64,000 nt of DNA from Roseibium marinum. GTDB lineage: Bacteria > Pseudomonadota > Alphaproteobacteria > Rhizobiales > Stappiaceae. The translations under genes and the position numbers were made by a program. This document shows positions 1 to 64,000 of the stretch, piece by piece. The stretch covers positions 124,001 through 188,000 of the forward strand of contig NZ_PPCN01000005.1 of the NCBI RefSeq assembly GCF_002906165.1, read 5' to 3'. Position 1 is the stretch's first letter, and the number at the start of each line of letters is the position of its first letter. The notes beneath the pieces were generated by a model. That model was not told the origin of the DNA and made no database searches. It was given only the letters and a program-made list of their open reading frames with translations.

Positions 1-2
1 TC

Positions 3-227
3 AACTTTGCCCTCGATCCCCAAGTGCAGGCAAAGATCGCGGAGATCAAGAAGGGAAGCCCGGTCGTTACCGGCGCACCGCTTTCCGACGAGGTCGCGTC
101 ATTGCCGGGCGTCTTCACCACCGCTGAACAGTGGGATAGCGAAACGCTGATCATCGATCACAAGCTGCGTGCCGAAATGACAGCCGAATGGCGTCAGTGG
201 TTCGCGGAGAACATGATCGGACAGTAA
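3..227 (+). CDS. ABC transporter substrate-binding protein, C-terminal fragment
   Basis: This is the last 74 codons of a gene that begins before the window. It reads in frame from the first bases and stops just ahead of an ABC permease gene of the PotB type. The tail contains a helix ending in WRQWFAENMIGQ, which fits the C-terminal lobe of periplasmic spermidine/putrescine-type binding proteins (PotD/PotF family). Position next to PotB-, PotC- and PotA-like genes supports the role of ligand capture in the periplasm. The fragment is too short to predict the ligand. Confidence 0.7.
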   Translation, partial: NFALDPQVQAKIAEIKKGSPVVTGAPLSDEVASLPGVFTTAEQWDSETLIIDHKLRAEMTAEWRQWFAENMIGQ

Positions 228-292
228 CGCAAGGAAGGCGGAGGCGGCGGTTCACATCGGCCGCCTCCATTCTCGTTGGAAAGGCCGAGCAA

Positions 293-1153
293 ATGAAGGT
301 GCGCCCCTACCTTGGATGGTTCGTAACGCCCGCGGGTTTCGTGGCGTTCGGTTTCTCCGCCGCGCTGGTCGCTGTTCTGCAATTCAGCTTCCGTGCGTAT
401 ATTCCGGGGATGCTCGAGCCGGGCGGCTTCACGCTGTCCAATTTCTCCGAAATCGTGCACCCCGCCTATGGCCGCGCCTTCGCCCGGACGCTGGCGTTGT
501 GCTTTTACACGGCCCTGTTTTCGCTGATCCTGGCCTATCCGCTTGCGCTCGCCCTCTTGCGAACCCGCAGCAGGTTCATGCGCAGCACCATTCTCGTTAT
601 CGCCGTGACGCCGCTTTTCCTCGGCGAGATCGTCAGAACCTATTCCTGGATTATCGTTCTGGGCAATCAGGGCTTCGTCAATTCCGTGCTGCTCGGGCTG
701 GGTATCGTCGACAAGCCCGTCCATCTCATGTTCACCACTACCGGCGTCGTTGTGGCTCTGGTCCACTTCACCATGCCGATCGTCTTCGTCATGCTGACGG
801 CCGCCCTCGCGCATATCGACCGCAATCTCGACAAGGCGGCCCAGAGTCTCGGCGCCGGTCCGATCCGGACTTTTCTCACAGTGACGCTGCCGCTGTCGGT
901 CCCGGGAATTGTCGCCGGCACGACCACGGCGTTTGCATGGACCTTCAGCGCCTTCGCCACACCGCAGCTTATCGGCGGCGGACAGGTCACCACGATTTCA
1001 ACCCTGGTTTACCAAGTCGGCTTTGCTTCCTTCAATTTTCCGTTTGCCGCAAGCCTGTCGCTGGCCGGGCTGGTTTTCACCTTTCTTGTGCTGGCGCTGA
1101 TCGGATTCATCGCACAGCGGATCATCCCGGCAGGAGAAACCCATGCCCGCTAA
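293..1153 (+). CDS. ABC transporter permease, PotB/PotH type
   Basis: Inner-membrane permease of a polyamine or amino-acid type ABC importer, 286 residues. It has about six hydrophobic segments and the binding-protein-dependent transport signature near residues 175-205 (a run with AAQSLGAG and a TLPLSVPGI loop), the cytoplasmic EAA loop that docks on the ATPase. The open frame extends upstream to 188, but the ATG at 293 follows a GGAAAG site and places the first membrane helix at the usual distance from the N-terminus. It overlaps the next permease by 11 bases, which indicates a single operon. Confidence 0.85.
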   Translation: MKVRPYLGWFVTPAGFVAFGFSAALVAVLQFSFRAYIPGMLEPGGFTLSNFSEIVHPAYGRAFARTLALCFYTALFSLILAYPLALALLRTRSRFMRSTILVIAVTPLFLGEIVRTYSWIIVLGNQGFVNSVLLGLGIVDKPVHLMFTTTGVVVALVHFTMPIVFVMLTAALAHIDRNLDKAAQSLGAGPIRTFLTVTLPLSVPGIVAGTTTAFAWTFSAFATPQLIGGGQVTTISTLVYQVGFASFNFPFAASLSLAGLVFTFLVLALIGFIAQRIIPAGETHAR

Positions 1154-1952
1154 GCTGGTTTCAAAGGGACTGAAAGTTCTCGGATATCTGGTAGTCGCAG
1201 GGATACTCGGGTTCGTGCTGCTCCCGGCAATTGTCGTGACTGTCGCTTCGTTCAACCAGTCGGCCATTCTTGCCTTTCCGCCAAAGGAATTGTCGTGGCG
1301 CTGGTACATCAACGCGTTCAGCTATGCTGATTTTGGTCACGGGTTGCGCAACAGCCTCGTTGTGACCTTCTGGGGATCCTCGATCGCGCTGCTTGTCGGA
1401 GGCGCGTTCGGATATGCGCTGTTTCGCTATGAGTTCCGCTTCAGGCGAACACTCGAGATGATACTGCTTTCGCCACTGGTCATTCCGCAGTTCACGATCG
1501 GGCTCGGTCTGCTGATGCTCGCCTCGATGATCTCGGTGCCACGCACCTATCCTCTGGTCGTCTTCACGCATACGGTCATTGTATTGCCGTTCGTGCTGCG
1601 GTCGGTTTTCATCTCGTTGCAGAACTTCAACACGCGTTACGAATCCGTCGCTGCAAGTCTTGGGGCATCGCCCGGCCGCGTGCTGACGACGGTCACGATC
1701 CCGCTGCTGTTGCCCGGGCTTTTGAGCGGCTGGCTGTTTGCCGCCATTCTTTCCTTCAACGAATTCACCGCGACGCTGTTCGTCGCCAACCAGGCCACAC
1801 ATACGCTGCCGGTCGCCATGTACAATTATGTGCGGGAATATGCCGACCCCACACTTGCCGCGCTGTCGGTGGTCTACATCCTCGCCACGGCCGGATTGCT
1901 TCTGGCGGCAAATGCCATCTTCGGACTCGACAAGGTATTCAATGTTGATTGA
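1143..1952 (+). CDS. ABC transporter permease, PotC/PotI type
   Basis: Second inner-membrane permease (269 residues) of the same importer. The N-terminal helix is followed by the segment FNQSAILAFPPKELSWRWY, typical of PotC/PotI proteins, and an EAA loop (AASLGASPGRVLTTVTIPLL) lies near residues 165-185. It presumably forms a heterodimer with the preceding permease. The start codon overlaps the end of that gene and the 3' end overlaps the ATPase gene, so translation is probably coupled. Substrate is not determined by the sequence. Confidence 0.85.
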   Translation: MPAKLVSKGLKVLGYLVVAGILGFVLLPAIVVTVASFNQSAILAFPPKELSWRWYINAFSYADFGHGLRNSLVVTFWGSSIALLVGGAFGYALFRYEFRFRRTLEMILLSPLVIPQFTIGLGLLMLASMISVPRTYPLVVFTHTVIVLPFVLRSVFISLQNFNTRYESVAASLGASPGRVLTTVTIPLLLPGLLSGWLFAAILSFNEFTATLFVANQATHTLPVAMYNYVREYADPTLAALSVVYILATAGLLLAANAIFGLDKVFNVD

Positions 1953-3096
1953 TCAGCCCAGCGCTTCAACCAGCCGCGAAGTACAGATTTCGCTTTCCGG
2001 CACCCGGAAAAGCCGGCCCGCCGTGCAGATCGATGGCGTCGCCAAGTGCTTTGGCGATACAAGGGCGCTCGATACCACCTGGCTCAAGGTTGCCGACGGG
2101 GAATTCCTGACCCTGCTGGGGCCTTCCGGATGCGGCAAGACCACGCTGCTCAATCTGATGGCGGGATTTCTGGAAGCCGACGAAGGCGAAATCTTCATCG
2201 GTGGTTCGCTGGTAACCGATATGCCGCCGCACGAACGCGAGATCGGCATCGTCTTTCAAAACTATGCGCTTTTTCCGCACATGAATGTGGCCCGCAATAT
2301 CGGATACGGGTTGCGCATGCGCGGGGTTTCCAAGGACGAGATCGACAGGCGGGTTGCCGAGGCCCTGGCGCTGGTCAAGCTCGAGAACAAGGGCGATCAG
2401 CGCCCGGCGCAGCTTTCCGGTGGGCAGCAGCAGCGTGTCGCATTGGCGCGTGCGCTGGTTATCCGGCCCAAGGTACTGTTGCTCGACGAGCCCTTTTCCG
2501 CGCTGGACCGCAATCTGCGGGCCGCGATGCAGGTTGAACTCAAGGAAATTCAGCGAAGCCTTGGGGTGACGACCGTATTCGTGACACACGATCAGGGCGA
2601 GGCGCTCTCCATGTCGGACAGAATCGCCGTGATGTCCGCGGGCCGCATTCGCCAGATCGCCGCTCCCGATGTCATCTATCGTTCGCCAACCGACAGTTTT
2701 GTTGCAGGTTTTGTCGGCGATTCGAATTTCTTTCCCTGCGAAGCCGAAAATACCGGGGCCGGTACCTGCACGGTCAGGCTTGGCGGCAAGACATATGGAG
2801 CTTTTCCGGCGCGCGATCTCCAGGCGGGGCCGGCAATGCTGTTTGCCCGTCCCGAACAGATCACCCTTGAGAAATCCGGGACGGCAGACACGCTCTCCGC
2901 CCGCGTCACCTCCCATGTCTATCAGGGAGGGTATGTCGATCTGTATCTCGAATGCGCCGATGCAGAAGGCGGGCGGGTGCTGGTGCGGAGTGCCGATCCG
3001 GCCGCGATGGGGCGCTGGCCTCTTGGAGGAGAGGTCGCCTTGCGCTTGCCGGCGGAGGGGCTCGTCGCCTTCCCGAAGGAAGGCGAGGGGGCATGA
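1942..3096 (+). CDS. ABC transporter ATP-binding protein, PotA type
   Basis: Cytoplasmic ATPase of the polyamine-type importer, 384 residues. Walker A (GPSGCGKTT) is near residues 59-67, the Q-loop at QNYALFPH, the signature LSGGQQQRVALARAL and Walker B VLLLDEPFSALD follow. A C-terminal TOBE-like domain covers about residues 270-380. The frame is open much further upstream, but the ATG at 1942 overlaps the permease stop by 11 bases and gives a normal N-terminus. It ends five bases from the convergent DUF1028 gene. Confidence 0.88.
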   Translation: MLIDQPSASTSREVQISLSGTRKSRPAVQIDGVAKCFGDTRALDTTWLKVADGEFLTLLGPSGCGKTTLLNLMAGFLEADEGEIFIGGSLVTDMPPHEREIGIVFQNYALFPHMNVARNIGYGLRMRGVSKDEIDRRVAEALALVKLENKGDQRPAQLSGGQQQRVALARALVIRPKVLLLDEPFSALDRNLRAAMQVELKEIQRSLGVTTVFVTHDQGEALSMSDRIAVMSAGRIRQIAAPDVIYRSPTDSFVAGFVGDSNFFPCEAENTGAGTCTVRLGGKTYGAFPARDLQAGPAMLFARPEQITLEKSGTADTLSARVTSHVYQGGYVDLYLECADAEGGRVLVRSADPAAMGRWPLGGEVALRLPAEGLVAFPKEGEGA

Positions 3097-3101
3097 CCTG
3101 T

Positions 3102-3758
3102 TCAAAAGGTGGGAGCATCGGAAGGATTGCGCGCGCGCAATTCGTATTCGGCCTGTTGCGGCTTGTAGCGCGTCCACAGTGCCCTGAGCCCGGCAATGGG
3201 TGTGTCGCTCCAGTCGATCCTGAGATCGACGACCGGCCAGTCGAACCGGTTGGCGACATGCAGGCCCGCCGAATGTTCGTCTCCGGTTTCGCCACCGGCA
3301 TCAAGTCCGGCCTCAAGAGCACCGAGCAGCCGCTCGGCAAGCGGCATGCCGGGACCGGTCGCGGAAAAGGCACGGATCATTGCCTGGGGGACGTCTTCGT
3401 TGGAGAGGAGATTGCCCATGGCAAGGGCGGCATTTCCCTGTGCGACGGCTGCAGTGCCGAGCGCTTCGGCTCCAGAGTGAAAGGCGGTTTTGCCGTAGCG
3501 GTCGACCACACCGATCTGGCGCCATTCGGGTTGCGGCGTGCCATCCCGCAGGATGTCAAGGACAGAGCCTGCCTGCAGGCCCTGGCGCAAAAGCGCCTGG
3601 CCTGCCGGGCCGAGACCGGGGTCTGTAACGTTCTGCGTGACGACCGCGCCCAGAGGGCCGATCCATGCGCAGCGGCTCGGCACGCATATGGACGAAGACG
3701 TGATGGCAATGCCGAATGCGCCGGAAATCGGACACTGCGCCGCAATAGAATAGGTCAA
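3102..3758 (-). CDS. DUF1028 family protein (Ntn-hydrolase-like)
   Basis: This 218-residue protein begins TYSIAAQCPISGAFGIAITSSS and carries the GPLGAVVTQNVTDPGLGPAGQALL block, both hallmarks of the DUF1028 family, whose fold resembles Ntn hydrolases. The biochemical function is not established. The start is a TTG preceded by AAAGG. The gene is convergent with the ABC ATPase and divergent from the M20 deacetylase, with only 44 bases between the two starts. DUF1028 genes often sit with ABC importers and M20 peptidases, so a role in hydrolysing an imported amide or acylated amino compound is a reasonable inference. Confidence 0.8.
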   Translation of the reverse strand: MTYSIAAQCPISGAFGIAITSSSICVPSRCAWIGPLGAVVTQNVTDPGLGPAGQALLRQGLQAGSVLDILRDGTPQPEWRQIGVVDRYGKTAFHSGAEALGTAAVAQGNAALAMGNLLSNEDVPQAMIRAFSATGPGMPLAERLLGALEAGLDAGGETGDEHSAGLHVANRFDWPVVDLRIDWSDTPIAGLRALWTRYKPQQAEYELRARNPSDAPTF

Positions 3759-3802
3759 GATAATTACCTTTCTTTTATTTCTATAAAAGAGAGTTTATAT
3801 AA

Positions 3803-4978
3803 ATGACAAAAGATTATCAACAGTATTTATTTGATCTTATTGAAATAAATACAGTAAGTAAATACAGTAATATTGATATTGTGGAGTATATCGAGAAAGT
3901 TCTCTCGCCGCTTGGTTATGCGTTCCAGCGTATACCGTCTCCCGACGGCGAGAAGGCCTCTCTCGTGGCAATCGCCGGCGATCCCGCGCGAGCCGGCGTC
4001 GTCCTGTCAGGCCATACCGACGTTGTCCCGGTCGAAGGGCAGCCCTGGACAACCGATCCTTTTTCAGCTGTCGTCCGCGATAGGCGCGTCTACGGGCGGG
4101 GCGCGACGGATATGAAAGGCTTCCTGGCCGTCGTCCTTGCGCAAGCGGCAAATCTTGCCAGCAGCGCTACCGAAACGCCGGTCATTCTGGCGTTCTCCCA
4201 TGACGAAGAGCTTGGCTGCAAGGGAGCGCCGCCATTGGTGGAGCATATAGCTGCCCTGCCGGCGCTTCCCGGCCTGTGTATCGTGGGAGAACCGACAGGC
4301 CTCAAGGTGGCAAACGCCCACAAGGGAAAACTGGCGAAAAGGATCACCTTTCGCGGCAAGACGGGGCATTCGGCCATGCCGCATAAGGCGGCAAGCGCGC
4401 TCTGGAGCGGCGCGAAGCTGGCGCTCGAGATCAAGGCACGCGCGGATAGTCTTGCCCGGAAGGGCGGGGACAGTTCTTTCGATCCGCCATTTTCCACCCT
4501 GCACGTGGGCTCTCTTATAAGTGGCGGTGCGCTTAATCTTGTGCCCGATCAGGCGTCGCTGGAGTTTGAACTGCGGTCCCTGCCGGGAGTCGATACGGAA
4601 GCTGTCATCGCAACCATCCTTGCGCAGGCCGAGGCCGAGGGAGAAGCGCTCAAGGCCCGGGCACCCGAATGCGGAGTGGTGATCGAGGAAATTTCACGGT
4701 ACCCGGGATTGCTGACGGATGGAGATGGCCCTCACGCGCAGGCGGTCAGAAAGCTGGCGCAGGATTCCGGATCTCCCCTCAGTCTGAGTTTCGGAACGGA
4801 GGCGGGCCTCTTTTCCGAGGCCGGAATTCCAACTCTTGTCTGCGGCCCGGGAAACATGGATCGGGCGCACAAGGCAGACGAGTGGATTGCCATCGAAGAA
4901 CTCGCCGCCGCCAGCACCATGCTGGAGCGCCTTGCCTCCAGGCTTTCGACACCGCTTTCAGAGTGGATACCGCAATGA
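3803..4978 (+). CDS. argE: M20 family deacetylase, acetylornithine deacetylase-like
   Basis: Di-zinc amidohydrolase of 391 residues in the ArgE/DapE branch. Metal ligands and catalytic residues are visible in order: H71-x-D73 (SGHTDVVP), D103 (GRGATDMKG), the EE pair 135-136 (SHDEELGC), and a late H near residue 350. The substrate is an N-acyl amino acid; N-acetylornithine is the family reference but the transporter context leaves other acyl-amino compounds possible. The first 100 bases are unusually AT-rich (residues 1-33 rich in I, Y, N, K), unlike the rest of the gene. The stop overlaps the next start (ATGA). Confidence 0.8.
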   Translation: MTKDYQQYLFDLIEINTVSKYSNIDIVEYIEKVLSPLGYAFQRIPSPDGEKASLVAIAGDPARAGVVLSGHTDVVPVEGQPWTTDPFSAVVRDRRVYGRGATDMKGFLAVVLAQAANLASSATETPVILAFSHDEELGCKGAPPLVEHIAALPALPGLCIVGEPTGLKVANAHKGKLAKRITFRGKTGHSAMPHKAASALWSGAKLALEIKARADSLARKGGDSSFDPPFSTLHVGSLISGGALNLVPDQASLEFELRSLPGVDTEAVIATILAQAEAEGEALKARAPECGVVIEEISRYPGLLTDGDGPHAQAVRKLAQDSGSPLSLSFGTEAGLFSEAGIPTLVCGPGNMDRAHKADEWIAIEELAAASTMLERLASRLSTPLSEWIPQ

Positions 4979-6048
4979 TTGCGAGTCCCAAGACACCAGA
5001 TACGCCCAATTCCATCAACGGCCAGGGAGATTTTGTAGTGCCAGTTCCGTCGACCATGTCCGCAGTCGTCGCCCGTAAACCTGGCGGCCCGGAAGTGCTG
5101 GATATTGTGGAGCGGGCCGTGCCGCAGCCAGGACCGGGCGATGTGCTGATCAGGGTCGCCGCGGCCGGGGTCAACCGGCCCGACATCATGCAACGCACCG
5201 GGGTGGCAACGCCTCCACCGGGGGCGGGCGATATACTCGGGCTGGAAATCGCCGGAGAAATAGTCGCTGCAGGGGAGGGGGTCAGCAGGTCCTGGATCGG
5301 CCGCGAGGTTATGGCGCTGGTCAGCGCCGGCGGTTATGCCCAATACTGCCTGGCGCGGGTAGATCATTGCATTGCTGTTCCGCACAGTCTCGACCTCATT
5401 AAAGCCGGTGCGCTACCCGAAGGGCTGTTCACGGTCTGGCACAATCTTTTCGAACGGGGGGCGCTCAAGGCCGGTGACGCCGTGCTCATCCATGGTGGTG
5501 GCAGCGGCATAGGAACCCTTGCCATTGCGCTTGCCAAAGCCAAAGGCGCCGTTGTTCTGGCGACAGTTGGCAGCCGGGAAAAAGCGACTGTTGCCAGCAA
5601 GCTGGGCGCGGATGAGGTCATCAACTATCGCGACGAGGACTTCGCTGAAGCGGTTCTGCGACGCACAGGAAATCGAGGCGTCGACATTGTGATCGACATT
5701 GTCGGCGGCGACTATGTGGCTCGCAACCTATCCTGCATGGCGCCGGGAGGGCGGCATGTCAGCCTGTCATTCTTTAACGGCGCAACGGTGTCGGTCGATC
5801 TGCCGATGATCATGAAAAAGGGGCTTTGGCTGACCTCGTCTACCCTGCGGCCGAAATCCGATGCTGAGAAAACCCTTATCGCCCACGGGGTTTGCCGCGA
5901 ACTCATGCCGCTCGTATCCGGCGGTTCGGTAGGGCCGACGATCCATGCGGTGATCCCGTTTTCCGATGTCCGCGAGGCTCATGAAATGATGGATGCCGGC
6001 GCGAATATCGGCAAGATCGTCCTCGACGTGGCAGGGGTGGGCGCATGA
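4975..6048 (+). CDS. NAD(P)H quinone oxidoreductase, PIG3/Qor-like MDR family
   Basis: Medium-chain reductase without structural zinc, 357 residues from the ATG at 4975 that overlaps the previous stop. It shows the N-terminal signature of the TP53I3/Qor type (a GVNRPDIMQRTG segment near residues 62-73), a Rossmann nucleotide-binding motif HGGGSGIGTLAIALAK near residues 174-189, and the later NIGKIVLDV ending. An internal ATG at 5056 would shorten the N-terminus by 27 residues and is a plausible alternative start. The enzyme reduces quinones or enones with NADPH in the cytoplasm. Confidence 0.8.
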   Translation: MIASPKTPDTPNSINGQGDFVVPVPSTMSAVVARKPGGPEVLDIVERAVPQPGPGDVLIRVAAAGVNRPDIMQRTGVATPPPGAGDILGLEIAGEIVAAGEGVSRSWIGREVMALVSAGGYAQYCLARVDHCIAVPHSLDLIKAGALPEGLFTVWHNLFERGALKAGDAVLIHGGGSGIGTLAIALAKAKGAVVLATVGSREKATVASKLGADEVINYRDEDFAEAVLRRTGNRGVDIVIDIVGGDYVARNLSCMAPGGRHVSLSFFNGATVSVDLPMIMKKGLWLTSSTLRPKSDAEKTLIAHGVCRELMPLVSGGSVGPTIHAVIPFSDVREAHEMMDAGANIGKIVLDVAGVGA

Positions 6049-6659
6049 TCCTCGAGCTCTATTACGCCCCGACCTCGCCCTATGTCCGCAAGGTGATGAT
6101 TTGCGCGCACGAACTCGGTGTCGCCGACGAGATAGTGTGCCTCGACTCGGCGGCGCATCCCGTCAACCGGGATGACAGGATCAAGGCGTTCAATCCTTTG
6201 GGCAAGGTGCCCGCGGCGCGGGCCGATGACGGACTTGTTCTTTATGATAGCCGGGTGATCTGCGAGTATCTCGATTTCCGCTGCAAAGGTTCGCTTTTTC
6301 CGCGAGACGGTGTGGCGCGCTGGGCGGCACTGCGCCGGCAGGCTCTCGGTGACGGGCTGATGGATGCAGCACTTCTCGCACGATATGAAACTGTCGCGCG
6401 GCCGGCGGATGCGAGGTCGGCGGCCTGGCGCGATGCCCAGTTGAGCAAGGTGAATGACGCACTTGGTGAGATGCAGCGCGATTGCGCGGACATATCCGGT
6501 GCATTCGATATCGGCGTGATCAGCTATGTCTGCGCGCTCGGATACCTGGACTTCCGGTTTGCCGAACTGGAGTGGCGGATCAGTCATCCGGACCTGGGGC
6601 GCTGGTATGTGGCGTTGGCGGGCAGACGGTCTGTAGAGATAACCGTTCCGGTAGAATAA
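6045..6659 (+). CDS. Glutathione S-transferase family protein
   Basis: Cytoplasmic protein of 204 residues with the thioredoxin-fold N-terminal domain starting LELYYAPTSPYVRKVMI, where the SPYVRK segment corresponds to the glutathione-binding first helix. The NPLGKVPA motif and the LYDSRVICEYLD motif (glutathione gamma-glutamyl contact) follow. Residues 85-204 form the alpha-helical domain. It overlaps the oxidoreductase stop by ATGA and is the last gene of the operon that begins with argE. It may conjugate or reduce an electrophilic intermediate, but this is inference. Confidence 0.85.
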   Translation: MILELYYAPTSPYVRKVMICAHELGVADEIVCLDSAAHPVNRDDRIKAFNPLGKVPAARADDGLVLYDSRVICEYLDFRCKGSLFPRDGVARWAALRRQALGDGLMDAALLARYETVARPADARSAAWRDAQLSKVNDALGEMQRDCADISGAFDIGVISYVCALGYLDFRFAELEWRISHPDLGRWYVALAGRRSVEITVPVE

Positions 6660-6670
6660 ATAATTTAAGT

Positions 6671-6758
6671 CTATTTAAAGTATAGCTCTGCGAGAATTTT
6701 CGTGGAGCTATTATTTTTTGAATATCCATGAATTGTCAAAACCTATTTAATGTATAGC
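6671..6758. promoter_or_regulatory. Pair of near-identical 16-bp direct repeats
   Basis: CTATTTAAAGTATAGC at 6671-6686 recurs as CTATTTAATGTATAGC at 6743-6758 (15 of 16 identical). Each copy is flanked by CTAT and ATAG, so each is itself a weak palindrome. They lie 150-240 bases upstream of the TRAP operon in an AT-rich intergenic region. This layout fits two operator copies for a dimeric regulator. The first copy overlaps the preceding terminator. Confidence 0.4.
6683..6719 (+). terminator. Intrinsic terminator after the argE-qor-gst operon
   Basis: TAGCTCTGCGA and TCGTGGAGCTA form an imperfect 11-bp stem (9 pairs matched) and are followed directly by TTATTTTTT. It sits 24 bases after the glutathione S-transferase stop and so should end that transcript. 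Confidence 0.65.
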
Positions 6759-6915
6759 ATAAATATATTGCTCTAAAATTGAACACAAGAAACGTAAGAA
6801 CGCGGCAATTGTCCAGCGACTTTCCGAGAACAATATTGAATTTTTCTTTTAGAATCAAATAGAAGACTGTTTGGCATGGGAATTGCTCTTTTGTATCCAT
6901 CGCACATGGAGACAA

Positions 6916-7893
6916 ATGAACATGATGAACATGTACAGACTTCTTGCCATCGGCTTCACCGTTTTCGGTCTCGCCGCGACGCCTTCACTCGCACAGACCC
7001 CACTGCGCATGGCGGTGGAAACCAATCCCGGCGACCCTCTCAACCTGATGCTCACCACCTTCAAGGACGAGATTGCGGGAAACGATGCCTTTACGGTCGA
7101 TTTTTATGAAGGTGGCGCGCTCGGCGACGAGAATGCGCTGACCCAGTTGCTGCGGGCCGGCGAAGTGCAGATCGTGCCTTTGGGGTCGGACGTGGTCGCG
7201 CTCGACAGCAAGTTCGCCGTGTTCGATATGCCGTTCCTTTTCGAGGACAAGGCAACCGCACGCGCTGCGCTCGACGGTGAACTGGGGGAGATGCTTGCGA
7301 AATCCCTGCGCGAAACCAATGACCTCAAGGTACTTGCCTTTGGCGAACTGGGGTTCCGCGTTATCTCCAACAATGTCCGCCCCATCGAAACGCCTGAGGA
7401 TCTTGCCGGGCTTAAACTGCGAACACCAGGCAGTGAAACCCGCATTCTGGCATTTGAAATGCTGGGGGCAGCGCCGACACCAATGAACCTCGGTGAGGTC
7501 TATGTAGCGCTGCGCCAGGGCGTATTGGACGGCCAGGAAAATCCGCTTTCCGTGGTCAAGGAATTCTCGTTCTTCGAAGTTCAGAAATACATCAGCCTGA
7601 CCAAGCACGTTTACACGCCGATTACTCTGGCGATGAATGGTTCCGCCTGGGATGCGCTCGGCGCTGAACAGCAGGAAGCATTGCTTGCAGCCGCCGCGGC
7701 TGGCGCCGAGGCGACACGCGTTGCCTCGGATGAGAGCGATGCGAGCCTCGTTGCGGTGTTCAAGGAAGAAGGTGTCACGGTCAACGAGCCGGACCTTGCA
7801 GCTTTCAAGGCGGCAGCGGAGCCCGTCAAAGCCAAGATAGCCACGATCATAACGCCAGAATTCATGAACGCAGTGGAGAAAGCATTACAATGA
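6916..7893 (+). CDS. dctP: TRAP transporter substrate-binding protein, DctP family
   Basis: Periplasmic ligand-binding subunit of a TRAP carrier, 325 residues. The start is the ATG at 6916, which follows a GGAGA site; the open frame continues 45 bases upstream without a better ribosome site. An N-terminal signal peptide (RLLAIGFTVFGLAATPSLA) ends near residue 26. The later segment ENPLSVVKEFSFFEVQKYISLTKH is the conserved DctP dimer/ligand helix, and an arginine in the GLKLRTP block is the usual carboxylate-binding residue. The ligand is therefore likely an organic acid. The stop overlaps the next gene by ATGA. Confidence 0.9.
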   Translation: MNMMNMYRLLAIGFTVFGLAATPSLAQTPLRMAVETNPGDPLNLMLTTFKDEIAGNDAFTVDFYEGGALGDENALTQLLRAGEVQIVPLGSDVVALDSKFAVFDMPFLFEDKATARAALDGELGEMLAKSLRETNDLKVLAFGELGFRVISNNVRPIETPEDLAGLKLRTPGSETRILAFEMLGAAPTPMNLGEVYVALRQGVLDGQENPLSVVKEFSFFEVQKYISLTKHVYTPITLAMNGSAWDALGAEQQEALLAAAAAGAEATRVASDESDASLVAVFKEEGVTVNEPDLAAFKAAAEPVKAKIATIITPEFMNAVEKALQ

Positions 7894-8690
7894 ATGCCGG
7901 TTCACAGACGGTAGCAACCGGGGCGCATCGCGCCCCGGTTTTCCGGTTTGACGGCAATGGAGATCTCGGGCGCATCGGCCTGATCTTCATGGCCTCTTCC
8001 GTGGTCATGGAAGCGGAGATGTGGGCGATGGCCGCCCCCGGTGTTTCCGTTCACACCACGCGTATCAAATTGCCGAAGGTCACCGTCGAGGGGATCGAGG
8101 CGATGATGAATGCGCCTCAGCTGGAAGAAGCGGCGCGTCTTCTGGCCTCCGCGCCGATCGACGTCCTGTGTTTTGGCGGCACGAGCGCTTCGTTCCTGCA
8201 CGGCACCGCTTACGATCATGGGCTGATGAAAAAGCTCACCGAATGGGCGCCGGGAAAAAAGGTCAACACGGCATCGACCGCCAGCCTGGCCGCGCTTGCG
8301 GAAGTCGCTGCCGGTCCGGTCGTCCTTGCGACCCCTTACGTGGACGGCGTGCATCAGCGTGCAATCCGGTTCCTCGAAGAGAACGATCACAAGGTTCTCT
8401 CCCACAAGAATTTGGGCATCGATGAGGATCAGGCGCTCGCGGAGGTGCCGCTTGAAACGATCTTCGACATGGTTTGCGAAATCGATACACCCGAAGCAAC
8501 CGCGGTTTTTATCAGTTGCACCAATTTCCGTTCCGCGGGTGTCATCCAGGCACTGGAGGAAGAACTGGGCAAACCGGTGATTTCGGCGGTCCAGGCCTCG
8601 TTCTGGCATTGCCTTGAGATCGCCGGCATCAATGGCGCCAAACCCGGTTACGGGCGCCTTTTCGACAAACGATTGGCTGAACGCACATGA
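7890..8690 (+). CDS. Maleate isomerase / arylmalonate decarboxylase-like Asp/Glu racemase family enzyme
   Basis: Cytoplasmic enzyme of 266 residues. Two cysteine motifs characteristic of the maleate cis-trans isomerase and Asp/Glu racemase superfamily are present: CFGGTS near residue 91 and SCTNFRS near residue 210. Having both cysteines fits an isomerase or racemase better than a one-cysteine arylmalonate decarboxylase. The gene is inserted between the P and Q subunits of the TRAP operon and is overlapped on both sides by 4 bases. It therefore probably acts on the transported acid, for example maleate or a substituted malonate. Confidence 0.75.
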   Translation: MNAGSQTVATGAHRAPVFRFDGNGDLGRIGLIFMASSVVMEAEMWAMAAPGVSVHTTRIKLPKVTVEGIEAMMNAPQLEEAARLLASAPIDVLCFGGTSASFLHGTAYDHGLMKKLTEWAPGKKVNTASTASLAALAEVAAGPVVLATPYVDGVHQRAIRFLEENDHKVLSHKNLGIDEDQALAEVPLETIFDMVCEIDTPEATAVFISCTNFRSAGVIQALEEELGKPVISAVQASFWHCLEIAGINGAKPGYGRLFDKRLAERT

Positions 8691-9196
8691 ATACCGTCGA
8701 ACCAGATATCCATCATGTCTTGCAGGCGCCTGTCAAAGATCGTCTCCTGCGCCTGCCGGTCCGGATCGTCGAGGCCGCCGCCGCCCTGCTCATGGCGGTG
8801 ATTGCCGTACTGGTATTTGCCAACGCCACCGGCAGATATCTGTTTTCACGCCCTCTCCCGTGGACCGAGGAAATCGTGCTCAACGCGATGATATGGGTGG
8901 CCGCGTGCGGTGTCGTGATCGCGGCGGCGCGTGGCGCCATGATGTGCTGTGACGTGATCGTGTGCCGTCTGCCCGCACGGCATCTCAAGATGATGCAGGT
9001 GCTAACCGCTGTGGCGGGGATACTTCTGCTGGGCTTTTTTGCTCATGTCACCTGGCAGTACACGGCCCTGTTCGGCAAGGACCTGTCGCCATTGCTGCGA
9101 CTGCCCAAGGCGATCGGCATGTTCGGTTTGCTGTTCGCCCTGATCGGGCTCGCTCTCGCGCTTTGCGTTCAGGCGTATCACGCCATAAGGGATTGA
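8687..9196 (+). CDS. dctQ: TRAP transporter small permease, DctQ family
   Basis: Inner-membrane protein of 169 residues with four predicted helices. The pattern RYLFSRPLPWTEEIVLNAMIWVAACG near residues 46-71 is the typical DctQ motif (a W-x-E-E sequence at the start of helix 2). It forms the small subunit that pairs with the large permease. The start overlaps the isomerase stop by ATGA and the stop lies four bases from the DctM start. Confidence 0.88.
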   Translation: MNTVEPDIHHVLQAPVKDRLLRLPVRIVEAAAALLMAVIAVLVFANATGRYLFSRPLPWTEEIVLNAMIWVAACGVVIAAARGAMMCCDVIVCRLPARHLKMMQVLTAVAGILLLGFFAHVTWQYTALFGKDLSPLLRLPKAIGMFGLLFALIGLALALCVQAYHAIRD

Positions 9197-9200
9197 TTCT

Positions 9201-10481
9201 ATGCTCCTGCTTGCCGGATCCACCATCGCGACCCTGTGCATTCTGGCGCTTGCCGGAATGCCGATTATCATCGCACTGGTTGCTTCAGTCGTCGTCTTTC
9301 TGTTCGTGAGCGGCGGCTGGATCATGTCAATGCCCCAGCAGACGCTCGCCGGGCTTTCCGACTATGTTCTGGTGACCTTGCCGCTTTTCATTCTGGCAGG
9401 CGGGATCATGAATGCAGGCGGCATCGCCGACAGGCTGTTCGCGTTTGCCGGTGCGCTGTTCGGCTGGATGCGTGGCGGTCTTGCCCATGTGAATGTCGGG
9501 GTGAGCCTGATGTTCGGCGGAATGATCGGGACGTCGGTCGCAGATCTCGCAGGGACAGGCTCCATCGTCATTCCCAAGATGAAATCCGCAGGCTACCCGG
9601 GGCCTTTCGCGGCAGCGCTTACAGCAACGTCATCGGGCATAGGCGTTCTGGTGCCGCCATCTTCGCCGATGATCCTCTATTCGGCGGTCACGGGAACATC
9701 GCTTGGCGCCTTGTTTATCGCCGGTATCATCCCGGGGGTGCTGATGGCCGCTGCGCTGATGCTGGCAATCGGTGTCCTCGCCCGGCGCAATGGCTGGCAA
9801 CCCTCCCAGGCTTTCGAATGGCGTGAGCTGATGCGCGCGGCCAGGGACGCCATCCTGCCGATGGGATTGCCCGGCCTGATCATCGGCGGGCTGGTTTTCG
9901 GTATTTTCACACCGTCCGAAGCCGGCGCCTTCGCGGTGGCTTATGCCCTGTTCCTTTCCATGGTGATCTATCGCTCGCTCGATTTGCAGGGGCTATACCG
10001 GGTGCTTGTCGACGCGGCTGTCCTGACCGGTGAAATTCTGCTGGTCGTCGGTCTGTCGACAGCGCTTGGTTGGGCACTTTCGCAGGCGCGGGTACCTGTC
10101 GCGCTGGCCGATGCGATTGCGATTGTCTTTCCGTTCGAAACTGGTGCCCTGCAGATCATGGCGCTTTTGCTGCTGGCGCTGATCGCCGGCATGGTGCTCG
10201 ACCCGCTGATCCCGATGATCATGCCGGTTCTGCTGCCGTCACTGCTCATGCTGGATGTCGATCTGGTACATTTCGGGGTCCTGATTGTCGTCACGGTGGC
10301 AATCGGACAGGTGACGCCGCCGGTTGCACTCGCCTTGCTGGTGGCGGCGCAGATAGGCAAGGAGGATGTTGTTTCGGTGATCAGGGCCAACACGGTGTTT
10401 CTCGCGGTGCTGCTGGCCTTTCTTGCGCTGCTCGTGATGGTTCCGGCTCTCTCGACCGGGCTCTCCGGCTCGATGAAATAG
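9201..10481 (+). CDS. dctM: TRAP transporter large permease, DctM family
   Basis: Sodium-dependent transport subunit with about 12 membrane helices, 426 residues. Recognisable family blocks are LPLFILAGGIMNAGGIADRL (residues 59-78), a GMIGTSVADLAGTGSIVIPKM block, the PPSSPMILYS helical hairpin near residue 152 and the second hairpin VTPPVALALLVAAQI near residue 372. It completes a P-isomerase-Q-M operon. No regulator gene is intact next to it; a decayed GntR/FCD tail lies 300 bases downstream. Confidence 0.92.
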   Translation: MLLLAGSTIATLCILALAGMPIIIALVASVVVFLFVSGGWIMSMPQQTLAGLSDYVLVTLPLFILAGGIMNAGGIADRLFAFAGALFGWMRGGLAHVNVGVSLMFGGMIGTSVADLAGTGSIVIPKMKSAGYPGPFAAALTATSSGIGVLVPPSSPMILYSAVTGTSLGALFIAGIIPGVLMAAALMLAIGVLARRNGWQPSQAFEWRELMRAARDAILPMGLPGLIIGGLVFGIFTPSEAGAFAVAYALFLSMVIYRSLDLQGLYRVLVDAAVLTGEILLVVGLSTALGWALSQARVPVALADAIAIVFPFETGALQIMALLLLALIAGMVLDPLIPMIMPVLLPSLLMLDVDLVHFGVLIVVTVAIGQVTPPVALALLVAAQIGKEDVVSVIRANTVFLAVLLAFLALLVMVPALSTGLSGSMK

Positions 10482-10620
10482 GAACCGGCGCGGTACTTGT
10501 TCTGCAACGGCAGTCGCCTGTATCCGCAGGGAGATCTGGCGCCTTAAGACATCGGCCCGGAGGGCGAAATCATCGCATTCGCCGCATCGGCTTCTGGCCG
10601 CAGCAAAACGCTCAGGGCTC

Positions 10621-10737
10621 TCAGTCGAACAGCGACGGCTGGAACATGGAGAAAGCCGGCACGTAGGTGATCGGCATGAGCGCCACGAAAAGCGCCAGGC
10701 AGAATGGCCAGATCGTCCATGAAGTCCAATATCCTGA
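10621..10737 (-). pseudogene. C-terminal remnant of a TRAP large permease
   Basis: The minus strand reads a hydrophobic tail WTIWPFCLALFVALMPITYV followed by PAFSMFQPSLFD and a stop. The pattern of a final membrane helix, then a YVPA-type motif and a short polar end, matches DctM C-termini (compare the intact neighbour ending AFLALLVMVPALSTGLSGSMK). Nothing upstream on this strand continues the family, so only about 38 codons survive. Confidence 0.5.
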
Positions 10738-10739
10738 CG

Positions 10740-10910
10740 GGCATGAACCCGACCAGAAACCTGTCGCTGACGAAACCGCAGGGCCGTTTGAAGCTGGTCC
10801 GGTCCGAGCACCATGCGATTTTCGAGGCGATCGAGAGATCCGACCGGAAAGTCATGCAAAGCCATGTGGATAATGCCCGAAAGCGGATTTTCTCGAGGGC
10901 TGATGTGCCC
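10740..10910 (+). pseudogene. C-terminal remnant of a GntR/FCD-type regulator
   Basis: The plus strand contains RSEHHAIFEAIERSDRK and MQSHVDNARKRIF, the last two helices of the FCD ligand-binding domain (EHxxIxxAI, then HxxNAR). No winged-helix N-terminal domain or start codon with a ribosome site precedes it, and the frame then runs on without the expected stop. It is tail-out relative to the TRAP remnant, so the missing 5' ends of both genes face each other. Confidence 0.6.
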
Positions 10911-10964
10911 CGCGCCTGTGTTGCGGATTCGCTGTCGGGCCATATTTTGCTTCTGAAAAAATCT

Positions 10965-12011
10965 TCAACGGACTTCCAGAACAATCTTGCCGACATAGCC
11001 TTTCTCACCGAAAGCTTCCTGCGCCTTACCGATATCCTCAAGCGGAAATGTCGCCGCGACCAGCGGCCGGATTTCTCCGCGCTCGATCCTGCCGACCAGA
11101 TTGCCGAAGACTTCCGGTTCAAGAACAGTACAGCCGAAAAAGCTCAGGTCCTTCAGGTACAGGGTGCGTATGTCGAGCTCGACGAGCGGCCCGGCGATTG
11201 CGCCCGCCACAGCGTAACGGCTGCCGGGACGCAAAACGTCAAGCAGCGCCGGCCATCCGGGCCCGGCCACCAGGTCCAAAACCACGTCGACGCTGCCAGA
11301 ACCGAGTTCCCTGACCGGATCGTCGTTCCGGCCAATCGTTTTCGCGGCCCCGAGCTCGCGCAGCGCGGCGGCTTTCGACGCGCCGGTGACCGCAATGACC
11401 TGTGCGCCGCGTGCCTGGGCAAGCTGCACGGCCGCCGAGCCGACACCGCCGGACGCACCGGTTACGAGGACGGTGTCGCCCCGTTCGACCCTTGTGCGGG
11501 TCAGCATGTTTTCAGCGGTGGAATAGGAACAGGGAAACGAAGCCAGCTCCGCATCGGACAGGTCGCTTTCGACACTGAAGGCGTGCCGGGCGGCGACGCG
11601 TACGTAGTCCGCGAAACCTCCGTCGCATTCCGACCCGAGGTACCAGGCTCTTTCCAGCTCGTGTCCGTCCACTTCGCGCAGGCAGGATTCGATCAGAACG
11701 CGCTCGCCGATCCTGTCCGCCGGTACCTGGTCGCCGACCGCGACGATATGGCCGCAGACGTCGGCTCCCTGAATGCGCGGGAACGTGAGCGCTGCACCCG
11801 CCCAGGACGCATCTTCCGCAGCTTCGTTGTTCTTCGAATACCAGCCGACGCGGGTGTTGATGTCGGTGTTGTTCACGCCGGCCGCGGCCACGCGCACAAT
11901 CACATCCCGCGCGCCGGGCTTGGGTACGGCGAGGTCGGTCCGCCATTGCAGAGCTTCGGGGCCGCCGTGTCCGGTCAAGACAATTCCGCTCATGGTGTCC
12001 GGCAATGTCAT
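10965..12011 (-). CDS. MDR-family alcohol dehydrogenase / quinone oxidoreductase
   Basis: Cytoplasmic oxidoreductase, 348 residues from the ATG at 12011, which follows a GAGGAA ribosome site. The open frame extends to 12065 but that would cover the operator. Family blocks are GHGGPEALQW near the start, AAGVNNTDINTR (residues 47-58), a GADVCGHIVAVG segment, and the Rossmann motif VTGASGGVGSAAVQLAQARG. It is divergent from a TetR gene with a shared operator, so its expression is probably released when the TetR protein binds an inducer such as an electrophile or aldehyde. Confidence 0.8.
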   Translation of the reverse strand: MTLPDTMSGIVLTGHGGPEALQWRTDLAVPKPGARDVIVRVAAAGVNNTDINTRVGWYSKNNEAAEDASWAGAALTFPRIQGADVCGHIVAVGDQVPADRIGERVLIESCLREVDGHELERAWYLGSECDGGFADYVRVAARHAFSVESDLSDAELASFPCSYSTAENMLTRTRVERGDTVLVTGASGGVGSAAVQLAQARGAQVIAVTGASKAAALRELGAAKTIGRNDDPVRELGSGSVDVVLDLVAGPGWPALLDVLRPGSRYAVAGAIAGPLVELDIRTLYLKDLSFFGCTVLEPEVFGNLVGRIERGEIRPLVAATFPLEDIGKAQEAFGEKGYVGKIVLEVR

Positions 12012-12024
12012 GGGAAATTCCTCA

Positions 12025-12071
12025 GGTAGAATGATTGCTCTACTTGCGTCTAGTAGAGCAATCATTCTACC
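12025..12071. promoter_or_regulatory. TetR operator: perfect 20-bp inverted repeat with 7-bp centre
   Basis: The arm GGTAGAATGATTGCTCTACT (12025-12044) is repeated exactly in inverse at 12052-12071, separated by TGCGTCT. Each arm is also an imperfect palindrome flanked by TAGA and TCTA, so two dimers could bind. It lies between the divergent MDR and TetR genes, ends at the base before the TetR ATG and lies 14 bases upstream of the MDR start. Autoregulation of both genes by the TetR protein is the simplest reading. Confidence 0.8.
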
Positions 12072-12653
12072 ATGTCAAACATGAGCGAAATCCAGACCCA
12101 GATCGCTGCCGGCCTTGAGCGGGCTTTCGCCGCGCACGGCTTTTCCGTGCCGAATGTCGACATGCTGCGCGACGCGGCGCAGGTCAGCCTGCGCACCTTG
12201 TACAAATATTATCCGTCCAGGAACGACATGGTCCTGGCCGCACTCGAGTTCCGTCATGAACGGTACCTGACGCGGATCTTTTCCGGGCTGCCGGCGTCTC
12301 CACGGGATGCGCTTTACGAAGTCATCCGGCGGATCGGGCATTGGATGGAGAGCGAAGCCTCGCACGGATGCCTGTTTCATTCGGCTGTTGCGGCAGCGCC
12401 GGAAAACGAGGCGTTGAGAAACCTCCTGCAACGCCACAAGCAGGAATTCGCGCAGCGGCTGGCCGCATCGGCGAAGCTTCCGGAAAACGAGAAAGAGTTG
12501 CTGCTGATTTGCGAGGGCCTGATGCAATTGTGGCCTCTGTACCGGGACGACGCCTGTGAAAGCGCCTTGCATCTGGCTGCCGCTTTGCTGGCGCATACCC
12601 GCGTTGAGCAAAAAACCGACGGCAGTATCGGCAGCATCGAAACGGTCTGCTAG
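12072..12653 (+). CDS. TetR/AcrR family transcriptional regulator
   Basis: DNA-binding repressor of 193 residues. The helix-turn-helix at about residues 25-50 ends in VSLRTLYKYYPSRNDMVLAAL, the classic TetR recognition helix with the LYxYFxSK-like motif. The remaining residues form the ligand-binding/dimerisation domain. The ATG abuts the operator arm, so no ribosome site fits upstream; the message may be leaderless, or the second ATG at 12081 may be used. The divergent MDR gene is the likely target. Confidence 0.87.
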   Translation: MSNMSEIQTQIAAGLERAFAAHGFSVPNVDMLRDAAQVSLRTLYKYYPSRNDMVLAALEFRHERYLTRIFSGLPASPRDALYEVIRRIGHWMESEASHGCLFHSAVAAAPENEALRNLLQRHKQEFAQRLAASAKLPENEKELLLICEGLMQLWPLYRDDACESALHLAAALLAHTRVEQKTDGSIGSIETVC

Positions 12654-12679
12654 AGCCCTTCCCGTTCCGCCATGTCCGC

Positions 12680-13672
12680 TCAAATCAGAGCAATCATCCG
12701 TTCCAGACTGGCCATCGCCCGTACCCCGTCGTGGATGTCCGGGGCGGCGGAGCTTTCCTGCCGGAAGGCTGCAGCGACATCGGCGATCAGGGCATTGTAG
12801 CCCTTGTGGTCCTCATTGGCCGCCGCGGTGAAGTTGGGGGTCCAGGACAGCGTGTCCGATGTGTCCGACAGGGTTGCCGCGGGATCGTCGGCCTTGAACG
12901 GGGGATCCCTGTAGCAGGCGACATTGATGACGTTGTCCACTTCCAGCCGGATATGGTCGCCCATGATCCGGATGGATTCCATCGGCGTGCCCCGGGACTG
13001 GACCGTGCCCATGACGATGGTGCCGATCGCGCCGTTGCGGCATTCGAAATTGAGATGAAAGAGCAGGTGCCCCGGTTCCGGCTCGATCTTGCGAAGCGCC
13101 ATGTCGGCGAAGTCATCGCCCGCGAACCAGGGTATGAGATCCATGTAGTGGACGCAGTGGTGAAGATAGAAACCGGTATAGTCGACTTCACCGGCAAAAT
13201 AGGTCGGCGCGGTCATATAGGTGCCGGTAATGCCCAGCACCTTGCCGAAATCTCCCTTGCGCAGGACGTTGCCGGCGATCCGGTTGCCGGTCGAATACCG
13301 TTTCATGAAGCCCACCAGCACGGGTTTTCCGGTGCGTTCGGAGGCGTTCGCGATTTCCTTCGCGGCGGCGGTGTTCTTCGCCGGGGGCTTTTCAAGGAAC
13401 ACCGGCAGGCCGCGTTCAAGGGCGGCGATGGATGCTGCGTGGTGGAGATCCGGCCCGACAGCCATGCCGATGGCATCGAGGCCCTTGTGGGCGATCAGGT
13501 CGCGATAATCGCTGTAGACGGCCTCCGCGCCATACTGCCAGGCGGCATTGGCGGCGGCGCCTTCGTTGACGTCGCAGACGGCGGTGACATTGATGCCGTT
13601 GCGGCCGAGCTGCGGCATGAGCATGTGCGTTGCGTGGCGGCCGCAGCCGATCCATCCGATATTCAGGGTCAT
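12680..13672 (-). CDS. Gfo/Idh/MocA family oxidoreductase
   Basis: NAD(P)-dependent sugar or polyol dehydrogenase, 330 residues. The N-terminal Rossmann motif is [13 protein letters not shown] (GxGxxA-like), and the EKPPA motif near residue 98 carries the conserved lysine of the family. The C-terminal half is the alpha/beta substrate domain. It is the last gene of a seven-gene sugar ABC operon and overlaps the upstream isomerase gene by ATGA, so it should oxidise the sugar after or before epimerisation. Confidence 0.88.
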
Positions 13673-14580
13673 TGGGCGGCCTCCGCCATGGCGAGACAGG
13701 AGCGTATCAGCGCGAGCCCGGCTTTCAGTTTATCGGTTTCGTCCTCGCGCGGCGCGCGCCAGTGGGCGATTGGCAGGCCGACGCGGTCGTCGTTCCTGCG
13801 GAACGGTTCCAGGGAGATCGGGCCGTCATAGCCGATGTCGGCAAGTGCTTTCATGATTACCGGCCAGTCGAGATGGCCGGTGCCCGGGAAACCGCGATGG
13901 TTTTCGTTGGCCTGGAAATGCACGACGCGCGGCCCGGCGACCCGGATGGCGTCGGGAATGGAGCGTTCTTCCATGTTCATGTGGAACGTGTCGAGCACGA
14001 TCCCGAGGCCGGGATTGTCGACCCTGTCGCAGACTTCGATGGCCTGACGGGTGGTGGAAACGATATCGGTCTCGAACCTGTTCAAGGCCTCAAGCGCGAA
14101 GACGCAGCCCGCCCCGGCCGCGAGCGGCGCAACCGCCGCCAGGCCTTCGATGGTTCTGTCCGCCCTTGTCCGGATCTGCCCGTCGGACCACGGGACCGGG
14201 GCGCGGCCGGCGAAGACCAGGGGCTCGCCATAGAGCGGGCCGCCGATGATCCGGGCTCCAAGCGTAGACGCCACCTCGACGCAGCGTTTCAGATAGTCGA
14301 TGCCGCCCTGCCTGCACCCGGCGTCCTCGCCGGCGATCGATCGCTGCAGATTGACCCGGGCGGCCAGCACGACGCCGAGATCCGCGTCCCGCAGGGCCTC
14401 GGCGGTCTCGCGCAGGTCCAGGTCGTCGTCAGGCTCGGGGACCAGAAGCTCGACAAAGTCGAAGCCGAGGTCGCGGATGTGGCGGAAGAGGCCCAGATCG
14501 GCGCGGGTAAAGGGCCGCACGAATTGCATGGAAATGATGCCGACGGGGTTTTTCACGTTGAGTGCCTTTAGTGTTGTCAT
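13669..14580 (-). CDS. Sugar isomerase, D-tagatose/D-psicose 3-epimerase family
   Basis: TIM-barrel metalloenzyme, 303 residues. The metal ligands can be placed by comparison with the epimerase family: E164 in the EALNRFETD motif, D197 in VLDTFHMN, H221 in [12 protein letters not shown] and E258 in SLEPF. The NRFET motif is specific for the tagatose/psicose 3-epimerase branch. The open frame extends far upstream on this strand but that is only an antisense-like shadow of the permease gene; ATG 14580 overlaps the permease stop by four bases. The substrate is probably a keto-sugar brought in by the neighbouring ABC system. Confidence 0.82.
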
Positions 14581-15407
14581 CCCTTGACCGCGCCCTGGGT
14601 GAGGCCGCTGATCAGGCGCTTCTGGACGATCAGGAACAGGATGGTCGCGGGCATGGCGCCGACGATGCCGCCGGAGGTCAACAGACCCCATTCGACCTCG
14701 TATTCGCCGATGAGGGTCTGGATGGCGACGGTGATCGGACGCACGTTCCGCCCGCCCAGGGTGAGGGCGTAGAGATATTCGTTCCACGCGGTGATGAAGA
14801 TATAGATGCCGGTGGCGATGATGCCCGGTGTGCACAGCGGCAGGACCACGCGCCAGAGCGCGCCGAGCCGGGTGCAGCCATCGGTCATCGCCGCCTCGTC
14901 CAGACTTTTCGGGATGCCGTTCATGTAGCTGGTCATCATCCACACGGAGAAGGGAATGGCGACCGTCGCATTGGCGATGATGAGCGCCAGGTGGGTGTCG
15001 AGAATGCCCAGAACGCGCATCATCACGAAGAGAGGCAGGATCAGCAGCACCACCGGGAACATGTTGATGATCAGGAACTGCAGCAGCAGGTAGCGTTTGC
15101 CGCGAAACGAGAAGCGGGAAAAGGAATAGGCCGCCGTCACGCTCAGGCTGAGCCCGACGACAACGGTGCCGCCGGCGATGATGAAGGAATGGATCAGGTT
15201 GGTCAGAAAGCCGACGGTCGAAAACAGGCGGATGTAGTTTTCGAGCGTCGCGCCGACCAGGCTCGGGCCTTCGGTGAACAGCCGGTTCTCCGCCGTCAGC
15301 GAGGTGAGCAGCATCCACAGGTAGGGACCGAGCGTGAAGGCCAGGACGAGCAGCATCGGCAGATCGACGATCAGGATCCGTTTCAGAAAGGATTTGCGTC
15401 CAACCAT
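14577..15407 (-). CDS. Carbohydrate ABC transporter permease, MalG type
   Basis: Inner-membrane permease of 276 residues. The start at 15407 shares a base with the upstream permease stop (TGATG). The MalG-type features are a long first periplasmic loop ([23 protein letters not shown]), the EAA loop with [23 protein letters not shown] near residues 180-205, and the C-terminal [12 protein letters not shown], a typical ending of the MalG family. It pairs with the MalF-type permease encoded just upstream. Confidence 0.9.
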
Positions 15408-16324
15408 CAGTTCACAGACCTCCCTGCGCGGCGGAGATAGACAATCACGAGCCCGAGAAGCATGAGCGTGAACAGGACGGCAAGCGACGAGCCGTAGCCG
15501 AAGTCCAGATTGGTGCGCGCCTTGATGAAGGCGTAGAGCGGCAGGGTGTAGGTGGCATAGCCGGGACCGCCGCCGGTCATGACGTAGATAACGTCGATCG
15601 AGTTGGCGACCCAGATGGTTCTCAGCAGAACCGCGGTCACCAGCACGCCGGAAATGCCCGGCAGGGTGATGTGCCAGAACTGGCGCAGCGCGCCAGCCCC
15701 GTCCAGCGAAGCCGCTTCGTAATAGCTTTTGGGGATCGACTGCAGGCCGGCAAGGATCATCACCGCGAAGAACGGAAACCCCTGCCAGGTGAGTGTCAGA
15801 ATGATCGCGTAGAGAGCGGTGTCGGGATCGGCGAGCCAGGGAACCGAGGCCTTGATCAGCCCCAGGCGAAGCATGAACTCGTTCAGAATTCCGTAGTTGG
15901 CGTCGTAGATCCATACCCACATGAGGGCGATGACCACGCTCGGCAGCGCCCAGGGAATGATGATCAGGGCCCGGGCGAGAGGCCGCCAGGGGAACTGCTG
16001 ATTGAGAAGCAGGGCCGTGGCGAGGCCGAGCAGAAGCTGCGCGGGGATCGTCACGGCGATCCAGATGATCGTGTGTCTCAGGGAAATCCAGAAAACCTCA
16101 TCCTGCAGGGCAGCGGTGAAGTTCTTCAGCCCGACAAAGGTGAAGTCCTTCGGTTTCCAGAGGATATAGTCGTGCAGGCTCATCCAGGCGGCCTGGATCA
16201 TCGGGAAGAACACGATGGCCAGTGTCACGAGGACGGCGGGCGAGAGCAGCGCGTAAGGGAGAACCTTTCGCGCAAGAGCCGCCCGGCCTGGCAGTCTGTC
16301 CGCCGGTTCGTTCATGGTGAGCAT
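15407..16324 (-). CDS. Carbohydrate ABC transporter permease, MalF/UgpA type
   Basis: Inner-membrane permease of about 305 residues with six helices. The first helix is followed by [21 protein letters not shown], a MalF/UgpA-type segment, and the EAA loop [24 protein letters not shown] lies near residues 210-235. The start chosen (16324) has a GGAAA site nine bases upstream; ATGs at 16315 and 16372 are alternatives. It follows the binding-protein gene after a strong hairpin. Confidence 0.85.
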
Positions 16325-16429
16325 GGTCGAATTTCCACTCGGTGCGGGAGGTGTCTCCCGCACGCAGTTCAAGTTTTCCGTCTGCCGTTTTCAGGCAAGG
16401 TCGTGTTTGTGAACCGGGTCCAGAAAAGT

Positions 16430-16468
16430 GGCGGGCCCCGCAAGGCAACGTGCCCGGCAAGGCCCGCC
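16430..16468 (-). terminator. Intercistronic hairpin between binding protein and permease genes
   Basis: GGCGGGCC and GGCCCGCC form an outer 8-bp stem and GGCA-ACG-TGCC a nested hairpin within it. It lies 10 bases after the stop of the sugar-binding protein gene and has no T-run. Such hairpins commonly protect the upstream message and lower read-through to the permeases. Confidence 0.55.
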
Positions 16469-16477
16469 GGGGAGGAC

Positions 16478-17692
16478 TCAGGGATTGTAGAGCTTGTCGA
16501 TTTCGGCGTTCATCTGCTCCGCGGTGATTTCCCCGGTCAGGGCGCGCTGCATGTTCACCGGCCAGACCGTGTTCACGAAGTCGGAGGTTTCCGGCGCGTT
16601 CGGCAGCAGGTTGGCGAAGGGCAGCGACTGCACCGTCGCGTCCACGAAGCGCTTTTCATGCAGGGTCCAGCCTTCACTGTCGGTCTTGGTCACCGGCAAC
16701 TGACCGGTCGCCTTGTTGAACTCCGTGTTGTTGCCGGCCGTCGACAGGAAGGAAATCCACTTCCAGGCAGCGTCCTTGTTTTCCGCCGTGGAGAAAACTG
16801 CAGTGGACTCATCGCCGAAGGACGTCCAGTGGCCGCCGCCGCATTCCGGTACGGGCGTCGCGGAAACGGCGTCGCCGAGCGCTTCCACCATGCCGTTGGA
16901 AGAACCGATGTGGTGGATCGTCATCGCGGTCTTGCCGGCCTTGAAGGCGCCGGTGACTTCCTTGAAGCCGTCGTTGGGCGCGGAGGGCGGGAAGACCTTG
17001 TCCTTTTCGAAGAGGTCGACCACCCACTGGGTGCCGGCGACGCCGGCATCGCTGGTCAGGCTTCCTGCCGAGAAATCGACATTGCGGGAAAGCACGAAGC
17101 TGCCCCAGTGATCGTGACCGCCCTTGCCGCCGCGGAACCCGAAGCCGTAGACATCCGGCTGACCGTCGCCATCGGTGTCGCGGGTGAGTTTCATGGCCAC
17201 GTCCCGGAACTCGTCGCAGGTCTTCGGCACTTCAAGGCCGAGTTCCTCAAGCATGTCCTGCCGGTAATAGAGATAAAGGACCACATACTGGATGGGGAGA
17301 TAATAGGACTTGCCGTCGGAGGCCTTGGTGAGGTTGAGGAGATTGTCCTGCAGGTCGGCCTTGCCGTCCCAGGCGTCGATCCGTTCGCCGATCGGTTCCA
17401 GCGCACCCATTTCCACAAGGCGCGGCTGGGCGAACATCTTCACCATCGCCGCGTCCGGTGCGTTGCCGGCGACAATCGAGGTGTAGAGATTGTCGTAATA
17501 GGAGTTCCAGGGAACGTTCTCGGCTTCGATCTTGATGCCGGGATTTTCCTTTTCGAACTTCGCGACCAGTTCCGACATGGGATTGTCGGCATTGTCGAAA
17601 TGATACCAGAAGCGGACGGTTTCATCCGCATAGGCGGTGGCCGTTCCGGCGAGAAGTCCAACGGCCAGCGCGGCCGAAATGAGTTTTGACAT
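16478..17692 (-). CDS. Carbohydrate ABC transporter substrate-binding protein, family 1
   Basis: Periplasmic sugar-binding protein, 404 residues from the ATG at 17692, which has a GGAGG site eight bases upstream. The signal peptide KLISAALAVGLLAGTATAYA ends near residue 21. The mature protein has the family pattern RFWYHFDNADNPMSELVAKFEKENPGI and later the YYLPIQYVVLYLYYRQDMLEELG block. A C-terminal EITAEQMNAEIDKLYNP helix is typical. It captures the sugar handled by the downstream permeases, isomerase and dehydrogenase. Confidence 0.9.
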   Translation of the reverse strand: MSKLISAALAVGLLAGTATAYADETVRFWYHFDNADNPMSELVAKFEKENPGIKIEAENVPWNSYYDNLYTSIVAGNAPDAAMVKMFAQPRLVEMGALEPIGERIDAWDGKADLQDNLLNLTKASDGKSYYLPIQYVVLYLYYRQDMLEELGLEVPKTCDEFRDVAMKLTRDTDGDGQPDVYGFGFRGGKGGHDHWGSFVLSRNVDFSAGSLTSDAGVAGTQWVVDLFEKDKVFPPSAPNDGFKEVTGAFKAGKTAMTIHHIGSSNGMVEALGDAVSATPVPECGGGHWTSFGDESTAVFSTAENKDAAWKWISFLSTAGNNTEFNKATGQLPVTKTDSEGWTLHEKRFVDATVQSLPFANLLPNAPETSDFVNTVWPVNMQRALTGEITAEQMNAEIDKLYNP

Positions 17693-17721
17693 AGTTTCCT
17701 CCACTTTATTTATGTCTTTGT

Positions 17722-18693
17722 TCAAGACCCCGTAAGTTCGCGGAAAGCCCTCCCGGCTTCCGCCGCAGCCTTGCGGGCCTCCGGTAGTTCAAGGCTCATT
17801 TGCATGAAGCCGTGGACGACGCCCGGATACAGGCTGTATGGGTCGGTCCGGCCGAGGCTGCGAAGCCGGCGGACCAGGTTTTCTGTATCCGAGCGAAGAG
17901 GGTCGATGGCCGCCGCGTTGAAGAACATCGGCGGCAGCTTGCGCAATTGGTCATCCGACGCCTGGAGCGGCGATACCAGCGGCGACATCCTGTCGGCCGC
18001 GCCGGCCACATACCAGTCCCAGTAGCGCATCATCTTGGCCCGGGTCAGGCCGGGGCCGTCTTTCTGTCCAAGATAGGATGCTGTTTCGAAATCCGCGTCA
18101 TAAACGCCGTAGAACAGAAGGGCCGCGTCCGGTGCGGGCAACTGTTCCTCCTGCACCATGAGCAGCAGGGCAAGCGCAAGGTTGGCGCCGGCGCTGTCTC
18201 CGGCCAGAGCACGCGGTCCCGAACAGGAGGCAAGATCCGGATGGCCGGCCGTGATGGCGGTCCACACAGACCGGCAATCCATGAGACCGGCGGGGAAGGG
18301 TGCTTCCGGGGAGAGGCGGTAATCGAAGGTCAGGACATGGGCCCCGGCTTCCAGCGCCAGCAGCCGGGCGGCGCGTTCGTGGGTCGCCATGCTGCAGAAG
18401 GCCCATCCGCCGCCGTGAATGAACATGATCAGGCTGTCCGCGTTTTCCGGGCTCATCAGGCGGCATTGGATCGTGTGTCCTTCCGGGGCTTCTATCGAGA
18501 ACTCCCGGACGGACATTCCTGGCAGGTCGCTGTTCCAGCGGGTGTTGGTCCGCTCGGCAAGCGCGCGGCCTTCCGGAGCGGGCAGAAGCGTCGGATCGCC
18601 CAGGCCGGCGTCTTCCTGCGCCAGCCGGTCGAGAATCCATTGCATGCGTTCGGTCGGGACCAGATCCGCGTCGGTGGGTATGGGAACGGTCAT
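17722..18693 (-). CDS. Alpha/beta hydrolase, hormone-sensitive lipase family
   Basis: Cytoplasmic esterase-like enzyme, 323 residues. The oxyanion-hole motif HGGGWAF is near residue 93, the nucleophile elbow GDSAGAN near residue 165, and the catalytic D and H fall in the C-terminal third (FFNAAAIDPLRSD and GVVHGF). It sits inside the sugar operon, between the regulator and the binding protein, which suggests that it removes an ester group from the imported sugar. That assignment is inference. Its start overlaps the regulator stop by ATGA. Confidence 0.85.
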   Translation of the reverse strand: MTVPIPTDADLVPTERMQWILDRLAQEDAGLGDPTLLPAPEGRALAERTNTRWNSDLPGMSVREFSIEAPEGHTIQCRLMSPENADSLIMFIHGGGWAFCSMATHERAARLLALEAGAHVLTFDYRLSPEAPFPAGLMDCRSVWTAITAGHPDLASCSGPRALAGDSAGANLALALLLMVQEEQLPAPDAALLFYGVYDADFETASYLGQKDGPGLTRAKMMRYWDWYVAGAADRMSPLVSPLQASDDQLRKLPPMFFNAAAIDPLRSDTENLVRRLRSLGRTDPYSLYPGVVHGFMQMSLELPEARKAAAEAGRAFRELTGS

Positions 18694-19430
18694 GGTTTCG
18701 CCGGTGCCTTTTCCGCCTCGACAGTCACGATGCTCGGTCCGAAATCGACGATCGTGGTGATGTGGTGCGACAGCGCCTCGACGGCTTCTTTCCGATTTCC
18801 AGCAGCCAGAGCATCGAGGATGGCGACATGGCGTTCGGCCGTTTCGACAAGGCCGCGATTGGGTTCGGAATTGAGGATCTTGTAACGGTGATTGTGAATG
18901 AGGCAGCGGCGTAGAATGGGCCGGACGGTCGGCATTTCGGCGGCATTATAAAGATTGAGATGAAAACTCCGGTCGTGCAGGGAGAGCAGATATTCGTCTC
19001 CCGCTTTGGCCGCCTTGCGCATGGCGTCCAGATCCGCTTCCAGCTCCTTGCGCAGAAGCGGACCGAAGCGGTCCAGGACACGAACGACCCCGCGGCATTC
19101 GATGTCATGGCGGATCAGGATCAGTTCGTGCGCGTCCTCGCTGCGGCTGTCCGCGACGAAAGTACCCCTGTGAGGAAGACGGTCCACCAGTCCGTCCGTC
19201 TGCAGGAACATCAGCGCCTCGCGAACGGTGCTCTGGCTGCATTCGAACCGGTCGGCGAGTTCCAGTTCCAGGATCGCGGCGCGCGGGGGCAGATTGCCCA
19301 GCATGATGTCCTTCTGGATTTCCTCGAAGATCGCATGGCTGCGCTTGGTGGCACGGCGGGGCTGCAGCCGGGACCGTCCGGGTTTGCCGTTTTCCTGATT
19401 GTCGAAGCTTTCCGCCGCCATGCCGGTCAT
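18690..19430 (-). CDS. GntR family transcriptional regulator, FCD subfamily
   Basis: Regulator of 246 residues from the ATG at 19430. A winged-helix domain covers roughly residues 30-95 (LELADRFECSQSTVREALMFLQTDGLVDRLPHRGTFV) and an all-helical FCD ligand domain follows, ending in NRKEAVEALSHHITTIV. The frame is open to 19490, but a longer start would place the 20-bp palindrome at 19443-19462 inside the gene. It is the first gene of the sugar operon and is divergent from the ATPase gene, so it probably controls both. Confidence 0.85.
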   Translation of the reverse strand: MTGMAAESFDNQENGKPGRSRLQPRRATKRSHAIFEEIQKDIMLGNLPPRAAILELELADRFECSQSTVREALMFLQTDGLVDRLPHRGTFVADSRSEDAHELILIRHDIECRGVVRVLDRFGPLLRKELEADLDAMRKAAKAGDEYLLSLHDRSFHLNLYNAAEMPTVRPILRRCLIHNHRYKILNSEPNRGLVETAERHVAILDALAAGNRKEAVEALSHHITTIVDFGPSIVTVEAEKAPAKP

Positions 19431-19442
19431 GTACCACTTGAA

Positions 19443-19462
19443 TATCGATAACGTTATCGATA
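19443..19462. promoter_or_regulatory. Perfect 20-bp palindromic operator
   Basis: TATCGATAACGTTATCGATA is a perfect palindrome 12 bases upstream of the GntR start and 150 bases upstream of the divergent ATPase start. A central CG with AACGTT resembles LacI-family operators more than the usual GntR/FCD site. It could serve the local GntR protein or a LacI protein encoded elsewhere, for example at 52881. Confidence 0.6.
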
Positions 19463-19612
19463 ATGTAGCGATAATGATGCGGCGATGCAAGCGGAAGCGT
19501 CGCAGGGAATGAAAAGCCGCTCCTAACCGCCGATGACAAAGGGGGATACGCCGATGTCATTGGACGAGAAAACGGACCGGAAACAGAAGCGCATGTCGCG
19601 CGGGAGGAAAAT

Positions 19613-20680
<1,068 letters not shown>

Positions 20681-20698
20681 TCCGGGATATGGCACGGG

Positions 20699-20719
20699 GC
20701 CCCGGCTCGGGGCCGGGGC
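20699..20719. terminator. GC-rich hairpin between convergent genes
   Basis: GCCCCGGC and GCCGGGGC form a perfect 8-bp stem with a 5-base loop in the gap between the sugar ATPase (ending 20680) and the convergent ggt gene. There is no T-run on either strand, so it is at most a weak bidirectional terminator. Confidence 0.45.
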
Positions 20720-20764
20720 TGCCAAGGAGTATTGGCGTCTTCGGGGTCTGACCGCGACCTGTTT

Positions 20765-22552
20765 TTAGCGGCCGATGGCGTAGGCCTGCATGAGCCGGGG
20801 GGTCGCACCCGCCTTCAGCGTTCCGTCGGCCTCACGCTTTGCCGCGGTCAGCCTACCGATGGTCCAGTCATCGGAAACCTCGACCGAATGGCCGCGCGCC
20901 CTGAGCTGCGCGATGGTGTCGGCGCTGAAATTGCCTTCCGCCATCAGGTGGCCCGGCTGGCGCTGGCGCGGGTGGAAGGATGTCGGGAAGTGGGTGGTGT
21001 GGAACAGCGGCAGGTCGATGGCCTCCTGCAGGTTGAGCCCGTGGTGAACGAGGCGCAGGAACAAGGAAAGCTGCCACTGGTCCTGCTGGTCGCCGCCCGG
21101 CGTGCCGAAGGCGAGCGCCGGCCGGCCTTCGTGGAAAGCAAGGCTCGGCGTCAGCGTGGTGCGCGGACGTTTGCCCGGAGCCAGGCTCGCGGCAAGACCT
21201 TCTTCCAGCCAGAACATCTGCGCCCTTGAATTGAGGCAGAAGCCGAGCGCCGGGATGACCGGAGACGATTGCAGCCAGCCGCCGGACGGCGTCGCCGCCA
21301 CCATGTTGCCCCAGCGGTCTATGATGTCGAGATGCACCGTGTCGCCGCGCCGCTCCGACAGATGCGCCATGGTCGGCTCGTACAGCCCGGTTTCGGCGAT
21401 CCCGGCCTTGTCGATCATCGCCATGCTCCGGGCGACCTGGTCTTCATAACCGGGAAGCGTGCCGGGGCGCAGGTCGAACGAGGCGCGGTCGGAGATAAGG
21501 TCGCGGCGGGCGGAATTATACTCCTCGCCAAGGAGCTGAGGGAGCGGGACGTCGATGAAATTCGGATCGCCGTAATAGACCTCGCGGTCGGCATAGGCGA
21601 GTTTCATGGCTTCGGTGACGTGGTGGACGAAGTCCGGTCCGGCCGGATCCATCGCGCCGATGTCGATGCCGCGCAGAAGGGCGAGCGATTGCAGGAGCAC
21701 CGGTCCCTGACCCCAGGGGCCTGTCTTGGCGACGGTCCAGTCGTGATAATCGTCCGCCAGAGGGTCTTCGTAGAAGGCTTGCCAGTTGGCCAGATCGTCA
21801 GCTGTCAGGACACCCTTGTGCCGGCTGCCGGAGCCGTCCATGACTTCGGTGCTTTCAAGGAAAGCTCCGATCTCCTCGGCGATGAAGCCCCGGTAGAAGC
21901 AGTCGCGCGCCGCGTCGATCTGCTGTTCGCGGCCGCTCTTGCCTTCAGCCTCAACGAGCAGGCGATTCCAGGTTGCGGCCAGGACGGGGTTGCGGAACAT
22001 CTCGCCGGCCTGGGGAACGTTGCCGCCCGGAACCCAGGTCTCAAAGGATGTCGGCCATTCCTTTTCGAAGAACTCGCTGAGCCCGGCGATGGTCGAGGCC
22101 GTGCCGCGCAGCATGGGCTGGCCGTGTTCGGCATAGTAGATCGAGGGTTCCAGAACGTCGCGCAGGCTCAGCGTGCCACGGTCGCGCAGCATCAGCATCC
22201 AGCCGTCGAAGGCGCCGGGAATGACGGTCGATAACAGGCCGTTGCCGGGTATGAGGGACATGCCCTCGGATTTGTAGTGGGCGATAGTCGCGCCCGCCGG
22301 CGCCGGGCCCTGGCCGCAAACGACCTTTGTCTCGTTTCTTTGCGCATCGTGGAAGATGACCGGCAGATCCCCGGCGGGACCGTTCAGATGGGGCTCCAGA
22401 ACCTGCAGGACGAGGCCGGTCGCGACCGCCGCGTCAAAGGCGTTGCCGCCTTTTTCCAGGATGCTCATGCCGACGGCGCTGGCAATCCAGTGGGTCGAGG
22501 TAACGACGCCGAAGGAGCCGGTAATTTCGGGGCGTGTTGTGAAAGTCGTCAT
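20765..22552 (-). CDS. ggt: Gamma-glutamyltransferase family protein
   Basis: Ntn hydrolase of 595 residues. The catalytic threonine, which becomes the N-terminus of the small subunit after self-cleavage, is Thr405 in GDTVHLDIIDRWGN. The large-subunit start shows the family block MSILEKGGNAFDAAVATGLVLQVLEPHLNGPAG. No signal peptide precedes it (start ATG at 22552), so the enzyme should be cytoplasmic rather than periplasmic. It is the last gene after a Dpp/Opp-type ABC system, which suggests cleavage of imported gamma-glutamyl compounds. Confidence 0.88.
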   Translation of the reverse strand: MTTFTTRPEITGSFGVVTSTHWIASAVGMSILEKGGNAFDAAVATGLVLQVLEPHLNGPAGDLPVIFHDAQRNETKVVCGQGPAPAGATIAHYKSEGMSLIPGNGLLSTVIPGAFDGWMLMLRDRGTLSLRDVLEPSIYYAEHGQPMLRGTASTIAGLSEFFEKEWPTSFETWVPGGNVPQAGEMFRNPVLAATWNRLLVEAEGKSGREQQIDAARDCFYRGFIAEEIGAFLESTEVMDGSGSRHKGVLTADDLANWQAFYEDPLADDYHDWTVAKTGPWGQGPVLLQSLALLRGIDIGAMDPAGPDFVHHVTEAMKLAYADREVYYGDPNFIDVPLPQLLGEEYNSARRDLISDRASFDLRPGTLPGYEDQVARSMAMIDKAGIAETGLYEPTMAHLSERRGDTVHLDIIDRWGNMVAATPSGGWLQSSPVIPALGFCLNSRAQMFWLEEGLAASLAPGKRPRTTLTPSLAFHEGRPALAFGTPGGDQQDQWQLSLFLRLVHHGLNLQEAIDLPLFHTTHFPTSFHPRQRQPGHLMAEGNFSADTIAQLRARGHSVEVSDDWTIGRLTAAKREADGTLKAGATPRLMQAYAIGR

Positions 22553-22584
22553 AATATACTCATTCAGGTTGAAAAAAAGCTGTT

Positions 22585-23460
22585 TCACGTCTCGCGCGGG
22601 TCGAGAGCATCGCGCAGGCCGTCGCCGAGCAGGTTGAAGCCGAGGACGACGAGGAAGATCGCCGCGCCCGGCCACCAGGCCATCCATGGCGCCTGGGTCA
22701 TGAAGTTCTTGGCGACGTTCAGCATCGATCCCCAACTGGGCGCGGGGGCCTGCTGGCCGAGCCCCAGGAACGAGAGGCTGGCCTCGGCGATGATCGCGGT
22801 CGCCACGGTCAGCGTGGCCTGAACGAGGATCGGAGCGAGGACATTGGGAAGAATGTAGCGGCCCATGATGGCGGTGTGGGTCAGCCCGACCGCGCGGGCG
22901 CCTTCCACGAAGTCCTCGGTTTTCACGGCGAGCACCTGACCGCGTGTGAGCCTGACGAAGATCGGCACGGCGGACAGGCCGATGGCGATCATCGCGTTGG
23001 TCAGGCTCGGCCCGAGAAACGCGGCGAGCGCGATGGCCAGGATCAGGAACGGCGTCGCCAACAGCGCATCGGTGACCCGTGAAATCGCCTGGTCGGTCCA
23101 GCCGCCGAAATAGCCCGAGATCAGGCCGAAGGGCACGCCGACCAGCACCGCGATGAAAACAGAGACGACACCCGCCAGCAGCGAGGCCTGTGCGCCCCAG
23201 ATCATGCGCGACAGGATATCCCGGCCGATCTCGTCGGTGCCCAGCCAGTGAGCGGCGGAGGGGGCCTTGCGGACCGCGCTCCAGCTTGTGGCCAGCGGAT
23301 CGTCGATCGGCAGGATCGGAGCGGCCAGCGCAATGATGATGAAGAAGGCGACGATCACCAGCCCGAACTGGGCGCTTCTGTTGGTCTTCAGCTTCTTCCA
23401 GGCGCGGTTCTCGGGCCTGACGGTCTCTTCCGCCGGCTCGGCGGAGGTCAGGGCGCTCAC
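22585..23460 (-). CDS. Peptide-type ABC transporter permease, DppC family
   Basis: Inner-membrane permease of 291 residues. The start is a GTG that overlaps the upstream permease stop (GTGA) and follows a GGAG site. An N-terminal OppC-N region (KKLKTNRSAQFGLVIVAFF) precedes HWLGTDEIGRDILSRMIWGAQASL, which is diagnostic of DppC. The EAA loop ARAVGLTHTAIMGRYILPNV follows. It works with the DppB-type protein encoded upstream. Confidence 0.9.
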   Translation of the reverse strand: MSALTSAEPAEETVRPENRAWKKLKTNRSAQFGLVIVAFFIIIALAAPILPIDDPLATSWSAVRKAPSAAHWLGTDEIGRDILSRMIWGAQASLLAGVVSVFIAVLVGVPFGLISGYFGGWTDQAISRVTDALLATPFLILAIALAAFLGPSLTNAMIAIGLSAVPIFVRLTRGQVLAVKTEDFVEGARAVGLTHTAIMGRYILPNVLAPILVQATLTVATAIIAEASLSFLGLGQQAPAPSWGSMLNVAKNFMTQAPWMAWWPGAAIFLVVLGFNLLGDGLRDALDPRET

Positions 23461-24404
23461 AGGCTGCTCCTCATGCGCGGGTTGAGAAGGAAATATAAAA
23501 CGTCGGCGACAAGGTTCATCAGGATGAAGCCGGCGGCGGTGCACATGACGACCCCCTGAACCACGGCATAGTCGCGGGTGAAGACCGCATCGACGATCAG
23601 CTTGCCGAAGCCGGGGATGGTGAAGATCTGCTCGGTCAGAACCGCGCCGGCAAGCAGTTCGCCGAAGAGAAGTGCACTGAGGGTGACGATGGGCAGCAGC
23701 GCGTTGCGGAAGGCGTGTTTCAAAATGACGGTATGTTCCAGCAGGCCCTTGGCTCTCGCGGTACGCACATAGTCGGCTTTCAGGACGCCGAGCATGGCGG
23801 AGCGGGTATGGCGCATGAGCGTTGCGGCCAGGGCGGTGCCCAGAACGAAGGCCGGCATGATCATGGTCTGGAAGGATTTTACCGGATCTTCAAAGGGCGA
23901 CACATAGCCCGAGGCCGGCAGCCAGCCCAGATGGACGGACACCAGCATGATCAGCATGATGCCGAGCCAGAAGTTGGGGATCGACAATCCGGAAAGAGCG
24001 ACGAAATTGGCGATATAGTCGACGGCGGTTCCCTTTTTGACGGCGGAGAGGATTCCGGCCGGGATGCCGATCGCGAAGGCGATGATCATCGCCATCACGG
24101 CGAGCTGGACGGTGACTGGCAACTTGTCGCCGATCAGGTCCAGCACCGGCTGGCGGGTCCTGAGTGAGATGCCCAGATCGCCTTGCAACATGGCTTTCAT
24201 CCAGTAGAAATACTGCATGATGATCGGGTCGTTGAGACGGTATTTCTCGCGAATGAACGCCAGCATCTCGGGATCGCGTTCCTCGCCCGCAAGCACGAGA
24301 GCCGGATCGCCGGGCAGCAGTTTCTGCAGCACGAAGACGAAGATCGACACGAGGATGAGCGTCGGTATGGCGATAACCAGCCGGCGCGCGATATAGGACA
24401 GCAT
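23457..24404 (-). CDS. Peptide-type ABC transporter permease, DppB family
   Basis: Inner-membrane permease of 315 residues. The N-terminus MLSYIARRLVIAIPTLILVSIFVF and the following LLPGDPALVL motif are diagnostic of DppB/OppB proteins. The EAA loop YVRTARAKGLLEHTVILKHAFRNALLPIV lies near residues 220-250. It follows the binding-protein gene after a hairpin-containing gap. Confidence 0.92.
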   Translation of the reverse strand: MLSYIARRLVIAIPTLILVSIFVFVLQKLLPGDPALVLAGEERDPEMLAFIREKYRLNDPIIMQYFYWMKAMLQGDLGISLRTRQPVLDLIGDKLPVTVQLAVMAMIIAFAIGIPAGILSAVKKGTAVDYIANFVALSGLSIPNFWLGIMLIMLVSVHLGWLPASGYVSPFEDPVKSFQTMIMPAFVLGTALAATLMRHTRSAMLGVLKADYVRTARAKGLLEHTVILKHAFRNALLPIVTLSALLFGELLAGAVLTEQIFTIPGFGKLIVDAVFTRDYAVVQGVVMCTAAGFILMNLVADVLYFLLNPRMRSSL

Positions 24405-24425
24405 TCAGGTACTACCCGGTTTGAA

Positions 24426-24454
24426 GCGGACCCCGGCGAGGAGCCGGGATCCGC
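24426..24454 (-). terminator. Intercistronic hairpin after the peptide-binding protein gene
   Basis: GCGGACCCCGGC and GCCGGGATCCGC form a 12-bp stem (11 pairs matched) with a 5-base loop GAGGA, 12 bases after the binding-protein stop. It lacks a T-run. It occupies the same place in its operon as the hairpin at 16430-16468, and so probably stabilises the binding-protein message. Confidence 0.55.
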
Positions 24455-24466
24455 GGTTGGTGTGGA

Positions 24467-25972
24467 TTATTTGAACTTGACGTTCTCGAGGCGGATCATG
24501 CCGTCCGGATAGGGGGTGAACCCTTCCATCTTGCCGGAAAGCGCCCAGATCCAGGTCGGGTGATAGAGATAGATGATCGGCAGTTCGTCGATCAGGATAT
24601 CCCGTGCCGCATCGTATTTGGCCTTGCGGGCGGCTGTGTCGGTGCTCGTGCGGGCCTCATCCAGAAGCTTGTCGACCTCCGGAATACAGACCTTGGAGTC
24701 GTTGATGCCGCCCTTGCAGGTCATGAACTGGTGGATGTTGCCGTCCGGATCGACACGGCCCGACCAGCCGACTTGGCTGCCCTGGTAGTTGCCGGCAGAC
24801 TGGTCCGCCAGAAGGCTGGCGAATTCCATGGTCTTCAGCTTGACGTTGAAGCCGGCTTCAGCAGCCATCGACTGCACCACCTGCATCATCTGGGTCTGGA
24901 CAGGGTTGTTGGCGACCTGGATCTCCACATCGAGGCTGTCATAACCGGCTTCCTTCAGGAGCGCCTTGGCCTTTTCCACATCGCGGGCCGGAACCGGGTG
25001 GTCCTTGTCGTACCAGGGGCTGGTCGGCGGGAAGGGCTGGTTGCCGGGAGCGAAGGCACCTTCGAAGACCACCTGGTTGATAGCGTCCCGATCGAGCGAC
25101 AGGTTGAAGGCCTGGCGGATCTTCGGGTCGTTGCCGAAGGGATTGTCGCCCTTCTCGCCGTTGTTGATGTTGACGGTGATGCCCTGATAGCCAAGGCTGA
25201 CCGCTTCCTCATAGGAGAGATCCGCATCGCCCTTGACGGAGGCGACGTCGGTGGCGGCCAGCCGCTCAAGCATGTCCAGGTCGCCGGAGCGCAGGTTCGC
25301 AAGGCGCACGGTCGTGTCCGGGATCGGAAGGAAAGTCACCGTGTCGAAGTTGATGGCATCGGCGTTCCAGTATCCGTCGTATTTGCCGAGCACGATGCGG
25401 TCCTGCTGAACGCGTTCGACGAATTTGAACGGGCCGGAACAGACCGGATTGTTGCCGAAATCCACGCCAGCTGCTTCCGCGGCTGTGGGGGACATCATCA
25501 TGCCGGAACGGTCGGCAAACTGGGCAAGTAGCGTCGCGTCGGGGGCCGTCAGGTTGAACTTGACCTGCAGCGGTCCGGAAACGTCCACGCTCTCGATGGA
25601 TTTCACCTCGCTCTTGCGGCGGCTTTCCGGCATGTTTTTCGAGCGCTCGATATTCGCCTTAACGGCCTCGGCATCGAACGGTGTGCCGTCATGGAAAGTG
25701 ACGCCGTCGCGCAGGTCCATGGTCAGGACCTTGCCGTCATCGGACCAGCTCCAGCCGGTCGCGAGCTGCGGAATGATCTCGAGGTCCGGTGTGATGTCGA
25801 CCAGTTTGTCGCACAGCGACGCATAGACGATCCGGCCGACAAACGTCCGGGACTGATCGGGATCGAGCACATCGGCATCGTCCTGAAGACCGATGCGCAG
25901 ATCGGCGGCATGGGCCGCCGTTGCCAGGGTTGTCGCGCTCAGCAGCAGCGCTGCCAGGAATTGCTTACGCAT
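24467..25972 (-). CDS. Peptide-type ABC transporter substrate-binding protein, family 5
   Basis: Periplasmic protein of 501 residues. The start ATG at 25972 follows a GAGAGGAG site and overlaps the end of the upstream ATPase gene. The signal peptide RKQFLAALLLSATTLATAAHA ends near residue 22. Family 5 features are LRDGVTFHDGTPFDAEAVKANIERS and the VRQAFNLSLDRDAINQ-like block (here KIRQAFNLSLDRDAI). With a downstream ggt, likely ligands are glutathione or gamma-glutamyl peptides, by analogy with GsiB-type systems. Confidence 0.9.
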   Translation of the reverse strand: MRKQFLAALLLSATTLATAAHAADLRIGLQDDADVLDPDQSRTFVGRIVYASLCDKLVDITPDLEIIPQLATGWSWSDDGKVLTMDLRDGVTFHDGTPFDAEAVKANIERSKNMPESRRKSEVKSIESVDVSGPLQVKFNLTAPDATLLAQFADRSGMMMSPTAAEAAGVDFGNNPVCSGPFKFVERVQQDRIVLGKYDGYWNADAINFDTVTFLPIPDTTVRLANLRSGDLDMLERLAATDVASVKGDADLSYEEAVSLGYQGITVNINNGEKGDNPFGNDPKIRQAFNLSLDRDAINQVVFEGAFAPGNQPFPPTSPWYDKDHPVPARDVEKAKALLKEAGYDSLDVEIQVANNPVQTQMMQVVQSMAAEAGFNVKLKTMEFASLLADQSAGNYQGSQVGWSGRVDPDGNIHQFMTCKGGINDSKVCIPEVDKLLDEARTSTDTAARKAKYDAARDILIDELPIIYLYHPTWIWALSGKMEGFTPYPDGMIRLENVKFK

Positions 25973-27104
25973 TGTTGTGACTCCTCTCGGAAAGCTTGAT
26001 TTGAGTTTCTGTTGCGGCCGTGACCGGCTCTTGTCGTTGACTTCTTTCGCGAAACAGCGCGAAACGCTTCTCCGCGTTTTCGCTCCTTGGCGGCTCTCGG
26101 ACGGAGCCTTGCGAATTCTCGGCGATTTTCTCCCAGTGATGGCAGGCGACCATCCGCGCGTCGGCGGCCTCGGCCAGCGCGGGTTTTTCCGTGCCGCACA
26201 GGCTGGTCGCATGCGGGCAGCGGGGATGAAAGCGGCAGCCGGAAGGGGGGGCGAGCGGCGAGGGCACGTCGCCCGTCAAGGACACGTCCATGGACCGGCC
26301 ATGGGGCGAGGCAATCGGGATCGCCCGCATAAGCGCCTGCGTATAGGGATGCAGCGGTTTGTCATAAAGCGGGTCATTGGGCGCCAGTTCGACGATTTCG
26401 CCCAGATACATCACGGCGATGCGGTCGCTCATGTGCCGGATGACAGCCAGGTCATGGGCAATGAGAACCAGCGTCAGGTCGAATTCGGCCTTCAGATCCT
26501 CCAGGAGATTTATGACCTGGGCCTGCACGGAGACATCCAGCGCGGACACCGGCTCGTCGCCGACAATCACTTTCGGGCCGCTGGCCAGGGCCCGCGCGAT
26601 GCCGATGCGCTGGCGCTGGCCGCCGGAAAACTCATGCGGATAGCGGTTGGCGAAAGCCGCGCGGAGGCCGACCTTCGTCAAGAGGTCGGCCACTTTCAGG
26701 CGCCGTTCCTTGCGCGAAAGCGACGTGTGGACCTTCATCGGCTCCTCGATCAGCGCGCCGACGGTCATGCGCGGATTGAGCGAGGAAAACGGGTCCTGGA
26801 AGACGAACTGAAGATCCTTGCGCAGGCGGCGCATCTCCGGTTCGGAAAGGGACGAGATGTCATTGCCCTCGTAGAGCACCGCGCCCTCGGATGCCGGCAG
26901 CAGCCGCACCAGAAGACGGGCAAGAGTGGACTTGCCGCAGCCGCTTTCACCGACGATCGAGAAAGTCTCCCCGCGCCGGATGTCCAGAGACACGTCGTTG
27001 ACGGCGCTGACGGACACAGAGCGTCCGAACAGGCCCTTGCTGCTGGTAAACCGCTTGGTGAGCGCGCGGGTCTCGATGATCCTGTCGCGTGTCGGCGGCC
27101 TCAT
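25965..27104 (-). CDS. Peptide-type ABC transporter ATP-binding protein, DppF family
   Basis: Cytoplasmic ATPase of 379 residues. Walker [10 protein letters not shown] (residues 51-59), signature [15 protein letters not shown] and Walker [17 protein letters not shown] are present, followed by the oligopeptide C-terminal domain with four cysteines or near-cysteines (CRFHPRCPHATSLC). That pattern is linked to an iron-sulfur site in some Dpp proteins. A long basic C-terminal tail of about 45 residues is unusual for the family. It overlaps the DppD stop by ATGA. Confidence 0.9.
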   Translation of the reverse strand: MRPPTRDRIIETRALTKRFTSSKGLFGRSVSVSAVNDVSLDIRRGETFSIVGESGCGKSTLARLLVRLLPASEGAVLYEGNDISSLSEPEMRRLRKDLQFVFQDPFSSLNPRMTVGALIEEPMKVHTSLSRKERRLKVADLLTKVGLRAAFANRYPHEFSGGQRQRIGIARALASGPKVIVGDEPVSALDVSVQAQVINLLEDLKAEFDLTLVLIAHDLAVIRHMSDRIAVMYLGEIVELAPNDPLYDKPLHPYTQALMRAIPIASPHGRSMDVSLTGDVPSPLAPPSGCRFHPRCPHATSLCGTEKPALAEAADARMVACHHWEKIAENSQGSVREPPRSENAEKRFALFRERSQRQEPVTAATETQIKLSERSHNNA

Positions 27105-28129
27105 GATCCGGCCTCCTGGAACACGGCCTCGGGGAAAACGGTTTCCAGCGGCGCGTAGTGGCAGGCGGCCCGGTGGGACGGGCCGAGTTCGTCAAGCGGC
27201 GGTTGCGAGACAGCGCAATTTGTCTGGGCGAAGGGGCATCGCGGCGTGAAGCGGCATCCAGAAGGCATGTTATCGATCGCCGGCACCATGCCGCCGATGG
27301 CCGCAAGCCTGCCGGAGCGCGGACCGACAGAGGGCACGGAGCTCATCAGGCCGATTGTATAGGGGTGCTGAGGATCGTCGAAGATGGCTTCCACCGGACC
27401 GTCCTCGACCATGTGGCCGGCATACATGACACAGACCCTGTCGGCGATTTCCGCGACAACGCCCAGGTCGTGGGTGATCATCACGAGAGCCGTTCCGGTT
27501 TCCTTCTGAAGCTCCTCGATCAGATCGATGATCTGGGCCTGGATGGTGACATCCAGCGCTGTGGTCGGCTCATCTGCGATCAGCACGGCGGGGTCATTGG
27601 CAAGCGCCATGGCGATCATGACGCGCTGGCGCATGCCGCCGGAAAGCTCGTGCGGGTAGTCGTCCAGCCGGCTTGACGCGGCGGGGATCTTCACCCGGTC
27701 GAGCATCTGCAGCGCGCGCTGCCGCGCCTCGGCCCGGGTCACGCTCTTGTGGCGCAACACGACCTCGGCGATCTGGTCGCCGATCCGGTAGGACGGATTG
27801 AGCGAGGTCATCGGTTCCTGGAAAATCATCGAGATGGTGTTGCCGCGCAGATCCGCCATGGCGCGCTGCGACAGCTCGAGCAGATCGTGATCGCCGAACA
27901 TGGCCGTGCCCGACATGACCTGTGCGACGGACCGGGGGAGCAGTCCCATGAGCGACAGGGCGGTGACCGACTTGCCGCAACCGCTCTCGCCAACAATGCA
28001 CAGGGTTTCGCCCGGGCGGACGGCGAAGGAGATGCCGTCGATGATGTTGGCCGGCGCGCCCTTGAAGCGCAGCGCCAGATTTTCGACGCTCAGAACCGGA
28101 GCGGCGTTCAGGTCAATGGCCTTCGACAT
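27101..28129 (-). CDS. Peptide-type ABC transporter ATP-binding protein, DppD family
   Basis: Cytoplasmic ATPase of 342 residues and partner of the DppF-type protein. Walker [19 protein letters not shown] (residues 47-64), signature [15 protein letters not shown] and Walker [17 protein letters not shown] are the usual DppD forms. The C-terminal oligopeptide motif [14 protein letters not shown] is intact. Its start lies within the last 17 bases of the regulator gene, so expression is presumably coupled to it. Confidence 0.9.
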
Positions 28130-28835
28130 CGGCCACCTCTGTCGCGTTCTGATAAAGAAGGCGCTGCTGGAGGGCCAGCAGATGGCTGCGCATGGCTTTT
28201 TCCGCCGAGATCGGGTCGCGGCTCTCGATGGCCTTGATGATGTCGACGTGCTGGGACTTGTAGAGCGTCATCGCGTCGTTGGTCCGAAGAGCTTCGCGCA
28301 CATGACGCCAGGCGGCATCCTGTCGGACCCGGTCGACCACATCGAACAGCGCCAGGAAGAGTGTGTTCTTGGCGGCGCGCGCGATGGCCCGGTGGAGGGC
28401 GCTGTCCCAGAGTTCGCGACCGTCCATGTCCTCTGCCTTGCCGAGGCGGTCGGCAACGTCGCGCATTGCGGCGATATCCGCCGGACTGGCTCGCAGGGCC
28501 GCCAGACGGGCAAGGACAGGCTCAATCTGCAGCCGGACTTCCATCACTTCGAGCATGTTGGAATTCTCGTGCAGGGAAACGAGCTGCTTGTCCGGGTGGG
28601 CGGGCTCGCTGCCGATGAAGGTTCCGGCGCCCTGGCGCCGCCAGATCTTGCCTTCCGTTTCAAGCACTTCCAGCGCCCGACGAACCGCCCTGCGGCCGAC
28701 GCCTATGGTTTCGGACAGTTCGCGTTCGGTGGGAACCTGCTCGGCTCCTTCGGCCGTCAGCTGATCCACGATGATCCTGAGCCGCTCGAGAGCCATGCTT
28801 GAATTCCGCTGCGAAGGCTTTTCCGTTTCGTTCAT
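28113..28835 (-). CDS. GntR family transcriptional regulator, FCD subfamily
   Basis: Regulator of 240 residues from ATG 28835. The winged helix (residues 15-80) contains VPTERELSETIGVGRRAVRRALEVLETEGKIWRRQGAGTFIG, and the FCD domain contains conserved acidic and histidine residues (LHRAIARAAKN) that usually bind a metal and a carboxylate. The frame is open to 28898, but the longer version would include the palindrome at 28850-28867. It heads the dpp-ggt operon and probably represses it in the absence of its ligand. Confidence 0.87.
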   Translation of the reverse strand: MNETEKPSQRNSSMALERLRIIVDQLTAEGAEQVPTERELSETIGVGRRAVRRALEVLETEGKIWRRQGAGTFIGSEPAHPDKQLVSLHENSNMLEVMEVRLQIEPVLARLAALRASPADIAAMRDVADRLGKAEDMDGRELWDSALHRAIARAAKNTLFLALFDVVDRVRQDAAWRHVREALRTNDAMTLYKSQHVDIIKAIESRDPISAEKAMRSHLLALQQRLLYQNATEVADVEGH

Positions 28836-28849
28836 GCCATACCAATGTG

Positions 28850-28867
28850 AACCAATTTCAATTGGTT
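28850..28867. promoter_or_regulatory. Palindromic GntR operator candidate
   Basis: AACCAATT and AATTGGTT are separated by TC, giving an 18-bp inverted repeat 14 bases upstream of the GntR start codon. A further CCAAT (28842-28846) and ATTGG (28872-28876) flank it. The position suits autorepression of the dpp-ggt operon. Confidence 0.6.
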
Positions 28868-29424
28868 TCATTATTGGCAGGAAATTTTCGGAGTGCAACC
28901 CTATGAGATGCGGCTTTTGACGGCGTATCTGATCTTGGCTGAGTCGAATTCCTTAAGTGAATTTCAACTGAGACGCTGCGACGAATATCGATCAACTCTT
29001 TGTATAAAATAGGTAAATTATAACTCATGTGACGCCGATGGCTCTCCTGTTCCTCAGGAAAATGCGGAGGCTGCTTGAAATTTGTGCGATGGAACAAATT
29101 TTAATCGGTCGCCTTGAAACTGGATTTATTGATGCTGATGCGCAAGGAAATTCCGGAAATCTCAAAAAAATGTCCAAACTATTCTGGCGGATGAGCGAAA
29201 ATAGTCTATATTTTTCAAGATGATTGTCCGGTTATGATGTCCCTGGGCGGCGCAAGGCGATGACTAATCGATTGGTTCGCTCCGGATATCCCTTGCAAGG
29301 AAATACGGATGGTAACGTTTTGAGCGTGCCGGATCTTTGGGCGACGGAGCAATTGACAAGAGTTTTGTCTTCGGCAATCCTTCGAGGCACATAGCGGCAT
29401 TCGTTCAGCCGCATGGCAACCGCG
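28868..29424. other. Long divergent intergenic region and leader of the ami operon
   Basis: About 560 bases without a supported gene, between the GntR-headed operon and the AmiC operon. It holds AAATTTGT and ACAAATTT arms with an 8-base centre at 29078-29101, a candidate operator. A small hairpin GACAA-GAGTT-TTGTC is at 29355-29369 and a GCGGC/GCCGC stem at 29394-29412; both could belong to a structured leader upstream of the terminator at 29425. A 64-codon frame at 29029-29223 has no ribosome site and is not called. Confidence 0.5.
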
Positions 29425-29467
29425 CCCCGATCTGTCGCAGCTGATACCTGCGGGTCGGGGTTTTTTT
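29425..29467 (+). terminator. Leader terminator (attenuator candidate) of the ami operon
   Basis: CCCCGA pairs with TCGGGG around an inner CGCAG/CTGCG stem and is followed by seven T residues. It sits 58 bases upstream of the AmiC start and is oriented to stop plus-strand transcription before the operon. Because the second gene encodes an ANTAR antiterminator, this is the natural site of regulation. A canonical pair of hexaloop hairpins could not be identified with certainty. Confidence 0.7.
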
Positions 29468-29525
29468 GTGCCCGGCCGTAATTGCGCGTTCTTGAAGCGG
29501 CGGACCGGTGGAGTTGAAGGTGGGT

Positions 29526-30764
29526 ATGGGTTTGAGGGAAATTCCGGTCGGCGTCCTGTTTTCGAAATCCGGATCCTATTCCGTGATCGGCCAGGAAGGC
29601 TATTGGGGTGCCCGGATCGCCATCGACGAGATCAACGCGTCCGGGCTTTTCGATTTCCGCTTCCTGAGAGTGGACGGCGACCCGGCGGGCCTGGCTGAAA
29701 ACTACGCCGTCGAGGCGGACCGGTTGATGCGTGAGGCCGGATGCCGCCACATCGTCGGCACCCAGACCTCGTCCAGCCGCAAGGAAGTGCTCCCGGTTCT
29801 GGAACGCGGGCGCGGACTGCTCTGGTACACGACGCCCTATGAGGGCTTCGAAAGTCATGACCGCGTCGTCTATACGGGGGCCTGTCCGAACCAGGGGGTC
29901 GTTCCCCTCTTCCGCCACATCGTGCCGGAGTTCGGCCGCGATGCTTTCCTGGTCGGTTCCAACTATATCTGGGGCTGGGAGACCAACCGGATCGCCCGCG
30001 AGCTTCTGGCCGCTTGCGACGGTGAGGTGCTCGGCGAGAGATATGTCGCCATCGGTGACGAGAATATCGCTCATCTGATCGCGGAAATTCGCGAAAAACG
30101 GCCATCCTTCATCTTCAACAACCTGATCGGCGTCAGCAGCTATGCGTTCCTGCGCGCCATGAAGGAACTGGCCGGCGAGGATCCCGCCTTCGCATCGGAC
30201 CGCTGTCCGATCCTGAGCTGCAACCTGACCGAGGCGGAACTGCCGGTTCTGGGCGCGGCGGCGGACGGACTGATTTCCACCTCGACCTATTTCGAAACGC
30301 TGGAAACGCCCGAAAACGCGGCCCTGCGCAAACGGCTGGAAGGCATGCGTGGTCCGGAGACGGCAATATCCTCCATGTTCGTCGGGCCCTATGAGGCGGT
30401 CTGGCTTCTGGCGCGGGCGATCGAGGCCTGCGGGAGCGATCATCCGGACGACGTGCTGGCGGAGCTCTGCCGTCAATCCCACAAGACGCCTCTCAGGGAG
30501 ATCCGCATCGATCCGCAAACCCAGCATGCCCACCTGCAGCCGTTGATCGCGGTGGTGGAGGCGGGCGACCATTCGGACGGTGGTGCTACCGGGCGGTCCC
30601 GGTTCCGCATCATCGAGAAGACGCCTGGACCGCTGGCGCCGGACCCCTATCTCGTTCATTACGATCCGCTGGACACAGGCACCGCAACTAGCCCGGGAGG
30701 CTCCGCGCGAATGCGTGCGCCCGATGTCGGCAGCGCCCCGAAACTGAGGCTGGTGTCGTCATGA
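29526..30764 (+). CDS. amiC: AmiC-like amide-sensing protein (cytoplasmic periplasmic-binding fold)
   Basis: Cytoplasmic ligand sensor, 412 residues from ATG 29526 (GAAGG site); a GTG at 29508 is an alternative. There is no signal peptide. It starts IPVGVLFSKSGSYSVIGQEGYWGA and carries the blocks LLWYTTPYEGFE and a C-terminal LAPDPYLVHYD, matching P. aeruginosa AmiC, which holds AmiR inactive until an amide binds. It overlaps the AmiR start by ATGA. The amide transporter and formamidase downstream support the role of negative regulator by sequestration. Confidence 0.88.
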   Translation: MGLREIPVGVLFSKSGSYSVIGQEGYWGARIAIDEINASGLFDFRFLRVDGDPAGLAENYAVEADRLMREAGCRHIVGTQTSSSRKEVLPVLERGRGLLWYTTPYEGFESHDRVVYTGACPNQGVVPLFRHIVPEFGRDAFLVGSNYIWGWETNRIARELLAACDGEVLGERYVAIGDENIAHLIAEIREKRPSFIFNNLIGVSSYAFLRAMKELAGEDPAFASDRCPILSCNLTEAELPVLGAAADGLISTSTYFETLETPENAALRKRLEGMRGPETAISSMFVGPYEAVWLLARAIEACGSDHPDDVLAELCRQSHKTPLREIRIDPQTQHAHLQPLIAVVEAGDHSDGGATGRSRFRIIEKTPGPLAPDPYLVHYDPLDTGTATSPGGSARMRAPDVGSAPKLRLVSS

Positions 30765-31363
30765 GCAATCTGTTCCGCACCCCCAGTTTCCGAGGCAGGT
30801 CCGCCAGCATCCTGCACAAACCGCATGCGGACCGCGACGCCGTCTGCCGTCAGCTCGACCGTCTCGGTGTGGAGATTTCGACCGCATGGCCGGAACTTCC
30901 GGCCGAGGCCGAGCAGGCGGACCTTCTCATATTCGACGCCGATGCCGGCCATGACGCCCAGTTTCCCTGGCCGGTCGATGCCCATCCGATGCCGATGATC
31001 GCCTTGATGGGAACCGAAGCGCCCGGACGCGTCGAGTGGGCGATCCGGCGCGGCGCCATCGCGCATCTCAACAAGCCGGTCACGTCAAGCGGTGTGTATG
31101 GCGCGCTGGTCGTCGCGCAGCGGACCTTCGCCATGCGCCGCGCTTCCGAGGAGCGCATCGCCACGCTGGAGGCACGGCTTGCCTGCCGGCCGCAGGTCGC
31201 GGAGGCCATTCTTCTGCTGATGCAGCATCAGGACGGCGATGCGGAAACGGCCTACCGTCTGCTGCAGGACATGGCGATGAAGAGCCGCCAGACCATCGAG
31301 GCCGTGGCCGGGGATCTGATCGAGCGCGCGGGAGGGCAGAATGACGGCCGACGCGAAGCCTGA
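30761..31363 (+). CDS. amiR: AmiR-like ANTAR-domain antiterminator
   Basis: RNA-binding regulator of 200 residues. Residues 15-120 form a receiver-like domain lacking the phosphoacceptor pattern, as in AmiR. A coiled-coil follows (RRASEERIATLEARL), and residues 140-195 are an ANTAR domain (VAEAILLLMQHQDGDAETAYRLLQDMAMKSRQTIEAVAGDLI). It should bind hairpins in the leader RNA and prevent termination at 29425-29467 when released from AmiC. It overlaps both neighbours, so the stoichiometry with AmiC is probably set by translational coupling. Confidence 0.88.
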   Translation: MSNLFRTPSFRGRSASILHKPHADRDAVCRQLDRLGVEISTAWPELPAEAEQADLLIFDADAGHDAQFPWPVDAHPMPMIALMGTEAPGRVEWAIRRGAIAHLNKPVTSSGVYGALVVAQRTFAMRRASEERIATLEARLACRPQVAEAILLLMQHQDGDAETAYRLLQDMAMKSRQTIEAVAGDLIERAGGQNDGRREA

Positions 31364-32243
31364 AATCCTCCCGGTCGGGACCGCCGATCTGCCCCGTGGC
31401 GCGTTGCGGCGGCTGGTTGGCAGAAAACTGGCGCTTTTCGCCATGATGGTGATCGGGGTCATTGTCGGGGCCGCCCTGTTCGCTCCGCTGGTCGCGCCCT
31501 TCAATCCGGAAGAGCAGTTCTTCGAGGGCCTGACGCTGGAAGGCGCGCCGCTGCCGCCGGGCGAAAGGTTCTGGCTCGGCACGGATCTTCTCGGCCGGGA
31601 CCTGCTGTCGCGGCTGATCTACGGCGCCAGAACGTCACTGATCATCGGGATCGTGGCAAACGGCATCGCCGTGGTGGTCGGTGCCTTCGTCGGCATTCTC
31701 GCCGGCTTCTTCCGCGGCTGGGTGGAAACGCTGCTGATGCGGTTCACCGACCTGATGATGGCCTTTCCGGCGCTCCTTCTGGCCATCACCCTGGCCGCGA
31801 TCTTCCAGCCCTCGCTGTGGATCGTCGCCATGGTCATCGCCATGGTGAACTGGGTGCAGATGGCGCGTGTCGTCTACACGGAAACCAGGTCGCTATCGGA
31901 GCGGGAATTCATTCTCGCCGAGCGGGCCATGGGGGCCGGACTGTTCCGCATCCTGTTCCGTCACATTCTGCCGCACCTTTTGTCCACTATCGTGGTCTTC
32001 GGCACGCTCGGCATTTCCACGACCGTGCTTCTCGAGGCAACGCTCAGCTATCTGGGCATCGGCGTTCAGCCGCCGACCCCTTCCTGGGGCAATATCATCT
32101 ACGAGAACCAGACCTATTTCACTTCCGCGCCCTGGCTGGTGTTCTTCCCCGGCATTGCGATCATCGCCCTGGCGCTGGGCTTCAACCTTCTGGGCGACAG
32201 CTTGCGGGAAGTGCTCGACCCGACCCAGAAGGGGAGGCACTGA
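31341..32243 (+). CDS. Peptide/amide-type ABC transporter permease, DppC family
   Basis: Inner-membrane permease of 300 residues whose ATG overlaps the amiR end by 23 bases. The segment FWLGTDLLGRDLLSRLIYGARTSLIIG is diagnostic of DppC. The EAA loop ILAERAMGAGLFRILFRHILPHLL and the ending LGDSLREVLDPTQKGRH complete the family pattern. Here DppC precedes DppB, the reverse of the usual order. Confidence 0.9.
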   Translation: MTADAKPEILPVGTADLPRGALRRLVGRKLALFAMMVIGVIVGAALFAPLVAPFNPEEQFFEGLTLEGAPLPPGERFWLGTDLLGRDLLSRLIYGARTSLIIGIVANGIAVVVGAFVGILAGFFRGWVETLLMRFTDLMMAFPALLLAITLAAIFQPSLWIVAMVIAMVNWVQMARVVYTETRSLSEREFILAERAMGAGLFRILFRHILPHLLSTIVVFGTLGISTTVLLEATLSYLGIGVQPPTPSWGNIIYENQTYFTSAPWLVFFPGIAIIALALGFNLLGDSLREVLDPTQKGRH

Positions 32244-32245
32244 TC

Positions 32246-33166
32246 ATGGGTGGTTATGTCCTGCGGCGCGTCCTGCAATCGCTGCTCATCCTGCTCGGGA
32301 TAACGTTCCTGACATTCATCCTGCTGTACCTGATCCCGGCGGACCCGGCGCGCCAGATCGCGGGCCGCAGCGCAACGGCGCAGACTGTGGAGAACATCCG
32401 CGAGCAACTGGGTCTCAACCTGCCGTTCTACCAGCAGTATTTCCGTTATCTGACCGGTCTCCTGCAGGGCGATCTCGGACGGTCCTACCTGCAGAAGACG
32501 GAAGTCGGCGAGCTGATCCGCTCGCGCCTGCCCGCCACCCTCCTGTTGATGGCGGGTGCGATCATCTGCGAACTCGCCATCGGCCTGACCATGGGGATCG
32601 TTGCAGCCCTTCGCCGCAACACGGCAACGGATACGAGCCTCATGGTTCTTTCCTTCGTCGGCGTCTCCTCGCCGCAATTCGTGATCGGCATCCTGCTTCT
32701 CTATGTGTTCTCGGTGCAGCTCGGCTGGTTTCCGATCGGCGGCTACGGGACGTTCCGGCACATGGTCCTGCCGTCCCTGACGCTCGGCCTGCTGGGCGCC
32801 GGCTGGTACTCGCGCATGATGCGCTCGTCGATGATCGACGTGCTGCGCCAGGACTTCATCCGCACGGCGCGGGCCAAGGGCCTGAAGCGCTGGCAGGTGC
32901 TGTTCGGCCATGCCATGCCGAACGCGCTGCTGCCGGTCATCGCCATGATCGGCATCGATATCGGCCTGTTCATGAGCGGCATCGTCGTGGTGGAAAGCGT
33001 TTTCGGCTGGCCGGGCATCGGACAGCTCGCCTGGCAGGCCATCCAGCGTGTCGACATCCCGATCATCATGGGCGTCACGCTCGTCTCCGCATTCGCGATC
33101 GTTCTCGGAAACTTCCTCGCCGACCTGATCGTGCCCCTGATTGATCCGAGGATCAAGCTGCGCTGA
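32246..33166 (+). CDS. Peptide/amide-type ABC transporter permease, DppB family
   Basis: Inner-membrane permease of 306 residues from ATG 32246, two bases after the DppC stop with a GGGGAGG site upstream. It begins MGGYVLRRVLQSLLILLGITF, followed by LIPADPARQIAG, and carries the EAA loop FIRTARAKGLKRWQVLFGHAMPNALLPV. The open frame to 31817 is an out-of-frame extension across dppC and is not used. Confidence 0.9.
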   Translation: MGGYVLRRVLQSLLILLGITFLTFILLYLIPADPARQIAGRSATAQTVENIREQLGLNLPFYQQYFRYLTGLLQGDLGRSYLQKTEVGELIRSRLPATLLLMAGAIICELAIGLTMGIVAALRRNTATDTSLMVLSFVGVSSPQFVIGILLLYVFSVQLGWFPIGGYGTFRHMVLPSLTLGLLGAGWYSRMMRSSMIDVLRQDFIRTARAKGLKRWQVLFGHAMPNALLPVIAMIGIDIGLFMSGIVVVESVFGWPGIGQLAWQAIQRVDIPIIMGVTLVSAFAIVLGNFLADLIVPLIDPRIKLR

Positions 33167-33240
33167 CGCGCGGCAAAGAATGCCGGAAAATCCGCCGACA
33201 GAGCGGACCGGCGAAATCACCTGAACCTGGAGGTTTGATC

Positions 33241-34863
33241 ATGAATAAAACACTTCTGGCAGGGGCTGCCGCCCTTCTTGCCGCAACGGCTCTCACACCC
33301 GCTCAGGCGGATGACATCAAACAGGGTGGGTCGATGATCGTCACCTACAAGGACGATGTCTCCACGCTCGACCCGGCAATCGGCTATGACTGGCAGAACT
33401 GGTCGATGATCAAGAGCCTGTTCGACGGTCTGATGGACTACGAACCGGGCACGACCAATCTGATGAACGACCTTGCCGAGGACTACACGATTTCCGACGA
33501 CGGCAAGGTCTTCACCTTCAAGCTGCGCGAGGGTGTCAAGTTCCACAATGGCCGCGAATTGACCGCGGAAGACGTCAAATACTCGCTGGACCGGGTGACC
33601 AATCCCGAAACCCAGAGCCCGGGCGCCGGTTTCTTCGGCTCCATCAAGGGCTTTGACGCCGTCGCCGCCGGCGACGCCGACAGCCTTGAAGGGGTGACGG
33701 TGGTCGACCCTTATACGGTGAAGATCGAACTCTCCCGTCCGGACGCGACGTTCCTGCATGTGATGGCGATCAACTTCTCGTCCATCGTTCCCAAGGAGGC
33801 CGTCGAGGAATGGGGTGCCGATTTCGGCAAGCATCCGGTCGGAAGCGGTGCATTTTCATTGGAGGAGTGGACCCTCGGACAGCGCCTGGTGTTCAAGCGC
33901 AACGAGGACTACTGGCGCGCCGGTGTGCCCAAGCTCGACGAGATCACCTTCGAGGTCGGCCAGGAGCCGATTGTCGCGCTTCTGCGCCTGCAGCGCGGCG
34001 AAGCCGATATTCCGGGCGACGGCATCCCGCCGGCGAAGTTCCTCGAAGTCACCAAGGATCCGCAATACAAGGACCTGATCATCGAGGGTGGCCAGTTGCA
34101 CACCGGCTATGTCACCATGAACGTGAAGATGCCGCCGTTCGACAAGCCGGAAGTGCGCAAGGCCGTCAACATGGCGATCAACAAGGACCGCGTCGTGCGC
34201 ATCATCAACGGCCGCGCCGTTCCGGCCAACCAGCCGCTGCCGCCGACCATGCCGGGATACGACAACAATTACGAAGGCTACGCCTACGATCCGGAAGCCG
34301 CGAAAGCACTTCTGGCCGAGGCAGGCCTCGGCGACGGTTTCGAGACGGAACTCTATGTCTACAACACCGATCCGAACCCGCGTATCGCCCAGGCCATCCA
34401 GGCGGATCTCGCCGCCATCGGCATCAAGGCCGAAATCAAGGCGCTGGCCCAGGCCAATGTCATCGCGGCCGGCGGCGAACCCGATCAGGCGCCAATGATC
34501 TGGTCCGGCGGCATGGCCTGGATCGCCGACTTCCCGGATCCGTCCAACTTCTACGGTCCGATCCTCGGCTGCGCCGGCGCGGTCAAGGGCGGCTGGAACT
34601 GGTCCTGGTACTGTAACGAGGAGCTGGACGCGCTGGCGACGGCTGCCGACAGCATGACGGATCCGGCCCAGAAGGCCGAGCGCGAGGAAGCCTGGCGCAA
34701 GATCTTCATCGCGGTAATGGATGACGCGGCCTGGGCGCCGGTCTTCCACGAACAGCGTTTCACGATGCGGTCCGAGCGGCTGGGTGGTCCTGATGCCATC
34801 TTCGTCGATCCGGTCCACATTCCCGTCAACTACGATTATGTATGGGCGAAAGATGTGCAGTAA
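33241..34863 (+). CDS. ABC transporter substrate-binding protein, family 5, amide operon
   Basis: Periplasmic protein of 540 residues. ATG 33241 follows a GGAGG site by seven bases. The signal peptide KTLLAGAAALLAATALTPAQA ends near residue 23. Family 5 blocks are KLREGVKFHNGRELTAEDVKYSLDRV and VRKAVNMAINKDRVVRI. The amide-sensor and formamidase context suggests an amide or short amidated peptide as ligand, although the fold is that of peptide-binding proteins. Confidence 0.9.
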   Translation: MNKTLLAGAAALLAATALTPAQADDIKQGGSMIVTYKDDVSTLDPAIGYDWQNWSMIKSLFDGLMDYEPGTTNLMNDLAEDYTISDDGKVFTFKLREGVKFHNGRELTAEDVKYSLDRVTNPETQSPGAGFFGSIKGFDAVAAGDADSLEGVTVVDPYTVKIELSRPDATFLHVMAINFSSIVPKEAVEEWGADFGKHPVGSGAFSLEEWTLGQRLVFKRNEDYWRAGVPKLDEITFEVGQEPIVALLRLQRGEADIPGDGIPPAKFLEVTKDPQYKDLIIEGGQLHTGYVTMNVKMPPFDKPEVRKAVNMAINKDRVVRIINGRAVPANQPLPPTMPGYDNNYEGYAYDPEAAKALLAEAGLGDGFETELYVYNTDPNPRIAQAIQADLAAIGIKAEIKALAQANVIAAGGEPDQAPMIWSGGMAWIADFPDPSNFYGPILGCAGAVKGGWNWSWYCNEELDALATAADSMTDPAQKAEREEAWRKIFIAVMDDAAWAPVFHEQRFTMRSERLGGPDAIFVDPVHIPVNYDYVWAKDVQ

Positions 34864-35803
34864 CTGCAAGGCCGCTTACACCATTCACGCGGCACAGCAT
34901 CACTTCGGCTGGGACAATTCGTTTGCCCCGGCCGAGACGGTGGCTCCCGGTACGGTGCTCGAATTCGAGTGCCTCGACAGTTCCGCGGGGCAACTGACGC
35001 CGGAAAGCACCATCCAGGATGTCGCGGACCTGGATTTCGGCAAGATCAACCCGGTCAATGGCCCCATCCGTGTGGATGGGGCCGAGCCGGGCGATGCGCT
35101 GGTCGTGAAGATCCATGAATTCAAGCCGTCCGGTTTCGGCTGGACCGCCAACATTCCCGGCTTCGGCCTGCTGGCCGACCAGTTCAAGGACCCGGCGCTG
35201 CATGTCTGGTCCTATGACAAGGACAAGCCGGTCACGTCCGCCTTCGCGCCCTTCGGCAAGGTGCCGCTCAAACCCTTCGCCGGGACGATCGGCGTCGCGC
35301 CGGCGGAGGCAGGCCTGCATTCCATCGTGCCGCCGCGGCGTGTCGGCGGAAACATGGACATCCGCGATCTTGCCGCCGGAACGACGCTTTACCTGCCGAT
35401 AGAAGTCGCGGGCGCCCTGTTTTCCATCGGCGACACCCATGCCGCTCAGGGCGATGGCGAAGTCTGTGGCACGGCCATCGAAAGCCCGATGAACACGGTG
35501 ATCGAACTGGATCTCATCAAGGGTGCGGATCTGAAGATGCCGCGTTTCGAGACGCCGGGCCCTGTCACCCGACATCTGGATGAAATGGGCTATGAGGTCA
35601 CGACCGGGATCGGCACCGATCTCTTCGCGGGTGCCCAGGCGGCCGTATCGAACATGATCGATCTCCTGTGCGCCCGCCACGGCTACAGCGCGGTCGATGC
35701 CTACATGCTGTGTTCGGTATGCGGCGATCTGAGGATCTCGGAAATCGTCGACGCGCCGAACTGGGTCGTGTCCTTCTATTTCCCGAAGGTCGTGCTGCAG
35801 TAA
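34853..35803 (+). CDS. fmdA: Acetamidase/formamidase family protein
   Basis: Cytoplasmic amidohydrolase of 316 residues that should release ammonia and a carboxylate from short amides. The diagnostic N-terminal block QHHFGWDNSFAPAETVAPG (residues 14-32) and the central GTIGVAPAEAGLHSIVPPRRVGGNMD block match the family; the GGNMD aspartate and nearby histidines (GDTHAAQGDGE) provide metal ligands. ATG 34853 overlaps the binding-protein stop by 11 bases, while ATG 34838 is a weaker alternative. It is the only catabolic enzyme in the AmiC/AmiR operon. Confidence 0.9.
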   Translation: MCSNCKAAYTIHAAQHHFGWDNSFAPAETVAPGTVLEFECLDSSAGQLTPESTIQDVADLDFGKINPVNGPIRVDGAEPGDALVVKIHEFKPSGFGWTANIPGFGLLADQFKDPALHVWSYDKDKPVTSAFAPFGKVPLKPFAGTIGVAPAEAGLHSIVPPRRVGGNMDIRDLAAGTTLYLPIEVAGALFSIGDTHAAQGDGEVCGTAIESPMNTVIELDLIKGADLKMPRFETPGPVTRHLDEMGYEVTTGIGTDLFAGAQAAVSNMIDLLCARHGYSAVDAYMLCSVCGDLRISEIVDAPNWVVSFYFPKVVLQ

Positions 35804-35842
35804 TCGCATCCGGGCGGCGGTCTTGCGGCTGCCGCCCGCCTT

Positions 35843-37660
35843 ATGAAGCCCATTACCAGAGTGAACAGAGTGCCCTCATCGCCAGATCCAGCAGTGTCCT
35901 CCGACGGTGTCATTCTATCGGTCCGGGGGCTTTGCACCGACGTTGCAACGCCAACCGGAGCAAGGACCGTGGTCAGCGACCTGTCCTTCGATCTGCGTCG
36001 GGGGGAAACGCTGTGCATCGCCGGCGAGTCCGGTTCCGGAAAATCGATTACAGCGCTGTCGATCATGGGCCTGCTGCCGGAACGGATGGCTCGGGTCTCG
36101 GGCGGCGAGGTGCTGTTTCAGGGCCGGGACCTGACAAAGATCCGCGAAGACGAGTTGCGCCGCATTCGCGGCGGCGACATCGCGATGATCTTTCAGGAGC
36201 CGATGACGTCGCTGAACCCGGTTCTGACCGTCGGGCGGCAATTGCGCGAGGCTATCTTCGCGCATCAGGATGTTTCGCGGTCGAAGGCGGAAAAGATCGC
36301 TCTGGCGATGCTCGAGTCGGTGCGTCTTTCGGAACCCCGCCGCCGTCTGCGGCAATATCCGCACGAATTGTCCGGCGGCATGCGCCAGCGGGTAATGATC
36401 GCCATGGCGCTGGCCTGCAATCCGAAGATCCTCATCGCCGACGAACCGACGACAGCCCTCGACGTGACCATCCAGGCGCAGATCCTGCAACTCATCCGCG
36501 ATCTGCAGCGCGACTTCGGCACGGCCGTCATCATGATCACCCATGACATGGGCGTGGTCGCCGAAATGGCGGACAGGGTGATTGTCATGAACAACGGCCG
36601 CATCGTGGAACGGGGCGAAGTCGCGGATGTCTTCGAACGGCCGTCCGATCCCTACACGCGCCGGCTGCTTGACGCGGTGCCGAAGCTGGGCGCCATGACC
36701 GGCCTCGACAGTGCGCCCAAGGGCGGGAGCGAGGCGCAGCCGCGGGTTCTTGAGGTGGAGGATCTCGTCGTCCGCTTCGATCTGCGCGGCGGGCTACTCA
36801 ACCGGGTCACCTCTCGCGTCCACGCGGTAGAAGGTGTCTCCCTTCACCTCGAACCCGGGGAGACCCTGGGGCTGGTCGGGGAAAGCGGCTGCGGAAAATC
36901 CACTATCGGCAAGGCGCTCCTGAACCTTGTGCCCTGGGAAGGCTCCATCCGGGTCGCTGGGCAGCATGCCGGTGTCGGCGGCGCGGCGATGCAGAAGCGC
37001 CTGCGGCGGGACATGCAGATGATCTTCCAGGATCCCTACGCCTCGCTCGACCCGCGCATGACAGTCGGCGACATTGTCGGCGAACCGCTGATCATTCACG
37101 GATTGGCGAAAGGACAGGACCTCAAGGACCGTGTCGCTTCGCTTTTCGAGCGCGTTGGACTTCCCGCCGAGGCGATGATCCGCCATCCGCACGAGTTTTC
37201 CGGCGGACAGCGTCAGCGTATCTGTATCGCGAGGGCGCTTGCTCTGTCGCCGAAGGTGATCATTGCCGACGAAAGCGTTTCCGCGCTCGACGTGTCCGTG
37301 CAGGCCCGCGTCCTGGATCTGCTGCAGGAACTGCAGGAGGACCTTGGTCTCTCCTATCTCTTCATCTCGCACGACATGGCCGTGGTGGAACAGATCTCCC
37401 ACCGGATCGCCGTGATGTATCTCGGCCAGATCGTGGAGACCGGCACACGGCGGCAGGTCTTCGAAAATCCGCAGCACGAATATACGCAGAGGCTTTTGAA
37501 AGCCGTGCCGATTCCGGACCCGAAAAAGCGGCGCGCCGTCTTCGATGTGCCGGCCGGTGAAATTCCCTCTCCCGTGCTGCCGCTCGGACAGGCCGTCAGC
37601 AGGGTGCGCTATACCGATGTCGGCGAAAGGCATCTGGTTGCGGACGGGCTCCCCGGTTAA
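35843..37660 (+). CDS. Fused DppD-DppF ABC transporter ATP-binding protein
   Basis: A 605-residue protein with two complete ATPase domains in tandem. The first half has Walker [12 protein letters not shown], signature [15 protein letters not shown] and Walker [17 protein letters not shown]. The second has [27 protein letters not shown] and [16 protein letters not shown]. This matches the GsiA/YliA-type fusion and supplies both ATPases for the amide-operon importer. The second-half Walker B reads DES where most have DEP. Confidence 0.92.
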
Positions 37661-37727
37661 CCGTCCAATTCGATCTGGATTTCTGAGAGGCAAGGCGTAC
37701 AACAGCGGGTCCTGGGAGACTGCTGAC

Positions 37728-38336
37728 ATGACGGTATTGGAAGACCTTCTGGAGACGGCGCAGGCCTTGATCTTCGATTGCGACGGCACGTTGCTCGCCA
37801 CGCCAGATCTTTACGCAGGAGCCTGGCAGGCAGCGTTCGCATTCGCGGGGCAGGACATGGCCGCCGGCTGGTATCACAAGCGGGCAGGCATGTCCGAACA
37901 CGTCCTGCTCGATGAATTCGAAAAGGAGCGGAGCGTGGTCCTCGACCGGGAAAGTGTCGTTCAGGCCATGCGCTCCGACGTGCTGCAGCGGATTGGCGCA
38001 GTGCGTGAGATTTCCGCCGTGGTCGGCATCGCCCGCCGTTTTGAGGGGCTAAAACCCATGGCGGTCGCTTCTGGCGGCCCTAGGGAGATTGTCCGTGCCT
38101 CCCTCGAAAGCGCGGGATTGATGCCGCTCTTCCAGACCGTTGTGACGATGGACGACGTCGCCCACGCGAAACCGGCGCCCGATCTGTTTCTGGAGGCCGC
38201 AAGGCGGCTGGGCGCCGCCCCGGCGGACTGCCTTGTCTTCGAAGACAGCCGTCAGGGCATTCAGGCGGCTCACAATGCCGGAATGCGGGTCGTCGACGTG
38301 AACGAGCTGATTGCCGGCGATGCGATAAGCTTCTGA
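37728..38336 (+). CDS. HAD family hydrolase, beta-phosphoglucomutase-like
   Basis: Cytoplasmic phosphatase or mutase of 202 residues from ATG 37728 with a GGGAGA site. Motif I is DCDGTLL (nucleophile aspartate), motif II is VASGG, motif III is the lysine in AKPAPDLFLEAARRLG, and motif IV is VFEDSRQGIQAA. A helical cap lies between motif I and motif II. It follows the ATPase gene by 67 bases and may be cotranscribed, but a functional link with amide use is not evident. Confidence 0.82.
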   Translation: MTVLEDLLETAQALIFDCDGTLLATPDLYAGAWQAAFAFAGQDMAAGWYHKRAGMSEHVLLDEFEKERSVVLDRESVVQAMRSDVLQRIGAVREISAVVGIARRFEGLKPMAVASGGPREIVRASLESAGLMPLFQTVVTMDDVAHAKPAPDLFLEAARRLGAAPADCLVFEDSRQGIQAAHNAGMRVVDVNELIAGDAISF

Positions 38337-38473
38337 AGTCCTTCTTCCATTCTCGAAGCCTTCTCCGGGTCAGAAAAATCCAGGATCAATTCCCGGACGG
38401 CGGGGAAGCCGGGGCAGCGCTCTGCTTCGATGCTCGCGCGCTCTCGATGGAGCGGCGGCCATGCCGGATCCGC

Positions 38474-39913
38474 TCAATCCGACGGAGCCACCCGGTAGGG
38501 GACGATCCCGCGCCTGCCGGGTTCGATGAAGGGATCCTTGTCGATTGCCGGGAAGGCGCGCTGGTCGCAATTGTCCCTCGGACAGATCCGGCAGTTCACG
38601 CCGATGGGCTCGGGAGGCGAAATACCGTCCACCGCGAGGCCGTCGGCATAGACGATCGCATCCGCGTATTTAACTTCGCAGCCGATGCCGAGCGCGTATC
38701 TGCGCTCGCCGGTCGGATAATCGGGCTGGTGCTTGGTAACGCTGGTGGCCATGCACAGGTAGTTCACGCCATCGGGCATCTGGGCGATCTGCGCGGTGAA
38801 CTTGTTCGAGTTCTGCTCGAAGGCCTGGTGGACATTCCAGCGCGGACAGGAGCCGCCGAACCTGGCGAACTGGAAGCGGGTGGCGCTGTGCCTTTTGACG
38901 ACATTGCCGGCGCGGTCGATCTTGACGAAATAAAACGGCAAACCGTTCGCGCCCGGCCGCTGCAGCGTCGACAGCCGGTGGCAGACGGTCTCGATGCTGG
39001 CGTCCGTCTGGTTCGACAGCAGTTGAATGTCGTGACGGCATCTTGTGGCGGCGCGCAGAAAATCGTCGTAGGGCAGCAGCAGCGCGCCGGCGAAATAGTT
39101 CCGCAGGGCAAGTCTGGCGATGCTCTGTGCGGATTGGGTCTTGAACTTCGCCCGTTCGACTTCCCCGGAGATGAGGTCCTTCACGCAGAGTTCGGCGATG
39201 AAAGAACCGAGCAGGAAGTTTTTGGCCGACTGCGGAATGGCGCGATAGACGGAAATCCGGCGCGTATAGTCTTCCTGGCGGATAAGGGTGCCCTGGTAAG
39301 CTGGATGCTGTTCGACGGTGATCTTGAAGCGCTGCTGCAGCCAGTCGGCCAGGCTGTCGAATTTCGAGGCGCTGTTCGGCAGGCCGATTTCGTAACACAG
39401 TTTCTCAGCCGCCCTGTCGAGCGAGTCGACGTAATTGTCGATGTAATGAAAATAGTCGCGGACCTCGTCATAGGCGGATTTTCTGAAGGAGGCGCCGGCT
39501 TCTCCCGCACCGCTCATGTGCACCAGTTCGTCTTCGATGGCATCGCGGTCCTGGAAGCCGCGCAGGTTGCCGTACAGATCCATGATGGCCTTGGTAATGC
39601 CAGGCGCGCGCGTGACCAGTTCGTGCAGTTCCTGCTTGCCGATGGAGGAACTGTGGAACCTTGTATCGGCGAAGATTTCCTGCAGGTCCCGTACGACCCG
39701 GTCCAGGTCGTTTTTCTCGAATGCCGCCAGATCGGTTCCGAAAATGCGGTTGATGGACAAGAGGACCGAGGCTGTGACCGGCCTGTTGTTGTTCTCGATC
39801 TGATTGATGTAGGCGGTCGACAGACCGACTTTCTTGGCGAACTCTCCCTGGGACAGGCCGAATTCCGATCTGATCTGCCGCAGAGTGTGACCGGAATAGA
39901 GTTTCTTGTTCAA
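38474..39913 (-). CDS. XRE family regulator with DUF2083 domain, acyl-CoA/short-chain fatty acid-type
   Basis: Regulator of 479 residues from a TTG at 39913 preceded by GAGGA; ATG 40048 would add 45 residues of low-complexity sequence. The Cro/C1-type HTH spans residues 9-65 (LRQIRSEFGLSQGEFAKKVGLSTAYINQIENN). The middle part contains an IrrE/M78-like region, and the C-terminal DUF2083 has a cysteine cluster CRICPRDNCDQRAFP. The family includes PrpR/RamB-type regulators of propionate and acetate use, some with an iron-sulfur centre at those cysteines. It is divergent from the LuxR-type gene. Confidence 0.8.
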   Translation of the reverse strand: MNKKLYSGHTLRQIRSEFGLSQGEFAKKVGLSTAYINQIENNNRPVTASVLLSINRIFGTDLAAFEKNDLDRVVRDLQEIFADTRFHSSSIGKQELHELVTRAPGITKAIMDLYGNLRGFQDRDAIEDELVHMSGAGEAGASFRKSAYDEVRDYFHYIDNYVDSLDRAAEKLCYEIGLPNSASKFDSLADWLQQRFKITVEQHPAYQGTLIRQEDYTRRISVYRAIPQSAKNFLLGSFIAELCVKDLISGEVERAKFKTQSAQSIARLALRNYFAGALLLPYDDFLRAATRCRHDIQLLSNQTDASIETVCHRLSTLQRPGANGLPFYFVKIDRAGNVVKRHSATRFQFARFGGSCPRWNVHQAFEQNSNKFTAQIAQMPDGVNYLCMATSVTKHQPDYPTGERRYALGIGCEVKYADAIVYADGLAVDGISPPEPIGVNCRICPRDNCDQRAFPAIDKDPFIEPGRRGIVPYRVAPSD

Positions 39914-40114
39914 GACACCATCCTCATCCGTCCGGAGCGCTTCCGAGCATGGTCCCTCGTCCAGAAAAGCCGGTCCAGTCCGCGCTGATGCGTGCGCAGA
40001 ATGCTCTATATGCAAATTATTAGCAATATACAGTAAGCGTTTTAACATTTTACAAAAGTGCCGGGCTGATGAATGGTCCCGCGATACACCTCAGAACCAA
40101 ACCGGGAGAAAGCT

Positions 40115-40417
40115 ATGACGGCTCAATTTGCTCTCGACGCTCGTACTGGCCTGAAGGGCCAGAACAAGCCCGTCGCTGGAAATGCTCGCTGGCCGATCAA
40201 CCTGTGCGATGCCATGACACCGCGCCAGCTCGAAATAATGCTCTTGCTGTGCGAGGGAATGGTGAACAAGCAGATCGCCTACGAACTGGACATCTCCATA
40301 GCGACCATAAAGGTGCATATCCGCAACGCCATTACCCGGCTGGGAGCGAAAAATCGCACCAACGCGGTGGCGATCGTTGCCGCGAACAGCGCGATTTTCA
40401 GAAACGCCGCTTTCTGA
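40115..40417 (+). CDS. Small LuxR-type HTH protein (no receiver domain)
   Basis: A 100-residue protein consisting of little more than a LuxR-type DNA-binding domain, ALTPRQ-like start (AMTPRQLEIMLLLCEGMVNKQIAYELDISIATIKVHIRNAITRLG). The start at 40115 follows GGGAGAAAG. It lacks a receiver or autoinducer domain. It shares a 200-base divergent region with the DUF2083 regulator. Its input is unknown; it could be constitutive or act with a partner protein. Confidence 0.8.
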   Translation: MTAQFALDARTGLKGQNKPVAGNARWPINLCDAMTPRQLEIMLLLCEGMVNKQIAYELDISIATIKVHIRNAITRLGAKNRTNAVAIVAANSAIFRNAAF

Positions 40418-40451
40418 CTGCCTGATTTTTCATGAATGAGGCCCTTGCGGC

Positions 40452-41390
40452 TCACGTTCCCGGCTTGATCATGGCGGTGTGGATGCGAGTGACTTCCGAA
40501 GAGAGGAAGTCACAGAAATCCTTGGCCACGATCGAAATCGGGCGGTGCGTCGGCGTCAGGATCGACAAGCTGTTCTGGATCCGGGGCCGGAAGGGCCTGA
40601 AGACGATCATCGGCGGACCCATGCCGAGCCGGCCGTTTTCCTGTGCCTTGTAGGCGGTGATCGTGTCGCAGATCAGGGCGCAGAGCCCGGCCTGGACGAA
40701 ATGCAGTCCCGGCAGCGCGGTCTGCAGTTCGAAGCGCTGGTTGAATTGCACGCCGGCATCCCTGAACCTGGCAAGGGTCTGTTTGTGGCTGCGGTGCTCG
40801 GCGTGAAGCAGCGCCAGAGGGTAGCCGTCCAGTTCCGCCGGTGTGATGACTTCTCTCGATGCCAGCGGGTCCGTCGCCGAAATGGCGCACATGCATTCCA
40901 GATCGAAATCGATCTGGTCGAAAGAGTTACGGGCGCGCGGGGTTTCGGCGAAACCGATATCGAACTGCTGGGCCGCGATCAACTCTTCGATTTCGGCGGA
41001 GGTCTTGCTTGCCAGGGCAACCTTGACGCTGGGCTTGTCGGCGATGAACTGCGACAGGCTGATGGGCAGGAAATCGGCCGCTGCTTCCGGGATGCCCGCT
41101 ATGCGCAACTGGCCGTGCTCGCGATTGGCAAGACCGCGCAGGGTGCGTTTGGAAATCTCCAACCGCTTCAGGATCGCTTCGGCTTCTTCCAGAAAGAATT
41201 CGGCTTCCGGTGTGGGAACCAGACGGCCCTGTTCGCGCATGAAAAGTTTCAGTTCGAGTTCGGTTTCCAGTCCGGCGATTGTTGAACTGACCGCGGGCTG
41301 CGTCCGGCCAAGCGTACGAGCAGCTTCAGAAATCGAACCGCTCCGCATTACTTCACGAAAGGTGGCCAGTTGCCGGATTGAAAGATTCAT
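40452..41390 (-). CDS. LysR family transcriptional regulator
   Basis: Regulator of 312 residues with an N-terminal winged helix (residues 3-62: LSIRQLATFREVMRSGSISEAARTLGRTQPAVSSTIAGLETELELKLF) and a type-2 periplasmic-binding effector domain. It lies downstream of the creatininase gene in the same orientation across a 228-base AT-rich gap, so it probably has its own promoter. It may regulate the creatininase-like gene. Confidence 0.88.
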   Translation of the reverse strand: MNLSIRQLATFREVMRSGSISEAARTLGRTQPAVSSTIAGLETELELKLFMREQGRLVPTPEAEFFLEEAEAILKRLEISKRTLRGLANREHGQLRIAGIPEAAADFLPISLSQFIADKPSVKVALASKTSAEIEELIAAQQFDIGFAETPRARNSFDQIDFDLECMCAISATDPLASREVITPAELDGYPLALLHAEHRSHKQTLARFRDAGVQFNQRFELQTALPGLHFVQAGLCALICDTITAYKAQENGRLGMGPPMIVFRPFRPRIQNSLSILTPTHRPISIVAKDFCDFLSSEVTRIHTAMIKPGT

Positions 41391-41618
41391 GGTTCCTCGA
41401 GAACCGCTCCCCAGATTATATTTTGTTCAATGTGGCTCTTAATTTGGAGAAGGTCAACTACTATGCTGATAGACTCTGAATCCGAGAGTTGTTAATTCTA
41501 CCAAACTCTATTTTACAGAAGATTTTTCAAGAAAGATTGTAGAATTCAGCTTAAAATTGCTTATTGGTTGGCAAACTCAAGTAAAGTTCCGTAACGTCTA
41601 CAACGATCATTTCCCGTA

Positions 41619-42422
41619 TTACGCGAGTGGATTCCAGAGCCGGTCAAGATCAAAGGCGTTCACGTCCTGGATCAGTTCGACGAAACCCCTGGCGGCGTGA
41701 TTGAGGGACAGCCGGCCTTTTTCGGCCGTGGCCCTGGCCGCATCGCCAAGCGCTCCGGCCGGGTTCAGATCCTGGGCCAGCCAGCCGAACTGTGCTTTTC
41801 CGTGGCCACGAAGATGTTTGAATTCCTTCAGGAATTTTTGCTGTTCGGACAGAAAGTCCTCGGCCAGATCCATACGTACGAGGTCGGGGTGCAAATGCAG
41901 CATAAGCGAGGTTTCGATGTCGCCGCCGTGAATGCCGTAGGTGAATTCCTCTTGCGGATAAAGGCCTTCCGGTTGACCGAAGCGGAGCCAGTTCGTCGCC
42001 GTGACGAACATGCCGTGTTTCACCCTGAGGTCCCGGGCAACGATATCGAGAACCGGCACATTGCCGCCATGGGAGTTGATCAGCACCATCTTGCGGATGC
42101 CCGCCCTGGCAATGCTTTCTCCGATCTCGAACCAGCAGCGGGCGACCGTATCCCAGGACAGGGTCAAGGTGCCCGGTGAGGAAATATGCTCGTCCGACTT
42201 GCCGATGGCCTGAACGGGAAGAAACGTTGCCGGCAGGCTGTCGGGCAGAAGTTCCACTACGCGGCGGATCTGACCTTGAGCGATGGCGGTGTCGGTAAAG
42301 AGCGGTAAATGGGGCCCATGCTGCTCTATCGCAGCCACCGGCAGGACCGCGATCCAGTCTTCCCGGGCCGGGTCGTTGAAATCGACCGTCGTCATCTCAT
42401 GCCAGAAACGCTTGGGCAGCAT
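41619..42422 (-). CDS. Creatininase family amidohydrolase
   Basis: Cytoplasmic metal-dependent hydrolase of 267 residues; the ATG at 42422 follows AGGA, and the longer frame to 42515 lacks a site. The metal-binding residues are visible: the E of IEQHGPHLP and the H that follows, the D in LFTDTAIA, the SHGGN motif near residue 120, and E in HGGDIETS. Family members act on creatinine, other cyclic amides, or process the mycofactocin peptide; no mycofactocin genes are nearby. Substrate is open. Confidence 0.85.
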   Translation of the reverse strand: MLPKRFWHEMTTVDFNDPAREDWIAVLPVAAIEQHGPHLPLFTDTAIAQGQIRRVVELLPDSLPATFLPVQAIGKSDEHISSPGTLTLSWDTVARCWFEIGESIARAGIRKMVLINSHGGNVPVLDIVARDLRVKHGMFVTATNWLRFGQPEGLYPQEEFTYGIHGGDIETSLMLHLHPDLVRMDLAEDFLSEQQKFLKEFKHLRGHGKAQFGWLAQDLNPAGALGDAARATAEKGRLSLNHAARGFVELIQDVNAFDLDRLWNPLA

Positions 42423-42578
42423 TGTGAAGTCCTGTCCGGGTTGGTGCCTGTGCCCTCTTTGCACAGCCGGACGGGGCAGGCAAGAGGCGGCCGGGCTCCG
42501 GCCGATCACGCACATATGATGATGGTTTAGGAGCCGCCGTTTAGACTTTACTGACCTGTTGCGTGGACAATCCAGTCC

Positions 42579-43595
42579 ATGATTGGTGCGCTTTTATCCA
42601 ACATACCGGCAGCCCAACTGAGAAACAGTGGTGTTGCCGGCGTCGCTGAACCTGGTTCCGGAGAAGACTCGTCGGGCTCGGATACAGAACGCGCACGCGA
42701 TAGTCTTGCCGCTCCGAGAGCGGTGGCCCTCAGGGCGTCCAACAGCCCGGTTTTGACGTTTGAGGCCGTTTTGGCGCTTCAGGATGCGGATGGCGCGGAA
42801 GCGAATGACAAGCGTCGGCAGGATGCTTCCAGCGAAGAGCGCGATGCGTCCGGAGATCTCCAGGCGGGCGAGGATGAAACTCCCCCTTCCGATATCGATG
42901 CCGATGCCGTGTCAGGCGATGGAAACGTTGCGAGCGGCGCGCTGGAGGCCTCGCAGGACGGTGAAAAGGATGAGGACGGCGACGGTCTGGACGAAGCGGA
43001 AGAAAAGCAGGTCGACGATCTGGCGAAACGGGACCAGGAGGTCCGGGCTCATGAGCAGGCGCATGCGCGTGCCGGCGGGGCTCATGCGGGTGCGCCCAGC
43101 TACACCTTTCAGCAGGGCCCGGACGGCAAACGCTACGCCGTCGGCGGTGAAGTGCAGATCGACACGTCCACGGAACGCACGCCTGACGCAACGATCCGCA
43201 AGATGCAGACAGTTATCCGCGCCGCGACCGCCCCCGCCGATCCTTCCTCGCAGGATCTCAAGGTCGCGCAACAGGCCCGCGCTCAACTGGCCGAAGCCCA
43301 GGCCGAGCGCCGCCTGAAGCAGGCGGAAGAGACGGGTGAGGGAGACGAGAGCGTTGACGGTCCGTCCGCTGATGAACAACCGGGAAGCGTTGCCGGAAAA
43401 TCCGGGCCTTCGGACAGCGAGACTTCCAAGCATGCCTCTCAGCAGACCTCGGACCGGACTTCCGGTGAAAGCGGCGGTTCGCACGAAGGGCGTGCCGGTG
43501 CGCGGGCGGGCGGCAATGACGCCATTGCCGCCTACCAGTCGGCGCTCGACCGCGGCAAGGATTCCGTGTCCCAAACCGCGGCATTCGTTGCCTGA
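42579..43595 (+). CDS. SprA-related putative metalloprotease (CJM1_0395-like)
   Basis: A 338-residue protein of mostly acidic low-complexity sequence with one conserved block at about residues 148-205: DQEVRAHEQAHARAGGAHAG followed by SYTFQQGPDGKRYAVGGEV. The HEQAH at 158-162 matches the HExxH zinc motif, so this is a candidate zinc peptidase. N-terminal and C-terminal arms are rich in D, E, S and A and look disordered. No signal peptide is seen. It is divergent from the creatininase gene. Confidence 0.7.
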   Translation: MIGALLSNIPAAQLRNSGVAGVAEPGSGEDSSGSDTERARDSLAAPRAVALRASNSPVLTFEAVLALQDADGAEANDKRRQDASSEERDASGDLQAGEDETPPSDIDADAVSGDGNVASGALEASQDGEKDEDGDGLDEAEEKQVDDLAKRDQEVRAHEQAHARAGGAHAGAPSYTFQQGPDGKRYAVGGEVQIDTSTERTPDATIRKMQTVIRAATAPADPSSQDLKVAQQARAQLAEAQAERRLKQAEETGEGDESVDGPSADEQPGSVAGKSGPSDSETSKHASQQTSDRTSGESGGSHEGRAGARAGGNDAIAAYQSALDRGKDSVSQTAAFVA

Positions 43596-43656
43596 AACAG
43601 CAGCGCTTGAGAAACCCGATCATGCGTGACACAAAGGCGTTTCCCTTTCAGGGCAG

Positions 43657-44847
43657 GTGACCAACAAAGCGCCGGTCCGCGACATCTCAAATTCTGGTCA
43701 AGTCATGCAAGCAATTGCCGCCCGCCGGGTTGTGTCGGCGATCTTTTTCATGTGCGGGTCCGCCATCGGTGTGTGGGCCTCGCGCATCCCGGACGTCAAG
43801 AATGCTACCGGGCTGGACGAAGGCGGTTTCGGACTGCTGCTTCTGGTCATGGCGAGCGGTGCTTTTGTCGCCTTTCCTTTCACCGGCGTTCTCGTCGACC
43901 GGCTGGGGTCGGCACCGGCCTCAAAGATTTTCTCGGTGATGATCGTTGTCAGTTTCACGACTATCGGGTTCGCGCCGAACACACTCCTGCTGGCCGCCGC
44001 GATGTTCGTCACCGGATTTTGCATCGGTGCGCTGGATGTCTCCATGAACGGCTGGGGAGCCGAAGTGGAGAAAGGTCTCGGGCGGCCCGTGATGACATCG
44101 TTTCATGGCCTTTACAGTCTTGGAGCGGGTGTTTCGGCGGCGGCCGGAGGTCTGGCGATCGAGGCCGGGCTCAGCCTGCCCTGGCATTTCGGTCTCTGGG
44201 CGGCGATTACGGTTCCCTTTCTTGTCTGGTTCTGCCGTCAGCCCTGGCCGCAAGTGGATACGGGCGGTGGAGAAGGCGGCAAGGCGCCACTCTTCGCGTT
44301 GCCGAAAGGCGCCCTCGTGCTTGTTGGCCTGATCGCTCTCGTGGGCGCCTTTGGGGAAGGTGCGGTCACCGATTGGGCGGCGCTCTATCAGATCGACGAT
44401 CTCGGCTACGCGGAATCGGTCGCCACCACGGCCTTCACGGTCTTTTCCATCGCGATGGTCATCATGCGGCTTGCCGGCGACAGGGTCATCGCCAGATACG
44501 GCCCAGTGCGGGTTGCCAGGATGAGCGGTGTGGTGGCGTTTCTCGGCTGCCTGCTTCTGATTTCCGGGATAAACATCTGGGTGGTCTGGACGGGGTGCTT
44601 CATCATGGGGATCGGTTATGCCGTCATGTTTCCGCTCGCCATGTCACGGGCCGCGAGCGATCCGCACATGTCGAAAGGCTCCGCTCTTGCCGCGGTCGCT
44701 ACGCTTGGCTATGGCGCCTTCCTGCTCGGGCCACCCCTGCTCGGCTTTATCGGCGATGCCCTGTCGCTCACGGCCTCCTTCGGCGCCGTCGCCCTGCTTA
44801 CACTGGCGCTGCCGTTCCTGGCCGGGGCTCTCAAGGTCAGGCGCTGA
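43657..44847 (+). CDS. MFS transporter
   Basis: Inner-membrane carrier of 396 residues with about 12 hydrophobic segments. The loop after helix 2 reads PFTGVLVDRLGSAPASKI (an MFS A-motif variant), and the central loop is followed by a second six-helix half. Sequence resembles the YbjJ/FucP-type group. The GTG at 43657 is favoured by frame length; ATG 43705 is a possible alternative start. Substrate not identified. Confidence 0.8.
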   Translation: MTNKAPVRDISNSGQVMQAIAARRVVSAIFFMCGSAIGVWASRIPDVKNATGLDEGGFGLLLLVMASGAFVAFPFTGVLVDRLGSAPASKIFSVMIVVSFTTIGFAPNTLLLAAAMFVTGFCIGALDVSMNGWGAEVEKGLGRPVMTSFHGLYSLGAGVSAAAGGLAIEAGLSLPWHFGLWAAITVPFLVWFCRQPWPQVDTGGGEGGKAPLFALPKGALVLVGLIALVGAFGEGAVTDWAALYQIDDLGYAESVATTAFTVFSIAMVIMRLAGDRVIARYGPVRVARMSGVVAFLGCLLLISGINIWVVWTGCFIMGIGYAVMFPLAMSRAASDPHMSKGSALAAVATLGYGAFLLGPPLLGFIGDALSLTASFGAVALLTLALPFLAGALKVRR

Positions 44848-45122
44848 CGGGGGATCGTTCAAGGCCCGGCGCGTAACTCCTGAGGCGGCTTGGGAAATGG
44901 GGATTCACGGTTCAGACGGACCGGCCAGGCCGCGGCGGCCCGGTGGCGTCTGGACGAAACCGGCAGTGCCTTTCAGAGCGAAGCATAAGCCGGGAAACCT
45001 GTTTTCCGTCGGATAAACAGGACCAAGACGTCACCGGACGCCAAATTTTGCGCCGGAAATTCAATGTGTCATTTGACGGTTAAATAGTACGGTTAGGGTG
45101 CGCGGCGTCGAAGGTGGCATTA
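44848..45122. other. Intergenic region between the MFS and MarR genes
   Basis: No gene is supported in these roughly 275 bases. A bulged hairpin CCTGTTT/AAACAGG with an inner TCC/GGA stem lies at 44998-45021 and could terminate or regulate. Nothing else of note was seen. Confidence 0.4.
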
Positions 45123-45138
45123 TTCGATTCGAATTGAA
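45123..45138. promoter_or_regulatory. MarR operator candidate, 16-bp palindrome
   Basis: TTCGATTCGAATTGAA is palindromic at 14 of 16 positions around a TTCGAA core, 15 bases upstream of the MarR start. The length and symmetry are typical for MarR dimers, suggesting autoregulation. Confidence 0.6.
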
Positions 45139-45153
45139 AACAGGTGTGGCTCG

Positions 45154-45675
45154 ATGGCTTTCAACTACAAGAAAAGCATAACGTTTCGTCTGGTTCAGGC
45201 CGCGAAAGCGCAGCGGGCCCGGTCCGGTGCACACCTGATGCGGATCGGCCTGCATCCGGGACAGGAACTCGTGCTGAAGGTGCTGGCCGACGGCGACGGG
45301 CGCACAATGAGCCAGCTTGCCCTGGCGCTCGGTGTTCAGCCGCCCACCGTGACCAAGATGGTCACCCGACTTTCCGCTCAGGGTTTCGTCCGCCGTCAGG
45401 TCTCCGACACGGACGGCCGTCTCGCAAGGGTTTTTCTGACGGATTCCGGACGGGAACTGGTCGTGTCCGTGGACAAGGCCTGGAAGCGGCTGGAACGCGA
45501 GGCCATGTCCGGTCTCGACGACAAGGACCGCAAGAAGCTGCGCAAGCTTCTGCGCCAGGTGGAAAAGAACCTGTCGGTTGCCGTTGACGACGACCCGGAG
45601 CATGAATCCGATTTCGACACGGACGACGAAGCGGAAGACGGCAAGGGCAAGGAAAAAGAGCTCACGGCCGCGTAA
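45154..45675 (+). CDS. MarR family transcriptional regulator
   Basis: Winged-helix regulator of 173 residues. The DNA-binding part is RTMSQLALALGVQPPTVTKMVTRLSAQGFVRRQVSDTDGRLARVFLTDSGREL (about residues 50-105), with the conserved DxRxxxxxLT pattern of the wing. The C-terminus is a highly charged acidic/lysine tail (residues 140-173). An AGGTGTGG site precedes the ATG. The target genes are not obvious, since no efflux or oxidoreductase gene lies immediately next to it. Confidence 0.87.
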   Translation: MAFNYKKSITFRLVQAAKAQRARSGAHLMRIGLHPGQELVLKVLADGDGRTMSQLALALGVQPPTVTKMVTRLSAQGFVRRQVSDTDGRLARVFLTDSGRELVVSVDKAWKRLEREAMSGLDDKDRKKLRKLLRQVEKNLSVAVDDDPEHESDFDTDDEAEDGKGKEKELTAA

Positions 45676-45841
45676 GTCCTTTCACTGTTCCGCTTCCGGC
45701 GCGGGGTTTGTAAAAGCGGCAAGACTGTCCCCCCAACCCCGTCTCGACCAGGAACATTACAAAACGCTCATTTGCAATTCCCGCTCAGTCGAACCACCTG
45801 TTTCGCGGCAACAAGGACAGAGCTGTAAGAGTGGGAATAGG

Positions 45842-46102
45842 ATGTTCCGAACGATCAACGAAGAACGGGGTGCCCGGCGTGCGGCGGATCTGCGCCGCCG
45901 CTTCCGGCATGTTTCCGAGGCCTCTTTAAGACGGGCTTCCGTCAGCCGGTCGCACCGGGACCAACCCTATTTCGGACGCAAACCCGCAGCGACGGCTCCT
46001 GTGTGGCGTGACGTCAAAGTGCGTCGTTCGCACTTTGACAATTTTCTGATCTGGAGTGTTCTTGCCGTGATCGTGACAGTCGCGGGATATGTCGTTTTCT
46101 AG
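45842..46102 (+). CDS. Small hypothetical protein with C-terminal membrane helix
   Basis: An 86-residue protein with a basic, arginine-rich N-terminal two-thirds and a single C-terminal hydrophobic segment (FLIWSVLAVIVTVAGYVVF), so probably a tail-anchored inner-membrane protein. GGGAATAGG precedes the ATG. Its stop codon TAG lies within the CTAG target duplication of the inserted MITE; since the same CTAG follows the element, the insertion left the protein unchanged. Function unknown. Confidence 0.55.
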   Translation: MFRTINEERGARRAADLRRRFRHVSEASLRRASVSRSHRDQPYFGRKPAATAPVWRDVKVRRSHFDNFLIWSVLAVIVTVAGYVVF

Positions 46103-46366
46103 GGTCTGTGGACAATTAGGTTTGGGTCGCGGCGCGAGCCGGATTTCGGTGTCCGAACAGGAGGAAAGTCCGCAGTGGTGCCGCCCACCACAAGGGCTAT
46201 CCGACGCAGTCGGGACCGAAATCCGCCGCGTCTCGAAGAGATTTGGCGCAAAACGCCCATTTCAGCGTCGCAATGTCTTGAAAGGGAACACCCTTCCTGC
46301 GACCTTGCTTCTTGAACTGGGCGTTTTGCATCCAAACCTCGACCAAATCCTTATTGTCCACAGACC
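46103..46366. mobile_element. MITE, 264 bp, IS5-like ends with CTAG duplication
   Basis: The ends are inverted repeats: GGTCTGTGGACAAT at the left and the inverse at the right, extending to 26 matches over 30 bases. CTAG flanks both ends (46099-46102 and 46367-46370), consistent with a 4-bp target duplication of IS5 type. The body has no open transposase. It folds into two large hairpins: arms 46140-46150/46215-46225 in the left half and 46248-46259/46318-46329 in the right half, each with nested smaller stems. Confidence 0.8.
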
Positions 46367-46370
46367 CTAG

Positions 46371-46559
46371 GACCCAAGCGCCTGATCAGCCCGCTTTCCT
46401 CCGGAAACATTTAAAAGGTAAAAGGTTTTCAAATTCTCGAATCCCGATTATGTTTTCCATGTTCTCCCGATTGAGGGATGCTGTGGCGCATAAAAAAATT
46501 TGCGCCTGCGGGAACCTTTCTCCGCGTAGCGCGTCTCTCAAGGAGGTGCCGACAAGTAG
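46371..46559. other. Upstream region of the heme oxygenase-bacteriophytochrome operon
   Basis: About 190 bases with no gene, beginning at the MITE boundary. An AT-rich patch at 46408-46460 may contain the promoter. A strong AAGGAGG site is at 46540-46546. The MITE lies just upstream and could supply a promoter or hairpin to the operon. Confidence 0.4.
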
Positions 46560-46586
46560 ATGGTTATGGCGCGGGGTAAACAGTGA
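46560..46586 (+). CDS. Possible 8-codon leader ORF coupled to bphO
   Basis: An AAGGAGG site at 46540-46546 precedes ATG 46560, whose frame encodes MVMARGKQ and ends in TGA that overlaps the heme oxygenase ATG (TGATG). The heme oxygenase has only a weak site of its own, so reinitiation from this ORF is plausible. The spacing from the site to the ATG (13 bases) is longer than ideal. Confidence 0.3.
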   Translation: MVMARGKQ

Positions 46587-47140
46587 TGACATCGGCTGCC
46601 GCCGGTCGGGAGGTGGCGTTTCGGCGCTGTTTGTATCTGGGAACACGGAGTGAGCACGACGCTACGGAAGCTACGTTCGCACCCTTCACTGACGACCCTG
46701 TCAGCCGACTGACGTGGTTTCTTGGCGCTCAGCGCTCGGGTCTTGCCGCGATTTTCGCAAGCCGCGCCCGCGACTCATGCGTGCTGTCGGGTGCGGTGGT
46801 GACCGATCTGATCAGGAGGCTCGATCTGGATCTTTTGTCATCGGGAAAGACTGCCGCTGAAGTCGCTCCGGCAGGACCTCTCGAACCTCTGGCGGTCGAC
46901 TATCTGGTTCTCGGTTCGCGCCTTGGCACGGAGGTGCTGCGCCTCCGTTTGTTTTCAGGGTATCCTTCCGATAAAATTCCTGCTTATTTCCGGGCACCCG
47001 CCTTGCCGCAGCTTTGGAGTGCCCATTGTACTGCGCTTGATGCAATTCCTCCGGGATCCGCCCGTGCCGACCAGATTCTAGAAGACGTCAAAACCGGCTT
47101 TGCGTTGTTCGGCCAGGCAGCCACCGCACAGAAAACATGA
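46586..47140 (+). CDS. bphO: Biliverdin-producing heme oxygenase
   Basis: Cytoplasmic enzyme of 184 residues that opens heme to biliverdin, CO and iron. The proximal heme ligand is His24 in SEHDATEATF, and the distal helix is DYLVLGSRLGTEVLRLR with conserved glycines. Sequence is the short bacterial BphO type. It is 13 bases upstream of the bacteriophytochrome gene, whose chromophore is biliverdin, which makes the assignment strong. A GTG at 46583 is in frame but less likely as start. Confidence 0.82.
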   Translation: MTSAAAGREVAFRRCLYLGTRSEHDATEATFAPFTDDPVSRLTWFLGAQRSGLAAIFASRARDSCVLSGAVVTDLIRRLDLDLLSSGKTAAEVAPAGPLEPLAVDYLVLGSRLGTEVLRLRLFSGYPSDKIPAYFRAPALPQLWSAHCTALDAIPPGSARADQILEDVKTGFALFGQAATAQKT

Positions 47141-47153
47141 CAAGGAAGCGGAC

Positions 47154-49739
47154 TTGACTATCGATCATTCGGATCAGGATGCAGAGCATCGCGTCGATTT
47201 GACCAACTGCGACCGTGAACCCATCCACCAGCTCGGGCGTGTCCAGTCCTACGGTGCGTTGATCGCCGTTTCTTCCGACTGGATTATCCAGCACGCGTCC
47301 ATGAACCTTCATGAAATTCTCGGGGTTCAGCACGAGGACGCTCTCGGACGCCCGTTGAACGAAATCATCGTTGCCGAGGGCTTTACCCGGATCCGCGACA
47401 ATCTGCGTGCTGTCGAGAACCCTCAAGGGGCGGCCAGGCTTTTTGGGGTCGTGATGCGCGAAAGCGGAAAGACGTTCGACGTCTCCGTGCATCAGTCCGG
47501 CTCTCATCTGATCGTCGAATTCGAGCCGAAGCTCAGCACGCGCGGGCGCGATGTCCTCTCGGAAGTCTACCCGCAGATCGCCGCCTTGCGGCGGAATCGG
47601 GATCTGCATCTGCTCGCCCGCGACGCCGCGCGCGGTCTGCAGGAACTGACCGGTTTCGACAGCGTCATGGTCTACCAGTTCCAGCCCGATCACTCCGGCA
47701 AGGTGATCGCGGAACAGCGGCTCGACGGCCAGGTGAAATACGACGGGATGATGTTTCCCGCGTCGGATATCCCTGTGCAGGCGCGCACGCTTTACAAACG
47801 CTCCCTCCTGCGGCTGATCGCGGATGTGAACGACGCCGGCAGCCGGATCACCCCCGGTCGCGGTCTCGACGGGACGCCGCTCGACCTCTCGCTGGCCGTA
47901 ACGCGGTCGGTCTCGCCTATCCATATAGAGTATCTCCGCAACATGGGGGTCGAAGCCTCCATGTCCGTATCGATCATGAAGGACGGGGAGTTGTGGGGGC
48001 TGTTCGCCTGTCACCACAACAGCCCGCGATATATCGACTACGAGCGGCGCACCGCAGTGGAAATGTTTGCCCACATGTTCTCTTACGAGCTGGGCCGGTT
48101 CGAGGACGGTCAGCGCAAAACGGTCGAACAGGACACCAGCCGGCTCCACGCCCTGCTCATGGGACACATGGCCGACGGGCGCGCATTGGCCGACAGCCTT
48201 CTGGCCGCTTCGGACGAAATCAAATCCGTTATCCCGCATGACGGGCTTGTCCTGTTCGAGGACGAGAATTTCCACGCCACAGGTTCGGTTCCAACGGAAG
48301 AAGAATTCCTCTCCATCGCACGGTTTCTGGATCGCTCCATCGGGGCTTCGGTCTTCTCAACGGATTGCCTGAGCAAGCTCCATGAGCCGGCGGGGGATTA
48401 CGCGGACCGGGTTGCCGGGCTGATGGCCATACCGATTTCCAAACGGCCGCGCGATTATCTTGTCCTGACACGCCGTCAGGTGGAGGAAACGGTTAGCTGG
48501 GCGGGCGATCCCTCCAAGCCGGTGACCGTCGGTCCGAACGGCGCCCGCCTCACGCCGCGCAAGAGTTTCGAGGTCTGGCGCGAAACCGTATGGAGACGCA
48601 GCGCGCCCTGGGCGCCACAGGAGGTCCATGCGGCGGACCTGCTGCGCGTGATCCTTCTGGAAGTTTTCCTGAAAGTGACGGATGCAGCCAATCTGGAAAG
48701 AAAACGGGCGCATGAACAACAGCAACTGCTGATTTCCGAACTGAACCACCGTGTGCGCAACATCCTCAATCTGATGCGCGGTCTTGTGGCGCAATCGCGT
48801 TCTTCCGCCAGAACACTTGAGGAATTCACCGCCAATCTGGACGGACGCATTCATTCCCTCGCCCGCGCCCACGATCAGCTGACCCTGGATCAGTGGGAGC
48901 CGGCTTCGCTGCACGCCCTCATTACCTTCGAGTTCGCGGCCTATGCGGACAGCAAATCCGAGCGGATGACGCTGGAAGGGCCGGATGCGATGATCACCCC
49001 CAATGCCTACACCACGCTGGCGCTTGTATTGCATGAGATGGTGACGAACTCGATCAAATACGGCGCCCTGTGCGACGGGGCGGGGCGTGTGTCGGTGAAA
49101 CTCACCGCGGAACGCAGCGGCGGTCTGCTGATCTGCTGGACCGAACGCGGCGGCCCGCCGGTGATGCCGCCCAAACGGCGCGGTTTCGGGTCCACGATCA
49201 TCGAGACCTCCATCCCGCATGAGTTGAAGGGAGATGCCGAGATCTCGTACAAGGTTACCGGGGTCGAGGCAAAATTCCGTCTGCCGGCAAAGGTGATCTC
49301 ACAGATTGTTTTCGCGGATGACCAAGCCGGCAAAGACCAGACCTCGCCCGCATCCTCGACGGATTCGCGGGAATTCCGCCTTACGGGCCAGGGCCTGGTG
49401 CTGGAGGATACCCTCATCATTGCGATGGATGCGGCCGGAATGCTGGAGGACCTGGGGGCTTCGGATGTGAAGCTCGTCGCCTCGGTGGAAGCAGCGCTTG
49501 CCTGGCTTGAGACCAACACACCGGCATTCGCCCTGCTGGACGTGAACCTTGGAGAGGAACAGTCCGTGCCGGTGGCCGAAAAGCTTCACGCCCGGGGTGT
49601 GCCCTTCCTGCTTGCCACGGGCTATGGTGAGGCGCCGGAACTGGTGGAGGCCTACCCGCCCTGTATCCTGCTGCAAAAGCCGTTTTCCCTCAGCACTCTC
49701 ACGGACGCATTGTCCCGGGTCCTTGCCGCGCAGGTCTAA
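47154..49739 (+). CDS. bphP: Bacteriophytochrome, HWE histidine kinase with C-terminal receiver
   Basis: Red/far-red light sensor kinase of 861 residues from a TTG at 47154 behind AAGGA. Order: PAS with chromophore-binding Cys19 (NCDREPIH), GAF with PASDIP at 202-207 and HIEYL near 257, PHY with tongue WAGDP near 449 and PRKSFEVW near 468. The HWE kinase has H532 in ELNHRVRN, N-box LHEMVTNSIKYG and the WTE motif (CWTERGG). A receiver follows with Asp796 in LLDVNLGE and a C-terminal lysine in LQKP. The fused receiver suggests internal phosphotransfer. Confidence 0.92.
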   Translation: MTIDHSDQDAEHRVDLTNCDREPIHQLGRVQSYGALIAVSSDWIIQHASMNLHEILGVQHEDALGRPLNEIIVAEGFTRIRDNLRAVENPQGAARLFGVVMRESGKTFDVSVHQSGSHLIVEFEPKLSTRGRDVLSEVYPQIAALRRNRDLHLLARDAARGLQELTGFDSVMVYQFQPDHSGKVIAEQRLDGQVKYDGMMFPASDIPVQARTLYKRSLLRLIADVNDAGSRITPGRGLDGTPLDLSLAVTRSVSPIHIEYLRNMGVEASMSVSIMKDGELWGLFACHHNSPRYIDYERRTAVEMFAHMFSYELGRFEDGQRKTVEQDTSRLHALLMGHMADGRALADSLLAASDEIKSVIPHDGLVLFEDENFHATGSVPTEEEFLSIARFLDRSIGASVFSTDCLSKLHEPAGDYADRVAGLMAIPISKRPRDYLVLTRRQVEETVSWAGDPSKPVTVGPNGARLTPRKSFEVWRETVWRRSAPWAPQEVHAADLLRVILLEVFLKVTDAANLERKRAHEQQQLLISELNHRVRNILNLMRGLVAQSRSSARTLEEFTANLDGRIHSLARAHDQLTLDQWEPASLHALITFEFAAYADSKSERMTLEGPDAMITPNAYTTLALVLHEMVTNSIKYGALCDGAGRVSVKLTAERSGGLLICWTERGGPPVMPPKRRGFGSTIIETSIPHELKGDAEISYKVTGVEAKFRLPAKVISQIVFADDQAGKDQTSPASSTDSREFRLTGQGLVLEDTLIIAMDAAGMLEDLGASDVKLVASVEAALAWLETNTPAFALLDVNLGEEQSVPVAEKLHARGVPFLLATGYGEAPELVEAYPPCILLQKPFSLSTLTDALSRVLAAQV

Positions 49740-49799
49740 CGCCCGGCATAGCTCAGGCCCGGTCCGGCATGACATTACCCGATGTAGCGGGAGACTTGT

Positions 49800-50255
49800 T
49801 CAAAGCAGAAACGGAAATCCGCCCTCCAGCTTCAGCAGGGCGATTTTGGTGTCGGTGCCTCCCGAGCCGGAATAGCCGCCCAGTCCGTTTGCCGAAAGGA
49901 TGCGGTGGCAGGGGATGACGATGGGGATGGGATTGGCGCCGCAGGCCTGGCCGATCGGCTGGCCATAGGTATTGAGCTCTGCGGCCAGATCGCCATAGGT
50001 TCGTGTCTGTCCATAGGGGATAGCCAGCATTGCCTTGAAAACAGCCTGATGCAGCTCGCCGCCCTTTGGGGCAAGCGGCAGGTCGAAATCCTTCAGTCTG
50101 CCGTCGAGATAGGCCTGCAGCTGCCGGCCAGCCTCCTTCAGCAAAGGTGTTTCTTCTTGGCCCGGAGGCCCATTCCATTGTATCTGGGTGATCGCGCCGT
50201 CAGTTTCATGGATCGTCAGGCGCCCCAGCCATGTTTCAATTTCTGCAACAGGCAT
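49800..50255 (-). CDS. ogt: Methylated-DNA--[protein]-cysteine S-methyltransferase
   Basis: Suicide DNA-repair protein of 151 residues that removes O6-alkylguanine. The acceptor is Cys116 in the invariant PCHRIL motif, followed by NGLGGYSG. The helix-turn-helix ATPYGQTRTYGDLA-type segment (IPYGQTRTYGDLAAEL, residues 79-94) is intact. It lacks the AdaA part, so it is the single-domain Ogt form. Cotranscription partners are not obvious. Confidence 0.9.
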   Translation of the reverse strand: MPVAEIETWLGRLTIHETDGAITQIQWNGPPGQEETPLLKEAGRQLQAYLDGRLKDFDLPLAPKGGELHQAVFKAMLAIPYGQTRTYGDLAAELNTYGQPIGQACGANPIPIVIPCHRILSANGLGGYSGSGGTDTKIALLKLEGGFPFLL

Positions 50256-50387
50256 TTCCGTCCCCGCTTGGTTTGCGAATTAGGTAGGGGCTGGATGGTC
50301 TTTTCTCAACCGGGGATTTCCGGCCGGATATCCCCTAATCCGTATTCTTTCATCCCTTGATGATGTCAGGGAAAGGGCCCGACGCCA

Positions 50388-51293
50388 ATGGCGCAGGACA
50401 GTCAGAAATCTATCGCGGGCGGTGCTCCGGCGCCGGTGGTGCGGTTTGCCGGGATAGGCCTCATCGTGCTGGCCTGCCTGTGTTTTGCCGTACTCGATGC
50501 CACCGCGAAATATCTTTCTGCGAGCCTGCCGACCCTGCAGATCGTCTGGATGCGGTTTCTCAGCCATGCCGTTATCGCGATTGTTCTGTTCCGCGTTTGG
50601 AAGACGCCCTCGCTTCTGAAGACGGGACGCCCTGTCCTGCAACTCGTGCGCGCGGTCTGCCTGCTCTCCACGACGATCCTGAATTTCCTTGCTGTGCGAT
50701 ATCTGCAACTCGCCGAAACCATGTCGATCCTGTTCGCCGCGCCTTTCGTGATCACGGCTCTCGCCGGGCCGCTGCTGGGGGAATGGGCCGGCATCCGGCG
50801 CTGGTGCGCGATTGTCGTCGGGTTCATCGGTGTGCTGGTGGTCACACAGCCCGGCGTGGGAGGCATGCACTGGGCCGCGATCTACTCGGTCGCCGCCATG
50901 TTCACCTACGCGCTTTACGCGCTTTTGACCCGGCAACTGACCGCCACGGACAGCTCGGCGGGCATGCTGATCATTTCCGGCCTTGTCGCGGCCGTCGCCA
51001 TGACCCCGGTGGGACTGTCGGTCTGGGAAACGCCGAAGGACATCTGGACCTGGTGTCTGCTGCTGGCCACCGGAGCGCTCGGCGCCGGCGGGCATTTCGT
51101 GTTCATCATGGCGCACCGGATCGACCCGGCCCCGGTCCTGGCGCCCTTCATCTATAGCCAGATCGTCTGGATGATCGCGCTGGGCTATCTGATCTTCGCC
51201 GATGTCCCGACCCTTAGCACGCTCCTGGGATCCGCCATCGTGGTGGGATCCGGCCTCTATATCCTTTCCCGCGAACGGGTAAAGGGTATCTAA
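50388..51293 (+). CDS. DMT family transporter, EamA domain
   Basis: Inner-membrane protein of 301 residues with ten predicted helices in two EamA repeats. The first repeat includes KYLSASLPTLQIVWMRFLSHA and the second HWAAIYSVAAMFTYALYALLTRQL. An LVVTQPGVGG loop follows the fifth helix and is conserved in this exporter family. The ligand is unknown; related proteins export metabolites or amino acids. Confidence 0.87.
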   Translation: MAQDSQKSIAGGAPAPVVRFAGIGLIVLACLCFAVLDATAKYLSASLPTLQIVWMRFLSHAVIAIVLFRVWKTPSLLKTGRPVLQLVRAVCLLSTTILNFLAVRYLQLAETMSILFAAPFVITALAGPLLGEWAGIRRWCAIVVGFIGVLVVTQPGVGGMHWAAIYSVAAMFTYALYALLTRQLTATDSSAGMLIISGLVAAVAMTPVGLSVWETPKDIWTWCLLLATGALGAGGHFVFIMAHRIDPAPVLAPFIYSQIVWMIALGYLIFADVPTLSTLLGSAIVVGSGLYILSRERVKGI

Positions 51294-51469
51294 AGCGCTT
51301 TACACGTGGGCTCAGTTGAAATCAGGTCAGGTGTTCGATCGAAAAAAGACCGGAATCCGGCGATCCGATGTCCAAAGGTTGACGTACCCGGTGACTTCCA
51401 GTCTTATTGGCCCATCGCGCTGAAACGCCGATAAAATATTATCACCAGCCTGTTTTCAGGAGGAATGGG

Positions 51470-52114
51470 ATGGAACTCAACCGCCGTATGTTGCTGGGAG
51501 GAGCTGCAGCTACCGCCGGCACTCTTTTCATGCCGCAGATCGCGCAGGCCAATGCCGCCGCGAATGCCTATTTCAATGGCTATCAGGAAGACGCCGGATT
51601 TCAGTACCGGCGAACCAATCTCAATCGCATCGATCCTGTCTGGCGGCGCCAGATGGTCAAATATTTCAGCCCGGAACCGCCGGGTACGGTCGTCGTCGAT
51701 ACCTCCAATCATTTCCTCTACTGGGTCTGGGAGAACAACACCGCGTTGCGCTACGGCGTCGGTGTCGGCCGTGAGGGCTTCAAATGGTATGGCCGTGCGC
51801 GCATCGACAGGAAGGCGCTCTGGCCGCGTTGGGTGCCGCCTCCGGAAATGCTGAAACGCCAGCCGGATCTGCCGCGCCTGGTCGAAGGAGGGGCGCCGAA
51901 CAATCCGTTGGGGCCGCGGGCGCTGTATCTTTACCGGGATGGAGGCGATCTCGGTTACCGGCTGCATGGAACGCTTGAGCCCTGGAGTATCGGCCATGAT
52001 GTTTCCAGCGGCTGCGTGCGAATGCTCCCGGAAGATGTCATCGATCTATACCAGCGCTGCCCGAAGGGGACCGCGGTCCTTGTGCTCGAACATCTCGGCG
52101 CGGGTGCCGGTTGA
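51470..52114 (+). CDS. L,D-transpeptidase (YkuD family)
   Basis: Exported cell-wall enzyme of 214 residues that forms L,D-crosslinks in peptidoglycan. The start at 51470 follows an AGGAGG site. The N-terminus carries a twin-arginine-like NRRMLLGG then a hydrophobic segment ending in IAQA near residue 27. The catalytic motif is HGT at 166-168 and SSGCVRM with Cys182. An upstream in-frame start at 51407 is not needed. Confidence 0.88.
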   Translation: MELNRRMLLGGAAATAGTLFMPQIAQANAAANAYFNGYQEDAGFQYRRTNLNRIDPVWRRQMVKYFSPEPPGTVVVDTSNHFLYWVWENNTALRYGVGVGREGFKWYGRARIDRKALWPRWVPPPEMLKRQPDLPRLVEGGAPNNPLGPRALYLYRDGGDLGYRLHGTLEPWSIGHDVSSGCVRMLPEDVIDLYQRCPKGTAVLVLEHLGAGAG

Positions 52115-52161
52115 GACCGGCATCATTAAATAACATTTGACTGACTGAATTGGGGGCTTCC

Positions 52162-52689
52162 TTGGGAAATCGGATTGGCCTTATCGGCCGGGGCGTACTC
52201 GCCGCCCTTCTTTGCGGGATCGGGCTGGCTGCCTGCAACAGCGCCGGGGGATTTGTTTCGCCGGATGTGACCAATGCTCCGGCAGCCGGATTTGTCGATA
52301 TTTCTCCCGGTTCCGAGGAAGAATTCATCATAAACGTCGGACGGCGGATCTACTTCCCGGAAGGATCCGTAACTGTCACCGATGAAGCCCGGATCACGAT
52401 CGAAAAACAGTCGAAATGGCTGAAGAAAAACAAGAAGTGGCTGGTCAAGATTCAGGGTCATGCCGACGATTCGGGAAGCGAGGCCGCCCAGAAGACCCTC
52501 TCGGCGCAAAGGGCGAACGCGGTCATGGCCGAACTCGTCAAGCTTGGCGTCAGTCCCAAGCGGATGTGGGTCAAGGGCTATGGTGTGGAGCGTCCGGTCA
52601 CCGACTGCGATGCGCTGGCCTGCAAGTCGCAAAACCGGCGGGTGGTCGTTAACCTGAGAGAGGAATTCGACGAGTCCGCGCCGCAGTGA
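52162..52689 (+). CDS. OmpA-family lipoprotein
   Basis: Outer-membrane lipoprotein of about 175 residues. A signal ending GIGLAACNS gives a lipobox cysteine near residue 25. The C-terminal OmpA-like domain (residues 65-175) contains VKIQGHADDSGSEAAQKTLSAQRANAVM, the peptidoglycan-binding pattern, and QNRRVVVNL near the end. A pair of cysteines (DCDALAC) before the last strand may form a disulfide. The start is a TTG at 52162 with GGGGG upstream, or the TTG at 52150; no ATG fits. Confidence 0.75.
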   Translation: MGNRIGLIGRGVLAALLCGIGLAACNSAGGFVSPDVTNAPAAGFVDISPGSEEEFIINVGRRIYFPEGSVTVTDEARITIEKQSKWLKKNKKWLVKIQGHADDSGSEAAQKTLSAQRANAVMAELVKLGVSPKRMWVKGYGVERPVTDCDALACKSQNRRVVVNLREEFDESAPQ

Positions 52690-52880
52690 CGCCCGTTCGG
52701 GCGCTTCCATACGCATTCTGCGAGCGCGGTAAAGTCGATCGATTTCATGGGCTGGAGCAGCTTGCCGGCGTTCCCGTGATCGCAGGATGAACCTGCTTAG
52801 ACGAAAATATGCGTTTACCCCCGCGTATGACGGCTATAACCGTCTCTTGCGAATATTCCGCGGCTTTGAGAAAACAGTGA

Positions 52881-53972
52881 ATGTCTGAAGACAACGGATT
52901 AAAGTCCCCCCCACCGGGTTTGCCGCAGAAACCCGGTAAGCGGCTCACGCTCGGACATATCGCCGACCAACTCGGAATTTCGACCGCCACCGTTTCCCTT
53001 GCCTTGCGCGACAGTCCTCTTGTCGCGGAGGAAACGCGCGTGAAGGTCAAGCAGACCGCGGAGGAGATCGGCTATATCTATAACCGGTCGGCGGCGTCCT
53101 TGCGCACTGCCCGCAGCCAGATCGTCGGCGTGGCGGTCCACGACATTCTCAATCCCTATTTTGCCGAGGTGTTTTCCGCGCTCGAGGATGTTCTGGAAGA
53201 GCAGGGACAGATGATTTTCATCTGCAATCACCGCGACGACGTGAAACGCCAGCGGGCTTTCGTCAACACGCTCCTGCAGCACAGGGCGGACGGCCTGATC
53301 CTGTGCCCTTCGGTGGGCACGTCCGCCGAAGAGATCAACCGCCTCGTCGACCAGGGTGTTCCGGTGACGCTGGTGGCGCGGGAGGTGCCGGGTGTCTGGG
53401 CGCCATGTGTGCGCGGAGACGATCTCGCCGGGACCTGCATGATCACCAGGCACCTGATCGAGCAGGGCCACACCAACATCGCCATGGTCGGCGGGCGACG
53501 GGAGAGCTCCACGGGGCAGCTCAGGAATGCCGGCTGGCGAAAAGCCCTGAGCGAGGCCGGTATCGATCCCGACAGCCAGATCGATCTGCCCGAACTGATG
53601 ACGCAGGCCGATGGCCGCGCCGCAGTCCCGGAAATTCTTGAGGCCAAGGTCCGCCCGACGGCGATTGTCGGCTTCAACGATCTGGTGGCGCTCGGCATGA
53701 TGACGACCTTGCGCAGGGCGGGCATCGAGCCGGGGCCGGACATTGCGATTACGGGGTATGACGATATTGACGGCGCCGATGCCCGTACACCGGCGCTGAC
53801 GACGATTCGCAATCAGCCGGACAAGATCGGGCGACTGGCCGCCCTGACCCTGTTGCGCCAGATTGCCGGGGAGCGGGTTCCGAACACGCCGATCGTTATC
53901 GAGCCCGAATTAAAGGTCCGTGAAAGCTCACCGCCACCGGGCGTGCGTCTCGCGCCGAGACTGGCCGAATAG
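52881..53972 (+). CDS. LacI family transcriptional regulator
   Basis: DNA-binding regulator of 363 residues. The headpiece RLTLGHIADQLGISTATVSLALRDSPLVAEETRVKV (about residues 19-54) is a LacI HTH, with the hinge ending YIYNRSAASLR. The periplasmic-binding-like core follows (VGVAVHDILNPYFAEVFSALED, later AIVGFNDLVALG). The first 18 residues form an unusual proline-rich extension. The target is not obvious: neighbours are a BCCT carrier and an OmpA lipoprotein. Confidence 0.88.
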   Translation: MSEDNGLKSPPPGLPQKPGKRLTLGHIADQLGISTATVSLALRDSPLVAEETRVKVKQTAEEIGYIYNRSAASLRTARSQIVGVAVHDILNPYFAEVFSALEDVLEEQGQMIFICNHRDDVKRQRAFVNTLLQHRADGLILCPSVGTSAEEINRLVDQGVPVTLVAREVPGVWAPCVRGDDLAGTCMITRHLIEQGHTNIAMVGGRRESSTGQLRNAGWRKALSEAGIDPDSQIDLPELMTQADGRAAVPEILEAKVRPTAIVGFNDLVALGMMTTLRRAGIEPGPDIAITGYDDIDGADARTPALTTIRNQPDKIGRLAALTLLRQIAGERVPNTPIVIEPELKVRESSPPPGVRLAPRLAE

Positions 53973-54002
53973 GTTCCCGTTAACGCGCGGGTATCACGCA
54001 CA

Positions 54003-54032
54003 ACGGGCGGCAGGGCCGCCCGTTTTTCTTTT
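54003..54032 (+). terminator. Intrinsic terminator after the LacI gene
   Basis: ACGGGCGGC and GCCGCCCGT form a perfect 9-bp stem with a 3-base loop, followed by TTTTCTTTT. It lies 30 bases after the LacI stop and can also end transcription from the convergent BCCT gene in part. Confidence 0.85.
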
Positions 54033-54070
54033 CCCGGAGTTTGTCATCCTGCGCTTAAACGAGACACGCT

Positions 54071-55708
54071 TTAGCGTGGCTCGTCCCAAAGTCCCTTGAA
54101 GATGGCGTAGCAGGCCAGCAGGAGGACGATGGTGAACGGAAACCCGGTCGAAACCGCCATCGCCTGCAGGGCACCGAGCCCGCCGCCGATCAGCAGCGCG
54201 ATCGCGACCAGCCCCTCGAAGGTGCACCAGAAAACGCGCTGCGATAGCGGCGCATCGACCTTGCCGCCAGCCGTGATCGTGTCGATGACCAGCGAGCCGG
54301 AATCCGACGAGGTGACGAAGAAGACGATCACCAGGATGATGGCCACGAACGACGTGATCGGTGCCATCGGCAAGTCGGCCAGCATGCCGAACAGGGACAG
54401 TTCGGGATTGTAGCTGGCAATGACGTACTCGTGCACCTGGCTGCCGGTGTTCGTCAGGACCTGCTCGATCGCCGTGCCGCCGAACGCCGTCATCCAGAGC
54501 ACGGACACGAAGGTCGGAATGATCAGGACGCAGATCACGAATTCGCGCACCGTCCGGCCGCGGCTGACACGGGCGATAAACATGCCGACGAAAGGCGACC
54601 AGGAGATCCACCAGGCCCAGTAGAATGAGGTCCATCCCTGACGGAAACCGTCGTCCTCCCGTCCGAACGGCATGGAGAGCGGCACGACTTCGCGCGCATA
54701 GGAGCCAAGGTTGGAGAAGAAGCTGGAAACGAGCGTCCCGGTCGGGCCGGCGATGATCACGAAAACCAGCAGCAGGGCCGCGATCAGCATGTTGATCTCG
54801 GAGAGCACCTTGACGCCACCGTCGAGGCCGCGCAGGACGGAGATCAGCGCAATCGCGGTGATGCCGATGATCAGGAAGACCTGGGCCGTGATGCTGACCG
54901 GGATTCCGAAGACGAATTCCAGGCCCGCATTGGCCTGCTGAGCACCGAAACCGAGGGATGTGGCGAGGCCGAACAGGGTCGCGAACACGGCCAGGATATC
55001 GATGATGTGGCCCGGCCAGCCCCATGTGTGTTCCCCGAAGATCGGATAGAAAACCGACCGCATGGTGAGCGGCAGTCCCTTGTTGAAGGAAAACAGGGCA
55101 AGTGCCAGCGCGACGACCGCGTAGATTGCCCAGGGGTGAAGACCCCAGTGGAAGATGGTGGCGGCCATGCCCATTGCCTTCGCGGCAGCCACATTTTCCG
55201 GAATGATGTCTCCATCCGCGTCGAAAGGCGAGGCGACGCCGAGCGGTTCGGAGAACGCCATGTGATAGACAGGCTCGAGTACTCCGAAGAACATCAGGCC
55301 GATGCCCATTCCGGCGGCGAAAAGCATGGAGAACCAGCCGAAGTAGGAATAGTCCGGATCCGCGTCCCTGCCGCCGATACGGACCTTTCCGAACGGCGTC
55401 ACGATGAGCACCAGGCAGACCAGAACGAAGACATTGGCCGAGAGAATGAAGAACCAGTCGAGACCGGAGGTCAGCCATTTGCGCAAGGCGTCGAAGAGCG
55501 GTCCGACCTCCGTCTGGAAGGCAAGGGTCAGAAAGACAAAGGCAACGATCGACAGGCCCGAAATGAGAAAAACCGGGTTGTGAAGGTCAAGATTGAACGG
55601 GCCGACGCTGGTTTCGATATTGTCCTGGCCGATTTGGTAGTCGGTGTCGATGATGCCGGCGGCGCCCTCCGGGTCGGGGATGCCCTGGTTGGAATCGTTG
55701 TCGCTCAT
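54071..55708 (-). CDS. BCCT family betaine/choline/carnitine-type transporter
   Basis: Sodium- or proton-coupled carrier of 545 residues with 12 helices, from the ATG at 55708 (AAGGAA site). The family signature GMGIGLMFFGVLEP lies near residue 125, and the tryptophan-rich aromatic box is seen in WTSFYWAWWISWSPFVGMFIARVSRGRTVREF. N-terminal and C-terminal cytosolic tails are short. The substrate is likely a quaternary amine such as glycine betaine or choline, important for osmotic stress. The UspA gene lies directly upstream. Confidence 0.92.
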   Translation of the reverse strand: MSDNDSNQGIPDPEGAAGIIDTDYQIGQDNIETSVGPFNLDLHNPVFLISGLSIVAFVFLTLAFQTEVGPLFDALRKWLTSGLDWFFILSANVFVLVCLVLIVTPFGKVRIGGRDADPDYSYFGWFSMLFAAGMGIGLMFFGVLEPVYHMAFSEPLGVASPFDADGDIIPENVAAAKAMGMAATIFHWGLHPWAIYAVVALALALFSFNKGLPLTMRSVFYPIFGEHTWGWPGHIIDILAVFATLFGLATSLGFGAQQANAGLEFVFGIPVSITAQVFLIIGITAIALISVLRGLDGGVKVLSEINMLIAALLLVFVIIAGPTGTLVSSFFSNLGSYAREVVPLSMPFGREDDGFRQGWTSFYWAWWISWSPFVGMFIARVSRGRTVREFVICVLIIPTFVSVLWMTAFGGTAIEQVLTNTGSQVHEYVIASYNPELSLFGMLADLPMAPITSFVAIILVIVFFVTSSDSGSLVIDTITAGGKVDAPLSQRVFWCTFEGLVAIALLIGGGLGALQAMAVSTGFPFTIVLLLACYAIFKGLWDEPR

Positions 55709-55739
55709 GAGCGCATTCCTTGTTTTTCGTAAGGTCTGG

Positions 55740-56153
55740 TTATCTGACGAGGAAGACGGACACGTCCGAGTGTGTCGCGATGCGTCCACCGTTGGAGGGC
55801 CAGAAATGATCGGAAAGATGGGGAATGTGCGTTTGCATCACCACCAGATCGGCCCCGCTCTCATGAATGGCCTTCAGCAGGGCGTGATCCAGATCCACGG
55901 CGGGATCATGGGAGAACACGGCGTGGCCCGAAGCCGTGACGCCGTGTTTTTCGGCCTGCGTGGCGGCAAAGGAGTCGAGCCTTGCCCGGAATTCGTCCGG
56001 CGTATGCCCGAGCGCACCCGGCGCCGCGGAGGTGACGGCGGCAAAGACAATCGGGATGTCGTCTATTTTCGCAAGGTAAGCAGCCGTGGATACTGATTTT
56101 TCCAGTTTATCCGCATGGCTCAGATCGATTGGAATGAGTATTTTTTTGAACAA
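55740..56153 (-). CDS. Universal stress protein family (UspA)
   Basis: Cytoplasmic nucleotide-binding-fold protein of 137 residues. It begins FKKILIPIDLSHADKLEK, the UspA first-strand motif. The C-terminal part has GGRIATHSDVSVFLVR, which corresponds to the family GSVxxxVxxHxxxxVLVV ending, but the full GxxGxxxxxxxxxG ATP-binding pattern is incomplete. The start is a TTG with GGGAGG upstream. It precedes the BCCT gene by 31 bases, a pairing also seen with compatible-solute uptake genes (TeaD-like). Confidence 0.85.
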   Translation of the reverse strand: MFKKILIPIDLSHADKLEKSVSTAAYLAKIDDIPIVFAAVTSAAPGALGHTPDEFRARLDSFAATQAEKHGVTASGHAVFSHDPAVDLDHALLKAIHESGADLVVMQTHIPHLSDHFWPSNGGRIATHSDVSVFLVR

Positions 56154-56399
56154 ACGTCCCTCCCTTTTTCACCAAGGCAAGAACATCTGGAATTCCTGCC
56201 TACGATTTGGACCGGCGGAGGTGCCGCTTTAATATACGTTTGCTTTTATTCCGGTTTCCGACGGCCCCTGGATATCTAACGCTACAGTGGCATATGCCGG
56301 GAGGGAGGTCAAAGAAGCGACAAAATAAGGTTCTCAACCGACCAGGCATGGCGGGTAACGGCCGGTTTCAATCCTTACGCAGGGTTCACCTGCGGGCAA

Positions 56400-58568
56400 T
56401 CAGTCCGTGGTAGGAGCCGGTTCGGATCCGAAGATGACGCATTTGTTGCGGCCGGAGGCCTTGGCCTGGTAAAGCGCGGTATCGGCCTTTTGCATCAAGG
56501 TGGAGAACTCGATATCTTCGCGGGCGGCGACGGCGAGACCCATGCTGCAGGTGATGGTCTGTTCGATCTGTTCCATCTGAAGGTCCGTAAGGATCTTGCG
56601 GCGCAGTCTTTCACAGACCAGCAAGGCTTCGTTCTCCTGTGTCTCATGCAGGATCAGGCAGAATTCCTCGCCACCGACCCGGCCGAACACATCCACAGCC
56701 CGCAAGGCGTTGCTGATGGACCTGGAAAATCGTGCCAGCACCTCGTCTCCCGCGGCGTGACCGAACTGGTCGTTGATCTGCTTGAAATTGTCGATATCCA
56801 GCATGACGGCGGTGAAGGGCTGCTTGGATCTGCGGAAGCGCTGAATTTCCGTGTTGGCGCGTTCCAGAAAGGCACGCCGGTTGAGGACCTGGGTCAGATC
56901 GTCGATGCTTGCGACCCGCTCCAGATTGATCTTGGCGTCCATCAGTGCCTGGTGGTCGCGCTGGCGGGCGATTTCATGACCTATCCAGTCCGCGAACTGG
57001 CGGACGATCTGAATTTCAGCCGCGGTGAAGTCGCGCTTGCGGGGTTCGGGGGCCGAGAAGTTGATGGTGCCATGAGGGACGCCATCGATGAGCAGCGGCG
57101 CGCCGATATAGGTTTCCAGGGCAAACAACTCGTAACAGGGGTGCTGGGCGAATTCCGACTGCGCGGCATTTGCGGTCGCGATCGGACCGTTGGCCTGAAG
57201 TGTCAGGGCGCAATAGGTATCGCCAAGGGGAAAGGTCGTGCCGGGAACAAGCTCACCCTCGGGAGCATGGGTGTGAGTGAGTGTGTAGCGATCTTCGTCG
57301 ATATCGCTGATAATGCCGAACGGCAGCTCGAAGTGTTCACAGCCGAGACTCAGGATTTCCGCGATTTTTTCCTCGTGACAGAGTTCGCGGGTTGATGTGA
57401 TGGCATAGAGTTCGGCCAGGGTCTGTTCGGTTTTCTTGCGGTCGGTTATGTCGTTGACCAGGACAACAAGCCCTTCGACGTCGCCCTGGTCGTTGACGCG
57501 GGGATTGCAATCCAGGTGACATTCGCGCCGGACGCCGTCCGGGAAATTCAGACTGACTTCCGAGGCAACCTTTTGACCCAGGAGCGCCTGGCGGAATATT
57601 GGCCGCAGCACCTCGCGTTCCTTCCAGGGCAGTCTGTCACGCAAGGATGTGCCGATCAGCTCTTCGGGCGAACCGTCGAACCATTCACAGCCGGTCTTGT
57701 TGATGAAAACGCACAGCCCTTCCAGATCGATTTCGGTTATGCTCGCCGAAACGTTGTCAGCCATCAGGGACAGGTTCTTGTAGGCGCTTTCCGCGCGGGC
57801 CCTGGCTTCCTTCAGTTCGGTGATGTCGGCGCGGATCCCCGCTGTGCCCCCGCTTCGCGTGCGGGTTTCCGAGATCCTCAGCCAGCGGCCATCCGCCAGG
57901 TTCTGCTCGATGACGGATCCGTCGGCTTTACGGTGTTTTTCCAGGCGCTGCCCGATCCATTCGTCGTCACTCAGGCCGCCGGTATTGTACTGGCTGCTGT
58001 TCAGGCCGAAACGCAGAATGTCTTCAAACCGGCTTCCCGGAACGATCGCGGCGGTGGAGTGGGTATAGATATCCCGGTAATTGTCGTTGCAGATGATGAG
58101 GCGGTCGTCGCTGTCAAAGATGGCGAAGCCTTCCGAAATCGCCTCGAGCGCGTCTTCGAGCGTCAGGGCGACGTCGCTGAGCTTCTTTTCCAGCGCCTTG
58201 CGCTCGCTTATGTCGCGAACCACGAACAGAAAGCCGGAAAGAATGTCCGTTGAATTGAATATCGGCGCGTTGACGACTTCCACGGATGTCGTCGTGCCGT
58301 CGCTGCGGATCACTTCGAACGCATAGGCTTTTTTCCGGGCCTGCGGGTCCTCGGGGGAGCGATACAGTTCACCGATCTCTTCGAATTCAGCGGGATCGGC
58401 GAAAAACCGTTTTGTCCTGGTGCCGACAAGGTCCCCACGCTCGACGCGCAGCAGCCGTGCCACGGCCTCGTTCGCATATACGATAATCCGGTCCGGATTG
58501 GTCACCAGAACACATTCGTTCAACGCACCGAACGATTGTTCCAGATCCAGGGTAATGCTTTCAGCCAT
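56400..58568 (-). CDS. Diguanylate cyclase with three PAS domains and a GAF domain
   Basis: Cytoplasmic c-di-GMP synthase of 722 residues. PAS domains lie near residues 10-120, 145-265 and 275-390, followed by GAF near 405-550 and GGDEF near 560-720. The active site is GGEEF at 632-636, and the inhibitory I-site RxxD (RAVD at 623-626, five residues before GGEEF) is intact, so product inhibition is expected. No EAL domain is present. It has no signal peptide or membrane segment, so sensing is cytoplasmic. Confidence 0.9.
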   Translation of the reverse strand: MAESITLDLEQSFGALNECVLVTNPDRIIVYANEAVARLLRVERGDLVGTRTKRFFADPAEFEEIGELYRSPEDPQARKKAYAFEVIRSDGTTTSVEVVNAPIFNSTDILSGFLFVVRDISERKALEKKLSDVALTLEDALEAISEGFAIFDSDDRLIICNDNYRDIYTHSTAAIVPGSRFEDILRFGLNSSQYNTGGLSDDEWIGQRLEKHRKADGSVIEQNLADGRWLRISETRTRSGGTAGIRADITELKEARARAESAYKNLSLMADNVSASITEIDLEGLCVFINKTGCEWFDGSPEELIGTSLRDRLPWKEREVLRPIFRQALLGQKVASEVSLNFPDGVRRECHLDCNPRVNDQGDVEGLVVLVNDITDRKKTEQTLAELYAITSTRELCHEEKIAEILSLGCEHFELPFGIISDIDEDRYTLTHTHAPEGELVPGTTFPLGDTYCALTLQANGPIATANAAQSEFAQHPCYELFALETYIGAPLLIDGVPHGTINFSAPEPRKRDFTAAEIQIVRQFADWIGHEIARQRDHQALMDAKINLERVASIDDLTQVLNRRAFLERANTEIQRFRRSKQPFTAVMLDIDNFKQINDQFGHAAGDEVLARFSRSISNALRAVDVFGRVGGEEFCLILHETQENEALLVCERLRRKILTDLQMEQIEQTITCSMGLAVAAREDIEFSTLMQKADTALYQAKASGRNKCVIFGSEPAPTTD

Positions 58569-58599
58569 CTCCGTCCTGCCGATTTTTGTTCCGGTCGGG

Positions 58600-58636
58600 T
58601 CCTCTTTATTAAGGTTGAAAACTTTAATAAAGAGGA
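58600..58636. promoter_or_regulatory. 13-bp inverted repeat upstream of the diguanylate cyclase gene
   Basis: TCCTCTTTATTAA and TTAATAAAGAGGA are perfect inverses separated by 11 bases. The site lies 32-68 bases upstream of the diguanylate cyclase start. It may be an operator or part of a 5' leader hairpin. No T-run follows on either strand, so it is unlikely to be a terminator for the aminotransferase gene. Confidence 0.5.
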
Positions 58637-58719
58637 TACGTGGAGCCGCTTATTGGAATTGAAATTTATTTTACTTTCCTGAAATTCATTATATCATTGG
58701 TATTAATGCGTAATTATAG

Positions 58720-59898
58720 TTATTTTGTAGTTTTCTTCAAGAAAGAATCGATTTTCTCAAGGGCAGTTTTGATGTTCTGTGTCGAATTGGCATAAGAAAG
58801 CCGGATGTAACCTTCGCCGAGTACACCGAAGTCCGGTCCGCCAATTACGGCGACACCGGCTTCTTCCAATAAGGCGGCGGCCAGCTTCTTGGCCTGCCAG
58901 CCGGTATTCTTGATGTTCGGATAGGCATAAAAAGCCCCGAGCGGTGTCCGGCAGGAAATCCCCTCGATCGCGTTCAGTCCCTCGACGACCACCTTGCGGC
59001 GGGTGTCGAATTCCGCGACCATTGCCCCAACGGCATCCTGCGGTCCGGTCAGGGCGGCCAGTCCGGCATATTGCGCCGGTGCGTTGACACAGGACCAGGC
59101 GTTGACCGCGAGTTTTCGGGCCTTGTCGATCAGAGCATCCGGCCAGAGGGAAAATCCCATGCGCCAGCCGGTCATGGCGTAGGTTTTGGACCAGCCGTCC
59201 AGCAGGATCAGACGGTCGCGCAAGCCCTGGAATTCCAGCAGGGAAACATGTTCCATGCCGTCATAGGTCATCTGCGAATAGATCTCGTCGGAAAGCACGG
59301 CCACATCGGGATAACGGTCGAGGCCCGCGGCCAGCTTTTCTATTTCGCTTCGAGGCGTGACGCCGCCCGTCGGGTTGGCGGGGGAGTTGAGGATGAGAAG
59401 GCGGGTCTTATCCGTGATCAGGGAGAGGGTTTCATCGGCGGAAAAGGCGAAATCGTTTTCCTCGCGGATCGGGACCGGAATGGGGCGGGCACCGGTGAAT
59501 TCGATCATCGAGCGGTAAATGGGAAATCCCGGATCGGGATAGAGAATGTTCGCGCCCGGCTCGCCGAACATCAGTATGGCCATGAACATGGTGACTTTGC
59601 CGCCCGGTACGATCATGACGTTGCCGGGGTCCGTTTCCGTGCCGTGGCGCCGGAGCAGATCCGCGGCCACGGCTTCGCGCAAGGGGGCGATGCCGGTCGC
59701 CGCCGTATAGCCGTGATGCCCGTCCCTGAGCGCCTTGATGGCGGCCTCGACGATGTGCTCCGGCGTTCTGAAGTCGGGTTGGCCGATGCCGAGATTGATG
59801 ATCTCGCGACCCTGCCCGGCGAGCTCGTTGGCCCTGGCCAGAACCGCAAAGGCGTTTTCCTCGCCAATCCGGTCAAATCCGGCGATCGTATGGAGCAT
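58720..59898 (-). CDS. Pyridoxal phosphate-dependent aminotransferase, class I/II
   Basis: Cytoplasmic transaminase of 392 residues from ATG 59898, with GGGGAGG upstream. The PLP-binding lysine is in [16 protein letters not shown], and [20 protein letters not shown] is the conserved cofactor-pocket block. The ending [15 protein letters not shown] is AT-rich compared with the rest of the gene. Substrate specificity cannot be fixed by eye. Confidence 0.88.
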
Positions 59899-60126
59899 CG
59901 GAACCTCCCCCGTATTTTCCGTTTCTGTGCGCAAAGGTTATTCGCCGAAGCGCTCGCTGGAAAGGCAGGAATGGCGGCAAACGGTTCGCAGCGGGACGGA
60001 CACCTGCCAGCCGGCACGGGAAAATGCAGGAGCGCTCTCCCAATGCGCCCGCGATATGCTTATATTCCCGGCAAAGCAGCCTGCCTTCAGTGGGCGAATT
60101 GGAAATCCTCTTGCCAGGAAAAATGC

Positions 60127-61212
60127 ATGATGTCTGCGACCCAGGACGCCCGGACACAGATCCCCGTTACAGTTCTGACGGGGTATCTCGGCGCCGGAAA
60201 AACCACTCTTCTCAACCGGATACTCACCGAAAATCATGGTCAGCGTTATGCGGTGATCGTCAATGAATTCGGCGAAGTGGGGATCGACAACGATCTTCTG
60301 GTCGAGTCCGACGAAGAAATATTCGAAATGAACAATGGCTGCATCTGCTGCACGGTCCGCGGGGACCTGATCCGCACCGTGCAGAACCTGATGAAGCGCA
60401 AGGGGGCTTTCGACGCGATCATCGTGGAGACGACGGGCGTGGCCGATCCGGCGCCGGTCGCCCAGACGTTTTTCATGGATGACGACGTTCGGGCCTCGGC
60501 ACGGCTGGACGCGGTCGTCGCGGTAGTCGATGCCAGGCATGTTCTCCAGCGGCTGGAAGACACGGAAGAGGCCGAAGACCAGGTGGCCTTCGCCGATGTC
60601 ATCCTGATCAACAAGACGGATCTCGTTTCGGCGGAAGAACTGGCGAATGTGGAGGCGCGGGTCCGCGCCATCAACCCTTACGCGGTTCTCCACCGCAGCG
60701 AGCGCTGCGGGATCGACATCGCCAAGGTGCTGGACCGCGGCGCCTTCGATCTCGACCGTATTCTTTCCCTCGATCCGCATTTCCTGGAACACGGCCATCA
60801 TGCCGACGAGTGCGGTCCGGACTGCGATCATGATCATCATGATCACGACCACGGGGATCACGACCACAAGCATCACGATCATGGGAATGGCCACCACCAT
60901 CACCACGAAGACGATCCGCATTCGGTGAAGAGCATCTCCCTGAGGGCGGGCGACCTGAACCCGGACATGTTCTTCCCGTGGATCAACCAGGTGACCCAGG
61001 TCCAGGGACCGAACATTCTGCGCATGAAAGGCATTCTGGCCTTCAGCGGCGATCCGCAGCGATATGTCATTCAAGGCGTGCACATGATCGTCGAGGGGGA
61101 TCATCAGCGCGACTGGAAGGCGGACGAGCCGCGCGAGAGCCGGCTGGTCTTCATCGGCCGCGATCTCAACTGGGATGTGCTGAAATCCAGTTTTCAGGCC
61201 TGCGTGGCGTAA
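60127..61212 (+). CDS. CobW/G3E family GTP-binding metallochaperone
   Basis: Cytoplasmic GTPase of 361 residues. The P-loop [10 protein letters not shown] is at residues 18-27, the metal-binding CxCC (CICC) at 72-75, and the guanine motif NKTD near residue 160. A histidine-rich insert (about residues 225-265, with runs of D and H) should store or sense metal. A C-terminal CobW domain completes the protein. Zinc is the usual cargo for CxCC and His-rich members. The start follows AGGAAAA. Confidence 0.9.
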
Positions 61213-61226
61213 CAAGGAATTGAGAT

Positions 61227-62204
61227 TTGCCGACAGTTGCACCCGTTGATGTGGACGGTTTTGTCGTCCGCGCCGGTTTCTTGAAGAATTGCGCCTATTT
61301 CGCCTCCGGAGAAGGCGGGATAATCCTGTCGGAGAGAGGGGAGCGGACGCTTCAGCCGCACAAGGCCGGCTTGCTGGCGGCGGAACCCGCCAGGGACGGT
61401 ACGGCGCTGATCACCTCCGGCGACGATGGCCGCATCTACCGGAGCGGCACGGACGGGTCTTCGGTGCTTGTCGCGGAACGGCCGCGCAAATGGATCGACC
61501 TGATCGCGTCCGGCCCGTCCGGTGCGGTCGCATTTGCCAGCGGACGCACGGCCTGGGTGCGCCTTGAGGACGGCCGCGAAAAGGAGTTCGTGCATGAAAG
61601 GGCGGTCGGCGGACTGGCGTTCGCCCCGAAGGGCCTGCGCCTTGCCGTTTCCCGGTATGACGGCGCGACACTGTGGTGGGCCGGTACGGACGGTGCGCCG
61701 GTGGAACTGAACTGGAAGGGGGCGCATCTTGGCACCAGCTTTTCCCCGGACGGAAAATATCTCGTCACAGCCATGCAGGAAAATGCCCTGCACGGGTGGC
61801 GGCTGGCGGACGGTCAGGACATGCGCATGACCGGCTATCCGGCCAAGGTCAAGTCGTTCAGCTGGTCGGTCAAGGGCCGTTATCTGGCGACCTCCGGAGC
61901 CAATGCCGCGATCCTGTGGCCGTTCTCCGGAAAGACGGGCCCGATGGGGCAGACGCCCCTGCAACTCGGCACGCGCGGCGACAATCTGGTCAGTGCTGTT
62001 GCCTGCCATCCCAAGGATGATGTCGCGGCGGTCGGCTATCAGGACGGCATGGTTCTCATGTGCCGGTTCGAGGACAATGCGGAAGTGCTGCTGCGGCGTC
62101 CCGGAAAAGGGCCTGTCTCCACGCTGGGCTGGGATGCGGACGGCGTCCGGCTTGCTTTCGGAACGGAAGCCGGAGAGGCCGGGATCCTCGGTCTGGCGGA
62201 CTGA
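61227..62204 (+). CDS. WD40 repeat-like beta-propeller protein
   Basis: A 325-residue protein with recurring blade sequences such as FSPDGKYLVTAM and FAPKGLRLAVS, which are WD40-type strands. It begins 14 bases after the CobW stop at a TTG with AAGGA upstream. A WD40 gene directly after a CobW gene is a frequent arrangement in alphaproteobacteria, suggesting a joint role in metal handling or assembly. No signal peptide was seen. The specific function is not known. Confidence 0.78.
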   Translation: MPTVAPVDVDGFVVRAGFLKNCAYFASGEGGIILSERGERTLQPHKAGLLAAEPARDGTALITSGDDGRIYRSGTDGSSVLVAERPRKWIDLIASGPSGAVAFASGRTAWVRLEDGREKEFVHERAVGGLAFAPKGLRLAVSRYDGATLWWAGTDGAPVELNWKGAHLGTSFSPDGKYLVTAMQENALHGWRLADGQDMRMTGYPAKVKSFSWSVKGRYLATSGANAAILWPFSGKTGPMGQTPLQLGTRGDNLVSAVACHPKDDVAAVGYQDGMVLMCRFEDNAEVLLRRPGKGPVSTLGWDADGVRLAFGTEAGEAGILGLAD

Positions 62205-62242
62205 GTTCAGCCGGACCGAGCGGTTCGGGAACAGGAGTGAAG

Positions 62243-62743
62243 ATGGCACGGGTCCTGATGTTGATGATCATGCTGGTAAGCGGCACGGCGACGTCTCAAC
62301 TGCCGGAATTCTCCCAGCAGTACCGCCAGCGTCTTGGCGGGACGATCGATGCGCTTGAAGAGATCCTGGCGGATTTTCGCAGGGATGCCGCCGAACACGG
62401 ACTGAGCCCGGTTGAAGCCATTGCACGCCAGAAAGCCTCCGGCGATCCGTTCATCAGGTCGCGTGGCGAAAGCATGGTCCAGGCCGAAATCCGGCTGAGC
62501 CGCCTGAAGCTGCAGCAGGAGGAACTGCTGACGGCGGGACCCGTGCAGCGGATGGTGATTTTCGCACGCGGTTTCGATCCGCAGTTGGCAAAGGCGACGG
62601 CCGAGGATTATGAACCCGCCGTGCCCGTCACGATTGCCGGCTTCGCCAGCGCCGGGGCAGGAGCGTTCGCGGGATTCCTGTTCATGCGCCTTCTGGCCGG
62701 TCTTGCGCGGCTGGGTCGCCGGCGCAGACCAAAGGGCGCGTAG
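62243..62743 (+). CDS. DUF2937 family membrane protein
   Basis: A 166-residue protein with an N-terminal hydrophobic segment (VLMLMIMLVSGTATS), a helical region QQYRQRLGGTIDALEEILADF, and a C-terminal membrane helix near residues 130-155 (IAGFASAGAGAFAGFLFMRLLAGL). This is the pattern of DUF2937, a family of unknown function. CAGGAG lies upstream of ATG 62243. It follows the WD40 gene by 38 bases and is likely cotranscribed. Confidence 0.75.
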   Translation: MARVLMLMIMLVSGTATSQLPEFSQQYRQRLGGTIDALEEILADFRRDAAEHGLSPVEAIARQKASGDPFIRSRGESMVQAEIRLSRLKLQQEELLTAGPVQRMVIFARGFDPQLAKATAEDYEPAVPVTIAGFASAGAGAFAGFLFMRLLAGLARLGRRRRPKGA

Positions 62744-62883
62744 ATCGCCCTGAGGTCCGGTCATACGGGCTTGCGGAAAGGCTCTCTTTCATCCGGATAA
62801 CTCTTTTGACCGCCGGGCGGTAAATACGCTAAGCAGTTTCTTTCAGAAGTGCCTCGGGCACGACCCGGCGGGAAGGAAACTGG

Positions 62884-63804
62884 ATGGACGCGATCACACG
62901 GATGCGGTGCTTCATTCAAGTTGTCGATTCAAACGGATTTTCCGCCGCCGCCCGGGAAATGGGGCGCTCCAAGGCCCTGGTTTCCAAATATGTCGGCGAG
63001 CTTGAAGACGAGTTGGGTGTCCGGCTGCTGAACCGGACCACGCGCCAGGTCTCGCTGACCGAAGTCGGCGGAGCCTACTACAAGGAGGCGGCCGATATTC
63101 TTCAGCGGATCGACGACCTGCAGGCCTCCGTCCAGTCGTCGCACAAGGAAATCCGCGGAAGGCTGCGGGTGTCCGCGCCCAGATCCATGGGCGACGAGAT
63201 GCTCAACAAGGCGATGATGCAGTTCCTGTTGCGGTATCCGGACATCATCCTGGATCTCAGGCTGGAGGACCGTTTCGTCGATCTTGTCGAGGAGGGCTTC
63301 GACCTGGCCGTCCGTGTGACGCAGATGGACGATTCCAGCCTTATAGCCCGCAAGATCGCACCATTTCGCACCGTCCTGTGCGCGAGTCCAGCGGTGGTCG
63401 AAAAATTCGGCGCGCCTCAGGTTCCAGCGGATCTTCTCACCCGTCCATGCATCATCGACACCAATCACCGGTTCAAACAGAACTGGATCTTTTTCGACAA
63501 GGGCGAGCGGCTGAGCGTGGCTGTGAAAGGGCCTCTGGAGGTCAACAGCGCCGCAGCGGCGCGGGAAGCGGCGCTGTGCGATCTCGGTTTTCTCAGAACG
63601 CCGCTGTTCTTTGTCGCCGAAGACCTCCGCAACGGACACCTGGTAACCCTTCTCGATGCTTTTGAGGAGCCCATGCGCGGCATTTACGCCGTTTATCCGC
63701 ACCGGCGGCACCTGAGCGGCAAGGTGCGGGCTTTTGTCGACTTCCTCGTGGCGTGGTATGGCCCCGGAAGGTCCAGCAACGAACCAGACCCTAGAGCTCT
63801 TTAA
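62884..63804 (+). CDS. LysR family transcriptional regulator
   Basis: Regulator of 306 residues. The N-terminal winged helix is MRCFIQVVDSNGFSAAAREMGRSKALVSKYVGELEDELGVRLLNRTTRQVSLTEVG (about residues 6-60), of the AaeR/DsdC-like group in which the recognition helix reads SKALVSKYV. The effector domain follows. Its target is not obvious; the region beyond the window may hold it. Confidence 0.88.
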   Translation: MDAITRMRCFIQVVDSNGFSAAAREMGRSKALVSKYVGELEDELGVRLLNRTTRQVSLTEVGGAYYKEAADILQRIDDLQASVQSSHKEIRGRLRVSAPRSMGDEMLNKAMMQFLLRYPDIILDLRLEDRFVDLVEEGFDLAVRVTQMDDSSLIARKIAPFRTVLCASPAVVEKFGAPQVPADLLTRPCIIDTNHRFKQNWIFFDKGERLSVAVKGPLEVNSAAAAREAALCDLGFLRTPLFFVAEDLRNGHLVTLLDAFEEPMRGIYAVYPHRRHLSGKVRAFVDFLVAWYGPGRSSNEPDPRAL

Positions 63805-63811
63805 CGGTTAT

Positions 63812-63848
63812 CTCAACGCAGGTTGAGGCGGGACCGGCATTTTCCGGT
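63812..63848 (+). terminator. Two tandem hairpins after the LysR gene
   Basis: CTCAAC-GCAG-GTTGAG (63812-63827) and ACCGG-CATTTT-CCGGT (63833-63848) follow the LysR stop by eight bases. Neither has a T-run, so termination is only suggested. The remaining bases to 64000 hold no recognised gene. Confidence 0.4.
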
Positions 63849-64000
63849 TCAAGTCATGAGCGATTCGGTTCTTCTCACGATACGGTCATGAACAAGCCGA
63901 TATAAAAGAGGCAGAGGTTTTGTACCGGAAACCTCGAAGACGACTGGCTGCAGAATAATTATTTAAGTGATTCCAAAGGGAAGCGGATTGATCCGGAGTA

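Follow-up and report, generated by a model that had tools for sequence, protein, structure and literature searches.

The window analysed here is a 64,000-nucleotide stretch of Roseibium marinum DNA (contig NZ_PPCN01000005.1, positions 124,001 to 188,000), in which seven forward-strand genes form an operon that probably takes up and cleaves amide-like compounds, controlled by a sensor together with an RNA-binding antiterminator (Table 1). The gene content proposed in the initial annotation is borne out: amiC, amiR, two Dpp-type permeases, a solute-binding protein (SBP), an amidase-family enzyme and a fused double ATPase. That annotation opened the region at 29425, but the control region begins further upstream, with a TTGACA element and two hairpins, P1 and P2.

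Table 1. Features of the amiC-amiR operon and its leader (window coordinates)
Feature	Position	Strand	Basis
Sigma-70-like promoter	29353..29381	+	TTGACA 29353-29358, 17-nt spacer, AATCCT 29376-29381
ACATA element at predicted RNA 5' end	29389..29393	+	A[AC]ATA common in relatives
P1 hairpin, GCGGC-9 nt-GCCGC	29394..29412	+	P1 present in 46/82 leaders
P2 hairpin, GGC-AACCGC-GCC, proposed AmiR-stabilised antiterminator	29415..29426	+	Motif conservation; GCC doubles as start of terminator 5' arm
Intrinsic terminator, seven T	29424..29467	+	Covarying 9-pair stem; folding
amiC, ligand sensor	29508..30764	+	GTG start; no evident signal peptide; Peripla_BP_5
amiR, antiterminator	30761..31363	+	AmiR_N + ANTAR
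Permease C, Dpp/Opp-type	31341..32243	+	BPD_transp_1 + OppC_N
Permease B, Dpp/Opp-type	32246..33166	+	Translation; homologue at same position in 66 full-order loci (of 80)
Family-5 SBP	33241..34863	+	SBP_bac_5
fmdA, acetamidase/formamidase-family enzyme	34853..35803	+	FmdA_AmdA + PDB match
Fused DppD-DppF-type ATPase	35843..37660	+	Two ABC domains

Pfam placed AmiC in Peripla_BP_5 (2.2e-93), AmiR in AmiR_N (9.1e-13) and ANTAR (3e-11), the SBP in SBP_bac_5 (3e-103) and FmdA in FmdA_AmdA (1.4e-60; the frame scanned was the longer 34721-35803), and found two ABC_tran stretches in the ATPase. Permease B was judged by its translation and its homologues; an alternative long frame across it (31867-33144) had no Pfam or NCBIfam match. 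With a family-5 SBP, two permeases and two ATPase domains carrying oligo_HPY, the importer is of Dpp/Opp type. Sequence searches matched AmiC to PDB 1pea (3.4e-50, residues 14-398), AmiR to 1qo0_D (3.4e-9) and FmdA to 5ubu (2.5e-39). The sensor is 1PEA-like and adjoins a protein with an AmiR_N pseudo-receiver and an ANTAR domain, as in an AmiC/AmiR pair; their genes overlap by 4 nt, and sbp and fmdA overlap at 34853-34863. Start codons, stop codons and leader coordinates were verified against the sequence, and relatives make ATG 29526 a likelier amiC start than the GTG. The enzyme, annotated at first as a formamidase, does belong to the acetamidase/formamidase family (PF03069, 205.6 bits against a gathering cut-off of 27), but formamidase itself is a family guess, because the score is 129.3 bits against the 500-bit cut-off of the NCBIfam formamidase model NF045496.

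The seven-T terminator just upstream of amiC, recognized from the outset, is confirmed: GCCCCGATC (29424-29432) pairs with GGTCGGGGT (29453-29461), and the T run occupies 29461-29467. The RNA is predicted to start at about 29387-29389, behind a weak -10 element (AATCCT). The minimum free energy fold of the full leader contains P1 and the terminator (-33.3 kcal/mol), and the leader cut before the terminator 3' arm folds as P1 and P2, not better than shuffles (z -0.90, 34/200). A consensus promoter/terminator scan listed neither the leader promoter nor the terminator: the -10 is poor, and the loop and interrupted stem of the terminator presumably exceed what the scan allows.

We compared this leader with related ones of at least 300 nt from loci with AmiR identity of at least 40% (clade A), identical ones removed, giving 85 leaders that are related sequences and not independent trials. 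With the GGC/GCC frame and A at loop position 1 (A1) fixed beforehand, the P2 motif GGC-A.....-GCC was found upstream of amiC in 82/85, against a mean of 3.6 in shuffles keeping dinucleotides; the exact motif is missing in L091, L121 and L137. Later counts use 82 leaders defined by a looser pattern and a T-run, which dropped L091, L122, L125, L132 and L137; the P1 and A[AC]ATA shuffles for this set keep base composition only. In 79/82 leaders the P2 GCC begins the terminator stem ending at the T-run, and P2 and the terminator therefore exclude each other, an arrangement typical of ANTAR targets that is seen in both the sequence and the folds. Pairing of the terminator stem is beyond chance, with 6/9 pairs changed on both sides across 30 leaders and 0/500 shuffles as high. 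The three pairs of P2 are invariant in the 30-row alignment, and the sole instance of P2 covariation is L091, in which the arms are exchanged (GCC-AAATGA-GGC) and A1, G at loop position 5 (G5) and the terminator pairing are kept.

Conserved hairpins upstream of the terminator, which the initial annotation had suggested seeking in homologous loci, are thus present, P2 more widely than P1. P1 was found in 46/82 leaders (shuffle mean 8.1, maximum 17) and is absent from 36 by the test used; a P1 common to all leaders was sought across the 82 and not found. In alignment A2, whose 30 leaders were chosen for having P1, 3/5 of its pairs changed on both sides. TTGAC lies at most 90 nt upstream of P2 in 64/82 leaders, mostly at 54-72 nt where P1 is present and at 44-54 nt in 18/20 without it, the exceptions being L093 (58 nt) and L029 (62 nt), whose P1 is imperfect. 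A[AC]ATA occurs in 44/82 (shuffle mean 5.9, maximum 14). Where a promoter can be placed, P2 starts about 8-27 nt from the predicted RNA 5' end.

We propose that the operon regulates itself by antitermination, controlled by AmiC/AmiR through one re-registered hexaloop, and give this reading a probability of roughly 0.7. The case is comparative and draws on conservation, the GCC common to P2 and the terminator, co-occurrence with AmiR and a single shift from G at loop position 4 (G4) to G5; from there we infer the RNA start, AmiR binding, read-through and ligand. Transcription would start about 35 nt upstream of the terminator. Without inducer, AmiC would hold AmiR, by analogy with P. aeruginosa, and transcription would mostly end at 29461-29467. 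Ligand binding by AmiC would free AmiR to hold P2 (GGC-AACCGC-GCC) as it emerges from the polymerase; the terminator could then not form, because P2 takes the GCC that it needs, and the whole operon including amiC-amiR would be transcribed, a positive feedback that acts on the sensor, the importer and the amidase alike. AmiRs of this clade would recognise just one hexaloop, marked by A1 and, in place of G4, by a purine at position 5 that is G in most cases, and P1 would be a stem that can be absent and whose loop is free. The original suggestion that the sensor pair controls its own operon and the importer is partly supported: the comparison favours an antitermination site ahead of amiC-amiR, importer and amidase, but the canonical dual-hairpin target is lacking in the 82 leaders.

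The switch may be as described and yet respond to larger amides, such as amino-acid or peptide amides, and not to formamide or acetamide; we put the chance of this somewhat below even. The importer is peptide-type, the sister AmiC/AmiR operons L138 and L168 have a proline-iminopeptidase-family hydrolase replacing fmdA, and of 97 AmiC rows (some genomes being present twice) 96 or 97 depart from the P. aeruginosa residue at each of positions 83, 152, 153 and 233, whereas S85, Y104 and Y150 are kept in 97/97 and the enzyme family takes its name from small amides. Positions 83, 152 and 233 we take to line the ligand pocket, whose residues hint that acetamide is not the inducer.

The importer class named 'cluster 5' is presumably that for peptides, nickel and opines. 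The gene order had been put forward as an unusual variant; it is not rare, as 66/80 named AmiR loci have it in full, and AmiC/AmiR with a cluster-5 importer is already published, to judge from the available part of that source (PMC13209695). On sequence comparison the operon is common in Alphaproteobacteria, with examples as far apart as Roseibium and Rhizobium johnstonii 3841. What is new is the leader: searches of the open PubMed Central library turned up no account of such leaders or of the operon.

Within the genus, 14/14 genomes that encode this AmiR (E<=1e-20) have the leader at the operon, departing from the pattern at 0-3 positions; the other 31 genomes have no leader-pattern match at 0 or 1 mismatch, and in the search for further targets in the genus only matches with 2-3 mismatches lay outside the operon. 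The covariance model R1 (30 leaders) found one site per AmiR genome in the 14, at amiC. Applied to 75 of the 80 named loci, it gave 62 matches in 61 loci and none in 14; 61 matches sit 1.1-1.4 kb before amiR, which is upstream of amiC, and the remaining one is an additional copy in L170 that lies between fmdA and oppD and has a promoter of its own. Loci chosen through FmdA (20 loci out of 85 genomes with matches; amiCR is present in 14, two of them, L245 and L248, truncated at the leader) have the P2 motif in 10/12 readable amiCR leaders, the exceptions being L249, with a G1 loop (GACGAA), and L250, with a 7-nt loop; L238, L248 and L250 in this set are the same records as L127, L122 and L137. 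Weak R1 matches were also seen in L219 and L220, which have no operon genes; in L219, however, a GGC-AATTGT-GCC hairpin adjoins a terminator, so that this match may be genuine.

This distribution bears on the idea that P2 is a protein-independent antiterminator or pause hairpin whose loop is conserved for folding, with AmiR acting elsewhere. The hairpin folds unaided in truncated RNA, and the purine at loop position 5 (78/82) could be structural. We nevertheless consider the idea unlikely: the leader tracks amiCR, occurring in 14/14 genus genomes with AmiR against 0/31 others at 0-1 mismatch, and the strict leader pattern is absent from the fmdA strand of 6 fmdA loci without amiCR, a weak point in that this pattern finds just 7/12 amiCR loci and 70/82 leaders and that L239 has a match to it on the opposite strand.

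Very unlikely, in turn, is a canonical target, in which AmiR would bind two A1/G4 hexaloops like EutV and NasR. In its favour, AmiR belongs to the ANTAR proteins, P2 and the terminator overlap in the canonical manner, and AmiRs outside the clade do possess such sites. Like the dual-hexaloop targets of EutV, NasR, NasT and actinobacterial proteins, the leader has a C-G-closed P2 hexaloop, A1 and bases common with the terminator. In contrast, it has one hexaloop, G mostly at position 5, a P1 that is variable or missing and mostly a 2-nt linker. The dual A1/G4 target was found in 0/82 clade-A leaders (shuffle 0.3), and the comparison with known ANTAR dual-hairpin targets called for at the outset therefore came out negative. 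P2 loops have G5 in 62/82 leaders, G4 in 7/82 and G at neither position in 14/82. Where P1 is present, its loop is 3-10 nt long, a hexaloop in 6/46 and an A1/G4 hexaloop in 0/46, and the P1-P2 linker is 2 nt in 35/46. The window itself has the P2 loop AACCGC and a 9-nt P1 loop. For EutV, by the available part of PMC3369931, P1 is required and induction is lost with a 3-base linker.

The AmiR proteins were compared with EutV by counting positions from the conserved aromatic and Met, EutV itself being outside the alignment. On this numbering clade-A AmiRs keep the equivalents of Arg142 (87/87), Tyr164 as Y, F or W (81/87) and Met172 (86/87); Glu160 is Glu in only 48/87, Arg177 is mostly Thr or Ser, and the G4-contacting Lys149 is Lys in 0/87. 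On the AmiR tree G4 versus G5 changes once (80 scored rows) and the Lys position twice; basal clade members keep G4, and L092 carries both G4 and G5. Clade B comprised 25 loci. Lys-type AmiRs outside the clade had G4 in 8/8 scorable loci (L040, L098, L099, L100, L102, L226, L228 and L234; where several loops overlapped the terminator, the G4 loop was taken), and a clade-B scan for A1/G4 loops only, without shuffle control, showed such hexaloops in twos or threes at a terminator in L040, L099, L100 and L102. Lysine loss as the explanation of G4 loss holds only partly, as L041, L043, L230 and L232 lack the Lys yet have G4 loops, which brings the clade-B loci scored G4 to 12. L097 (GAGGGC) and L101 (AAGGAT, weak terminator) were left unscored and L042 (AGGGGT over a weak terminator) was left out; L095 and L231 have other loops, and nothing usable emerged from L045, L094, L096, L225, L227, L229, L236 and L237.

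We judge it evenly balanced whether this widespread alphaproteobacterial AmiR clade shifted its RNA code, such that a lone hexaloop suffices for antitermination, read no longer at position 4 but at position 5, and P1 is lost or reduced to a plain stem, with the basal members (Inquilinus-type, Maritalea and L092) preserving the steps G4, G4+G5 and G5. If true, the leader would represent a naturally occurring ANTAR switch built on a single hexaloop, and an instance of protein-RNA co-evolution after losing the G4-contacting lysine, and the series of intermediates would allow stepwise rebuilding of the G4 to G5 change. Earlier ANTAR target searches, as far as the available parts of the sources go, sought two hexaloops with A1 and G4 (PMC3369931), in one case allowing single point variations (PMC8164766). 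As 0/82 leaders follow the full dual rule, dual-hexaloop searches are likely to overlook them. The paper on the EutV structure, in its available part, treats one hexaloop as the minimal binding unit, yet with both contacted in turn (PMC8934654). Leaders with only one hairpin, placed close to the RNA 5' end, would put this argument to the test, and their departure from the two-hairpin rule described for the ANTAR family makes the rule testable.

The GGC-N6-GCC inverted repeat could instead be a DNA operator acting at initiation, both arms being conserved and falling near +27 to +38 of the predicted RNA; we hold this highly improbable, since AmiR has an ANTAR RNA-binding domain, GCC starts the terminator stem in 79/82 leaders and L091 flips P2 with terminator pairing kept. 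Leader-peptide attenuation or a riboswitch, which a short leader followed by a terminator and an ATG at 29413 might suggest, is scarcely credible, as only 12/82 leaders have ATG at that site, Rfam gave no match to window or leader, whether at gathering thresholds or with E relaxed to 10, and there is scant space for an aptamer beyond P1.

The P. aeruginosa amidase operon, which includes amiE, has a homologous sensor and antiterminator (1qo0, 1pea). The Roseibium operon differs in that the leader lies before amiC itself, there is no amiE, a Dpp-type importer and an FmdA-family enzyme are present, and both the pocket positions of AmiC and the Lys position of AmiR are changed. In P. aeruginosa, as the available part of PMC3369931 has it, a terminator likewise precedes the controlled genes, and the AmiR target is described there as dual A1/G4. 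L226, L228, L230 and L234 are alike in having amiC-amiR with an importer, but that importer is Urt/branched-chain-type (urea/amide) and G4 hexaloops lie at the terminator. In the Klebsiella plasmid amiE-amiC-amiR system AmiC/AmiR adjoin an ABC importer named 'cluster 5', with amiE in place of the FmdA family and no mention of a leader (PMC13209695, available part). The one Klebsiella AmiR plasmid that we examined, L225, has branched-chain-type permeases instead.

All seven genes of the operon were identified on the + strand in the order claimed by the initial annotation: amiC, amiR, permease C, permease B, a solute-binding protein, an FmdA-family enzyme and a fused double ATPase, with a divergent GntR regulator gene as upstream neighbor. 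Among the named relatives listed, the closest to this AmiR is that of an uncultured Roseibium (100% identity); the 6.06-Mb source genome has one further ANTAR domain, on another contig. From its predicted start the leader RNA would run ACAUA, a first hairpin P1 (GCGGC-9 nt-GCCGC), AU, a second hairpin P2 (GGC-AACCGC-GCC) and a terminator whose 5' arm starts with the GCC of P2. The whole leader folds as P1 plus terminator (-33.3 kcal/mol, z -2.76, 3 of 200 shuffles equally good), and RNA ended before the 3' terminator arm folds as P1 plus P2 (-12.7, z -0.90, 34 of 200 shuffles equally good). Covariation over 30 leaders chosen for having P1 was strong for terminator pairs and moderate for P1 pairs, and the three P2 pairs were invariant in this set; in L091, a locus outside it, the P2 arms are exchanged (GCC-AAATGA-GGC) with a terminator to match. 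In 79 of 82 leaders from clade A (AmiRs at least 40% identical to ours) the P2 GCC opens a stem of at least 5 unbroken pairs ending at a T-run; L119, L145 and L154 failed this test.

This leader travels with amiCR. Of 85 clade-A leaders, 82 carry GGC-A.....-GCC no more than 260 nt ahead of amiC, where dinucleotide shuffles give 3.6 on average (maximum 8 in 50 rounds); in clade B, the AmiRs outside clade A, 1 of 11 leaders has it. When loci were chosen by FmdA instead, 14 of 20 had amiCR, with the motif in 10 of the 12 readable leaders among these. A stricter leader pattern was not found on the fmdA strand in any of the six FmdA loci lacking amiCR, a weak negative because the same pattern recovers only 7 of 12 amiCR leaders and matches the strand opposite fmdA in one locus, L239. 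Within the genus, the leader was found with 0-3 mismatches in all 14 genomes carrying this AmiR, and no further site matched its pattern at 0 or 1 mismatch. A covariance model of the 30 leaders matched 22 of 121 relatives. These comprise the same 14 genomes, each with a single site, and eight genomes outside the genus; five of the seven examined among these eight (G817, G818, G081, G046, G051) carry an amiC-amiR operon, G071 and G067 have none at that place, and the eighth is G821. Over 75 of the best 80 named loci the model gave 62 matches, including leaders used to build it, of which 61 lie 1.1-1.4 kb before amiR; 14 loci had no match. The one remaining match is a second leader copy in L170 (Rhabdonatronobacter), preceded by a TTGAC element of its own and placed inside an amiC-amiR-fmdA operon, after fmdA and before the next ATPase gene.

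Known ANTAR targets are two hexaloop hairpins with A at position 1 and G at position 4 (PMC3369931, PMC7496416, PMC8164766). The initial annotation proposed a comparison with such dual-hairpin targets: homologous loci do have conserved hairpins ahead of the terminator, but the dual A1/G4 hexaloop motif of the canonical target occurred in 0 of the 82 clade-A leaders (shuffle 0.3). Their P2 loop keeps A1 in 81 and has G4 in 7; position 5 is G in 62 and a purine in 78, and 14 loops lack G at position 4 as well as at position 5. P1 was found in 46 leaders (shuffle 8.1); its loop spans 3-10 nt and is never an A1/G4 hexaloop, and in 35 of them a 2-nt linker joins it to P2. Among the 36 P1-less leaders a TTGAC element was found in 20, 18 of which place it 44-54 nt from P2. 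The RNA ahead of P2 would then be about 8-18 nt long, so that a canonical first hairpin would hardly fit, if at all; TTGAC did not serve to place the promoter in the other 16. In positive controls outside clade A, scanned for the A1/G4 pattern only and with no shuffle control, sets of two or three A1/G4 hexaloops were seen at a terminator; they lie upstream of amiC in L040 and downstream of amiR in L040, L099, L100 and L102.

On a 107-row AmiR tree, a quick search with some basal forks open and several long branches flagged, one change is enough to account for G4 versus G5 (80 rows scored). G4 was scored in 12 clade-B loci, in P. aeruginosa (state taken from published work) and in six basal rows of clade A, namely L118, L123, L128 and L156, three of them titled Inquilinus, and L148 and L151 from Maritalea; L092 carries both G4 and G5. 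In the leaders of L118, L123, L128 and L156, P1 is an 8-bp stem capped by a triloop and P2 keeps G4 (AATGAA), which we read as an intermediate state. P1 presence requires at least 8 changes on the tree. In EutV, G4 is contacted by Arg142, Lys149 and Glu160 and stacked on Tyr164, with Met172 as plug (PMC8934654). At the positions equated with these, matched without EutV in the alignment, 87 clade-A AmiRs have Arg in 87, Lys in 0, Glu in 48, Tyr, Phe or Trp in 81 and Met in 86. As the lysine loss extends beyond the loss of G4, it would be at most a permissive step. The operon and its antitermination, as originally proposed, stand as the best reading on comparative grounds only, and the leader class is apparently a divergent, single-hexaloop ANTAR type whose loop register shifted in one step.

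The interest would lie in this leader variant and its register shift, not in operon rarity. AmiR matches were found in 14 of 45 genus genomes at 1e-20; at E<=0.001, with distant types counted in, 21 of 61 related genomes gave one, and a named-genome scan gave at least 469 relatives. Among the best 80 of these, 66 have the full seven-gene set in identical order, so the order initially thought unusual is widespread. Rhizobium johnstonii 3841 carries the operon on pRL11 (RL_RS32045 to RL_RS32015, with amiR as RL_RS32040); AmiC/AmiR adjoining a "cluster 5" importer is also already described from a Klebsiella plasmid (PMC13209695). No account of the present seven-gene operon was found in the open PubMed Central literature searched. 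Contig ends interrupt seven more of the 80, with agreeing partial order, and seven have a different downstream module: fmdA directly 3' of amiR in L137 and L170, and a gap of ~1 kb after amiR in five, filled by a proline-iminopeptidase-family hydrolase in the two scanned (L138, L168).

The sensor differs from P. aeruginosa AmiC at presumed pocket positions. Across 97 clade-A rows, P. aeruginosa AmiC Tyr83 is kept in none, Tyr152 is Trp and Pro153 is Gly in all, and Thr233 is Asn in 96; Ser85, Tyr104 and Tyr150 are kept in all. Positions 83, 152 and 233 presumably line the ligand pocket. Together, the changed and kept residues suggest that the ligand is probably an amide, though not simply acetamide.

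Locations of the leader start and of additional features
Feature	Location	Strand	Remark
Predicted RNA start	window, near 29388	+	
Another peptide-type system with SBP_bac_5, two ABC ATPases and a GntR regulator	window, 24467-28898	-	points away from leader
LysR gene	window, 40452-41390		adjoins creatininase-family gene
Creatininase-family amidohydrolase	window, 41619-42515	-	near operon
Further ANTAR domain	G000:C4:176334-176495		75 bits; loci L001, L044
Second leader copy	L170, 11660-11790		
Operon with split frames	L222, 2286-8495		genome G818
Leader-like hairpin pair	L219, ~9160-9231	-	second loop AATTGT; at terminator
Three successive hairpins	L102, 7271-7335	-	hexaloop AATGGC each

Several loci merit individual mention. 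In L222, from the window's family, amiC, amiR and fmdA are each matched in two frames and the permease and solute-binding protein genes in one, reflecting either decay or sequencing error. The record of L128 is titled Mycobacterium sp. KBS0706, yet its operon groups with Inquilinus limosus, through either a mislabelled genome or transfer. The hairpin pair in L219 belongs to a genome whose clade-B AmiR lies elsewhere. Of the 12 loci L027-L038, 7 (L027-L032, L035) have a GntR homolog next to amiC. The L102 hairpins, a possible triple ANTAR target, lie 3' of a clade-B amiR and are followed by a terminator.
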